From Combretum micranthum (taxonomy: Eukaryota > Streptophyta > Magnoliopsida > Myrtales > Combretaceae), in contig JAMXBD010002492.1 of the NCBI GenBank assembly GCA_024138025.1, positions 124,001 through 188,000 of the forward strand: 64,000 bases of DNA, written 5' to 3'. Each line of letters starts with the position of its first letter. Positions within the stretch are counted from its first letter, which is position 1. Under the pieces are notes generated by a model that saw nothing but the letters and a program-made list of their open reading frames with translations, made no database searches and had not been told where the DNA came from. The position numbers were made by a program, and so were the translations under genes. Below, one piece after another: positions 1-64,000 of this stretch.

Positions 1-681
1 GATAGGTTTAGGGTTAGTATCCAAAAATCAATTTTTACAAAATTAAAAATTTTGAATAAACTTAAAGTGACAAGATTTCAAGTTTCTAAAATTAATCAAC
101 AAACTAAAGTTTTCATCAATCCTAAAGAACTACGTATTATTTGATCCTAAATAATAGGTACGTAGGCACCTAACAAGCAACTTAACAAAATATATTATGG
201 AGTTGATGTGATATTGTAAATGTTGTTATTTTTGTATTGCAATTATTAATTACATGTAAATTAATTTCCTTCTTTGTAAAATTTAATAAAAATGAATAAT
301 TTGTAAATCTTGATGAAACTGGTGGACTCTTTTTGTAAATATCATATAGAAATTCAAATTAGGATATAATAGGAAGTAATATATAATTTGAAACTTAAAA
401 AGTGGTAACTACTTAGGTTTTAATAGGATAACCCTCAGACTCATGAATTTTTTATAGTTGTTTAAGCAAAAAAATAAAAAACTTTTTTAGATCAGTAGCA
501 AAATTACGATCAACCTATCAATTGGTCATAATTTATTTTTTCTCAGCTTTAGTCGGGTGGCGACTCAATTTTTTTTTTTTTAATTAGAAGTTTCCTTTAA
601 TTCTTAATCAATGATTTATGTTAAATAGGTTAGGATTTAACGTAAATTGGATTAAAAGAAATTGAATCAGAAATCAAAATA
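1..681. other. AT-rich intergenic stretch, no gene seen
   Basis: No open frame of note and no recognisable repeat boundary. It is AT-rich with a poly-T run near 570-581 beside a short GC-richer patch (about 553-568). It ends where the family-A LTR terminus TGAAATATCC begins at 682. It is probably decayed repeat DNA; nothing further can be supported. Confidence 0.5.
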
Positions 682-1352
682 TGAAATATCCTAACCTTAT
701 GTGCATGCTTTGAATTTCGTTTTTGTGTGTATGAATATATATTGATTGATTAAATTATTTATGAAATTGTATTAGATATTTAGTTAATAACATATGATGT
801 GTTGGCATGATTTACTAATTGTGTTGTATTTCATATGTGTTAATATGATCTAGAGTTGCATTGTAATGTTTGTTAGTGTAAATTAAGCTCAAGTTATTAA
901 ACAAATCAACCCAAACCATGCAGATTTATTTTGTGAAGCCCAAATACCTAATCAAGCCCAAATCAAAGCCTTTACTTTTCCTAAGACAGATGCCTCAAAA
1001 GTTAAGACAAAATTTCATGATAATTATCTAAATAACTTTGCAAAACACAAAGTGAAAAAAAAAAAGAAAAAAAAAAGCCAAAACCGATAGCCCCACTAAC
1101 AAAGGCCAACCCAGATTTTCTTCTCAAAATTTCACAAATAATCAATCCAAAGTGCATAACAAGACTTTAATACCAAGTTAAAGCTTCGTAAGGTAAAGCT
1201 TTGCATGTTTGTGTGATCTTTTATGTATTTGCTTTCTTTATGAACATGAAATCTTTGTTTTAATGTTTCCTATATAATTTGTACGTAGTGTTAGTAATCT
1301 GAGTTAGTTTATAGATTTAATTAGATCCTTGAAGATGTGATAGACAAACCTC
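682..1352 (+). mobile_element. 5' quarter of a family-A (chromovirus) LTR, plus orientation
   Basis: The segment begins with TGAAATATCCTAACC, the same terminus that follows the polypurine tract at 11427-11440, and tracks the LTR at 11441 for about 670 bp (shared landmarks: the AAGCCCAA region, the TGTTTGTGTGATCTTTTATG block, GATCCTTGAAGATGTGA). Homology stops near 1345 and the DNA then reads into the end of another copy of the same LTR in opposite orientation (TGTAAGGACC at 1353). It is therefore a truncated LTR fused to an inverted copy. No polypurine tract precedes it, so the 5' boundary may itself be a rearrangement point. Confidence 0.75.
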
Positions 1353-1729
1353 TGTAAGGACCAACACGACTCATATATAAAGCTAAGCGTGTACAGTCCC
1401 CAGCCACATGTAATCTTGCAGTATTACATGTAAAGCTGTTTTCAAGGAAAGAGTTTATATAAATTGTTTGTCTAACTATGTCATATGAACATTTTTCAAA
1501 AACTACTCATCAAGAGGATTATCATACATAATTTTACAAAGACATACTTTTTTTTTTTTTTTGAATTCATAATAGAAAACCTTATACATATACATATTAT
1601 AAACCAAGGCTTGAGATAAAGCCTTAACAAAATACATAAAACTTTGAAAACATCTTTAAGAAAAGATACATTATCTTTAAAATACTTTTCCTAATCTATT
1701 ACAAAATGGTCATCAATGAGATCGAGTCC

Positions 1730-2491
1730 TTAGTCCTCCTACTCATCCAACAAATCCTCAAAATTAGTCCCATAACCCAATTGAGAATAAAGCTCGTCCT
1801 CATCAACATCTAAAATAGGAAATTATGAGTCAAAGGCCCAGTAAGCAAGTAACACAAGTAAATACAAAGTGACAAGCACAATTAGGCTAAATGTAATGTA
1901 ACAAACAATAGTTTAATTACCTTTAGTTAAGTAAACATATCAGCATTGGAGCATTTGAACGCCGATTTCAATCCAAGGAAGTCTAGTGGTCTTGAGTAAC
2001 AATGGCTACTTACGGAGTTGATATAGCCAGCTCGAATATTCATATCCCCTATATCTAACTGAAAAAGAGAAATTAGCATCCTCTAGGGATCACAACCATT
2101 TTTTATCTTTACTTAACTTAATCCATAATATCACTTAGTGTAATCGGTCCCATAAACGTAAACTAAATCATTTATTTCTTCTTAAGAATAAGTAAACGTT
2201 ATGCCAATACTGTTAGCCCTATCAACTACTCGCTGAGCCACTTATGAGCATCACTGCATCATGATTAGGGTGGCCTAAGCGCCTAACTACCATGTTAACT
2301 TTGTTAATAAGGTTACTGCTCTCTGAACCGGATTCAACGGCACACGCACAAACAATTCAAACACTTTTGTAAGTCATCTTTAATTAAAGTTGATTTGGAA
2401 TATGCTTATCCTAGCATCCAACAACCAAGTTACTATGTACCTGAGATATCTGACAAAAGACTAGGAGGTATACTCAACTGAGAAGAATAAT
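1730..2491 (-). pseudogene. LTR-embedded two-exon small ORF, family A copy 1
   Basis: Minus strand. An acceptor-like tract ending TTATAG at 2492 precedes a 51-nt exon (2491-2441). It ends CTCAG and is followed at once by a donor-like GTACATAG. The 631-nt intron-like span (2440-1810) ends TATTTTAG. The terminal exon runs from 1809 to the TAA at 1732-1730. Reading exon 1 with phase 1 gives a serine-rich open frame of about 16 codons. The terminal exon reads DVDEDELYSQLGYG and then a tail matching the other copies. One codon is broken: the conserved Trp (TGG) is TAG at 1739-1741, so this copy is a pseudogene. No protein family is recognised. The exon structure is inferred from splice-like signals and from the same layout in families B and H. 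Confidence 0.45.
1991..2014 (-). promoter_or_regulatory. Intron hairpin, family A copy 1 (partly decayed)
   Basis: On the minus strand the arms CGTAAGTAGC and GTTACTCAAG pair at eight of ten positions (one G-T) around a 4-nt loop. It lies 181 nt upstream of the terminal acceptor, the same spacing as in the other copies. Function unknown. Confidence 0.45.
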
Positions 2492-2679
2492 CTATAAGAA
2501 AAGAATTCAATTCATATAAAATTAAACATTAATCACAAACAATTCCTAAGCTCTACATTCAATACAAAACTTGAATAAAATTCACATTAAATCATAATTT
2601 GGCATTTACAAACACATATATAATACATTCATTTATTTTAAATTTTGAAAATAAAATTATTTTATTTTATATATGTTTT

Positions 2680-2990
2680 TTTTTTATAGGAAGCACGAGT
2701 AGGTACATGGCTGTGCACTTACTCGTTTTCTTTATACAAGAAATATACCCAAATCATATCGCCGTGTATCACACCATGTTTCACATATACTCAAAACCCT
2801 TCGATGATCAGTGAGAAGCATGGCTTAATAGAAGTAGCTGTGTTCCAATCATGCATCACTTAAAAGCCAATTTCAAAAATCATCTGAGAGAAATATGACG
2901 AGATGGACGTGGTCATGTTCTATCCATGCTATCAAAATCTTCTTCTTTGCTTAATACATAGTGAGAAGCACGGCTAGATACATTCGCTCA
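2680..2990 (-). repeat. Palindromic word array in family-A LTR
   Basis: Several imperfect copies of a unit containing AAGCACGAG or GAAGCACGGCTAG, short palindromic arms and CATGTTC or GTGTTCC-like ends recur at roughly 70-90 bp spacing. This is the counterpart of the clearer array at 12263-12690. It sits upstream of the split small ORF in LTR orientation. Confidence 0.5.
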
Positions 2991-5594
2991 TGTTCCTTCT
3001 ATGTTTCTTTTCAAAAACAGAGCAGTACATTTCAAAACTTAAACATCTAATTTTACTTTCACTAACTTACATACACCCAACCTATACACTTTCAACTCTA
3101 AATATGCATAAACTTCACATTCCCAACTTCAAACAACTTCCCAATCAGCATTTGAATACTTCACAAGCATCACCAACTCATTCATCAACTCAAAACAACT
3201 TCAACACATTCCACAACTTATCTATCACATCTTCAAGGATCTAATTAACTCTATAAACTAACTTAGATTACCAACACTAAATACAACTTATACAGGAAGC
3301 ATTAAAACAAAGATTTCATATTCATAAAGGAAATATATAAAAGATCATATAAACATGCAAAGCTTTACCTTAAGAAGGTTTAACTTGGTTTTAAATTCTT
3401 GTTATGCACTTTGGATTGATTTTTTTTTTCTTTTTGGCCAAAGCACTTTGGATTGATTATTTGTGAAACTTTAAGAAGAAAATATAGGGTTTGCCTTTGT
3501 AGTTACGGTAATTGGTTTTGGTCTTTTTCTTTTTTTTTTTTTTAACTTTGTGTTTTGAAAAGTTATTTAGATAATTATCATGAAATTTTGCCTTGACCTT
3601 TTGTAATTCCCCTAATTTTATAATAACTCGATTATAATAATTATTACAAATATAATATAGAATTATGAAGAACTATAATTAAAAGTTACAAAAATCACTT
3701 CTAATTTTTCACAAATTTAAATTATTAAAGTATGAACAAATAATGATTGATAATAAATTGATCATTATTGTAAAATTCAAAATCAGTTTTCTTAAGTTTA
3801 ATAGTTAGAAAATAAATCATATATTCATTAAAATAATAAAACAATAATTTTTGAATTAATCTTAATATTTTACAACCTTAAAATATCTTTAGAAAATTTA
3901 TAAATACTAATTATTAAAATAAATAAATTCTTAGAACAAGATTCTACGACACGAATTAATAACTCAACAAATAATTGTAGTTGACTTTAAATTTCAATTA
4001 TAATAAAAGACGACTAATTTCTAGAACCCATTAGTTATAAAAGGATAGTTTAAAAATAAATCATTAGAATTATCAAATATGCAAAATAATAAGAAATTGA
4101 TCAATACTAAAGAATCTAAACCTTAATTAAGTATTTGAATTATACTAAATATTGGTTGGAAAATTCTAAGTCTATAGAGAATAAAATCCTAATTTAACAA
4201 TTGTAACTCGAAAGTATTTATAACTATTAAAATCAATAGAATAGTAAATATAAAATAGATAATAAACACAAGACCAAATAAAACTCTAGAATAAACCTAT
4301 GAGTAATAATAAACTCATTTATAACTTAAAAACCCGAATAGAAGATTTTTTGACCTTAATAGATACAAAACACAAGATTTTGTATCTTGAGCAAATAACT
4401 CAAGATATAATTAAAAGTAACCGTAAAATTCAAACCCGATAAAAGAAACATCTTTATAGAACATATTGATCATCAAATGATAACTAAAGTATGGACCGCT
4501 AATATTATAAATGTGCGATAGAAACAAAAACAGATCCATATCTAATATTCTAGAATTCAAAAAAATATTTGCATCGCACCATTATTTTAGTTAGGAAATT
4601 CTAAACCTATAGGAACCAAAATCCTAATTTAGCTTACCGAACCAAGAAAATCTTAATTGTGTAAAGTTTAAACTCAAATGTAATCTAGAAAATTTGTAGA
4701 AACTTTATATGAAATTTTAGAGATAGAACGCTCAAATAATTGACATATTTTTTCCCGTTTAACTTAATAAACTAACCCAAAGCTAAGATAAATAATTAAC
4801 TAAATAATATTATAATATTTTTCCCTTCTTTTTCGGTGCAATTTGGCAAGGAATTTACGGTTGAGATTTCATGGATTTGCCCCTTCTGAAAACTTCATAT
4901 AATTTGCTCCAATTATATACATTGAAGTCAAACATCTCAACAACCAAAGCTAATCAAATTTGGCCATATGGATAGCTCAATTAATGCATTAAGAAATCAT
5001 GCAAGACAAATAAATTTTTCATGGAGAAATTAGTTCTCCTCTTTGCTAGAAATGATGAAACAGCTTCCTTCATTTGCTATATTTATATCTCTTAATGAAC
5101 AGCAAACCAAACCGTTCACATACCCTAAAACAAGCAACACAAAACATACCAAACCAATTCAAAACAACAACATAAATCAACTTAAAACACACAAACTCAT
5201 CTTCATAAACAATTCTATCAAGACATCAATCAAGCTTAGGAAACAAGAAACAAAGATAAGTTAAATTCATTTTTAGCTAGTAATCACACAAAACATTGGT
5301 TTAACTAATGTTATACTAATCTTAGGATCGGGTCAGACCAAGGGAAAAAGTATAGCATCATCCCATCAGCTCAAACAAGGTAAATTCACTTCGAACCATA
5401 GTTATATTTATTACATATATAGAAACAATGAAGAATTATGTGTAGAATGATTTTTAGATGATATATATAGAGATATATCACGTTTAATGCTTTATGAAGC
5501 ATGTAAAAACACTTAGAAGTAGTTTAAACACAAGTATAATACATATATAATATAAGAAAATTGAATTTAGAATCAGAGAAAAATGGAGAAGACA

Positions 5595-5890
5595 ATGAAC
5601 AGTGCCAACACTGGCCATACGCTGGCGGCATACGTAGATAGGCCGGCGGTGTTGAGTTAGCGTACACTGGAACAGAAGTTACGTAATTTTTGAAAACACG
5701 CAAAATTGAACGAACTCTAGCAGCGTAAATTTATACAACAACGGCATACCTATATAAACTGGTGGCCTTGAGCCAACGTTCAATGAACGAAGAGTTACGT
5801 AAAATTTTACACGAACACCAACATCTGGAGTTCAATGCTAGCAGTGTTGGAGCCGCTGTACATGTAAAATTTCTCCTGGAACGAATATGT
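5595..5890 (+). repeat. GC-rich palindromic word array in LTR H
   Basis: Repeated words such as GCTGGCGGCATACG, GGCCGGCGGTGTTG, GTTACGTAA and GCAGTGTTGG stand out from AT-rich surroundings. Related CGCCGGCGGCGTTG words appear in LTR B (17700-18120). Units are imperfect palindromes of about 50-80 bp. Confidence 0.55.
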
Positions 5891-5902
5891 TCGTATGAAA
5901 CA

Positions 5903-5950
<48 letters not shown>
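5903..5950. repeat. (AAT)n microsatellite
   Basis: About 16 uninterrupted AAT triplets. It generates spurious poly-Asn and poly-Ile frames on the two strands. Confidence 0.97.
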
Positions 5951-5951
<1 letters not shown>

Positions 5952-6849
5952 GAAGGTAGAAATATTATAAATAAATAAATATAAATAAATTTTAAGACTA
6001 ACAAGCTTAAATATGTGTTAAGTGCTATATTGTAATAACCATTTACCTCTAAAAGACATTTTAGCTAATTAAAAATAATTAGATTATGATAATTGTCTAA
6101 TAATTATTTTATATAGATAAATATATAAGAATGAAAAATTGGACTTAGTTAAAATTATAAATAATGTGATTTCCATAAATAACAAATAATAACATAAAAT
6201 AAAATCAAGAAAAACATGATGAAACTAAATGTTAGAAAATAAGTATCAGTTACCATAAGGTAGTCAAACTAAAGAATGATATAAAATAATAAACGATGGT
6301 AATAATAAAATCCTAATTCATTAAAGACAAACTCTATAATTAAACGATAAAAAAAATAAAATTTAATTTTAGTAGATAATTGATATACCTTTTAACTTTA
6401 GGAAACTATGAATATGTTAAGAAAAATAATTAAAGAATTAAAATGTAGCTATATAAATAGAAATTTCAATTAACACAAGATAGATAAGGTTGACAAACAA
6501 AGAAAATAATAAAATCCATTGTCAACACGGACACTAACGAAAGAGGAACCTAAGTAAATTTAGAATAAAGAAAACACCTTAAATAAAATATAAATATCAA
6601 TTAAAATCAAGAAAAGCAAAATGAAAATAAATAATAGATAATAAATATCAATTACCTTAAGGAAGATTTCTCTTATATAAATATAAATTTTACAACTTTA
6701 TTAGATAAATATAATTTATAATAAATTAAAAACCCTGACTAAATAACTAAAAATATATTAGAACTAATAATTAGGATATGAAAGAATACCGTCAATACCA
6801 TTATGTAAATAACCATATAGTGATAGATACCTATTATCTTATTTTATAG

Positions 6850-7761
6850 GAAAAATAGAACGATTCTTGGACTTCCAATCATGACAATTTAGCGAGGACA
6901 ACAGGTGAGTAGCTTTGACTTTATCATATTGTTTGTGCTTGTAGTATAGCTGCACTTATAAGAATATATTCAATTGATATGCATGAGGGATTGGAAATAG
7001 TGCATGATGTTTGGTGTATGCTTGATTGCTAAAATTATCCTATTATAATTGATAATTCTAATGTATGATAATTATTGTATGAAGCATGTCGATATTGTTT
7101 GTAAATTGTATTATCACCTTAAACTTGACTAAAAACTACTGGTACCATAAATGAAAATGGACATGCATTGCATCAATTGCATATACTCCATTAAAAAGGA
7201 GTGATAATCCCGCTCGTATTAGCATTTTGGTTCTCTGGTAACACGTTTGGTTTTTCTAGATGTAAATTTCCTAATTCTTCTAGGAGCAACTTTGTTCTGT
7301 TTTGTTCCGTAGGAACTACACTGGTATCGAAGAAACACTGCTCGTGGTATCGACATGAAATGACTAATACTTAATGGTATTTCTTCATTCTAAGGATAAG
7401 AGTGAAATGTTTTAAAATAATTTATGAGATTTAAGGTATTGATTTTTCCTTGGTTCTCTGATTCTCCTGACACGGTATATCACTCTTCATGGCTTCCTTC
7501 CAACTCCGATGAGAGAGTATAAATCTACATCCTGTTTGAATTATGGATATCCAAACTTGTACTTGTACATATGATTGATTATTGCATGACATATGCTTGT
7601 TAATTAAACTTATTTGTTATTACTTGATGTGTGTTCTAGTCAGATTATCTCACTAAGCCCATGGTTCACTCACACTCTAATAGTTTTTGTGCAGGATTAA
7701 TATTAGCTGGGATTGGGATAAGAACGTATGAAGAGAGCTTCTTCAACAGACTTTACTGAAT
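6850..7761 (+). other. Splice-like exon pair in LTR H
   Basis: An acceptor-like tract ending TTTTATAG (to 6849) is followed by a 55-nt segment (6850-6904) and a textbook donor, ACAG then GTGAGT at 6905. About 790 nt later a second acceptor (TTTTTGTGCAG, ending 7694) opens a terminal segment that reads in phase 1 for about 22 codons to a TGA at about 7759-7761. The order and sizes match the split small ORF of LTR families A and B, but the peptide is not obviously similar. In the same phase the 55-nt segment has a TAG near its start. Either this copy is decayed or only the RNA layout is shared. Confidence 0.35.
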
Positions 7762-8072
7762 ATAGAAATATAGGTTATGTTAAACTAAGAATGCAAATTA
7801 GTTGAATTGTATAAATAATTGAAATTTGTATGTTGTAAGCTTGAAACCACATTTTCAATATTTGGTAGGGGATATCAATTCTCTGCGATCCTAACAGATT
7901 ATGGAAAATCAAACCTATAATGAGTTTAGATAAAGATATATATAATGTAAATAAATAAGATAGAGTCTTGTAATCTTCAACTTGCAAGATAGTTCTCATA
8001 TTATAGGTGCACACATGGTATGATAGCTTTAGGGTAATCCTACTAGGCCCCCTTTTGAGGCATGACACTTTT

Positions 8073-8385
8073 GAGGCAGCTATCTTAGGAAAGGTAAAGG
8101 CTTCGACTTGGATTAGGTGTCTGGGCTTCACAAAATCTGCCTAGTTTAGGTTTGATTTTGTTTAAATACTTGAGCTTAATTTGTACTAACAAACATTACA
8201 ATGCAACTCTAAATCATGTTAACACATTCTAATATGCAATACAATAAAATAATTAAATCATGCTAACACATCATATTTTATTAACTAAATATCTAATACA
8301 ATTCCATATATAATCAATCAATCAATATATATTCATACACACACAAATGAAATTCAAAGTATTCATAGAAGGTTAGAATATTTCA
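8073..8385 (-). mobile_element. Family-A LTR, minus orientation, proximal 310 bp
   Basis: On the minus strand the LTR begins at 8385 with TGAAATATTC directly after the polypurine tract and runs to the solo-LTR H insertion. It completes the LTR fragment at 1353-3601. Confidence 0.8.
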
Positions 8386-8402
8386 CTTTTCCCTCCTTTA
8401 AG
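8386..8402 (-). other. Polypurine tract of minus chromovirus
   Basis: The minus strand reads CTTAAAGGAGGGAAAAG immediately before the LTR start TGAAA. It is near-identical to the tract at 11427-11440, as expected for plus-strand priming next to a 3' LTR. Confidence 0.85.
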
Positions 8403-10340
8403 AAATTTTATCCTCGAAACTTACCTCATTCACTGTTCAAACAGCTCTGGATACTTCTGTCTTGTAAAACTCTCTATCTCCCAAGTGGCTTCCCTTTTTG
8501 ACTGACCACTCCATAATACTTTTACAAAGGGAATAGTCTTCTTTCTCAAAACCTTGTCCATTCACCCAAAATTTTGATAGATTTCTCAACTATAGTTAGA
8601 TTAGGCTGAATCTCTGGTTGATTAGCATTGATGATAGTATTTAGATCCGATACACATTTCCTTAATTGTGATATGTGAAAGACATTGTGTACATCTAACA
8701 AATTTGGGGCAAAGCTTATTTGTAAGCCAATGGTCCAATTCTTTCCATTATTTCAAATAGACCTATATGTCTCATATTCAACTTTCCTTTAACACCAAAT
8801 CTAAATACTCCTTTAGTCGGATATACCTGAAGAATACATGATCGCCACTTTCAAACTCAAGAGATCTTCATCTTGTATTTGCATAACTTTTATACCTATC
8901 CTGAGCTGCTTTATCCTTCGTTTAACAATCTAGATTTTATCAATGGCTTATTGTACTAAATTTGGGTTGATCAATGCTCTTTCACCTACGTCACCTAGTG
9001 TAGAAGAGATCTACACTTTCTTCATATAGAGCTTCATAATTAGCCATTTGTATGGTTGCTTGATAACTGTTGTTGCACGCAAACTCAACCAAAGGCAAAC
9101 GGTCATCGCATCACCCTCCAAAATCTAATGCAAATGCTCTTAACATATCTTCTAGGATTTATATAGTTTTTTTCTGACATTCCGTCTGTTTGTGGATGAA
9201 AGACAGTAATAAATTGAAGACGGTTACCTAATGATTCATACAAGCTTTTCCAGAATCGATTGAAAAATCTTGAATCTCTATTAAACACAATCGATATTGG
9301 TATGCCATGTAACCTTACTATCTCTTTGATGTAGATTTATGCCATTTTCTCCGGTGGACATCTAACTCTCAAAGAAATAAAATGTGTGGATTTCTTCAAT
9401 CTATCAACTATTACCAATACCACTTCATGTTTAGCTAATGTTCTTGGCAAAGCAGACACAAAATCCATAGTTACATTCTCCAATTTTTACTCTGGTATTG
9501 GTAATGGTTGCAGTTCAGCTCTGGCTCTTTGATGTTCAATTCTTATTTATTGAATGTCAAGCACTTTGACAAAACGATATACTTTGAACTTTTGTGATTC
9601 ATGTATATCATGCATTTCTCGCCAAAAAGATAATGTCTCTATAGCTTTAGGGCCATAACTATTGCTACCAATTCTAGATCATGTATAGGATAGTTCTTTT
9701 CATGTGGTTTTAGCTATCTTGATTCGTAGGCGATAACTTTACCGTCTTACATAAGAACACATCCTATATCTTGAATCAAAGCATTAATATAGATCACAAA
9801 CTCTTTCTCATTAACTGGCAAGGCTAGCACTGGAGCCGATGCTAAGCATTCCTTCAATTCTTGAAATCTTCTTTCACATTTTTCGTCCTACACAAACGTA
9901 AAATGTTTTTGTGTCAATTTCATTAATGGAGATGCAATTTTCAAAAATCCTTCAACATACCTTCTATAGTAGCGCACCAATCCTATGAAACTTCCCACTT
10001 TTGTAACATTTGTCGGTCTTTGCCATTCTATACAACTTTAACTTTGTCTGGATCAACTGACCTTCCATCCTTTGATGTCACATGCCCCAAGCAAGCTACC
10101 TATTTAAGCCAGAACTTGCACTTACTAAATTTTGTATATAACTTCTTTTCCCTAAGTCTTTATAGTACTAATTTCAAATGTTCCTCATGTTCTTTCGATC
10201 TCGAGAATATATGAGGATGTCGTCAATGAATACTATGACAATCAAATCTAAATAATTCTTAAACACTCAATTCATAAAGTCCATAAAATCAGCTAGAGCA
10301 TTCGTTAAACCTGAATGACATAACTAGAAATTCAAAGTGT
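8400..10340 (-). pseudogene. pol: Chromovirus pol remnant: RT, RNase H, integrase, chromodomain (minus)
   Basis: Translated in pieces on the minus strand with many stops and shifts. About 10340-9990 gives the reverse transcriptase palm and thumb (YEFLVM, then FSKCKFWL and a LGH motif). About 9960-9550 is RNase H (FVIYINAL..., HEKNYPIHDLELVAIV). About 9487-8700 is the integrase core (MDFVS, then FNRDSRFFNRFWKSLYESLG and FHPQTDG at 9288-9170). Near 8540-8430 is a C-terminal chromodomain-like stretch (TIPFVKV, EATWE). RT, RNase H, integrase and chromodomain in this order is the Tekay/Del chromovirus layout. The RNase H end joins the integrase core directly, so the zinc-binding N-terminus of integrase is missing. 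Protease and gag are absent. Its 3' LTR lies at 8385 and below. Confidence 0.85.
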
Positions 10341-11424
10341 AGAAATGGGATAATGTAACTATGGATTTTGTGTCTACTTTGCCAAGAACATTAGCTAAAC
10401 ATGAAGTTGTATGGGTAATAGTTGATAGATTGATGAAATCTGCACATTTTATTCTTTTGAGAGTTGGATGTTCATCAAGAAAATAGCACAAATCTACATT
10501 AAAGAAATAGTGAGGCTACATGGCATATCAGTATCGATTGTGTTTGATAGAGATTTAAGGCTTGTCAATCGATTTTGGAAAAGTTTACATGAGTCATTGG
10601 GTACTTGCCTTTAGTTTAGTATTGCCTATCATCCACAAACAGATAAACAGTCGAAAAGAACCATTCAAGTTCTGGAAGATATTTTAAGAGCATGTGCATT
10701 AGATTTTGAAGGATGATGCGATAACCATTTGCCTTTGGTTGAGTTTGCATACAATAGTAGTTATCAAGCAACCATACAAATGGCTCTTTATGAAGCTCTG
10801 TGTGGAAGAAAGTGTATATCTACTCTATATTAAGATGAAGTGGGTGAAAAAGCTTTGATTGACCCAAATTTAGTATAACAAGCTATTGATAAAAATCCAT
10901 ATTGTTAAACAAAGGATGAAAGCAACTCAGGATAGGTATATAAATGATTCAGATACAAGATGAAGATCTCTTGAGTTTGAAAGTGGCGATCACGTATTCC
11001 TTAGGGTATCTTTGACTAAAGGATTATTCAGATTTGGTGTTAAAGGAAAGTTGAGTTCAAGATACATAGGTCCATGTGAAATATTAGAAAGAATTGGACC
11101 ATTGGCTTATAGATTAGCTTTGCTTCCAAATTTATCAGATATACACAACATCTTTCATATATCACAGTTAAAGAAATGTGTATCGGATGCAAATACTATC
11201 ATTAATGCTAATCAACCAGAGATTTAGCTTAATTTGACTATAGTTGAGAACCTATTAGAATTCTGGACCAAATGAATAAGGTTTTAAAAACGATCCCTTT
11301 GTAAAAGTTCAATGGAATGGTCAGTCAGAAAAGGAAGCCACTTGGGAAACAGAGAGTTATATAAGATAGTAGTATATAGAGCTATTTAGGCAGTAAATGA
11401 AACAATTTTCGAGGATAAAACTTC
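10341..11424 (+). pseudogene. pol: Chromovirus integrase and chromodomain remnant (plus)
   Basis: The plus strand starts abruptly at the integrase core (ATGTAACTATGGATTTTGTG, the NVTMDFV motif). It continues through FDRDLRLVNRFWKSLHESLG, HPQTD, FAYNSSYQA and MALYEALCGRK. The integrase C-terminal domain (KGLFRFGVKGKLSSRYIGPC, 11012-11227) follows, then a chromodomain (KVQWNGQSEKEATWETE, about 11300-11365). Stops and shifts are frequent. It is homologous to 9487-8400 in inverted orientation, giving arms of about 1.1 kb around an 853-bp spacer. The polypurine tract and 3' LTR follow directly, so this is the true 3' end of a second copy. The rest of pol is missing at the 10340/10341 junction. Confidence 0.85.
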
Positions 11425-11426
11425 TT

Positions 11427-11440
11427 AAAGGAGGGAAGAG
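11427..11440 (+). other. Polypurine tract, plus chromovirus
   Basis: AAAGGAGGGAAGAG directly precedes TGAAATATCC. It defines the 5' end of the family-A LTR. Confidence 0.9.
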
Positions 11441-12262
11441 TGAAATATCCTAACCTTTTATGTGTGATTTTAATTTTCATTTGTGTGTATATGTGATTTG
11501 TTTGATCAATATATAGAATGGTGTTAAATGTTTAGTTAGATAAAATTTAATGTGTTTATATAAATTAGTATTGCATTGTAATGTTTGTTAATGTAAATTA
11601 AACTCAAGTTTTTAAACAAAATCAAACCCAACCCAAGTAGATTTTTGTGAAGCCCAAACCCAAGCCCAAACACCAACTCCAAGCCTAAGACCAAGCTTTT
11701 ACTTTTCTTAAGATAGCTACCCCAAAAGTCAATAAAGCAACTGTAGGACAATAACGAAGCAATTTTTTTAGAAAAATCCCAAATGCAACTAGACCCTACT
11801 CAATGTTTTGTATCAATTGCAATATGCCCATCATTTGATCCAAATTTCCTTTATAAATTCACCAAGAGCGCCTTTCAATTCATCATCTACAAATTAAATA
11901 AGCTTAAGGTGAAGCTTTACATGTTTATATGATCTTTTATGTTTTTCTTCATGAACATAAAATCTCTATTTTAATGTTTCCTATGTGAGTTTTATGTAGT
12001 GTTGGAGATCTAAGTTAGTTTATAGAGTTAATTAGATCCTTGAAGATGTGACAAATAAGTATGGAATGTGTTGAAGTTGTTTTGAGTTGATGAATGAGTT
12101 AGTAGTGTTTGTGCAGTGTACAAATGGGGGTTAAGAAGTTGTTTGAGGTTGGATTGTGATATGCATGTTTGAAGTTGATAAGTATATGTGTTGAGTGTAT
12201 ATAGGTATGTAAAAGTGAAAATTTGATGTTTAATTTTCAATTTATACATGCTTTATTTTCAA

Positions 12263-12690
12263 CAAGAAACACGAAGAGAAACATTGGTCATGTTCAAGTC
12301 GTGCATCTCACTGATTTTGAAAATTTAGTTATTTGAGAGAAACGCGAGGAGAACACGACTGTGCTTCTCATTGTGCTTTGAATGAAGGAGAAGATGTGAC
12401 AGCACGGGTGGAGCACAGTGTCGTGCACCTAACTGTGCTTCTCTCTGTTTTCAAAATGAATTGGGTTATATTAATACACGAATGGAACACGGCTACATCT
12501 ATCGAGTTGTGCTTCTCTCTGGTTGTTAATGTGTTTCATGTAATGAAGAAACACGGCATGGCCTACCTAGCCATGCTTCTCCCTAATCTTTGAAGGGTTT
12601 TGTGTATGTGTGATGCATGGTGCAATGAATTGGGCGTGTTTCTTGTATAAGGGAAACACAGGTAAGTGCACGACTGTGTACCTGCCCATG
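12263..12690 (+). repeat. Palindromic word array, family-A LTR
   Basis: Six imperfect units at about 60-80 bp spacing share GAAACACG or GGAACACGAC on the left and GTGCTTCTC or ATGCTTCTC on the right. Each is close to self-complementary. The clearest is GCATGGC, 7 nt, GCCATGC near 12554-12574; another has AGGTA and TACCT arms near 12650-12676. Similar arrays with different words occur in other LTR families of this window. Confidence 0.75.
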
Positions 12691-12893
12691 CTTCTTGTAA
12701 AAATAATAATAATAAAATAAAATAATTTTATTTTCAAAATTTAAAATAAGGGAATGTATTATATATATGTGTGTTTAAATGCTAAATTATAATTTAATAT
12801 GAGTTTTAATTTAAGTCTTGTATTAAATAAAGAACTTAGAAGTTATTTATGAGTAATACTCCATTTCATGTGGATTGAATTCTTTTCTTACAA

Positions 12894-13656
12894 ATTATTA
12901 TTCTCAGTTGAGTATATCTCCTAGTCTTTTACCAGACATCTTTAGTTACGTAGTAACTTGATTGTTGGATGCTAGCATAGGCATATCCTAAGTCGATTCT
13001 AATTAAAGATGACTTAAAAAGTGATTGAGTTGTTTAAGTGTGTGCCATTGAATCCAGTCTAAGAAGCGGGAACTCTGTTATTGAGGTTAATATGGTAGAT
13101 AGGCGCTCAAGCCACGCTAGTCCTAATGCAATGACACTTATAAGTGGCTAGTGGGTAGTTGATAGGGCTAACGATATCGGCATAACGTTTACTTATTCTT
13201 AAGAGGAACTAATATAATTCAATTCATGTTTATAGGGCTGGTTGAATTAAATGATACTATGGATTAAGTTAAGTAAAGATGAGAAATGGATGTGACCTAT
13301 AAAGGATGCTACTTTCTCTTTTTTAGTTAGATATAGGAGATATAGGTATTCGGGCTACCTATATCAACCTCTTGAGTAGCTGCTGTTACTCAGGATCCCT
13401 AGATTTCCTTAGATTGAAATCGAAGTTTGAACACTCTAGTACTGATTTGTTTACTTAGCTAAAGATAAATTAAATTATTGGTTGTTGCATTGCATTTAGT
13501 CTAAGTGTGCTTGTCACCTTGTATTTGCTTATGTTTCTTGCATACTGAGCCTTTAGCTCATAATTTATTATTTCAGGTATTGATAAGGACGGGTTCTATT
13601 CTCAGTTGGGTTGTGGGGTTGATTTTGAGGATTTTCTGGATGAGTGGGAGGACTAA
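12894..13656 (+). pseudogene. LTR-embedded two-exon small ORF, family A copy 2
   Basis: Same layout as the minus copy. A pyrimidine tract ends TTACAA (acceptor AG mutated), followed by a 52-nt exon. The donor position reads TTTAG then TTACGTAG (GT mutated). An intron-like span of about 630 nt follows, then the acceptor TTATTTCAG at 13576 and a terminal exon to the TAA at 13654-13656. The terminal exon reads GIDKDGFYSQLGCG then VDFEDFLDEWED. An in-frame TAA at 13561-13563 just above the acceptor shows the frame does not extend upstream, which fits an exon boundary. Exon 1 has one extra nucleotide relative to the minus copy. The splice sites are broken, so it is called a pseudogene. Confidence 0.5.
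13371..13394 (+). promoter_or_regulatory. Intron hairpin, family A copy 2
   Basis: Arms CTTGAGTAGC and GTTACTCAGG pair over all ten positions (two G-U) around the loop TGCT. It lies 182 nt upstream of the terminal acceptor. Confidence 0.6.
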
Positions 13657-14743
13657 GGACCCGATCTCGATGATGATCATTTTGTAATAAATTAGGAAAA
13701 GTGTTTTGAGAATAATGTTTTTGTCTTAAAGATCTTTTCAAAAGTTTTATGTATTTTGTTAATGCTTTATCTCAAGCTTTGATTTGTAATATGTATAGGT
13801 ATAGGTTTTCTATATGAATTCAAAGAAAAATGTATGTCTTTATAAAATTATAAATGATACTTCCTCCTATGAATAGTTTTCGAAAAAGGTTCATATGACA
13901 TATTAGGGTACAATGTTTACATAAACGTCTTCTTTAAAGATTTCTTTACATGTAATACCACAGGATTACATGTAATTGGGGACTATATAAGCTTGGCTTT
14001 ATATATGAGCCATGTCGGTCCTTGCAAAGTGGTGAAGTTGTTTTGAGTTGATGAATGAGTTGGTGATGCTTGTGAAACGTTCAAATATTATTTAGGAAGT
14101 TGTTTGAAGTTGGGAATGTGAAGTTTATGCATATTTAGAGTTGATAAGTGTATAGGTTGGGTGTATGTGAGTTGGTGAAAGTAAAATTGGATGTTTAAGT
14201 TTCCAAATATGCATGCTCTGTTTTTGAAAGGAAACACAGGAGGAACACGGGAAAATGTATCTAGTCATGCTTCTCACTGTGTGTTAAGTGAAGAAGAAGA
14301 TTTTAATAGCACAGGTAGAACATGACCACATGCATCTTATCATGCTTCTCTCAAATGATTTTCAAAATTGTCTTGTAGTGATACACGATTGGAGCACATG
14401 ACTTCTATCAAGCTGTGCTTCTCACTAATCATCGAAGGGTTTTGTGTATATGTGAAACTTGATGTGATATACAACAATATGATTTGGCCGTGTTTCTTCT
14501 ATAAGGAAAACACGGGTAAGTTCATAGCCTTGTACTTGCCCGTGCTTCCTCCATATATAGATATATAATAAAATAATTTTATTTTCAAATTTTAAAATAA
14601 TGGAATATATTGTATATATGTGCGTATAAATGCTAAATTATGATTTAATGTGAATTTTATTCAAGTTTTGTGTTGGATGTAGAGCTTAGGAATTGTTTGT
14701 GAATAATGTTTAATTTTATATGAATTGAACTCTTTTATTACAG

Positions 14744-15498
14744 ATTATTCTTCTTAGTTAAGTTACTTCTTAGTCTTTTACCAGATATCTCAATTACGTA
14801 GTAACTTGGTTGTTGGATGCTAGGATAGACATATCCCAAATCGATTTTAATTAAATGACTTAAAAGTGTTTGAATTGTTTATGCGTGTGCCGCTGAATCT
14901 GGTTTGAGGAGCAACAACCCTGTTAACGAGGTTAACATGATAGTTAGGCGCTTAGGAAATCCTAGTCATGATGCAATGATAGTTATAAGTGGCTCAGCAG
15001 GTAGTTGATAGGGATAATGACATCGACATAACATTTACTTATTCTTAAGACGAAATAATATGATTTAGTTCACGTTTATGGGACCGATTGAGTAAGTGAT
15101 ATTATGGATTAAATTAAGTAAATATGAGAAACGGTTGTGACCCCTAGAGGACACGACTTTCTCTTTTGCAATTAGATATAGGGGATATACGTATTCGGGA
15201 TGCTTATATCAGCCTCCTGAGCAGCTACTGTTACTCAGGACTATTAGATTCCCTGAGATTGAAATCGGAATTTGAACACTCCAGTGTTAATATTTTACAT
15301 AATTAAAGATAATTAAATTATTGTTTGTTACATGTATTTAGCCTAAGTATTTTTGTCACTTTGTATTTGCTTGTATTACTTGTGTATTGGGCCTTTGGCT
15401 CATAATTTTCTATTTTAGATGTTGATGAGGATGAGTTCTATTCTCAATTGGGTTATGAGATTGATTTTGAGGATTTTCTGGATGAGTGGGAGGACTAA
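14744..15498 (+). pseudogene. LTR-embedded two-exon small ORF, family A copy 3
   Basis: A good acceptor (TTTTATTACAG, ending 14743) opens a 50-nt exon. The donor is lost (CTCAA then TTACGTAG), and the exon frame has CAG changed to TAG. The terminal exon follows TATTTTAG at 15418 and is intact: DVDEDEFYSQLGYE, IDFEDFLDEWED, TAA at 15496-15498. It is the best preserved family-A version of the terminal peptide and the reference used for comparison with family B. Confidence 0.5.
15216..15239 (+). promoter_or_regulatory. Intron hairpin, family A copy 3
   Basis: Arms CCTGAGCAGC and GTTACTCAGG, loop TACT; nine of ten pairs form (one C-A mismatch). It lies 179 nt upstream of the acceptor at 15418. 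Confidence 0.6.
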
Positions 15499-15590
15499 GT
15501 ACCCGATCTCGATGATGACCATTTTGTAATAGATAAGGAAAAGTGTTATGAGCATAATGCATCTTTTCTTAAAGATCCTTACAAAATTCA

Positions 15591-16207
15591 AGCTCGACAA
15601 TTACTTAAATTCAAATACATAGTCAATCAATCAAATCGTTACGTTTATTAAATCAAATATTAGAAGTTCACATTCAAAATAGTTTTGTTTTTTATCCAAA
15701 ATTCAAAAAGGTTTAATCATTGTCATCATCATTATTATTAAACTAAGCACGATGAAATCAATGCGTATATCTTTTAGCCTAAAGTGATTAAATCAAGACA
15801 TCAACTTGAGTGGGAACCAAAATGAGAACGACTTGGCACACCACCTATGGGTCTAAACCTTATACTTGCCTTAGGATGATGAATCTAAACCTGATGGGTT
15901 TGCTAGGTCTTTACTATAGAAAAAAAGAAAAATATAGAAAGAAAATAAAGAAAAAAAAGTCAAAAGGTGAAAATAAAGTAAAGCTTTTAAAGTTTAAACT
16001 ATTTACAAGCGGATAATAAAAATTTATTACTTATTCAGAATATTTAATATGTTATTTTTAACAATATAAGAAATAAATGTGTATTTAAAAGTATGTTTGG
16101 TTATGGTGTTGTCATTTCAAAGTGACTATATAAACTAGTTATTGATTTATAGCGTTTTGTTAAAATAATATAATATAATCCATTTATTTAAAGAAATTAC
16201 ATTAACA
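15591..16207. other. Unassigned spacer
   Basis: No coding signal. There is an A-rich purine tract near 15920-15960 and a short GC-richer block (about 15800-15910) that I cannot assign. This is the DNA into which solo LTR B inserted; the target pentamer is at 16208-16212. Confidence 0.5.
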
Positions 16208-16587
16208 TGTTATGTAAAGACCCGACCCTCTAAATCCCGAGACTTAGAGTATCGAGTCCCCAACCACATATAACGTTTTCACATTATATGTAAGGTTGTC
16301 CTAAAACTAACAGTTTATGAAAATTGTTTGATCAAAACCACTATAACTTTATAAAGAACTTTTAACAAATACAAGATTGCTAATAAAAGCAATGTATACA
16401 TACATTTACATTATATATACATTGTTTAGTTTCAATACAAGACACTACAAAATTACATGTTTTCTTAAATCAAAAAGAATCCTAGAGGATCTTAAGGTCT
16501 TTATAAAAATAGGCTTATCTATCAAGCCTTCTATACATAACTTTTCCCTTGGCAAAAATTCTTCCAAAAGCTCAGGGTGTTTGAGTC

Positions 16588-17390
16588 CTATTCGTCCCAC
16601 TCATCCAAGAATCTCTCGAAATTGGACCCATAGCCTAAATCATCATAAAACTCGTCTCCAATACCTGCAAAGCAGCAAAAGTGAGCCAAAGGCCTAGTAC
16701 ACAATAACAAATGCAAATACAAGTCATCAAGCCAACATAAGTCCAATGAAATGCATTAGAAGACAAGTGATTATCTTTATTAAATTTTCTTTCGCAAATC
16801 AACAGGAGGGTATTCAAACCCCGGATCACGCTTTGGGAATTCAGGGATCCTGAGTAACAGCAGCTGCTCAGGGGGTTGATATAAGCAATCCGAATAGTTA
16901 TATCTCCTATATCTATTTCATGAAGATAATAGCTTCATTTAGGGTTCAAAAACCGTTGCCCGACTCTACTTAAACTCAGTCCATAACATGAGCCTATTTC
17001 ACAAGTTCCCATAAACCTTGAACTAAATCATGGTATTTCTCTAAGTTTAAGCAAACGTTACTCAGATACTATTCTCCCTATCGACTACCCACTTAACCAA
17101 AAGAATTGCTATTGCATCATAGCGTACCATTGCATCATGGTAAAGTCATTGCATCATGACTTGGTTAAGTGCCTAACTAACATGTCATTACATCATGACA
17201 GGTTTGCTGCTCCTCTAACCAAATTAAACAATGTAATAGACATCCAATTCATTCAAATATTAAGCCGAATCAATTTAAGTCATATTAGGAATGCCTATTC
17301 CTAGCAAATATCAAACAAGTTATTACGTACCTGAACCCGATAGTATATTACTATGATCTCTCAGTGAAGAACTAACCGAAGAATCCTTAA
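16588..17390 (-). CDS. LTR-embedded two-exon small ORF, family B (open in both exons)
   Basis: Minus strand. The acceptor CCTATTTCAG opens a 60-nt exon (17390-17331) ending TTCAG, followed by the consensus donor GTACGTAA. The intron is 666 nt (17330-16665) and ends CTGCTTTGCAG. The terminal exon runs 16664 to the TAG at 16590-16588. Phase-1 reading is open throughout: a serine-rich stretch of 19 codons, then GIGDEFYDDLGYG and SNFERFLDEWDE. Against family A copy 3, 13 of the last 21 residues are identical and six of those 13 use different synonymous codons. No initiator Met is present in these exons, so an upstream exon must exist if it is translated. The function is unknown, and expression and splicing are untested. 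The LTR is solo, so this copy may be inert even if the ORF mattered in the parent element. Confidence 0.45.
16849..16872 (-). promoter_or_regulatory. Intron hairpin, family B
   Basis: The minus strand reads CCTGAGCAGC, TGCT, GTTACTCAGG. It lies 184 nt upstream of the terminal acceptor. It matches family A although most flanking sequence differs. Confidence 0.6.
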
Positions 17391-17699
17391 CTGAAATAGG
17401 AATATCAAAATAATCAATAAATAAATATAGATTCCTCATTCACAAATATATACATATATATCTATATCACAATCCTAGATCAATTGTACAAGGAAATTCA
17501 TTAAACTTTGCATAGAGTCTAAATATCAAATTCATGCATAAAACATGTTTATTTAACTCATATATACAATTAATAAAAGAAATTCAAATAATTTAATACA
17601 AAGTCATAATAAAGCATTTAAACATCCTATTATATCTAGATTGCTTAACAAATACTTAATTGATCATATATCAAACTTCGAAAATTTTGAAAAGTTTTT

Positions 17700-18120
17700 A
17701 AAATTCAAAAGTGAATGCCGACGCTTTAAACCGGTGTTCAACACTATGAAAATCAACACTGTCAACGCTGGCAGCGCTCAAGGGTACGCCGGCTGCCTTC
17801 ATTCTACGCTACTGCTTTGAGCCGATGTAAAATGCAAATCCAAATTTTCCAAAATTTCCCAGAGGTACATACCGACAGCGTACATGGATACGCTGGCAGC
17901 CTTTGACCCTACGTCGGCAGCCTTTGACCCTATGCCGACAGCTAACCTCTCAAATTGCCGGTGTACGTTCTGAAGAACAAACGCTGACAAAATTTATTGT
18001 AAAAGCCGGCGGTGTTGCAAAGCGGCGTTAAAAGATCTACTTCTGTTTGGCTCCAACGCTGCCTCTACGCCGGCGGCGTTGAATTCCCAGATGCCTGCGT
18101 ACGTTCAAAACAGACCTATT
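17700..18120 (-). repeat. GC-rich word array in LTR B
   Basis: At least eight occurrences of ACGCTGGCAGC, CGCCGGCTGCC, GCCGGCGGTGTTG or related words, spaced about 30-60 bp and often mutually complementary. The GC content is far above the surroundings. The words resemble those in LTR H (5595-5890), suggesting a shared or exchanged module. Confidence 0.65.
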
Positions 18121-19096
18121 CGACAGAACACAAATCCTCTGTTTTCCATTTTACAACTTTTCAACCTATAACACTTTTAAATCTTCTTCAACTTCATTTT
18201 TAACTTCATATACTCACTCCTATCTACACTTCTCAATCCTAGCAACTCAAAACATGAAATTAACACATTTGATCACTTCTAATTCCACTTCCATTCATTC
18301 TCAACTTTCCTACTCAAACTATCTTCATTTCCTCCCAACACTTCATATCACTACTACAATACATAAACAAACTCACACACTCACAAAACACATTCCTAAC
18401 TAATCTCAATACATGAACAAGCAATTTAGATAGCATTTAAACTCATCCTATTCAAGATCTCACATAACCACTACAAGAAATGAAAAAAAAAAAACAAAAG
18501 TCATACTTAAATCAACTCACATGTATATGCCTTGTCTTGGGAAGAACTTTGATTTTCAAAGCTTGATATTGTTCTTGACTTGGACTTGGAGTTTGGAATA
18601 AAGGAAGAAGAGAAAAGAAAGAAAGAAAAAGGAAAATTCGTATGAAAAGGAGGGCTGCCCAAAAAGGAGTCTAATTGAGCAAAATTAAGTCTTAAACATA
18701 TCCCAAATTTGACTTTTAAGGCATATGCAACTTTAGTTTGCATTTGGGGTGTATTTGAGCTTCATTTGAGGTTCATTTGGGGCTTATTTAGGCCTAATTA
18801 CTAACTTAATTACTAAGAACTTCTATCAACTAACCTTAAGCAAAACCAAAATTGATTTTATAAATCTAAACTTAACTTAACACCTTAATGTATAAAAGAC
18901 ACAATTAATAATTATACTACACACACATTAATACATATAAAAAAAATATTAATTTCACTACATATGCAAAATAACACATTTAGACTATTAGCAACACAAC
19001 TATCATAATCATCATGCTCATTCAATTCAACAATTAAGATAAATAAACAAACACATGGAAATTAAATAGAATTTAAATTTAGATAATTTCATGTTA

Positions 19097-20560
19097 CTTG
19101 TTGCACAATTTAATCAAAAGTAACACTGAATAATACTTAGAAGAAGGAAATATAAAAAATCTATTAACATAATTTATTTTCTTCATCATTGAAAAGTATT
19201 GAAACGTATTATTTTCCACTAAAAACATAGGGAAACTTCTACGGTTCAACATAGGACCATCTTGAACCTTAAAATAAAGTTGTTTAAGTATATGAACTTA
19301 GGTAGCTTAGATAATTAGATAATGTAAATTTTAGTACATGATTAGGTATTTTGACATAATTGAATTAGTAAACGGATTAAATTGATATTAGAGATTCAAT
19401 TGAACCAAATATCCGTGTCAAATTATCAAATTGCTCAATTTAGCTCCAATTGTCAACTTGTGCCTAATTCCAAATTTAAATTATATTTGTCTAAAACCCT
19501 TAAAATATTTGTCTAACCCATTATCTAAATGCCTAAGTCAATAATACAAAGCCTAAGCTCATGTCATTTACACATAAGCTCACATGACAATCCCACATCT
19601 AATTTCATCTAATCATCTACCTAGAACATCTAGGGGTATCTAAACACACCCACCTAATTACTCTCAAATGGCACCTCACACGACTCTAGAGAATTCTTTA
19701 CAAATTGCATCATAATCCTCTCTTATCCTCACGCTTTTCCACACATTCATTTTAGTTGAAAATAAAATCCATTTCCATCTTCTTTCGCTTTAATCTAATC
19801 TAATTTACCCATTCTAATTCCTATTGAATTCCCAATGTAATCTCTAATTTCATCTTACTTCTTAGGTGATATTTAACACAGAAGTGAAGATTATTTGTGA
19901 AGTTGGGTATAGAAGCTTCAACAAATTAGTGAGTAGTAGTAGAGAAGAACTTAGAAGAAATAATTTGCATATATTATTGTTTTGATTGATAAATAGTATG
20001 TTGATAGCGAAATTATTGTTGAAATTCATGTTAATTGATTATGACAAACTTATATCTATAATAATATAATTTATCATAAAAATATGTATAAGTATTTCAA
20101 GAAAATTGATAGCTATAATGTATACGTATATAATGTGTGTGTGCGCGCGCGCATCCGTGCGTCCGTGCGTGTGTTTGTTTTAATTAAATTTTAATTTGGA
20201 AATTGCGTTGAATTGATATAATATATTATTTATATATTAGATATAAATAATATATATTACATTATAAATGTTGATTGAATTTATATATATTATTTATTGA
20301 AATAATAAAAAATATGAAAAGATATATATGCTTTTGTCATCAGTTTGGAAACATGTAAACATATATGTGAATTTTCTATTAAATTTGATGAGTAACGTTA
20401 TTTGAAATTATTAAATATATTTATGAGAAAATGCCGAGTAAATTGTATGTATATATATATTACATGTGAAATGATTTAATAAATCAAAATATGTTGAATT
20501 TATTTAATATGTGTATTTGGTGTTTGAATGATGTTATAATGTTGGAAATAGCATGATTTT
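19097..20560. other. AT-rich region, no gene; TG/CG microsatellite
   Basis: No coding signal. A mixed dinucleotide run (GTGTGTGTGCGCGCGCGC, about 20134-20151) is followed by CCGTGCGT repeats to about 20177. Runs of TATA and TTTATA dominate the rest. It may be the 5' part of LTR-like region C. Confidence 0.5.
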
Positions 20561-21239
20561 ATCATTAGCAATTAATTTAGTTAATTTTGGAAATTATAAA
20601 TAAAAGTCTGGAAATTAAAGAATTAATTATTGAACTAGATTAAATAGGTTAAATTGACTTGATTTCCACATTAAACCAGACTTGTATTGTGTCGACTAGC
20701 TTGATAATATGTCGAGTAGTTTTTGTGAGTGTTGAACCAGCTTAGAAATTGATTGAACCAGTGTTAATTTGACAAAAGCCGACAATATTCCCTTGTTCCA
20801 GAATTTTTTTTTTTTCCTGTTGAAACTGGTCTATTTTAATAAAAATTAGTTAATCTTTGGGTGAACTGGCCTATATAATTGTAAAATTAATCATTATTAA
20901 GACCAAATTGATGAATTGAGTGGTAAAACGATCAAAATTCCTTGAATCGTCTAATTAATTTTTGAGTTGAACCGAAGGATTAATAAATTAATTAATTAAA
21001 TTGTGCACCAAACCAGCACGGTAAATTTTGAACCAAAACAATTTTCCTACATTGACCTAAATTTGGAAATTTAATAAAATTTGACTTTAATCTATTAAGT
21101 TACAAAACAAATAAAATGAATGCAATATTTGGAATATAGATATAAATATAGTTAAATATAATTTTGAGCTAAATTAAATTTGGGTTTAAATAAATAAATA
21201 TTAATATTGAGTTTAAAATAATTTAAATAAATATTAATT

Positions 21240-22070
21240 AAATGTAATGTTTTAGTTGGACTCATATGGGCTTTCTAAATCAATATGGACTTAATAAAAG
21301 TAATTTAGGTCTAATAACAAATTCCTAGACCAGCTGGCTTAATTAATTTATAATTAGGCTTCACTAATTAATATGAGTTAAAAATAGTAAACCTTAAGTC
21401 TGTTAACCTGATTCTAGCCTATGTAACCTAATTTTAATATATTGGTTCTATTTAAAAATTTATATCGATTTTCTTTTAAGTTTAGGCCTTGTTACTTAAA
21501 TCCTAGTCACTTACCGAAATCACGTTCTATGGGCTTAAAATCTAAAACATGGGCTAAATACCTGATAACTATTCCAATTGAGCTTAATTTTAAAATATTT
21601 AAGTTTATTATCCAATTTCTAGGTATTAAATACCCATTAAGCTTAATTATAATTTTTTGCCCCAAAAATCTTAAAATAGAATTAGCAAGTAATTGGATTT
21701 ATCTGGGAATCACCAAGGCCCAATTGCCTTGGATAAGAATTAGTTCCTTTCCATTGGGCTTACATCCTATTTATTCAACTTAATAACTAATTTTACTCCT
21801 ATTGGACTTTATTCCAATATCTAAGTCCAATTGCATCTAAATTATAAATTCCACTAGTTACCAATTTTGCTAAATCCATAACCTTAAATATAATATCGCT
21901 TAGTCATAATTCTATTAGGCTTGATTTAGGATTCCTAAAAACCTAATTCTTCTAAATAAGAAACTCACTATCCTTTCTTGTGGGCTTAATTAAAATTACT
22001 TGAGCCCATTACCTTAAAAGAACTCAATTCAAATATTAAATAAGATCCTGTTCTACCTATGACCTTACCT
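21240..22070 (+). repeat. GGGCTTAAT word array (family C)
   Basis: About eleven degenerate copies of TGGGCTTAAT or TGGACTTAAT occur at irregular 25-130 bp spacing (for example near 21270, 21290, 21340, 21530, 21580, 21640, 21755, 21985). It generates a spurious 113-codon open frame at 21442-21783. Confidence 0.5.
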
Positions 22071-22147
22071 TGATTGATTAATTATATATAATTGATTAAT
22101 TGCATATGGACTTGATGATTAAGTATATGCTTAATATTTATACGAAA

Positions 22148-22411
22148 GGGTTAATGCTACAAATTATACTTAAACTTTGATAAAATATCAAATTACGTAC
22201 CTGAACTTTGAAATTGATTAATTTAGTATCTAAACCTTAAAATAATCAATTTGATACCTAAAAAACTTTTCATGCACACCAACGATACCTCTGTTAAATT
22301 CTTTTAGGTATTAAATTAATCAATTTCAATTTTTTAAAGTATTAAATTGATTAGTTTCAAAGTTCAAGTACCAAATTAATCAATTTCAGGTACTATTTGT
22401 GACATTATCCC
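22148..22411. mobile_element. Mutator-type MITE, 264 bp
   Basis: Terminal inverted repeats: the left reads GGGTTAATGCTACAAATTAT; the right, on the minus strand, reads GGGATAATGTCACAAATAGT. The flanking 9-mers TATACGAAA (22139-22147) and TATATAAAA (22412-22420) match at seven of nine, as expected for an aged 9-bp duplication of the Mutator superfamily. The interior is a set of diverged inverted ATTGATTAATTT and GTACCTGAACTTTG repeats, so the element can fold over most of its length. It has no coding capacity. Confidence 0.85.
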
Positions 22412-22837
22412 TATATAAAACAATCTTTCTTGATTTATACACTTTCATGCCTATCTATCAATCAATCTTAGATCTTGGACAGTATTTCAAGCACATAGTG
22501 ACTTGTGTGTTGCATGCTTAAGATATATAACCTAAAATGAATTAATACTCCAAGATAACTTAAATAATTGATTTATTAAGTGTGCTTAGTTTTTATTTTG
22601 GTTTAGGCCAAGGAACAACAATGTTACTAGGCGGTGCTAATATGGTAGTTAGATGCTTAGACCATTAAGGATAGCTCGATAGGTAGCTGATAGGAGGCAT
22701 GATAACATTTACTTATAGTAAGAAAGAAGTAATATAGTCTAATTCACAGTTAAATTGCATATCTTATAGACTAAAATAAGTCAAGATTAATTAGATTCAT
22801 ATCGGAGGTAAAGATATTCGACCTATCTTCATCAACC

Positions 22838-22861
22838 CTTAAGTAGTTTTTCTTACTTAGG
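22838..22861 (+). promoter_or_regulatory. Intron hairpin, family C
   Basis: CTTAAGTAG, a 6-nt loop, then TTACTTAGG: nine pairs including two G-U. Relative to A and B the fourth pair is A-T instead of G-C, with both sides changed. It lies 179 nt upstream of the acceptor at 23040. Confidence 0.55.
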
Positions 22862-23040
22862 ACTCTCAGGTTTCCAACTATGTTGTTAAAGTGTGAGAGC
22901 TTTATAATTGATTTGTTGAACCTAAATTAAAGATCTAAATAGTTGGTTGTTACATTTACATTTAGATTATATACAAGTGATCATATCATGTGTGCTTATG
23001 TTGCCATTGTACTAGATCCGACTCATTTTTCTCTTTTCAG

Positions 23041-23198
23041 GTGATAATGAGTATGATGATGATCCTTATGATTACCTAAGGTATGGTATGGATATTGATG
23101 AGTTAGTTGATGGAGCGACCAGGGACGTTGGATTTGTTATGTTTCTTTCTAAGGTTTTAATATACCTATTTAGACTTATGTTTTTAACGTCAACTTGA
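23041..23198 (+). other. Terminal exon-like ORF, family C
   Basis: It follows the strong acceptor CTCTTTTCAG (ends 23040). In phase 1 it reads GDNEYDDDPYDYLRYG and MDIDELVDG, then runs on past the family-A stop to a TGA at 23196-23198. The acidic start, Tyr, Leu, Tyr-Gly, Asp and the Leu-x-Asp tail align with the A and B peptides, but the FLDEW core is not retained. Either a diverged homologue or a coincidence of composition. Confidence 0.35.
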
Positions 23199-23992
23199 TT
23201 CTAAGCTCATGGTTTGCGTTTTGGATTTATTAGTTACTCATATTTATACTTGATACTTTCAAGCTGCTAGATACTCAATAGCATTTTTGAGATACTTGAT
23301 ATTGATATCATATTTTGAGACTTATATATGTATGACCCATTCACAGGAGTAGCCTTTTTGGAAATCTTTTGCAAAATTGGTTTTTTGCTACAATATCAAA
23401 TGTTTTTAAATCTAATTGAATAATTTCATAATCTAAAATTTGTAGGAAACAATCACAGTAAACTATTAGTTTTAGATAATTAATTAGAATAATAAAATTT
23501 ATAGGTTAAATAATAGGAATGTAATGATTGTTAGTACTTGAAAGATTCTCGTGGGAGATTCCTATGCCTATTGCTATACTATTGTTTTGATCGGTATACT
23601 TGTGTAATTGATCGCTGAGTAGTATTAAGGATAGCATATTAATGTTAACACATTGTGTACTATATAATAGTTTAATATGCATCATAACTATGCAACAAAA
23701 CATTTTTTTCCCAATAATTTGGGTACGACAATTAACATTACATTTATATAATAATATTAAACTTGTTGATTTCATAAAATACTAATTAGTAATATAATAC
23801 GACACATAAAATTTTCAAAATTTCATTGTAAGGATTAATTATTAAATGTCGGTATACATAGTAATTAAATTAATAAAGGATCATCCTATTGATACTTAAT
23901 AGATATACCAAAACTAATAATAAATTATTTTATCATCTCATTATTTTTTTTGCTAAGGTGGTACTACCTACTTATGGCTCATATCAATTAAG

Positions 23993-23996
<4 letters not shown>

Positions 23997-24048
<52 letters not shown>
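23997..24048. repeat. (AG)n microsatellite
   Basis: About 26 uninterrupted AG dinucleotides, 120 bp left of element D. The rest of 23400-23996 is AT-rich and unassigned. Confidence 0.97.
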
Positions 24049-24050
<2 letters not shown>

Positions 24051-24172
24051 AATAAAGAAAACTGAGCAATATCAGATACTATTATTATCTCATAAACACT
24101 TTCGAAAGTTTCGCGAAGAAAATTTTTATCATTTATTTCGAATTGTACTAAGTATTGAGAAACTTGTACTTC

Positions 24173-25646
24173 TGGACGATTAGTTAGCCAAAACAATTAA
24201 AACTTATACTCACAATCTGCTATGATCGTTGACAGTAGTACAAATTTAGAGCACAAGTGTCGATCCCACAGGACTAATGAGTACTAATATTGACCATTCT
24301 TTTATTGTTCAACCTGCAAATGATAGTGATTTAACAAAATAACACAAGAACACAAGAAGAAAAGAGAAAATATGATTATGGAAGTTGTTTAGAGCTTGAA
24401 TCCCCACTAGTTGATATGTGAATTTGGAAAGGATAATTTCAATATTATTGCTTAACTTTCTTGAACGGTGAGAACTCCTAAAGTATTCTAATATCTCTTT
24501 CAAGATTATTGGAATCTTATCCTTAGTTGATTAATTGGAGTTTCTTCTAATTAAAACCCTTAAATAGTTTATTCGTTCTAGAATTCCTTATTATGTTTCA
24601 TCCTAATCCTGAAGAATCATGTCGATCTATCTAGAATCTCATTCAACTTCTTTCAATTATGCAGATCTAAACATACAAACAATATCTCTATTAATTTGCA
24701 TGAAAATTAGAACATGAACTAATATTCGAGACTATTAATTCAATATAATAAAGCATAACATAATTGGATTCAATAATCCAAGCAATAATATCAAAATCAG
24801 ATAAGAACCATCACATAGAACAACTAGTGGTTCATCAAAATCTAAACAAAGAGTTTACTCCACCATGGGAGAAGTCTTAATCAATTACAACCCGAAATTA
24901 AAATAAGAAACTATCTTCAAATAGACTTGCAAGAATAATTACGCATTTTCAAGTACTCTGTCAGATCTTCTTCTTTCCCTCTCTGTTTTTTTTTTTTTCT
25001 TTGCTTCCTTGATTCTTCCCTCCATCTTTCTTTTGTAATAATCTTCAAGTAAATGGAATTGAATGTTCATTATGGAAAATGGGAAGTTATGGGTCTCTTC
25101 GCTTTCTAAAATAAATCTCCTCTAATGCCCAATGGACGTTTCTTTCATAATAGGAGGTTACTTTTCTATTAAAAAGCCGTTTGTTTAAAATAATGCACTA
25201 TTAGATTGACGTGTTGGGGACAGGTCCTGTCATGGAGCATGTCTGGCATTTTTCCTTTATGTGAGAATTGACACGACTAGGACATGGCTTATCCCAGTAT
25301 CGTGTCACAAGCTGTGAACTCCCCTAGAAACGACACGACTGAGGACAGTTCGTGTCATGGTCATGTCATTTTGAAACTCAAATTTTCTTCTTTTTTTGTG
25401 CTTTTACTTGACATGGTTGATAGACATGGTTGATAGACATGGCCTGTCTTTGCTATGTTGACCACTTTTTGTCTCCAAACTTTGTATTTTTGACCTGTTT
25501 TTCTTTCTTTTTATAAAATAACTCCTTTAAAGACCTAAAAGTATAAATTAATATTTTTAAGTGCCAAATTTTTAATATTTATCAATAAAATGACTAATAA
25601 AAGTCCATTTTGGTATTCACAAAATAGGAATAATTTTGGTTTATCA
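24173..25646 (-). repeat. 3' LTR of element D
   Basis: It is bounded by ACTTC on the left and the polypurine tract on the right. It begins (minus) TGATAAACC and ends GTCC-like before the duplication. It contains a word array near 25205-25450: GACACGAC, GGACATGGC, GTGTCATGGTCATGTC. Confidence 0.88.
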
Positions 25647-25662
25647 AATTCCCCCACAGTTG
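25647..25662 (-). other. Polypurine tract of element D
   Basis: The minus strand reads CAACTGTGGGGGAATT directly before TGATAAACC. It is characteristic of the Athila lineage. Confidence 0.88.
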
Positions 25663-28600
25663 AGTATTTACTTGTCCTCAAGCAAACAATTAAGGATAAT
25701 GAAAATCTATCATCAAATGTACTCAAAATTTTTCACAAGTTAAAACTCATAGAGCATTCATTAATCATTTTAAATCATAGCGACTTACTTTTGTACCTAT
25801 CGCTCAAATCTATCATATAAATGTAATTATCATACCATAATCAAAATTGTAAGGCTAATCCAGGTAAGTCAAACTTTACCCTTACCATTTAACAGCAGAT
25901 TTCAAAGTCACAAAATAAAAGCAAAGTCAATCAATAGTAAAATAGACCCGATTACATTTCACCACCAATTAGCAGGTATATAAGCCTTCAACCATTTCTC
26001 TAAGTACAACAACCTAGAATGAAAGTATTTGGTATCCATCATTCCTTTAGATTTTTCCTTTTTGAAAAATTTATTTATATATATGTATATATATATTTTC
26101 ATTAAGAACAAAAATTCTCTTAATAATCTTAAGAGGGATTTCCTCTGGATGGGGTGTAGCCAGCATCTTTTTAACTTTGTTTGCCTAATCATCTTGTTGT
26201 TATAGCGAGATCCTTGAGTTGGCATATTCCGGGCTAATCACCTAAGTGACCATGTTTTAAAGGGACCCAAAACTCTCATTACTTTAACTTTCATATTTAA
26301 TATTCTTAACTCACTTACCTGTGTTAGCGGAGTAAAGGCTATGAAATATATATATATATATTGTTATTATAATTATTTTTTTATCAATTGTCTATAGGAA
26401 GCTTGTATAGTCAATAGCGGGGTCAGACTTCGCTCTTCTAAGGGACCAAAGCCTATCCATATCAACTTAACTTTTAATTTTAGTTAAGCACAACAATTGA
26501 TTGATTTTCAAAAAGAATTACTAAGTGATAAATTTCACATAATCCTTTTACAAAAGGTTAGAAGAGCTCTCAAAATTTTTAAAAGAAGAATATACAAGCT
26601 AACAGGCTTAGAAATATAACCGCTTAAATTTCAACTAAGGACTTCACTCCATTTCTAAACTCTAGATTCCATTACTAAATAGTAAGTAAGTTTACCTTAC
26701 CTAGATTTTATCCTATAATTTCAACTAAGTATACTAATCATAAAATAGATGAGTAAAGTACTATAAGTCGCTTTTACTTTAAGACGAATGCTAATAAACA
26801 AGAGAGTATATTTTCAAGATTTATTCAATTAAAGCACATTTGTAAAATATGAATGGGGAATTTTGATAAAAATTCAAAATCAAGCTCAAAATAATGTGAT
26901 CATGAAAAGCATAGAGAAACCAATTATTTCTTTCAAGAATATCCCTCCCCCACACTTAATTGGGACATTGTCCCCAATGTTAAACATATATGCAAAAAGT
27001 GAAGAAAGGAAAACTTGAATTTCCTTGTTTAAGTACAACATTCAACTGCAAGAGAGTGATAAATTTCAGCAAAAAGAAGCAGTTGTGATAGCAAGTCATG
27101 TCAGATAAAAGAACATCTGGGATGCAAAAAAACAATAAAAAAGAGGAAAAAATAAAATAAAATCAAAGCAAAAATAAGCACTCATGATTCTACTAATGAG
27201 CCCTAAAGGGTCTATCCCAAAGTTGGGCGCTCAATATTATAGTCATCCATAATATCATAAAAGCAAATCATCAAATTAGAAATCAATCAATCAAGGAATC
27301 AATATCCTCGATAATCAGGATCATCATCATCCTCATTCTTTCTTGTTCTCTTTTTTCTTACTGGAAGGTGTGGGAGCTAGTGTTTCTTCTCTTGCTATCT
27401 CATTATCCCTCCTCTCCAGTTGCATAACATGTTTCCTTCCAAATGCCTACCTAAAAACACATTGCATTTGTCTTGTTCTACTCTTGACATAGGATCAGTG
27501 GGTCTCTGTGGATCTAGGTCATTTCTAAGAATTTGGTGTTGAGCAGTGGAGCACCTTCTTGCCACTTGTTTTTGTCTCATCCTAAAAATTAATCAAAAGT
27601 TTAGACCACAGTTGAGACCTTAAAAGAATTCAAATAAGAATTTAAGATTGTTAATCTAAGTCGAGCGATGCAAGAGCACACAAAAGTCATGCTAACAGCT
27701 CATCTTATTATATTTCAATTTGTTTTCAAAACAACAATTACTAAAGAACCATAGCACAGCACGACCAAATGATAGGGCATATCACGGTTATGTCCTTTTT
27801 AGCCCACATTTCTTCCAAAAAAAACTCAGCATCCATCATCTTTATCAACCCAATCTTCCATTACAAAAATTTCCTTTCTATAAGCACGACTTCAATCATT
27901 CACAACAGCCCAACAATTCACAAATTTCAACAGTCTCAATTTTTTAAATCTAGGAAAAACATGCACTCACTTAAGCTAAAATTTTAGATTATGCATGCAA
28001 CATAGATTTTTATGCATTTATCAACATCAAACAATGATTAAAAATCACATGCAACAAGTATCAAGACCCAAAAGCTTCAAATCAAACCAACAACATCCTT
28101 ATGGAAGGCACAAACTGCAAAACGAGAGAAAGAAATGAGAGTAAGAAAGAAAAACTTACCTTGATTCCTTATATTTTCCTCTCATAATGGCATGGATGGA
28201 GTAGATGGAATGGATGGTAGTGTTCTATCTGTTCGAAAAAAATTGGGAGGATTGTTAAGTGTAGAAAAATAAGCCCTATGTGATCGAAAAAGTGAAGTGT
28301 AAGTTTATATAGGGCCTATGACACGAGAGGGACATGGCATGTCATAATCGTGTCATTCTTTTGTGAAATGGCTAGTAAGTTACACGACCTAGGGACAAGA
28401 CATGTCCCAAGCATATCTATGTGGAGTACTTAATCACAGCTTGGTACACTATTTAAAGACAAGCCGTGTCGTTGGGCGTGTCAACCTAGAAATTTTTATG
28501 ACGTTGAAAATCATGGGACATGGCTAAGGGACAAGCCATGTCTCAAGTGTGTGATACCAAAACTCATCTCCACAGTTTGTTACACGACTCAGGGATAAGT

Positions 28601-29182
28601 TGTGTCTTAAAAATGTCGTTATGAAATTCATGAAAACTATTTGATTAGTAAAAGATACGACTTTAAGATAAGTCATGTCAGTTATGTCGATTTTGCAACA
28701 AGTTACCTTGCCTTTTTCTGCCTTGTTTCCTTTCAAAATTTCCATTCTACAATTAAGAACAACACTTAGCCATCAACAAATCATAGAAAAAGATATGATC
28801 ATGAGTCCAAAAAGAAAAAGAAAAGTTAGACATGAGTTGCCTCCCATGAAGCGCTTTTGGTTATCATCGTTAGATCGACAATGATGTTGCTTTTCTGCCT
28901 AGATTTCATTGGAATGTATCCTACTCCCAGATCTATAGAACACATGAGAGTTGCTTCATTGGTAGCAAATATCGATCCAATTGTATGATGATTCCTGCAA
29001 AACTCCTAAAGTTAAATATAACACAAAAAGAAGTTTATAAATAATGTGCCTACTCAAACTCAAGTATATATCCCGTAAATTCTAGGCATTCTAACACCAA
29101 ATGTGTTCTTTCTATCTCATACTCCTCAACAAAATTCAAAGCGGGTTCTAAATGATAGATATCTAATTGATTGTCAACCTCG
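25663..29182 (-). other. Interior of element D, non-coding
   Basis: No retrotransposon protein is recognisable in either strand. The 3' part (about 26200-26460) has CACCTAAGTGACC and GGGACC words resembling the interior of element E near 36000-36200. Around 28830-28860 lies GTTGCCTCCCATGAAGCGCT, whose counterpart occurs in E near 44030. A second word array is at 28315-28690. Confidence 0.6.
28315..28690 (-). repeat. Palindromic word array inside element D
   Basis: Six units at about 60-75 bp spacing combine ACACGAC, AGGGACAAG and CATGTC, for example near 28380, 28510 and 28580. The arms ACACGA/TCGTGT and GGGACA/TGTCCC are complementary. The same words appear in both LTRs of D, so the module exists in three places within one element. 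Confidence 0.7.
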
Positions 29183-29566
29183 TCATTCTCCTTTCTTGGA
29201 TTCAAAAGAATTTCGCAATTTTTCTTCATGAAGCAATTGCATATCTTGAGAACTAATTACCTCTTCTTGTTCAATTGATTTTGCTTCAATTGAGTGGCTA
29301 TTAAAATCCACCTTTTCATCAGAAGTGTAAGAGTGGTATGATACATGCGGTGATGTAGGGATAGGAAGACAAGTATTTGCATCAAAACTTTTATATTTAT
29401 CCCAATGTTCATGGACCAATTCACCCATAGTTTTTTCATGTCGTGGCTCATCTACACACAATGCAGGTAATACAATACATAGGGGGAAATCAAAATAATA
29501 GGGATTTATGCACTTACATGAAGGTGGTTTTCCATAATATGAACATACCAAATTGACAGAGGTCAT
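29183..29566 (-). CDS. 127-codon ORF near the 5' end of element D, unknown
   Basis: It starts 242 nt downstream of the primer site and is the longest open frame in D. Near the start is a Cys-rich patch (CSYYGKPPSCKC, about residues 8-19). Then comes a PALCVDEPRHEK segment, a Ser/His-rich middle and a Glu-rich C-terminus with QEEVISSQDMQLL. No known gag or zinc-knuckle spacing is met. Its position between primer site and interior is where gag would be. It may be a remnant leader protein or chance. A second, overlapping frame on the same strand (29257-29451) is its shadow. Confidence 0.35.
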   Translation of the reverse strand: MTSVNLVCSYYGKPPSCKCINPYYFDFPLCIVLPALCVDEPRHEKTMGELVHEHWDKYKSFDANTCLPIPTSPHVSYHSYTSDEKVDFNSHSIEAKSIEQEEVISSQDMQLLHEEKLRNSFESKKGE

Positions 29567-29807
29567 GGAGACGGTTCTTCTGTATTATGTACTCCAATAG
29601 TAAACATCAGGATTCTACCATACGTACTCCATCCATTCTACTCCATCTATCAATAGCCACTATCAAAATAAATCAACAAACTCTTTAAATCCTAATTTAG
29701 AAGCAATATCAACCAATAAGAGGAGTAAGAAAAAAATGGTTAGAAAGAATAAGAAGGAAGAAGAGAATGGTTAAATCAATAAAATAGCTGCTTTCTTAAT
29801 ATCACTA

Positions 29808-29826
29808 GTCCCCGGCAATGGTGCCA
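29808..29826 (-). other. Primer binding site of element D (tRNA-Asp type)
   Basis: The minus strand reads TGGCACCATTGCCGGGGAC ten nt after the LTR end. It differs by two transitions from the TGGCGCCGTTGCCGGGGA site used by Athila and some Tat elements. Confidence 0.88.
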
Positions 29827-29835
29827 AAAACTTGA

Positions 29836-31344
29836 TGACTATTAGATAGCCAAAAAAAATTAAAACTTATATCCAAATCTACTATGATCGTTTTTAAGGC
29901 AAGTATACCTATTGTTGATAGTAATATAGATTTAGAGCACAAATGTCGATCCCACGGGGATTAATGAGTACAAATACTTACCCTTCTTCTATTGTTTAAT
30001 CTGCAAATGATAGTGATCTAACAAAATAACACAAGAACACAAGAAGAAAAAGGAAAATCTATAAGTCGAGAGAAAATCTGATTATGGAAGTTGTTTAGAG
30101 CTTGGATCCCCACTAGTTGATATGTGAATTTGGAAAGGATAATTTCAATATTACTGCTTAACTTTCTTGAACGGTGAGAACTCCTAAAGTATTCCAATAT
30201 CTCTTTTAAGATTATTAGAATCTTATCCTTGGTTGATTAGTTGGAGTTTCTTCCTAATTAAAACCCCTTAAATAGTTTATTCGTTCTAGAATTCCCTTAT
30301 TAGGTTTCACCCTAATCCCGAAGAATCATGTCGATCTATCTCTAGAATCTCATTCAACTTCTTTCAATTATGCAGATCTAAACATACAAACAATATCTCT
30401 ATTAATTTGCATGAAAATTAGAACATGAACTAATATTCGAGACTATTAATTCAATATAATAAAGCATAACATAATTGAATTCAATAATCCAAGCAATAAT
30501 ATCAAAATCAGATAAGAACCATCACATAGAACAAACTAGTGGTTCATCAAAATCTAAACAAAAGAGGTTACTCCACCATGGGAGAAGTCTTCATCAATTA
30601 CAACATGAAATTAAAATAAGAAACTATCTTCAAATAGACTTGCAAGAATATCTACGCATTTTCAAGTACTCTATCAGATCTTCTTCTTTCTCTTTCTCTC
30701 TCTCTCTCTTTGCTTGCCTTGATTCTTCCCTCCATCATTCTTTTGTAATAATCTTCAAGTAAATGGAATTGAATGTTCATTATGGAAAATGGGAAGTTAT
30801 GGGTCTCTTCGCTTTCTAAAATAAATCTCCTTTAATGCCTAATGGACGTTTCTTTCATGAATAGGAGGTTACTTTTCTATTAAAAAGCCATTTGTTTAAA
30901 ATAATGCATTGTCAGATTGACGTGTTGGGGACAGGTCGTGTCACAGAGCATGTCTGGCATTTTTCCTTTATATGAGAATTGACACGACTAGGACATGGCT
31001 TGTCCCAGAATCGTGTCACAAGCTGTGAACTCCCCTAGAAACGACACAACTGAGGACAGTTCGTGTCATGGTCATGTCATTTTGAAACTCAAATTTTCTT
31101 CTTTTTTTGTGCTTTTACTTGACATGGTTGATAGACATGGCCTGTCTTTGCTATGTTGACCACTTTTTGTCTCCAAACTTTGCATTTTTGACCTGTTTTT
31201 CTTTCTTTTTATAAAATAACTACTTTAAAGACCTGAAAGCATAAATCAATATTTTTAAGTGCCAAATTTTTAATATTTATCAATAAAATGACTAATAAAA
31301 GTCCATTTTGGTATTCATAAAATACGAATAATTTTGGTATATCA
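29836..31344 (-). repeat. 5' LTR of element D
   Basis: Near-identical to 24173-25646 with small gaps. It contains the cleanest palindromic word of the family: GACACGA, AGGACA, TGTCCC, TCGTGTC nested arms at about 30981-31017. Confidence 0.9.
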
Positions 31345-31349
31345 ACTTC

Positions 31350-33499
31350 CTTTTTATTTGACTTGTTATACTTGTCTAAGTAATAGGTGTGTGAGAGTGG
31401 CAAAGGACACTTAGAGAGTTATGTTTAGCTTAGATGGAAGCTACAGGAGGTTGTGTTGGCTTGCTACTATAGATACACAAGACGCTTTGTACTCTCAAGT
31501 TTAATTGGATTAGTGGAACAAATTGATATGGAATACTAGGACCTTAGTGTAGAGCTTAAAGAGTTGAATAACACATAAGGAATAACCATAATATATAAAC
31601 AAACAATATATTTTCTCTCTATCTTTTTAACTTTCACTATGTACTCTAATTTTATGTTTGGAAAATATTATTAAGCTTATGAATTTTTAAAAAGAACTAA
31701 GTAACAATTGTGACTTAATCTCAAGCCATAAGCAAGTTATGCAATGAAGAGAGACTTATAAATTTGTTTTGAAGTTCAAAAAAGTTTTTAAAAGTTTCTA
31801 AAGTAACCAATTTACTCCTTGCAACCCCAATCCCCCTTTTGGTTACTTTCTTTCAAGACCAATAGATATCATCTCAATATATGGATATTTGCACTTAATT
31901 TGATTCTATAGATTTCTCAAAGCATGAAAAAATAGTAGATACTTTGGTTCAATGCTTGGTTGTCATTGTAGGGATATTAATCTTCACTTATTTGAAGAAC
32001 ATATTAGTCCTACTATATCATTACATTACCAAATTATAACCTGTAACATTTACCATCCAAATGCATGAGCAACTAGGGAAAGTTTCAACTAAAATAGAGT
32101 TAAGATAAAGTAATTCGATAGGCACATAAGAATAGACCCAAGAAGAAGTAACATATGAAGATTGAGTTGCATGGTTGTCAAAATCACAAGTCAAATATAA
32201 GATTCTACGAGTTTATTATTTTATATATTTTTTCTTATCTAAAATAGGTGCAAAATTGTTTAGGTGCAAACTTTAAGTAAAATTATGAATTTTAGTATAT
32301 GATTCTACACGTTTATGATTTTATTAGTTTTACATGATTTTGTACGATTTCATACATCTTGGTGGATAGTAAAATCATGATTTTGACAACCATGTTGAGC
32401 TGTATCAAATTTGGTTGCAACTTAAAACACATTTTAGACTTGAGTAGCTAATTTGCAAAACTAAACAGAGTAGCTAAGATGACCTAAAATAAACATGAGC
32501 AAGAGCTAACCTAAATTTAAAGTTAGATAACAAATAACAGCTATAACAGAGTGTAAAGTAAATATATCATATTGATGAGAACTAGTTGCCGAGATAGCTA
32601 TTGTTGATAGTCTCACTTGAGCTTTGTCAAAGTGATGTTTTAGTAGCTGATGGATAGCAATTGTAGCTTCAAGAACCCTCGTTTGACTGCCTACTAAGCT
32701 ATTAAAAGACAACCCATTTTAGTAATTGATAAAGACCATTTGAGTGCCATAGAGCTTTGATAATCTTCGCAAGAGATGCTATAAAGTTGAACTCCTTATA
32801 GAAGACTATATTGGCATAAGATTCTTTATGGTTTGTAAGCACCCATATCAAATTTGTTCATATTAGATCAAGAATAGTCTAAGTTGTAGAGGAGACACAT
32901 GACCAACTTTAGTAAGGTCTCACTGAGTTGCTTCTTGACAACACTGAATAGTCACTTTAGTAGCAAAATAGAATGTTAAAGAGTAATTTACGATTGCTTA
33001 AGGTTTGCAAATGGAGCACTCATTGAGTTTCAAAAGAATCGCCAAGCACATCAATAGTAGTAGCCCAAATCAAGCTATAAAGATGAGTTTAAGACTTAAC
33101 AAACGGTGCCCACTTAGCAACCTTTGAGTCAATTGTAGTGCCATAAAATTTTGAGAACTAACAATTGTACAAGTTGACATGATTACATAAAGAGCTAATG
33201 AAGCACTTGGTTAAATTATTCAAAGGAGTATTTGTGCATCACAATTTGAGTGCCATGACACTACAGTTTAGTGTCTATGCTATAGTTGAACCGACGAAAT
33301 TATTGATATCGAGTTTAGATAAGGAGTGCTCAGAACTGATTTAAAGTGCCCATGACTTAAACTTGAGTGTTTAAGCTACCACACTTGCAAACTAAACCAG
33401 TATCTAAGCTGAGCATTTATTAAAAATTGCCACAATTTGTAACTAGAAAACTAAGTGACAACAACAGTGAATAGAAAATAATTCCAAGATTGAATAACA
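31350..33499. other. Unassigned spacer between elements D and E
   Basis: No convincing ORF. The part 32400-33499 is rich in short recurring words (GTAGCT, AGCTAAG, TTGAGT) and has the same texture as 50983-52000 on the other side of element E. This fits both being flanks of one original locus split by E. Confidence 0.5.
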
Positions 33500-33504
33500 G
33501 AAGT

Positions 33505-35439
33505 TAGTACATGTTTTATTGACCAAATTGTAAATTTAATGTCTATGATTCTCTTCCTAAACACAATCAACATTAGGCAAGTACACCTATTATGGAATGA
33601 AGTATAGGGTCATCTCCTACAAGGATCAGTAATTATCAGTAGTCACATTTTGTTTATTATCTAGCCTAGAAAATCTAGTGAATGGTGTTGTTAAACTATT
33701 AATTGCACTACTAGTTTCCTATATGCTATAGCTATTAATTTCTAACACTAATTACTTGAATTAAATGAAAAACATAATGACTTAGACTTTGCGTCACCAA
33801 TGAAATTGACATGTGTATTAAAAGCATTCTATTAACATTACTACTTCCTTAACTATAAAATTCATTAATTAAGTTAATGTCTTTTTCAAGATCACTAACA
33901 TCTAATCTTAATTTTATTTGTTGGAATCTCTTCCTATGCTAGTAGCCAATTACGATCACATTAAGTTCAGGAATCCTATACTAGTGATAATTTTATGCAA
34001 AGAATTTCATAACTCTGTCTCTAGAATCATGATCAATCCCTTTCGACAACCTAAATCTATTCAGTGGCATGATTTCACAATTAATCCTAATGAAATATAA
34101 CATAAATATACATTGCATAATATAGATTTATGATCCAATAATATCAACTGTTGGAATTAAGAAACCTAGTAGTGTTCATTGATTATTTTATACAACTACA
34201 CATCAATTCATAGTATTGCAAAGTCTAAGTTCACACTACCCATGCATCATACAATAAAGAAACAAAATGACAAATGAAAGAAAATGGTAAGGGAACATGA
34301 ATAAAACCCCTTTTTCACGATGTAAATAGTCTAATGGCTTCGTTGCATGATTACAGCAATGAGTCTTCTTTTCTTTGCCTCTCAAGAATTTCCAATGATT
34401 ATATTTACAAAACAATGCTACAAAATTAGCTTTGAATAGGTGTAAGTAAAGAACTAATTGTGTTGTAATGTTTCGGTGGTATAGAATTGTTTGGGATATG
34501 ATATGTAATGATTCTGTCCCTCTCTAATGTTTGGTGTGTTGTATTTATATGTTCTTAACAGATATGACACGACCTAGTCCCTTTTCCTTGTCTTTGTTTG
34601 CTTTCATTGCTTTTCAAAATATGATTATATAACTTCTAATGTGGAGAACAAGGCCAATCATACCCCCAATCACAATCGTGACTTGGCCATGTACCTTATT
34701 TTTGCCATGACCAAGATTAATCATAGTCGTGCCCTTGCTGGTGATTGTTGTGAGTCCAAAATCCCATTGCATGGCACAGTCGTGATCAAGACTTAAAAAA
34801 TACTATGGAAAGAACCTCCTTAAGGATGATAGCCATGCCATGACCCATGATCAATGTGGTGTTGATTTCATCTGCTTGTCCTGCCAGTGATCTTAGTCTT
34901 GATAAGGAGGATGTAATAAGGACCATGGCTGTGCTATATGCCATGATCAGCATGGCAAGGAAACTCTAGAACATCATGATCGTGATCTCAATGATCATTT
35001 CCTTTCTTAATGCAACATATGCGTGATCAACAAGGCTTCCTATTTCCCTTCTCTTCTCGCGACTGTGATTTCATCCTTAATTTCATACACCTTGTTCGTT
35101 GGTTCGATAATATCCATGCCTTGGACTGTAGTTGTTATGGTTGTTCGTTTCTTCTGTTTCACACTCATGATGCGATAATGTCCAATTCCTAGTGTTGATT
35201 TCTTGTATCACAACCTCAATCACAATTGTGATATGCCTCTTTTCTACCATTTTACTTGGAAATGTTGAACTTGTGGCGATTTATCCTCATCTGATATTGA
35301 TAATTTTGCCAAAAGGATCCTGAATCACCAAAAATCAACATATAAATGAATTAAACACCAACTCTTGAGATTAATTACAAATCAAAGCACAATTAGATGC
35401 AGATAGCTCCTAAATGCTTAGAGTAAATAACTCCTATAA
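33505..35439 (-). repeat. 3' LTR of element E
   Basis: Direct repeat of 45598-46673 plus 50182-50977 (shared: GATTCTCTTCCTAAACA, ATCTAGCCTAGAAAA, GATATGACAC). It carries a word array at 34640-35250 with CACAATCGTGAC, CTTGGCCATG...CATGACCAAG arms and AGTCGTG. Confidence 0.88.
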
Positions 35440-37173
35440 AACTTTTCTACACTTAATCTTTGCCTCCCCTTAAGCAAATAAGTTGATATGAAGATTAAGA
35501 GAAAAGTGAGAGCTTAGTGTTAGGAAAAACCAAATCATGAGTGGTGTTTTTTTTTTTTTTTTTTCCTAAAACATGTCAAAGTTTCAATACTTCACACTTA
35601 TTGTTCAAATGACAAAGTGATTACATAGATCAATTGCCCCATTATTCTGCTTAACTCACCATCACATGCACTTAAGTTACTAATGCAAGAGACCTAAGAC
35701 TAGTCCAAGTAATTTAGCCTTTACTCTTGTCATTTAAACAGACTTCCAAAGTTAAAATCATACAAATTACCACAAAGTAAAAGAAAGTTCGCCAGTTTCA
35801 TCCCTTTTATATAATAGTATAAATTCCCCCAATTACATCTACAAGCATTATACCCATAAGTGAAAGCATATAAATCTACATATCCCCTGAATTTCTCTCC
35901 CCTATATATTATCTACTGTAATTTATTTCTCTTCTTTTTATATAAAATTATACATGTCCAATTTTGAAGGAATTCCATGACCTATGTAGCGAACTTTTAG
36001 TTGATAATCCTAGGTTTGCCACCTAAGTTAATAGATGTCATTCTCCTGAATGGGCTTCCTATGGGCTTACTCACTTAAGTAACGAGACCCACTGAACATT
36101 CCTCTTTTAATATCCCATTATCAAAGGAATTTCATTGTTTGGTCAATTCCAAGCTAGATAACCTTAAATGACTAGGTTTTAAAGTGACCCTATTAAACCT
36201 CCATCACCTAAACAAGTTGAGATATAACTTTATTCTTCTTTTTTTATATACTTCTTTTAAATATGAATAAAAGGAAGGAAACAATACAAGAGGATCATCA
36301 AGTTACATGTTTCTTTTAAACTTTCATGAAAAAATATAAAGCTTTCAAGACAATTGTATGAAAGACTATACTATTAGTTAAGCTTAGAAATGGACTAACT
36401 GACCTTTACTAAGGACCTTATGTTAGGTTAGCCTTAAATTCATAACTCAAATAATAAGTGAAACTAAATCACCTAGATTCTACCATGCAACTATAGCATG
36501 TTAACTGTAACATAAATGCAGGTGAATAGAACTTTAGAACAAAAATCACAAGTAGTCACCCAATAGTTGACTTTAGTTCATGAGAGTGTGAGAGACATTT
36601 GCCGAAAAATTTTCATGAACATATTTGCACTCACATGAGTGTTATCATACTTAAGTGCTCAAATGAGGGAAAATTCAAAACAATATAAAGTTAACTTCTA
36701 GCAACTCCTTTTACTCTACATCCCTTTCCCCATACTTAGATAAAGACATTATCCTCAATATCTTAGCAAAAAACACCAGAAAAGGGAAAAACAATTTAAA
36801 TCCACAAATATGAAATAAGGGAAAAAAGAACTAGTATTCCCCTTATATTTTGAAACTACAAGACTTAAAATCATACTAATTGAATGATTATGCTGCAAAC
36901 TATTACAAGCAAACACTAGACACAAAAAGGTGCAAAATAATAAAAACAAAATAAAAATAAAACGAGAAACATCAAAAGAAGCTGAGAGTCATAATGAGAT
37001 TCAGCTAAAAATGTTCATGCTCTCTCAATTACATCCAAAAATAAATAAATAAATAAAGGAAGCCTACATTTAGTTATCTTCCTTGCTTCCACTTTCATGC
37101 CTGATCCTTCTTCTTCATCTTCACCTGAACCCTCTTTTTCATCTGAACTACTTTGTTCAATCACTTGAGGATG
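35440..37173 (-). other. 3' spacer of element E with polypurine tract
   Basis: Next to the LTR the minus strand reads AAGGGGAGGCAAAGATTAAG (about 35456-35475), an Athila-type tract now slightly eroded. The remainder is AT-rich with a poly-T run (about 35548-35565). The far end (about 37060-37173) encodes the acidic tail of the accessory ORF. Confidence 0.65.
37060..37173 (-). pseudogene. C-terminal piece of element E accessory ORF
   Basis: The minus strand reads PQVIEQSSSDEKEGSGEDEE and an EGSG run followed by MKVEARKITK. An acidic, serine-rich tail like this closes many Athila-type accessory proteins. It is separated from the rest of the ORF by solo LTR F. Confidence 0.5.
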
Positions 37174-38779
37174 TGTAAGGTATTCTGATATTGAATAGGT
37201 TTCTAATTAAGTTTTTAATTTGAGAAATTATTATTACTTTTTATAAAAATTATAGAGGAGTGCTATTTATTTATCTATGATTCAATTTTTTCAAAACATA
37301 TAAAATTTGATTTGTTTGTAAAATAAGTTTCCTTACTTGTTTCTAAGTTTCATGCACAAGTCCCATCAGGTGAGTACAATTTGATTAGAAAACTTTTAGA
37401 CTTGAAGGTCCATAAGGAAATTGAAGCAAAGGTATTTATTAAATGACTGGTTATAGTTATCCAAGTTCATAAAAAAATAAAATAAGATTACATTGAAATT
37501 CTTTCATGCAAATCTCAAAATGTCCATATTTTGCATAATGATATCTAATTGAGTTATCACGGTAGCATTCATCCCCATCGTACCACCAACGGAACTTGAA
37601 ATGTTAATGAATGAGCTGTGAAACCCAGTACACAACGACACAAGCACACATATGCATGTCACACGTTTCTAATCTAAACTAGCAACTACAATTTAGGATA
37701 TTTAATTTAAAGTCCATAAACAATGTATCTCCAGTGTCTTATAAATGCCAACACACACAAGAGTACTTATGACTACAACCAAACAAAAAAGGCAGGGTTC
37801 CTTAGTAAATTATGCATCGAAGAGGAGGGTTTGATAAGTCTCCAAATTTCCTTAAAAGAAAAAAGGGAAATAGTCTTGTCTGGGTCATCTCTTCACATGC
37901 TGCCACCAAGGAGCATGGTCCATTGTAATGCTTTATACAGGGTCCTATAACACTATATAACTCATTACAACTTCCTATCTACTTCTAGTTAGTTGCTTGA
38001 TCTAAAAAATTTCCCTATCAACTACTTGTCAAGCTTAACCATGCATTCGTGGTGGCCTAAGTACCTAAACTACCACAGCATATTGAAGTTGTGATTAGGC
38101 TTGCAACCTAGTTTGAGGGTGCCACTTGTGTAGTATGTAGCCAAGCAGCAAACAATACTCAATTAAACTGAGTTTAAATTCTTAGTCCGATTATTAATAC
38201 TACCCTAGAAAGCAACACACAATTACTGCATACCTATCATTTGGTTTGAGCTTTCAATTTCATTTCTAAAGCTTAATATCCAATAACTATTCATAATTGA
38301 AGTTAGGAATTAGTTTAACGCTTACTACCTTTATTTCATTTGTGTTGTTTGTTACGTTTAGGTCACTTTATTTTAACCATATCCACTCAAGGATAATGTT
38401 TAAAGGATCATTGGTTTTATTTGGCCAAGTTATCTATTTAATTATATAGGTTAGGGTCGGTTTTGGGGCTTAGGTTAACCAATCCTTGATAGGCTATATT
38501 TTGTGGGTCTTGATTCTTAACCTTTCAAGAATTGATTTGCAAACTCCACTAACCCTGCATAGTCCTTAATGTTCCATTCCAATTATTAAGTTTGAATTAC
38601 TTTAGTTTGCGTGAGGCATTTTTGAGCTCGATTATTTCAATGATGTACATCATGAATGGAGTATTAGTATTTAATAAATTTGTGTGTTTAAAGGTCTTAG
38701 AAGGTTACTTGAGGTTAAGGAAGAATCGGGTCAAGTTTCATGAGATTTAGGTGAGAATTGACGAATTGTGAAGGGGCTA

Positions 38780-39130
38780 GAAAAGTACACAAGGGGTACA
38801 TTGACACCTGTATTGCCTCATGTTCTTTTAGGATTGATTGAGTTTTGAGATAGGAGAGGAACACAGGAAGATACATTACCCCATGTTCTTATGGAAAACT
38901 TGATTTTTGAGTTTTGAAGTCAGAGAGAAACACAAGTAGATACACTACCCCATGTATTAGCCATGTTCTTTTGGGAAGTTGATATTTTTGAGTTTTGAGG
39001 TCAGTGAGCAACACGAGTAGGTACATGAATTCTTGTACTTGGCATTTTCTTCTAGAAAACAAAGTTTTTTCATGTTTTCAAGGTCAGAAGGTTGCATGGC
39101 TTGATCAATGAGCCCATGTATTGGTCATGT
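38780..39130 (-). repeat. Palindromic word array in LTR F
   Basis: Five units at 70-90 bp spacing share GAGGAACACAGG or GAGAAACACAAG, a GTAGATACA core and CCCATGTTCTT. They closely resemble the family-A words (GAAACACG...ATGCTTCTC). Confidence 0.65.
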
Positions 39131-39314
39131 TCTTCTAGATTTTCATTGTTTTGAACTTAAACTTAGGTTTTTTGTTGAAAAAAGTTTTTGGATGGCTTTT
39201 AGGGGTTTCAAAAGAGCTAAGAGATCATATTTGAACCTAATCTTTGTTATTATGACTCACTATCCCTTATAAGCATTTTTTAATCATACATTTCTCAAAA
39301 CATATAGGCATAAA

Positions 39315-39927
39315 TAAAGCTAGGCATAAGGGCCGTAGTCCGCGGGCCGGCCCATTTACCCGCTCAAAAAAGAGGGCCGCGGCCAATTTTTTTTTGCCCG
39401 TTTAGCCCGCAAGCCAAAGCAATTAGCTCACAACGGGACAGGCCGAGCCGCCCCAGTCGGCCAAGAGAAAAAAAAAAAGAAAAAAAGAACAAAAGAGAAG
39501 AAAAATGTAAGAATAAAAATAGTATAATAACATATTTGTGATTATTTAGGATATATTATGAAAGAAAATAGATTAATACATGCATCATAAGCATTATAAT
39601 ATTTTTTAAGTATATATTTATTGATTTAAACATATATAATATCTAATAAATTATTTAAAAAACTTATTTTCATTTATAAGTAATGAAAATGGTAACAAAA
39701 TTAATTTTTAATATATATAATCTTAAAATATATAAATATTCTAATTTTTATATAAGAAAAATTAAACAATAAAAAATTTTATTTGGCCTGTAAGCCAAAG
39801 CGGGTTGGGCCCGAGCCAAGAAATTTTGGCTCGTTTAAAAGTGGGCTAAAATGACTTGGCTCATTTAACCTGCGAGCCGATGTAGGCCGGTCCGACCTGG
39901 CACACTAGGCCCGTTTGCCCAGCTTTA
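39315..39927. mobile_element. Non-autonomous hAT element, 613 bp
   Basis: A perfect 8-bp duplication GGCATAAA lies at 39307-39314 and 39928-39935. The terminal inverted repeats are TAAAGCTAGGCATAAGGGCC (left) and TAAAGCTGGGCAAACGGGCC (right, minus strand), 17 of 20 matching. Subterminal regions are GC-rich with repeated GGGCC, GGCCG and AAGCCAAAGC words, around an AT-rich core that codes for nothing. Eight-base duplications and short terminal repeats with GC-rich subterminal words are typical of hAT elements. It landed inside LTR F. Confidence 0.92.
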
Positions 39928-41004
39928 GGCATAAATCCATCACTTTACAACTTTAACATTAGCTACTCCAAAATCCACTACTCACAAGCTCATTCCAATA
40001 AAACCCAACCCTCAAGTTACACCCAAACACTTTTTAATTTCACTATAGCAGACCTAACTTTGAAACCATCAAAATCTCAAGAAACTAAGTTAGTTTTGAT
40101 GTCTTACCTTGCTTTTGATGATAGTTCTCAATTGCATCATCTTGGAGGGAATTTAAGACTTCAAAAACACTATAAAACTTAATTTCTTGATACCCCAAAC
40201 ATGTATTAACTCATCTTAGTTAGTTTTCATACTTAAAATGCTAAAATATTTGCATTACAACATCTTAAAATCTCATGCTTACCTTAACAAGAATATTGTT
40301 GTGATGGTGTTTCCCCTTCCTCTTCTAACATTTTTCATCATCTTCATTTTCCTCATGTAAATGCACCATGTCAACTAACTAGTGCTACACTTTTGTTAAT
40401 CTCACTTATTTAGCACTAAGAAGGAGTTAGGGTTTTAGAAAACTTTATCTTATGGTTTTGGGAGGGATTTCCTATTAGGGAATGAGGTAGAAAAGAAAAG
40501 AAGCATTTATATGGGAATGGGAAAAGGGTAGAATTAGGGTTTTAGATAAGGGGAAGGATCTCCTTTTAGGGTTTTGTCACATGATATGATCTTGCGTCTA
40601 AATTTTTTGCGTATAAGAACCTTAATTAGTTTTTAACAATTTCGGGTAGTCAATTTGCCTCTTAGGATAATAATGATTTAAATATATGAAATGTCTAATA
40701 TATTTATAATTTTGAATTTTGAATTTGCATAGGTTCTTGGTTTAGGGTAAAATCATAATTTTGTAAAATCCAAGCCCCAATAACATGGTTTTGATCTTCC
40801 TTATTAGACTTTTCATTTAACTATTATTAAGCTTTAATTTACTTTATTTCAATATATGAATTATTTTTAAATTTTTTCTAAATTAAGGTTCTCAGGTTAA
40901 TGAAAATTTGGAAATATTGAAAAATTTAGTTGTTTAAATTCATATATGACTTTAATTGGTTTCCATTGACTTCATTTGATTTTTATTACTTATGATTGAT
41001 TTTT

Positions 41005-41511
41005 GGATCACTTCAACCTCAGTGTCAATAGTGGGGTTAGATGCCTTCCTTGTACCTTACTAGCAGAATGGATTGATAAGCAAGGGCTTAGACTCTCCAA
41101 TTTTATCCTTGGTTTCCTTTGTTCTTAGCTAGATCTTCAAGTTTTTCAAAATTTTTGTGATTAAAGCCCCTACATATATGCCCTTAGCTAAATCTAAGGC
41201 TTGATACCTGATAGCGAAAGCACGAACCCCTACATTTGCCTTATAAATCTTTATCATACTTTATAAGGGCAAGATATCTTCATTGGCCATACATCTTGGA
41301 CTCTCTAGCATGGAATTCCTAGAACACACCTGTATGTAGTGTAAAGTCCTTTGACTCGATAACTCTTTGGTGGACCCTTTGACTTAACTGGCCTAACGTC
41401 ATTTTTTGTAGAGATCTCTGTCTAAAAATTTCCACTAGATACCCCATTAGGCAACTTGGTTGGAAAATTATGAAATTCAGGCGAATTTATCTCCTCCTTA
41501 GTATATAAATC
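41005..41511 (-). pseudogene. Middle piece of element E accessory ORF
   Basis: Continues 42868-43297 directly across solo LTR S: the minus strand reads MDLYTKEEINSPEF then, after a stop, EISTKNDVRPVKSKG, RVKGLYTTYRCVL and later YVGALITKILKNLK. The GLYTEEE...WEEIS...RSK order is characteristic of the Athila-associated accessory protein. It contains several stops. Confidence 0.7.
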
Positions 41512-42867
41512 TGATAAGTACTTTAAGACACTTATTATTTGTGCAATAATAAGCATATTTCATATGCTATTTGAGTGATTTATTGAAGTAAAGAACATTT
41601 ATCGGGTTAATTTTTTGTGTCAGGAATGATTATGGAACAATGGAGTTTTCAAAAGATTTGCCATGGAAGAAGCCAAGTTATTGAAGAATTATGGAGCCTT
41701 GTTGAAGATGCTAATTATATACTAGTAATTCTATTTTGCTAGTATAGATTTGGATGAGATTTTTGAAGAAAATCTAAAGTTTTTAACAAGTTTCAAGTGA
41801 GCTACACAAGTCGTATATCTTGAGTAGTGTACATATGTCAGAAAACAAAAAAATTTGCTAAATTTATGTTGTACATGCCCCGATGTACACGGGTTGTGTC
41901 GGCACCCGTGTACAAACAATTTCTTATAAATATGGTATTGCTTCATAGAATAAAAAAATGGAGAGTTTTGTTCCATTTAGAAACCCTAAAGTCCATATTC
42001 TAGAGAGCTTTTCAAGGGAAGTCGGCCGGTTAACATTAAAGATTCACAACGATTCAATTTCTAGGGTTTTATCAATCATGTTTTCTTTAGACTCTTCTAG
42101 AATTGTTGTTTTCATTGTTTATTCTATGGAAAAAGTAGATTTGTATGCCCTAGGTTTTGAGAAACCCTAACTCATGTTCTGAATTTGTGTTAATTGATGA
42201 AAAGTTTTTGTCTTGAATTCATTCATGTGATTTATTTGTTCTTGTAATGATTTGTGGCCATATTTGTTACATGTCTGATTCTTGTTAGTTAGAAAGAAAT
42301 TTCAACTAATATGATAGATCTTATATGAATGATGAATTTGCATGTTTCGCCTAGACATAGGGAAACTTCGGATTTTTGCAATAAAAAATGAATATTTAAT
42401 TAGGGTTTATGAGTTTCATATGATTTTGCATTGGCATTGGTGAAGGAAGAGATTCCTGCTTTCTCATGTAAAATTAGGAGTCAATTGACTTGAATAGAGT
42501 AATTGATTTAATCAAGAAACCCTACAGTTCAAGACTTAATTTATCATTCGTTAATTGTATCATATGTATTTAGGGTTATGGTGGATCAAAACTAGGGGCA
42601 TTGTTGTGAATTGAGTTTTAATCAAGAAAAGCGCTCATATTCTATAATTAGAGTTTGTTAATTGTTCGTATAATTAGTCGTTAGGGTAAATATAATCTCA
42701 TGATAATTTAGACTAGATAGTGGTAAAACAATATTACTAGTACTTGCCCATAGATCCTTAGGACGACATCCGAGTTATTTTTCATACTATTCGATAGGTG
42801 TACTGCTTAATATGGATTTGAAATTAATAGGATTATAAATTTAAACTTGGTGAGCAATCACACATCA
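41512..42867 (+). mobile_element. Solo LTR S inside element E
   Basis: TGATAAGTAC at 41512 and ACACATCA ending 42867, with the perfect duplication AAATC on both sides (41507-41511 and 42868-42872). Length 1356 bp. It has the features of an Athila-type LTR in plus orientation: a TTATTGAAGTAAAGAACA block, a perfect hairpin at 41885-41913, a GAGAGTTTTGTTCCATTTAG block, and a closing AACTTGGTGAGCAATCA. It splits the accessory ORF of element E. Confidence 0.9.
41885..41913. repeat. Perfect 10-bp inverted repeat in LTR S
   Basis: GTACACGGGT, loop TGTGTCGGC, ACCCGTGTAC. It stands alone near the middle of the 5' half of the LTR and is the only mismatch-free long hairpin I found. A related ACACCCGTGTATAAG word occurs at 52868-52882. 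Confidence 0.9.
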
Positions 42868-43297
42868 AAATCCATGACAGCTATGAAATCCCTCATACTC
42901 ATGTCATGATGCTTCCTAAATAAGAAGAAGGAAACATGGTTATGCATGCTCGATGCCATACTATTGTAAGTAAACTCATAGGAGGCAAAAAACGCCAAAG
43001 TGGTCTCCCTAAATGCCTCCTCCTCCAAGATAAAGTATTTCATCCATGTGCCTTCAACTAACAACCTAATGAAAGCTGGAACCAAACCATAGTTTCCTAG
43101 CATCTCCCAGTTCACAATCACATTAGGCTTCAGCACTTTGTTTTCAACCAACTCTTTGTACCTATGCCTATGGTTCTCCCTCAAATTAGAAGGTAGGTTA
43201 GTAGACCTATTGAACCTTGCTTATTGAGTGGAGGGAGGAGATCTACCAGTGTAGGAGCGATTGGTACCTTTAGGATTAGAAGTTTCTTAGGAGCCAT
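42868..43297 (-). pseudogene. N-terminal piece of element E accessory ORF (Athila type)
   Basis: The minus strand starts MAPKKL at 43297. A shift near 43240 leads into RFNRSTNLPSNLRENHRHRY and then a 100-residue open stretch: YKELVENKVL, WEMLGNYGLVPAFIRLLVE, TTLAFFASYEF, FFLFRKHHDMSMRDFIAVM. This order (helical N-terminus, LxFL.S-like segment, F.L...SM..F) is that of the Athila-associated accessory ORF. The frame is cut at 42868 by solo LTR S; the apparent C-terminus DFDV is insertion sequence. Athila accessory proteins are sometimes called env-like; that role is not demonstrated, and I see no membrane segment here. Confidence 0.75.
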
Positions 43298-43479
43298 CTA
43301 TGATGTTGATTAATTCAAAGGTAAAGAAAATCTATGTGGTTTATTAAGCAAACATCTGAGTGTAAGTGAGTGTATGAGAGAATGTAAAGAGGAAATGTAA
43401 GTGAAATTACTATCGTGAGCTTTGAATTGAGGAGAGAGAAAGTGTTTCCATGCTTAAATAGTAAGTTGAGGATACCCTG

Positions 43480-43870
43480 GATCACTGTCGTGATACAAGC
43501 CATGATTTTTATGGAAAATTTTGAAGAGAAACTTACGTGGATGCATGGTCGTGACATGGGCTTTGCAACTGTTCTGACTTTGAGGGGTCTTTGTCACGGC
43601 CTTACATACAAGAATGATAGAGGCTGTGATTTTCACGGTGTTATACTTTTTCAATTTTGATACTTGATATCACGAGCATGAGATAGTTAGTGATCACCAC
43701 CAATACAATTTTAGTTAAGGCATAGGCGTTCGGTCGCTCGTAATTGCAGCAACAATTGTTTTTCTTCTTAATTAGACCTTTATCATGACTGTAATCTCTT
43801 TGACACGGCTCGTATTATCGACATGATTCACAAAGTGATTGACCTTTCACATTTTAGCTGCTTTGGCACA
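43480..43870 (-). repeat. Word array between gag and accessory ORF of element E
   Basis: Units such as CTGTCGTGATACAAGCCATG, CATGGTCGTGACATGGGC, TGTCACGGCC, TGACACGGCTCG and CACAACCATGATTGTG recur at 40-80 bp. The same vocabulary (CGTGA, CATGGTC) appears in the LTR of E. Confidence 0.6.
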
Positions 43871-44079
43871 ACCATGATTGTGCTAGTGATATGTTGTTTG
43901 ACACCTAGCCTTGTATTTTTCCTACACTTAATTCAAATTGGCTATCTAAGTGTGTTTTTCCTCTCCTGAAATTATCCCCATTGATGAAAATTAGATTTAA
44001 ATGATTTAGATGTATGAATTAAACATGGCTTTCCTCCCATAAAGTACTTGTTTAATATCATTAGCTCAACATGCAAATA

Positions 44080-45470
44080 TTACTAAATTAAATATTTAAC
44101 AATGAGGAGCTTTTACTTGCTTCTTTGGATTTGGTTTCGTATTGCCTAGTAGTGACCTTGAGTTCTCTCTAAGAGCATTTTGTCTATTTGACCTATTTGG
44201 TTATCTAAGTTATGAATTGAAGCCTCTTGATTTCTCAAAGTTGCCTCAGTTGATTGCTGGTGTGCTTTTGAATTCTTAATAAAGTGGGTCATCATCTCTT
44301 CCAGAGATGTTAGCTTATACTGAGTAAAGGGAAGAGGTATCTAAAAAGCTGGTGGTGATATGTTGGAGTTTTGACCATTGTAGTTATCCTATTTGAAGTT
44401 GAGATGATTCTTCTACCTTGGATTATACGTATTGCTGAATGGATTGTTTCAAGGCCTATTAGGATTACCCATGTAGTTTACATGTTCCAAATGATCAAAC
44501 TCTTAAGTACCCAAATAAGTAGAATCAACACCAGTCAGCTGTCAGCCTTAAGATATGGTTTAACCATCTTGGTCAATGCCTCCACCCTAGCTGCGAGAGA
44601 AGTTGCATCATTAATCCCATATATCCCAATGGGTTTCTTTTTTTTAGACCTTAAGGATGAGCATTGATGGTGATTATTGGCCTTATCCTCAAATAGCTGC
44701 AAACACTGCTCTGGTGACTTGTAGTTCAAACTCCACACACCCACCCCCCCCCACCGTAGCTACATCTATCAACTCACATATCTGATAGTTCAGACCGTCA
44801 AAGAAGGTTTGAACTTATGTCCATTCAAGGAGTCTATGGTGTGGGCATTCCCTTAGTAGCTCCTTCTACCTTTCCTAAGCTTCATGTAGAGTCTTTGTAT
44901 CCATTTGACAAAAAGATGATATATTAACCCGAAACATAGCCCTTTTGATGGAGGGGTGTGCATCCTCATAAGCTGTTCAACCATCTGTAGCTAAGTGGTA
45001 AGAGATTGTCATGGTAGGCCATTTAACCATTTCTTAGCAATGTTCCTCAATGAGAATGGGAACAATCTCAAATGGATCGCATCATTAGAGGTCTTGTTGA
45101 TCTTGAATGTGTTATAGACTTCCAAGAATTGCTGGAGATGTGCATTAAGATCCTCATCTTGGAAATTATCAAATTGAACATACTATTGGACCATCTAAAT
45201 CACATTTAGCTTGATCTCAAAGTTATTAGCAACAACTTTAGGGCAGTTTATGCTAATTTTTACACAATCTAAATTTGGCCTACATGTAATCCATCATGGT
45301 ACGAGGAGCTACAAGCTGATTGGCTCCCACATTCTGATTAATAAGCAGATTATTTTCATTTTCCCTAATTGGATTATAATTTGGTTGTCCATTCTAGCCA
45401 TTTAACCTCTCGTCATTCTCGAATTCTTCCACATCTAGTGGGTTCAAATTAACATTCTCAAAGTCATGCA
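44080..45470 (-). pseudogene. gag: Athila-lineage gag
   Basis: The minus strand reads in order: CRPNLDCVKISINCPKVVAN (about 45290-45230); VQFDNFQDEDLNAHLQQFLE and FKINKTSNDAIHLRLFPFSL (about 45180-45060), with NIAKKWLNGLP; DTKTLHEA, ERWKELLRECPHH and VQTFFDGLNYQICELID (about 44905-44765); then a well kept segment NYKSPEQCLQLFEDKANNHH ... ATSLAARVEALTKM (44744-44535). A Pro/Asn-rich YNPRW region and a coiled-coil-like RNQEASIHNLDNQIGQIDKM (about 44210-44180) follow. These are standard Athila gag landmarks. Several stops are present. A poly-C run (about 44744-44753) sits inside. It would make capsid if intact. Confidence 0.88.
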
Positions 45471-45570
45471 CTATAAAAAAGAACAAAGACAAAGAAAGCT
45501 AGGAAAAGAATAAAAGACAAAATGTAGAAATATAGCTAGACTAACAAGCATCAAGTTTTTTTACTATTAC

Positions 45571-45592
45571 CGATTCCTAGCAATGATGCTAA
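45571..45592 (-). other. Decayed primer binding site of element E
   Basis: The minus strand reads TAGCATCATTGCTAGGAATCG next to the LTR end. It is recognisable as the tRNA-Asp-type site with several transitions. Confidence 0.75.
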
Positions 45593-45597
45593 AAACT

Positions 45598-46673
45598 TAG
45601 TACTTGTTTTATTGACTAAGTTGTAAATTTAATGTCTTATGATTCTCTTCCTAAACATAGTTAACACTAGGTAAGTGTACCTTTCATATGTAGCATAGGA
45701 ATGAAGAATAGGGTCGCCTCCTACAAGGATTAGTAGTTACTAATAGTCACCTTTTATTTGTTATCTAGCCTAGAAAAAATGAGTGAATAGTGTTGTTAAA
45801 CTATAAATTATGATACTAATTTCCTATACGGCATAGCCAATAATTTCAAGCACCGATTACTTGAATCAAATGTAGAACACAACGACTTAGACTTTGCTTC
45901 CCTAGTGAACTTGAAGCATGCAATTAACATTACTAGTTCCTTAACTGTAAAATTCGTTAATTAAGTTAATGTCATTCTTAAGATCATTAACATCTAATCT
46001 TAATTTTATCTATCGGAATCTCTTTCTAAGCTAATAGCAAATTACTATTGCATTAAGTTTAGGAACCTTATACTAATGTTAAGTTTATGTAGAGAATTTC
46101 ACAATTCTATCTCTAGAATAATGAGCAATCCCTTTTGGTATCCTAGGTCTAATCAATTGGACAATTTCTCAATCAATCTTGATGAAATTTAACATAAATT
46201 ATACCATGCATAATATAAATTTATATTCCAATGATATCAAGTTTTGTATTTAAGACAACCAGTGGTGCTCATGATTAATTCATACAACTACACATCGATT
46301 CATAGTGTTGTAAAACTTAAGTTCATATAACTCATGCATCATACAATAAGGAAACAAAATGATAAATAAAAGGATACAACAAGAGAACATGAATAAAACC
46401 CCATTTTCACGATGTAAAGAGTTTGATGGCTTCGCTACATGATTACAACAATAAATCTTCTTTTCCTTCTCTCTCAAGAATTTCCAAGGAATACATTTAC
46501 AAAACTCTACTACATAGCCAACTATGAATAGGTGTAACTAGAGAACTAATTGTGCTGTATTGTTTCAGTGGTAAAAAATGCTTTAGAATTTGATCTATAA
46601 TGATTCTATTCCTCTTTGATGTCTGATGTGTTGTATTTATATGTTCTCAAGAGATATGACACAACTTGGTCCC
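45598..46673 (-). repeat. 5' LTR of element E, part 1
   Basis: Matches 33505 to about 34580 of the other LTR. It is cut at 46673 by solo LTR G; the remainder is at 50182-50977. Confidence 0.88.
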
Positions 46674-46980
46674 TATCACGCTTTAAGGGATACCCTAAAC
46701 GTAACAGTCCGCTACACTCAATATTAAAGCTTAAGTATGACAACCTTAGTCATTCCCAGAAACTTTGATATTAAGTGTAAGGCATACTCTCACAAATTTA
46801 GAGGACCATACATGGAAATATGAAGCTTAAGAAGATATAATAACAAATTAAAAAAAGAGGATTCATAATATTCATTTATTCAAAACAATAGTCTTACAAA
46901 TCTTAGGGTCATTTTCCCAGCCATAAATAACTATAATCTATTACAAGAATATTTCTATGAAGTCTGCATATTATCCAACA

Positions 46981-47827
46981 CTAAACTTCATCTAAAAATT
47001 CCTTAACCAAAAAGGAAAATACCCAGCTGCAGGGTCCACGTGGCTTCAACCATAATAGGCAAACTGCAAAAGATATCTATAGGGGTATAAGCTAACAGGC
47101 TTAGTGGGAACTATTTCCATAAATAAACTTTTTGTGTAATGGAATTCAAACAAGTTATTTAAGCAGACGAATGAAAATGCAACATACACGTGGGCAAACA
47201 AGGCATATAGTTTTCCGAGAACTATATATTGAATGGATTTATGCCCTCCATTCGGGGTTTAGTGATATGTAACCTCAAAACGAGTAGTTTTTGTTAAATT
47301 ATGCTTTCGATCTATACCACTAAACATATTAAGTCTACTTAAGTTGAGCCATGCTTCCGGACTTTCCACTAAGCATTTGATTCCCTATTGGTAAGCAATC
47401 ACTTTCGATCATAACCGCCAAGTGTTGCTTTCGACCGAGCTACCATCCTTCTCACTCAAGGTTAATAACCTAATGCAATGTACTTTGTGGTATGCATGGA
47501 TCAATTTATTTATGATATCATAGCATCATTATTATCAAATTTAAGTTGATCATAGAATTTCATACATATCAAGTGCTATACTAAAACAAACATTTAATCA
47601 ATTCTGGCATCGATATTCTTAGGATCCTTTCAACAAATTTTTCACATACATATCAATTTGTCTTTTCTTAATTCTAACGACTAAACTACAAGCAAAATCA
47701 AGTAAAGCACTTTAAGGAAATAAACTCACGATGCCATATCGACACTTCTCTAATCGGATGAGTCGTTTACACAATCCATTTGGTCGAAATAATCATTGAG
47801 GTATGGGTATATTTCCTTGGAATTACC
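46981..47827 (-). other. Splice-like exon pair in LTR G
   Basis: Minus strand: acceptor CCTTGACTAG (ends 47828), about 98 nt of exon, donor GTGAGTTT starting at 47729, a 666-nt intron-like span, acceptor ATCTTTTGCAG (ends 47064). In phase 2 the first exon is open except one TAG (NDYFDQMDCVNDSSD then stop then RSVDMA). The second reads LPIMVEATWTLQLG to a TAA. The layout and intron length match families A and B, but the peptide is different. Confidence 0.35.
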
Positions 47828-49453
47828 TAGTCAAGGAAAATACCCAAAATGAGTATTTCTTGATGACTTTCTGGAATTTTGACAAAACAATGTCATAAGA
47901 ATGTCAAAGTTCATATAAAGGATGATTCCAATTTAAAACGGCCATAACTTGATCATTTTAACTTGGAATTGCGCATATAACATACCGATTTCTACCTACT
48001 CCAAAAGATCTATCCATTTCTAAAACTATTTCATCAGACTAGATCATTTAGGCTCAAAACAATGGTGATAGATTTACCACGAATTTTCCCATCCCAAAAG
48101 CAATTTGTTTCAAACATTAAATCAAAAAAAAAAATGCTTTGATAAATAATTAGTTATCTATATAGTTGAAAAATTCCTTTTTCATAGATATATACTCATA
48201 TTTCTTCCATGCTCAAGTGTTTGTTGTCCAACCAAATTTCTTGAGTAAAACAATATAAATCAAGAGTGTAGAAAACTATAGTTTACAAAGATTCTATTTT
48301 GTAAATCCTCGAAATGAATATTTTGATTCCTTTGCTTTCAAAGAATTACTTTTATGTTCATCTTACTATTTTTCCTAAATAACTTTTTGATAAAATAAAT
48401 TTCTTTTTTTCTAAATTCTCAACATTAGTGCTACTTTTCTTATTTGTTTTTTTTTACTATTATTTGAAAAATCTTGATTTTGAAAACTTCATTTCGTTTT
48501 AAGGGGTTTCCTTATATTATGTTTTTATAAAAATATTTTAGTACCAAAGTCATCTTCTTCTAAGAAAACAAAGTAACATAAAAAATGATTTAAAAAGCTT
48601 TTTCAAGACAAAAGTAATTTTTAAAATTGTAGTGAGTTCTTCTTAAAACTTGGAAATGAATAACTTTACTTTTGTTAAACCATAGAATTTGTATTTCATA
48701 TAAAACCATTCTTAGGTAATAAAATCTCATTTTTGTTAAAGTATTATTTGAGCTTTAAAGATTTGGACAACAATCTTAATGGGCATGATTATGAGAAATA
48801 ATAACAAGCAAAATTAGCATAAATAATAAATAAAGTAAGTATTGGAGTCTTAGCTTTTTCAGGCTTGGGACTAAGAAGTAGACTAGTCCAAAAGAAAGAA
48901 ATAAAATAAAAGAAAGAAAATTGTTTTAACTTGATGAGGAAAAGTTTAAGACTAAAGACTAGTCTTAAAACAACAAAAAATAAATAAATTGCAATAGAAG
49001 AAATAAATAAATTACTTTGCATGAAAATAAATAAATTGCAAGTGAGCTTATATACTCTAAAGAATATATGTATATATGTAGATACATAATAATACTTAGT
49101 TATAAATGACAATAATAATATGAACAAAGTAAAGTAACAATATAAATAAATAAATAAAGATTCACAAACAAGAACAATACATGAACATAGTGTAGCTTTC
49201 ATAACATTTAGTTTTTGAAACTCACATCATGGTCATGTAAAGTTACATGATATGGGAGAGAAGACTTGTAAAGAAAAGTTTACCTAAAGAGGGTTTTTGA
49301 AGTATTATGTGAGAATGAGTTTGTGTATGTAGAAGGTGGTTTGAGATTATTTTGAGAGAGTATTTGGAGAGAGTGTGAGAGGAAATTTTTAGAGAGTTTT
49401 GGTAGTAAATTTGCGGGTAGTAATTATGTGAAAGAAGTGAAAGAGGAGGAGGA

Positions 49454-49475
49454 GGGGGGGGGGGGGGGGGGGGGG
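49454..49475. repeat. Poly-G run (G22)
   Basis: Twenty-two consecutive G on the plus strand at the end of a GGAGGAGG tract in LTR G. It is an extreme homopolymer in AT-rich DNA; length may be a sequencing artefact. Confidence 0.9.
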
Positions 49476-50181
49476 TGTTGTTTATAGGAAATGAGGAGTG
49501 AATTTTTTATGTGATTTAAATAAAAAAATTAAAAGAAAATTGAGAGACAGATGAATGGGGGAGGGAGCGCCAGCCACTATGTAGGAGAGGGAAGAGAGAG
49601 TTTTATTTTGTATATTTGTTGATTAAATGTAATATTAAGGAAGGTAGATGTGAATAAAGTTATGGAGAAGGTAAAAGGTAAAGGTAATAGGTATATAGGT
49701 GTGAGAATATGTGTTAGAAAAAGTAGAGATAAAAGAATAATAAAATAGTAATGAATAGTGTAATGTAAAGTAGTTTGACTAATGAAGTATCGGTAATAAG
49801 AAAATACGTGTATGATTACGATATCTGATATTTTTACTTACCGAAAAATTATAAAATAATTTTTGAAAAACTTATATTTTTACGAGTCTAATGTTATATT
49901 CGGAATATTTTTATTATTCTGAACTCTAGGACACATTTTTCAACAACTGTATCCGTTCGGATTCAAAACGATTCGTGGTTTTACTAATCTGATCTTTTTA
50001 AGCTTTCTTATGTAATTACGAACTATTCTACTACTCTTCTTTACTTTCTTAGGGTTGTTATACGGGATTACCGGACTTAAACCATTTCGTCTCACTAGGG
50101 TTTTGTTGACTTTAGGGTTTCGGTTGACTTTTCAATTAGGGTTTAAGCTAAACGATCACAATTTGGGGGTTTACAATCCCT

Positions 50182-50977
50182 TTTTCTTATCTCTATTTGC
50201 TTTCACCCCTCTATCACGATCGTGACTCAAGCAATGATACCTTATTTTTGCCCTGACCAAGATTAATCATAGTCGGCCCTTGTCTATGATCATCGACTTG
50301 AAAATGCCATTACATGGCATGGTCGCAATCAAGACTTGGAAAATACTATGGAAAGAACCTCTTTAAGGATCATGACCGTACCACGACCTATGGTCAATGC
50401 GGTGCTGCTTTCATCTACTTGTCTCGCCTGTGATCCTAGTCTTGATATGAAGAATGTAATAATGATCACACTATTAGTGTAGCAAGGAAAATTCAGAACA
50501 TGACGATTGTGATCTCAATTATCATTTCATTTCTTAGTGCAACACATGGTTGCGATGCAGCTTGTGATCGATATGGTTTCCTATTTTCCATCTCTTCTTA
50601 TGACCGTGATTTCAACGTTAATTTCGTATGCCTTATTCACTAGTTCAATCATGGTTGTGCCTTGGAATGTGATCATTGTGATTCTTCATTTTCTTCTATT
50701 TCACTCCCTTGATGCTACAAGATCCAATTCCTGATGCTAATTTCTTGTATCGTGGCTTCAATCACTACTGTGATATGCCTTCATTCTACCATTTTACTTA
50801 GCAATGTTGAAGTTGTGGTGATTTTTCTTCATCTAATGTTGATAATTTGTTCAATGAGATCCTAAGTCACCTAAAATCAACATATAGACAAATTAAGTAC
50901 AACTCTTGATTAATTACAAAAAAAGCAGAACTAAATATAAATAGCTCTTGGATTCATAGAGTAAATAACTCCTATAA
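50182..50977 (-). repeat. 5' LTR of element E, part 2
   Basis: Resumes the match to 34580-35439 after solo LTR G, including the CGTGA word array (about 50215-50560) and the closing AGAGTAAATAACTCCTATAA. Confidence 0.88.
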
Positions 50978-50982
50978 GAAGT

Positions 50983-52908
50983 TAACTATAGTTTTGAGTG
51001 TTCATGATTCATGTATTGAGTAGACACGATAGGGTTTCATAACTGTTGAAGTTCATTTGACTAACAGTAGATAGCAATGATGAATAACAACCAATATCTA
51101 AGCCAATGTGAGTTGTCTCCTAGTCGACAATAGTAGTTGCTCTCTTTGTTCCTATACAGAGTAGCTTTGAGTTAATGTAATTTTAGCACAACTAACTTTC
51201 TCAAGTTCATTTTGAGTAAATTTAGTATAGCTAAGGTTCTGAGCATGCGCTACATTTGTAATAAGGCTACTATGTAAACTAACAATAGGGTTAATCTAAA
51301 GCATGATAGATCTGATCACAATAAGATTGAGCTAAGATGCAACTATAGCATGCAGTAAGGAACCAAGTTTTGATTAAAAAGTAGTAGTTTGTGGACATTG
51401 AGCCAAGATACAAATTGGAAACCTATACTAATGCACTTTTTATTTTCTAGTGCAAACCTAAAGAACAATTAAGACACTAGTTTGAGTTGTTGATATCAAT
51501 TCAATAGCCCCATGCATCCATTGTGGTAACACTTTCATGTCTAACATAAATAGTAGGTCAACTTCAAAAACATTGTAGCAAATTTAAACTATACGCCATT
51601 GGTAACTTACACAAGACAAGCCATCTAACTAATTCCATGATAGATTCGAGTTCTTTAGAAGACCCATCTTCGAATATATTAGCTTTTGTCAAGCCAAAGT
51701 AGCAAACATAGTTCCCTCCATTTGAACCGAGCTATGTTGAGATAAACATCTAAGTTGCCATACTTTGTAGATCCGAGCCATGATAGTAAGTTTGGGACCA
51801 AATGATCATTTTGACAAAGATGAGCTCCACAATGAATCCTAGTTCCTCTTTTCCAAATTGAGAAGATCTTTAACTAGTAAGGTACGCTTGGTACATTTGA
51901 TTTAAGCCCTAGTAAATGATCTTCCAAATTGATATCTAAGTCAATACCAAACTAAGTAATACTTGGTTTTTATTTGTCATTTTAAGTATTAGGCCAAATT
52001 TTTAAAACCCATTTGTATTATTTAATGAAAATTATGTCTTTTTACTTGAGGAAATCTCTACCAATCCATACAGTAACTCATACCATATTGCTAAATTCCA
52101 AGCTTATTTTAAAGAACACAAATTAAACCCTAATTTATCTATTCCATTATCGTTCACTTTCACACATCACTCCACCATTAGAACTTCCTTTTACATCAAG
52201 AGATGCACTTATCCATTTTTAATATCATCATTCACATACACGAACTATATTTCTCATTGCATTTCATCATCATTACACATGTCATTTGCTCACATCAGAA
52301 TCATCACATTTTCATTTTGATTGTCACACTTGTTGATGCGTTTCATTCGTGTATCGAACATCTAGGAGTAGTCGCTAGGAATTTGAGTTTAAATTTCTTG
52401 CAATTTTTATGTTTAGTCTTCTCTTTTAATTAGTTCTCAAAGGATGGATTGTGCTTATGTTTATATTCTTATTGATATCATGTTTCTTAGTTTTTTTTAT
52501 TCCTTATTCAATGCTCATATAATTATTTGCTTATGAATAATTTATCAATTATATTTTTAGATAATTTAATTTATCAATTAAAATTCCATAACTCACGAGG
52601 TCTTAATCCATTTAAAATTGTGGTTAAGTTAATAGATAGCACTTGAACCGCAAGTTTAATTAGAGTAACTAGATTTGTAAGAGAATTGTATTATTTGATT
52701 GATATTTATAGGTTAATTACTTGAAAAGGATATATGTGCTATCGTTAGAATTTAAAGATTTGATAGAGAAGCAAATTTTGTGGGTTTAATCAAAACCTAA
52801 CTAAACAAACTTGATTATAAACATAAGGCATAAAATGGTCAACTAATTTTGACCTTTTTGTAATCTTACACCCGTGTATAAGAGTTTTGGTTAGCAAAAT
52901 ATTGTTGT
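50983..52908. other. Unassigned right flank of element E
   Basis: No coding signal. 50983-52000 shares the word texture of 32400-33499. 52030-52900 is AT-rich with phrases reminiscent of an Athila-type LTR 3' half, but no boundary can be supported. Confidence 0.45.
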
Positions 52909-53478
52909 TGATAGGAAATATTCGATTATAGCCTAGCGGGTCCAACATTGACCAAATAAGCTAGCAAGCCCATTGAAAGTCTCACAAGTGCTAGGGCCAT
53001 CAAGCTCCAAAATGAGCTTAAGCTCAAAAGGACCTCACCCACATAAGGACCAATGCCTCATGATGAAGCTTCATAAAAGCCTTAGTCCAACGAGGACCTT
53101 GACTCCTTATCTGCCATGCCTTCATGTCTCATTCCTACCTCCTCGCGGGAATAACTTCAGGCTTTATCACCTTGACCATGAGTAAGGATTACCTCAGGTC
53201 TAAGGCCATCTAGTTTTTTATGGGCTTAGGCCTATGTGGAATACGATCCAATAGGCCTTTAACTAAGGCATAACCAAAGACTATAAATAGATGATCACCC
53301 CTGAAGGTATGAGTATCTTATCCTATCTTATCTCAAACTATCTCATTTACTCTCTCAAGTCCACAAATTGACTTAACCATTGGAGTGACTGCATTAGGGA
53401 ACCCTTTGTTGCACCACTAACCGTGTATTACGTGTCTAGGTTTATTATGCTCTAGTTGTCAACTGCTGGCGAATCACC
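52909..53478 (+). repeat. 5' LTR of Tat-lineage element T
   Basis: Starts at a TGATAGGAAATATTCG candidate and ends before a Tat-type primer site. It contains a clear TATA box (CTATAAATAG, 53281-53290) followed by a pyrimidine-rich leader (TATCTTATCCTATC, CTCATTTACTCTCTC) as in short Tat LTRs. The matching 3' LTR was not found. Both ends are approximate. Confidence 0.6.
53281..53290 (+). promoter_or_regulatory. TATA box of element T
   Basis: CTATAAATAG upstream of a CT-rich leader, about 200 nt before the primer site. Confidence 0.65.
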
Positions 53479-53480
53479 AT

Positions 53481-53507
53481 TAGCAACACGTAGTCTGTTT
53501 ATGGGAA
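53481..53507 (+). other. Primer binding site of element T (Tat type, decayed)
   Basis: TAGCAACACG then TAGTCTGTTTATGGGAAA resembles the TTGGCGCCGTCTGTGGGAA site typical of Tat elements. Confidence 0.5.
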
Positions 53508-55560
53508 ACTTTTGAGAGAAATATTCCTTAAACACTTTTTACTCTACTACTTCTTGAACTACAATTTTAGGTTCTCTTGACCTTTAACAATGGTAAGACA
53601 ATTACAAAGCAAGCACTAACTTAAGAGGAGCATTGCAATTGCTGCAACTTTAACTACTGTTGGGGCCATTGATTAACACTAGGCATCACACTCAACTTTA
53701 ATGTTTTTGCGGTCATTGACCTAAGGAGCATATTGGAGTTGAGAGCTTGTGTCGCAGCTAGTATACAAGAACTAGGACATTGAGCTTACCAATGCCTAAC
53801 TACATGCTAGAATCATTAAACTAGAGGATGCTAAGAATGCTCATGTGGATGAGCGAGCTTCCAGTGGCCATGGTGTAGGAGGAGATTGCTCTTGTTGCTT
53901 CTCGACATGCTCCCAATGACTGTAGGAGGGCCACCAAGGGGCTACCTCCAATGCTTCTCTTATTGGTCGCTAACAACCAGGGAGGTGGTGTGTGTGTGTA
54001 TGTGTGTGTAGGTGGGTAGTGGTGGTGGGGGGTGGGTGTAAAGGTAGAGGAAGGGGTTTGAATTGATTACTTTGAAAACTTTTTCCAAAACCTTCTTGAT
54101 TTCTTAACTTGTAATGTGATCTAGTTTATGCTCTTAAGACCTCTTTCTTAGTAAGTTATTAATTTGAATGTATTAAGTTAACTTCATTTTTAATATTAGA
54201 TTAATATGTGGAAATAATAAAATAAGTATAGAGATGGAGAAAAAAGAGCACTCGTCGATGTATAGTGGTTCCACATTGAGCTTCAATTTACTTTTCTAGC
54301 TTCACGTTGGGGGCCTAGTTGTCCTTTTTAGTTGTTCCTTCAAATCCAATAAGAAGAAGTATAAAGAATCTTGCATCCTCTGCAGTGTAGCAACCTACGC
54401 TGTTTATCTTAACTTCTACTTAAGTTAAAATGTGGTCCTATAGGTAGTCTTTGTCACTTTTGTCACTTCTATACAACCACTACAAATAAAAGTGAAAATA
54501 ATAAAGACTTAAGGATGTACAATAATAATTTTCCTCTTTACCTAGTACAAAAAAAAAAAAAAACATTCTTCTTGAGAGCTTCTAAAAGTGCTTCTAGAGC
54601 CTCTATAAACTTTATCTCATGGTAGAAATTTTAAAATCAATATTTTGACATTTGCTCAATAATCTTTTGTTGTATTCACTTCCAAAATCAATGTTATGAA
54701 CCTTAGGGTCATGTCTTCAATTTATAATGCAAAGTTCATGTAATTTAGGAAAGAAATTATGTAAATCTCATTACTTTCCTTATCTTTGAAAATCTCCATC
54801 AAGAAATATTTAAATTTCTTTCATATAAGATGAAAATGGCTATTGGAGAATTGTTCTAGAAGGCTTCCAGGTCATGTAAGTGATTTTAGCTTGATTTCTT
54901 GACATATAGAGCAAGATATGAAGAGCATCTTATTTGAAATCCTTTCATTTGTTGAAGATTTCCTTCCATATATATATATATATAATATTCTCTTAGCTAT
55001 CAAGAGATTCTTCATCAAACGAGCTTCATTTTGCATTACTTTTAATTCCATAACATATCCAATAATATTTTATGGTTAATAATATTATTTATAACCCAAA
55101 AACAAATTAAAAATCATCTTTACACAAAAAAAAACATGGTTCGACTTTAATAAAATCGTGATCTTAACATTGTAAAAATTAATTAAAATCCCCTTTTGAT
55201 ATATGTCCAACTTAGAGTAGAACAATTTAATATAATTCCCTATTATATCCAATTCATGGAGTTATGTCTTCAATAAGATTCTTTCCTCCAAAATAATGAA
55301 AGTTTAGTTTTTGTTTTTTCATTTGAAATACACCTGTGCTTCCAAAAATTACTAAAACAACCATACTTTTGTTCTTCTTTTTCCATATGTTAGTCCAAGA
55401 GAAATATGATAAAAATTATGTAATTAAGGTATTATGGTAACATATTTAAACCCTTTTTGTTAACATCAAAATATTTTAAAGATAAAAACATTCTCAAAGG
55501 CTCAAGCTTATCAGTGATTGGGAAGGATCCATGGGGATCTCAACCACCACAATGATGATC
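53508..55560 (+). other. Leader of element T, non-coding
   Basis: A GT/GGT-rich stretch lies at 53978-54040. 54100-55480 is AT-rich with a 15-A run near 54549 and no recognisable protein; an old insertion in this part is possible but has no visible ends. Confidence 0.45.
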
Positions 55561-55599
55561 AATCAAGGTATTATCATGTAGATCTTAGCTCCTTTCGAG

Positions 55600-56570
55600 C
55601 TCCTAAGGACAATGCATGACATGATTTGTTGATCTTTAGTAGGAAAACACCTATTTTGTTAGCAGAAGTTAACAATGACATGCAAAGGTTATCCAGTCTA
55701 AAGGAGACCTTATATAATGCCTCAACTATGATGGAAGCTTTTGCTAAGCCACCCTTCATTGCTATAGTTCAATCCAAGGTATTGCTAGTGGGAACCAAGA
55801 TCCTACATTTGGAGACCTATGATAGGATGACCAATCCCGAGGACTACCTTGCTTAATTCTGATCCATAATGATGCTTCATAACTTTTTTGATGTATTTGG
55901 TGCAAGACTTAGCCTACAACCCTCCGAACATGCTATTTAGACATGGTTAAACAAAATCCTTAAGAACACCATTGTTGCATTTGATCAATTCGCCAAGCCG
56001 TTCATAACACACTTCATGTCATGGAAACTCCTAACAAGAATGCCACATACCTTTACATAGTTTGGTACATATTAGACAAACCTCTACAAGACTACATCTC
56101 ATAATTCAATAAAGCTTTCCTACAGATTTCAAACCTTTGCCAAGGTATAGCCCTGGAGACAATCAAATAGGGAGTACCCACTGATAGTCTCTTCTTTAAC
56201 TTTATCTCAAAGTGCTAGTTGGCTACCCTTAAGCAGGTTAGGTAGAAGGCTTCAAAGTACATTCGACAAGAAGACGCAAAGAATGTTAAGAAGGGGACCA
56301 ACAGTAAGATGGAGCCCGCCCGAGATGACTTTGGCTGTCAATGGACAAGGGACATGCAAGGGAATGCTACAATCCTAAAAGGGAATGCTGCAATCCTAAT
56401 GAGGATTCGAGCTCCTATAACAAGAGCCAAGACAAAAGGAAGCATTTTCCTCTATACAGTGAGTTTAATCTATTGAAGAGATCGAAGCATGATGTATTCC
56501 TAGAGGTTAAAAACCAAGGTTTTCTATCTCTACCTCCCCCATAAAGTCGGATCCTAAGCATAGGGACTTA
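55600..56570 (+). pseudogene. gag: Tat-lineage gag
   Basis: Read in pieces: VLLVGTKILHLETYDRMTNP and EDYLA (to 55855); then DVFGARLSLQPSEHAI, TWLNKILKNTIVAFDQFAKP, FITHF (about 55890-56015); LQDYIS, FNKAFLQISNLCQG (about 56090-56150); VPTDSLFFNF (about 56175); and KASKYIRQEDAKN (about 56250-56290). This matches the Retrotrans_gag region of Tat elements (YDGT.DP.DHL, L..F...SF..L...F..HF, L..Y...FN.A). Stops and shifts abound. The Cys-His region (56341-56545) is only hinted at (GHARECYNP). Confidence 0.8.
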
Positions 56571-56989
56571 AAAGACTATTATCAGTACCATTGTGATCAT
56601 GGTCATAAAACGAAGGACTGTTAGCCACTAAAGAATTCCATCGAGGATACCATTTGGTAAGGGTGGTTCAAGGAATATAACAATCATAATGGATACTGAA
56701 ATGACCAACTTTCTTAGAAGTATAAGGCTAATGATGATGAGGATAGTTATGAAAGGAAAGCAACTAAAGATTGACGTAGACAGTCTTGAGGAAGAGGAGA
56801 TTGAGAATGCCATAGTGAAATCAATACGATCATTGGTAGGCCACTTGCTCCATGTCGACCGAGTACCTCTTTAGTTTCAAGTTCTAAAAGAGGGAACAAG
56901 TGATGAGTTTGGAATCCAGGAGAACGACAATCAATTCTTCTATTTCGTTCTCCGAGATGGATTATGAAGGTATCCAAACTTCCCCACCA

Positions 56990-57240
56990 AGATACTTTGG
57001 TTATTCTAGCTCAGATCTCAAGTTAGAAGGTCAAGAGAGTGATGATCGACACAAGTAATAGTGATGCAATCCTGGTCAATCATGTTTACAAAATGATGGA
57101 GCACATGCTCAAAGCTAAATTGAGACTCTATGATCATGACATATATGGCATCGATAACAAGCCTGTTTAACTCCATTGAATCATCACCCTATCTCTTGAC
57201 CTCAGTGCATGTACTTTTGAGCATCATGGATAGTTTTTCT
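56990..57240 (+). pseudogene. Tat protease remnant
   Basis: RVMIDTSNSDAILVNHVYKM (from about 57033) is the retropepsin active-site loop with DTS in place of the usual DTG/DTS triad context, followed by YDHDIYGI and a decayed flap. It ends abruptly: the N-terminal half of RT that should follow is deleted around 57240. Confidence 0.7.
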
Positions 57241-57244
57241 AGCT

Positions 57245-57960
57245 ACAATTAAATAAAGATGGGTCTTACGATGAGATACGCACCTCTTTCATTACTACCT
57301 TCATCACATATTGCTACAAGGTAATGTCATTTAGGCTTAAGAATGTTGGTGCCACTTTTCAAAGGTTGGTGATAGAATTTTTCAAGCCACAAATCGATAG
57401 AAACATGGAAGTTTATGTTGATGATATGATCTTGAAGAGTAGAGAAGCTGTAGGACACCTCCACAACCTCTAAGAAACATTCAATAGGCTCCAATTCTAC
57501 ATGATGAAACTCAACCTATAGAAGAGTGCTTTAAAGCACCTCAAGGAAGTTAATAGATTGCATGGTATCCCAAAATAGGACAAAAACTAACCTTAAGAAA
57601 ATTAAACCAATAGTAGAGGTGTATAAAGATTGGCAGGTTAAGTTGTTGCTTTAAGTAGGTTCTTATCAAGGAGTGTAGACAAATGTTCAAAGTTCTTCAA
57701 AGTCCTTAAGAGCCCCAGTGAGTTCAAGTAGATAGATCAGTACCAAAGAGCATTCAAAGACATGAAACAATTTCTATTGAACCTATTTGTGCTCTTAGTC
57801 TCCACTCTTACCTTAGGTGAGAATCTGTACTTATACCTAGCTATTAGTGACTAAGTCTTCTCCCTAGTGCTTGCCCGAGTTGTGGGAACATAGCATTGAC
57901 CCATATACTATGTTAGCCACAACCTCTAAAGGGTTGAGGAGAGGTACAAAACTCAAAAAG
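57245..57960 (+). pseudogene. pol: Tat reverse transcriptase (5'-truncated)
   Basis: Starts inside the palm (YDEIRTSFIT, then YCYKVMSFRLKNVGATFQRL) and reaches the catalytic YVDD (57413-57424) in an open stretch, followed by MILKSREA. Thumb and connection follow in shifted frames: FNRLQFYMMKLN, RFLSRSVDKCSKFFKVLK, QRAFKDMKQFL and ENLYLYLAISD (about 57820-57850). The missing N-terminal fingers make it non-functional. The YVDDM(L/I)(V/L)KS motif and YLYLA segment mark the Tat lineage. Confidence 0.85.
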
Positions 57961-58715
57961 TTTATCCTAGTTGTGGTGACATCAACTTGGCGTCTCTGAC
58001 CTTACTTTCAAGTTCACTAGGTCATTGCCTTACTAGTGCACCTTTGAGAACGACTCTTCAAAACTTCAACGTGTCTAGTAAGATGATGTAGTATGCACTC
58101 GAGCTTAGTGCGTATGGAGTCCAATATGAACCTCATGAAGCTATCAAGGCCTATGCCCTTATTAATTTTGTAGTTGAGTATATAAGGTAGGAAGAGGTAG
58201 ATAAACATGACAACTAATGTAGACTCTCCATGTAGATGGCTTGTCCACTCAAGGTGTGAGTAAGGTTGGTCTAGTTCTACATAGGACTATGAGATCAAAT
58301 TTTGTTACACTTTGAAGTTTGGGTTCCTTGCATACAATAATGACGTAGAGTACGAGGCATTAATTGCTGGCCTCAAGCTTGAAAGGACATTAGCCTTAAA
58401 AAATTGGATTTTTTCTTAAACTTAATGCTTGTGGTCCAATAGGTAAAGGGTGAATATGAGGTAAAGGATGAAGGGATGGTTAAGGACCTTAAGACATTTC
58501 AAACTCTTGTCATGGAGTTTCCCTTCTGGAACATCAACAAAATTCTAAAGGTTAAAAACTTTAAAGCTGACAGGTGTTCTGACTTTGCTGCTATAGTAGT
58601 TCTTAATCTACAAAGAGTTGAGAAGAATACATTTGTAGAATATCTGCTAGGAAAAACCACCTTGAAGCCAGGTTACAAGGTGCTCAACTTATCGGCCACA
58701 CCACCTTTACCATGT
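57960..58715 (+). pseudogene. pol: Tat RNase H region
   Basis: PYFQ... and LELSAYGVQYEPHEAIKAYA (about 58095-58155) link to RNase H: LKFGFLAYNND, EYEALIAGLKLER (about 58310-58390), LVVQ, VKGEYEVKDEGMVKDLKTFQ (58441-58500), then FKADRCSDFAAIVV (58560-58600). The ADALSRLA-type motif is altered to ADRCSDFA. The last part (58476-58718) is one open frame. Confidence 0.82.
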
Positions 58716-59069
58716 TAGATGGACCTTATATCCAGTTATTTGAGTAATGGGACCCTACCTCCTGATAAAAGGAAGCAAAGTGCCTTATGTACCAAGTTGC
58801 TAACTATTTGTTGATCAATGATGTGCTGTATAAGTGAAGCTTTAGCTTCCTTTTATTGAGATGCCTACATCTCGAGGACACCGACTTCTTGACTAGCTAT
58901 ATGCTGATGAATGTATCAATCCCATTAAGGCTCAATCCCTTTACATCAGGGTTCTATGAGTTGGCTACTTCTAACCTAGCTTGCAAGCTGATGCTAAAGA
59001 GTTTGTGTAGAAGTGCGAGAAGTGCTAAAACATGCCTTAAGCTTTGACTTCCATTGCCTTACTAACCCA

Positions 59070-59930
59070 TGGCTACTTGCCTAATAGGGTTTAGATGTGC
59101 TCAAACCACTCCTATGTCAATTAGGCAGAGGAAGTTTATTATATTTGGATGTGATAACTTCACGAAGTAGGTGGAAACCAAAGTAGGAGCTGAGGTTACT
59201 GAGAAGAACTTGTAAAGCTTCGTCTACAATAACATCTTAATTAGGTTCAATGTGCCACATTGCTTCATAATGGACAACGACAGGCAATTCCATCACAAAG
59301 GAATGAAGGACTTTTCCACAAGATATGGAATCATCTCACATCACATTATACCTCGGTTGCTCATCTACAAGCAAAAGGGTAGGTTGAGGTAGTGAATAAG
59401 GCAATGAAAGTTTGAAGACTAGGGTCGATTACCTTAATGGTAAGTAGGCTAACAAGCTCCTTAACATCTTGTGGGGATATCAAACCAATAGGTAGACTCT
59501 AGTTGAGGAAAGTCCATTTCATCTCACCTTTGGTTCTAAAGTAGTCATATCCATCAAGTTCAAGCTCTCAAACATCAAGGTCAAATCATTCGATGAGATG
59601 GTCAATTAAGTCAAACTTTGAGCATAGTTGGACACTGTGGTAGAAACTCACAAACTAATTCAAAAGAGGATAGCTGCTTACTAATAGATGGTAGTTTGGT
59701 ATTATGACAAAAATGTAAGCACAAAGAGTTCAACCTGGCGACCCTCTATGTTGGAAGCAAAAGCCATAGATTCGGATACAGGAAGAGGAAAGCTAGCACT
59801 AGATTGGGAGGATCCCATGAGAGTAAAAGAGGTCATCAGAACGGGCCTTACATGCTTGAAACGCCCAAGTGGCAATCTCATACTCAAAATATGGAACACC
59901 AACAATTTAAGAAATATTTTTGAGTAATTA
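59070..59930 (+). pseudogene. pol: Tat integrase with C-terminal domain
   Basis: Catalytic core pieces: KVGAEVTEKNL, SFVYNNILIRFNVPHCFIMD and ND.RQFHHKGMKDF (about 59170-59315), then an AHLQAKG.VEVVNKAMK segment (about 59355-59410) that carries the catalytic Glu region. The C-terminal domain at 59688-59927 is open: VVWYYDKNVSTKS, SDTGRGKLALDWEDPMRVKE and VIRTGLT, then a shift and KIWNTNNLRNIF. This is the GKL.P.WEGPY.VKEVI...W N...L signature that ends Tat pol. Confidence 0.85.
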
Positions 59931-62135
59931 GGATTCATGAAAGCATTTTTTTCAGGTACTTCTTTTGTAAAAGTGAAGTTAAGGTCTTGTGAACTCCCCA
60001 TCTGTGAGTTCAACTCTCTAGGTAGACTTAATGAAAATATTGTTCCCTATATCTATGTGTACTTACTACTTCCTTTTTCCATAAGTCCAGCTAGGGTCTA
60101 GTAAACTCCCCACAAGTGAGTTCAGCCTCCTAAGCCAACTAGGGTAACCACTACTAAGGAGTTGTAAGCCCTTTATGCTCTTCCCTCTTGAGCTCCATGA
60201 GACTAGCAAGGAACTTGAGTGCTTCTTGAGCTCTTTCCTCTTATGCTAGTCAAGTAACCCAGCAAACTACATGAGGTCCTTGTAGAGAACTCCTAATACC
60301 TCAATAGAAGAGAGAGAATAAAGAAAGAGATGACCCTCAAATGTAAGATCAACGAATTGTTACAATATTTAGCATTTTAACCGAAAATTACAAAGGATGT
60401 TCTTAAGTCACTAGGTGCCTACAACTAAGATTGACCTCTTTGAGTAGGGCAATCGAGCTTGCCTATAACAAGGTCCATTTGGCCTCTACAAGCTAAACCA
60501 TGAAGCTATATGAAGAGCCTTCTTCCACAAAGTCCAAGCAAAATAAGTAATTATGGATGCTTTTGGTCTAATTAAATGACTCCTCACATAATGATGGATA
60601 CTGGGTAATAGAAAACTAGGCTCGAATATATACATTAGAGTAGAGGATGCTCATTCGATTTCAAGCAATTGATTTACACTAAGCATCAAAAGGGCACATA
60701 CTAAGACAAATTCCACAAATATCAAGGAAATTCAGTCTGCAATGGCACACATGGTTGAGAAAGGATAAAGTGGAGGTTATGGGCAAGAGGACCACCTTAT
60801 GCCTCATAACACATGAAGGTAGGAGTCTAGCAGGTGCATAGCTTACACCTTAGCCTAGCTTTGCATCTAGCTAGACCCCATTTGCCTAGCCTCTCGACAT
60901 GAATTAAGAAAGCTAGGCTACCAGCTCATATTAGACCCCATAGTGTAAGGAAAACTTTCTTGCAGCATAGAACGAACAAGTACAAGTCCTTTAGGAAAGT
61001 GCCGATCATGCAATAATGAGTAGATCACTAAGGGCTCAACCTCTCCAACCAAAGATAATTACAATATACCATGGCTACTAAGAGACTACTTGAAGAATGA
61101 GACTAGGAAAAGAAAGAGAAAGGTTACGTTTGAAGTAATGAATACATGAAGAAATGTTTATCCCTATTTATATAGGGGAGGTATGGTCACCTACCATGAA
61201 ATTTCTAATCATTGGATAGATGAAGCAAAACATCTAATTGTTTCTTGGGAAAGTCAAAACTATGGTATGAATCAATAATATGGTGCAACTTCCAAGATTG
61301 CCATCATTAAATTCTACAGATCTTAAAAAGGATACACATAGCAGATGTCTAGATATTAGGAATGACATGCAAATGTTAATTTATCCTTTTACTTGACATG
61401 ACCATGATAGGCAACCAAGTGGTTCTATAGACCCAACAGGGTGCTTCTGCTAAAGACCAGCAGTCACCTTGAGTAGCTTTCTTGATAAGAAGCTCCTCGA
61501 TGTTATTGTTCAATCACCTTTAACAAGCTAGGCCAAGCAAGCTCTACAAGCTCTATCCTCTAAAATATTGATGACAGATAAGGAAAACTTGAAGAAGGTA
61601 TATATGCTCCAAGATACTAGATTTAGTGAGTCCCTATAAAGAGCTTGAAATCTATGTAGGTTAAATTACAAAGGTTAAAGGGCTTTGTTAAACACTTAGA
61701 AAAATTTTCACAAGACGCATAGCAAGAAATAAACTAACAGGTGAAGTTAAAGAAGACAAAGTAGACAAGAATTCATATAGAAACAAAAGAAGAAAACAAA
61801 ACAAATCTTTGCATCAACATGCAAGTATTCATTCAAAAAGAGATCAATTCCACTGAATAGTTATAAAAGTTAAGTAATATACGAAACATATGGTTCATAA
61901 ATGGCTCTACAAAAATAAGGATAGGGCACCAGCTTGAGCAAGTCTTTAGAAAAATAAGATCTACTATAATACCACCATAGTGTTGCAATCTTTAACGGTT
62001 TCCTTGCTAATCCCATTCTCAGAAACCTTTTGGAAGAGGAGATTCCCAAGAACCTTCTTAAGAAGGAGCTTTAGGAGGACCTTCTTGAAGAGGAACTCCT
62101 TGCGAACATTCTAGAAGTGAGGGCTGTTGAGGACC
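59931..62135 (+). other. 3' spacer of element T
   Basis: Two copies of a GTCTTGTGAACTCCCCATCTG / GTCTAGTAAACTCCCCACAAG unit about 105 bp apart (near 59985 and 60095) are typical of Tat 3' spacers. No 3' LTR is recognisable before LTR G2 begins at 62136. Near 61990-62110, words AAGAACCTTCTTAAGAAGG and GAGGACCTTCTTGAAGAGG repeat. The minus strand has a promoter-like TATA at 61161-61176. Confidence 0.55.
61161..61176 (-). promoter_or_regulatory. Antisense TATA-like site in element T spacer
   Basis: The minus strand reads CCTATATAAATAGGGA with a pyrimidine-rich leader downstream (CCTTTCTCTTTCTTTTCC). Antisense transcription units are known in the 3' spacers of some Tat/Grande elements. Confidence 0.4.
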
Positions 62136-64000
62136 TGTAAACCTCGGTATACTTAGTAGTCAAGAAACCCCAGGAGTTGGAAGCGAAACCCTAATCCGGT
62201 CCAGTTTGGGTCTAGTGAGCGAAGCCTAGGAACCCTAAATCCGGCTTTCCTTCGGATTTACAATAAAATAAATATTATGAAGAAAGGCATGTGAATTATT
62301 GTTTAAAAGTACAATCTAAACCTTTGAAAGTTTTAAATTCGGGAATTTTTCAATTCCGAGCCTTCCCAAGTTCAATTACGGAGAAACGTGCCCTGGACCA
62401 CGGATTCAGAAAAATATTCCAGAATATTCATTAGAACCGTAATTTTATAAGGATTTCAAAAATATCAATTTCATAATTTTCCGAGCTATAAAAATTACAG
62501 TTATAGCTTTTCCCGTGTTTTCGGAACAACCGGTAAAGTAGATGTCTTGTCTACTATTCACAAGTACAACCTACATTACACACTACCCATACCCTATTCT
62601 TACATCCTTACAACTACTCATTTCAATTTTCTTTTCCAAGAAATTTTGTCTCTTAATCAATTATCACATTTATTACATTTTAATTTACTAAATTACAAAA
62701 TTTCAATTTTTCAAAACACACACACACACACCATGGATGGCCGGCGCCACCCCCTTGATTTTCCTCCCATTTAATTTATTTTGCAATTTTTATTCATTAC
62801 TAAACCCTAATGCCTTCATATAAACATTTTTCTCTCTCTCTCTTCATTTCTTCTTGTTTTAATTTTGAAAAAGAGAAAAAGCTCTCCCTTCTCCTCTTCA
62901 TATTGCCGTGAGCCCCCCTCCCTCTCCCTCTTGCATTTTCAACTCAAAATTCCTCCATTTTACCTTAGATCCTCCTTTGGTATGTTGATTTTAGACCTTG
63001 TTCATCCTAGATCTTGTAATGGCAAGACTATATCTTGGTGTTTTCTCATTTAAATCCCAATGAGCTCTTGTTAGGGACATGAAAACACATGAACAAGAAT
63101 ATCAAGCCATCACAAGACATGGATCTAGTGTTTAGATGTGTTTATGTTAAGATCTCATCTTGTTCATGCATGTAGAATAGAGATCTTTATATATATTAAT
63201 GTTCATGCCATGATATTTATGATTCATGCATTATAGTTAGTAGATCTAAAGTTTAGACACTCACATTGTCATTTACATGTATGATCATAGAGTTATTTTT
63301 ATTTCATGCATTGATGATCATAAAAATATGTATTGTTATGAATAGAGGTGTTGATAGTAGATCTTTACATATAGGAAGCAAGAACATTGAAAAAGAAAGG
63401 ACTTTGTCATATATGAAATGTTGAAAATTCGGATGAAATGGAAACCCTACTTTAAAACCACCAAAATCATTTTAAACTCATGTTTCATAAGAAAAATGAA
63501 GGGTATGTGTAATAGGTATATTGAAGGAATGATTTTTATAAGTTTAGATGAGTTTAGGCATGATAGGAATGTAAAACAAGTGGTGGAGTTAGAATGAGAA
63601 ATGTTGGAATGTTGATCAATAGTTAAAATTCGTAACTTAGGTTCATGCCTACAAGAACACTTGGTATTTAAGTCTAAATTGGATGTTTTATAAGCTAAAT
63701 GAAGTCCTTAGATAATATATATATTGGAGCTTCAATTTTTAATGCATTAGACAAGTTTTCCTTAAGAAATGCAAGAAAATGAAATTTAGAAAATTCGGAT
63801 TTTTACAAAAAGCTTGTTCAAAGACATGTTTACCAAATGAAAAATGGGAATTTTATGCATGAATGAAGGCCATGATTAATATAGACTTTGAGAACTTATT
63901 TTTAGTTAAATAATAAGTGGATTACAAGATTAAAAGTCAAGGAAACCCTAAGGAGTATAATGTGGAAAAATAGCTTCTTAGAAATAATCTTTATGGGAAT
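62136..64000 (+). mobile_element. Second LTR of family G (runs off window)
   Basis: TGTAAACCTCGG opens at 62136, preceded by GGACC, the likely duplication (its partner would lie outside). Blocks shared with solo LTR G in the same order: GAAACCCTAA, AAAATATTCC, a CT-rich tract at 62835-62930, GGCCGGCGCCACCCCC at 62740. No coding capacity is seen; the frames at 62547-62774 and 62865-63053 are low-complexity. Confidence 0.7.

What the first reader, a model, noticed from the sequence alone, without database searches (positions are those of the whole stretch)
16588..17390. A split small gene hidden in plant LTRs: conserved acidic FLDEW micropeptide in families A and B
Seen directly: LTRs of family A (copies at 1730-2491 minus, 12894-13656, 14744-15498) and B (16588-17390 minus) each hold acceptor, 50-60 nt exon, donor, 630-670 nt intron, acceptor and terminal exon, all phase 1. 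B is open through both exons. In the last 21 residues A copy 3 and B share 13, with six of those 13 encoded by different synonymous codons (TTC/TTT, TTG/TTA, GGT/GGC, TTT/TTC twice, CTG/TTG) and the stop kept as TAA/TAG; the other changes are mostly acid for acid. Inference: selection acted on the peptide between families, while differences among A copies look like neutral decay after insertion. I know of no described LTR-encoded protein of this kind. A possible role is recruitment of a host factor through the acidic tail.
Basis: partly seen in the sequence, partly recalled or inferred. Interest (0 to 1): 0.88.

Follow-up and report, generated by a model that had tools for sequence, protein, structure and literature searches.

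The report
Conserved acidic coding exon inside plant LTRs
The end repeats of many families of jumping genes in this plant carry a short stretch of protein code, an acidic tail that selection has preserved, where only control sequence would be expected.

The parts
16213..19091 (-). LTR of family B, a solo LTR of 2879 bp (TGAAAT...TTTACA); 5-bp target duplication TGTTA at 16208-16212 and 19092-19096
   Evidence: read directly
18521..18640 (-). B leader exon 1 (start approximate), no ATG within 178 nt of its end, ends at ACAT|GTGAGT
   Evidence: (last ~50 nt nearly identical in 7 other B copies)
17331..17390 (-). B exon 2, 60 nt, judged a non-coding leader exon
16665..17330 (-). B intron 2, 666 nt, conserved between families
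16878..16904 (-). hairpin H1 (10-bp stem, 7-nt loop) in intron 2
16849..16872 (-). hairpin H2 in intron 2 (weaker support)
16588..16664 (-). B terminal exon: (G)IGDEFYDDLGYGSNFERFLDEWDE, stop TAG
2441..2491 (-). A1 exon 2 (51 nt)
1730..1809 (-). A1 terminal exon, TAG in place of the Trp codon
13577..13656 (+). A2 terminal exon, open; exon-2 donor GT replaced by TT
15419..15498 (+). A3 terminal exon, open; exon-2 donor GT replaced by TT
23041..23111 (+). C terminal exon (DNEYDDDPYDYLRYGMDIDELVD); a small deletion has removed the EW end that other C copies keep
37562..38236 (-). family D: very diverged copy of the conserved region (E 5.6e-12); terminal exon not established
10964..11224 (+). integrase C-terminal piece of the neighbouring element (PF24626, E 9e-25)
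8433..8561 (-). chromodomain piece (PF00385, E 1.3e-4, 22.3 bits, below the gathering score of 25.1)
8420..8427 (-). donor-like GAG|GTAAGT just after the pol stop, before the TTTCGAGGA hairpin and polypurine tract
   Evidence: similar in 4 other pol ends, absent in the plus-strand copy near 11400

Best explanation
The terminal exon in the LTR is a real coding exon under purifying selection in at least 12 families (my own grouping by sequence) of chromodomain-bearing Ty3/gypsy elements of this plant. It encodes the acidic, aromatic C-terminal tail of an element-encoded protein. Shown by sequence: the selected frame; the kept acceptor (CTCAT/C, T-rich tract, CAG|GT, phase 1); in young elements a leader exon 1 without ATG and with a good donor; and a conserved hairpin in the intron between exons 2 and 3. 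Inferred: (1) LTR transcription starts upstream of exon 1. Exon 1 (and 2) forms the leader of spliced mRNAs, and unspliced RNA keeps the hairpin and serves as genome. (2) Because no conserved in-frame AUG lies in the LTR exons, the tail is joined by splicing from an internal coding exon (Gag- or Pol-derived) to the acceptor in the 3' LTR, giving an accessory protein or an alternative C-terminus. (3) The tail, rich in D/E with spaced F/L/W, binds a host partner, plausibly as an activation-type motif.
Against: No RNA or protein data. No upstream coding exon was identified. In the parts of gag of one N element that I read, no AG|GTAAG donor lies in phase 1, only two poor T|GTAAG sites at Cys-Lys codons. 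The donor after pol follows the pol stop, is absent in one of six pol ends, and its phase differs (2 in three, 1 in two). Exon-2 lengths (60, 51, 48) are all multiples of three and the young exon 2 is open in phase 1, which would also suit a coding exon. Older A copies have ATG within 100 nt of the exon-1 donor in 3 of 7. Family N has an in-frame ATG at the exon-3 start. H1's count of pairs with changes on both sides is not above shuffles (P 0.44), and shuffles do not allow for relatedness.
Confidence: 0.66

Rival explanations
1. Self-contained LTR micropeptide: the spliced LTR transcript (exons 1-2-3) itself is translated into the acidic peptide, from a non-AUG start in exon 2, from an AUG in exon 3 (family N has GT-ATG-GAT-GAC at the exon start), or from an undiscovered exon. 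This is.
For: In N neither the 200 nt before the exon-1 donor nor exon 2 has an ATG, so the first AUG of the spliced RNA would be in frame. Exon 2 lengths 60/51/48 and open phase-1 frames in the three young elements. A solo LTR such as B keeps all parts.
Against: Exon 2 has no coding signature. In exon 3, of five families checked, only N has an in-frame ATG before the Tyr; in A, H and J the first ATG is out of frame. In-frame ATG in exon 2 in only 3 of 28 copies. Exon 1 of J and N ends in TGA-G in phase 1 (read).
Confidence: 0.17
2. The LTR exon acts as a gene trap: it is spliced onto host transcripts, and the peptide is selected because a harmless tail and stop spare the host.
For: Good acceptor and stop; first-look candidate numbers in the thousands.
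Against: Selection for one specific acidic motif over many families is not expected from a mere stop signal.
Confidence: 0.06
3. Nucleic-acid element, not a peptide: the sequence is kept for RNA structure or regulation.
For: The intron is about as conserved as the exon in A-B, and its best block is a hairpin.
Against: Only one of three frames is selected, with the codon-position pattern of protein; A-B identity falls at the stop.
Confidence: 0.03
4. Chance similarity plus shared descent of a few copies.
For: With A, B and C of the window the scan-wide test was not significant.
Against: Out-of-sample ranking with family C and the 12-family test.
Confidence: 0.01

Closest known systems
LTR-encoded retroviral proteins (MMTV superantigen; Nef and foamy-virus Bel/Tas overlapping the 3' LTR) - recalled, not tested
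   Same: protein code lies in the 3' LTR and may be reached by splicing; accessory to gag-pol
   Different: those are longer reading frames with their own AUG in animal retroviruses (recalled); here about 25 codons, an exon without a conserved AUG, in plant elements; no sequence likeness tested
BARE1 of barley (Ty1/copia), PMC3735527 (abstract and 12 passages seen)
   Same: spliced and unspliced RNA pools with separate roles in translation and packaging; two start sites
   Different: in BARE the intron starts at the end of gag and gives a Gag-only RNA; no coding exon in the LTR is mentioned in the passages
Additional ORFs of plant LTR retrotransposons: review PMC7264820 (two passages), Retand PMC11963269 (passages), Retrosat2 ORF0 PMC3485330 (passages)
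   Same: extra element-encoded proteins of uncertain role
   Different: ORF0 lies upstream of gag-pol and the Grande gene in the 3' internal region; the passages seen name none inside the LTR
Tekay/Del-type chromoviruses (name recalled)
   Same: chromodomain piece, TGGTATCAGAGC primer site, TTTCGAGGACGAAA motif before the polypurine tract, long LTRs
   Different: no LTR exon of this kind seen in the papers listed

Membership tests
Chromodomain-bearing Ty3/gypsy element (chromovirus) | integrase with C-terminal chromodomain | tested here: met
   PF24626 E 9e-25 at 10964-11224; PF00385 E 1.3e-4 (22.3 bits, below gathering 25.1) at 8433-8561 minus; the LTR starts right after pol and the polypurine tract
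Chromodomain-bearing Ty3/gypsy element (chromovirus) | placement in the Tekay lineage by reverse transcriptase tree | not tested
   no tree built
LTR-encoded accessory gene | coding sequence under selection inside the LTR | tested here: met
LTR-encoded accessory gene | complete reading frame with a start codon | tested here: inconclusive
   no conserved in-frame AUG found in the LTR exons
LTR-encoded accessory gene | expressed as RNA and protein | not testable with these tools
   no RNA or protein data held
Acidic activation domain (AHA/EDLL type, recalled) | acidic residues with spaced aromatic and large hydrophobic residues | tested here: inconclusive
   seen by eye in the peptides; a resemblance only; no Pfam match for three window peptides
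Acidic activation domain (AHA/EDLL type, recalled) | activates transcription | not testable with these tools
   needs a reporter assay
Packaging-type RNA signal in an intron | conserved RNA structure present only in unspliced RNA | tested here: inconclusive
   H1 lies in intron 2; pairing kept above shuffles, but splicing is inferred and double-change counts are not above shuffles
Packaging-type RNA signal in an intron | needed for packaging or dimerisation | not testable with these tools
   needs an assay

The most novel reading that the evidence does not exclude
A clade of plant chromoviruses keeps the C-terminal exon of one of its proteins inside the LTR, so that splicing into the 3' LTR adds an acidic, host-recruiting tail to an element protein, while the hairpin-bearing intron marks unspliced RNA as genome: one splice choice sets both coding and packaging, and a solo LTR carries a ready acidic-tail exon.
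Probability: 0.4. Interest if true: 0.88.

Novelty: new variant of a known kind. Interest (0 to 1): 0.77.

Why it matters
Plant LTRs are read as promoters and terminators, not as genes. A selected coding exon in the LTRs of abundant families would mean that solo LTRs, usually seen as inert scars, can carry an exon with a good acceptor that adds an acidic tail to a transcript. It gives a concrete target for asking how plant chromoviruses make extra proteins and separate mRNA from genomic RNA, and it can be tested in existing long-read RNA data.

Full report
What was claimed and what is there. The window is plant DNA dense with nested LTR elements. The stated exon coordinates of B are right. B is a solo LTR, 16213-19091 on the minus strand, with a 5-bp target duplication TGTTA. 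The A copies are partly decayed: A1 has TAG for Trp, and A2 and A3 have lost the GT of the exon-2 donor.

Is it more than chance? With A and B only, local tests of the exon frame gave P 0-0.07, but a six-frame scan of the region was not significant (P 0.26-0.41). I then found family C at 22480-23111 and a very diverged D at 38236-37562. In the joint A-B-C ranking an antisense window had a slightly higher Z (3.36 against 3.31), so the window alone was not decisive.

The genome. The own genome (1.86 Gb, 5442 contigs) became searchable. Queries with B, A3 and C listed 40, 40 and 42 places from 6775, 10703 and 2295 first-look candidates. The C query reached other families at 65-77% identity. A peptide profile then found the exon at 15 bits or more in 27 of 30 A-query loci, 28 of 28 fetched B loci and 24 of 30 C-query loci (these include the window's own copies and their duplicates on contig C570). 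Copies of C outside the window keep the end EWSN or EWRD, so the window's C has lost it. Further groups E-K and M, and later N, gave, for example, DEYYDDLGHDTNWEEFLKELDD, NFYDYIGYGIDYEELFDEL, DESYASLGYGPDFEDFLEEFED and DEFYTSMGYGSDFEEFLEDWKE. 'Family' here is my grouping by eye, not a formal clustering.

Gene structure. The acceptor context (GGCTCAT/C, T-rich, CAG|GT, phase 1) is seen in most of the 23 copies printed. Exon 2 ends at AG|GT in at least one copy of A, B, C, E, F, H, I, J, M and N, and the donor is changed in A2, A3, A_L018, A_L022, C_L070, K and the window's C. An AG stands exactly 60 nt before the exon-2 end in 11 copies of six families (A, B, C, E, G, I); the exon is 51 nt in one A sublineage and 48 in H, J and N. 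It shows no coding signature in eight 60-nt copies. Exon 1 ends at GAG|GTAAGT or alike. In three young elements the 200 nt before that donor hold no ATG (2.2, 2.2 and 1.4 expected), while the following 119-160 nt hold 8-10: the picture of a scanned leader followed by an intron. Older A copies are less clean (ATG within 100 nt in 3 of 7), and exon 2 holds an ATG in frame in 3 of 28 copies and out of frame in 9 of 28, one of them the young H element. At the start of exon 3 only N, of five families checked, has an in-frame ATG. So no start codon in frame is conserved in LTR transcripts. The frame must be opened elsewhere or by an unusual start. I looked for donors at the end of pol (a donor-like site in 5 of 6 junctions read, after the stop) and in parts of gag of one N element (two poor phase-1 sites). 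The upstream coding exon remains unknown.

The intron. The best conserved stretch of the region is intronic (16950-16826, A-B identity 0.73-0.80 in 50-nt windows). It holds two neighbouring hairpins. In five window copies each 10-bp stem pairs in 45 of 50 cells, against at most 41 in 300 column shuffles; pairing is 90% against 29-46% when the partner is slid, and 11 of 500 letter shuffles reach it. In 22 copies H1 pairs in 198 of 220 cells (shuffled 83.8%, 0 of 2000), with T-A/A-T and G-C/A-T exchanges, but its count of double-change pairs is not above shuffles (P 0.44) and the shuffles ignore relatedness. H2 is not above shuffles in 7 copies (P 0.30). A role in dimerisation or packaging is inference by analogy with BARE, where only unspliced RNA is packaged (PMC3735527, passages).

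What it is. The host elements carry a Tf2-1-like SH3 integrase tail and a chromodomain piece, and in a young element a primer site TGGTATCAGAGC (tRNA-Met type, recalled) and zinc knuckles (identified by eye). I infer that the exon supplies the acidic tail of an element protein by splicing into the 3' LTR. The D/E-rich stretch with spaced F, L and W resembles plant AHA/EDLL activation motifs (recalled), hence the guess of a host partner in transcription; this is untested.

Novelty. None of the papers listed by the nine searches (see Tried and rejected) describes, as far as titles and abstract beginnings show, a coding exon inside plant LTRs; the review of additional ORFs has no occurrence of 'within the LTR' or 'in the LTR' (PMC7264820, term search). 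LTR-encoded proteins as such are known in animal retroviruses (recalled).

Noticed in passing
window 16849-16904 (B, minus) and equivalents in A1-A3, C: Two neighbouring hairpins in the intron; pairing of the first is kept between families.
   Followed up: partly
window 8420-8427 minus; L094, L103, L104, L105: A donor-like AG|GTAAG/GTGAG/GTAAA directly after the pol stop, before the TTTCGAGGACGAAA hairpin and polypurine tract, in 5 of 6 pol ends read (absent near 11400 plus).
   Followed up: partly
G000:C570:752620-788894: A second contig carries close copies (94-98%) of the window's A3, B, C and D insertions: allele, homeologue or segmental duplicate.
   Followed up: no
window 37562-38236 minus: Diverged family D of the same LTR region; 41 rows listed, mostly 73-78% identical; terminal exon unclear (YDGDECY...YGHFEICMKEF).
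   Followed up: partly
window 8350-11476: Pol 3' pieces lie head to head as an inverted repeat, with LTR pieces turned around at 683-3601: rearranged nested elements.
   Followed up: no
window 12240-12700 and 17700-18130: G+C-rich short repeats (CACGG type in A, GCCGGC type in B) lie in the presumed first LTR intron of both families.
   Followed up: no
window 24271-25652 and 29958-31350; 33594-34479 and 45698-46571; 34758-35354 and 50301-50896: Three other sets of long direct repeats, probably LTRs of other elements.
   Followed up: no
L093-L102: Of 10 B-type LTR starts read, only L094 has pol directly before it; the others look like solo LTRs or unrelated flanks (read by eye).
   Followed up: no
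window 23992-24047: Long GA dinucleotide run.
   Followed up: no
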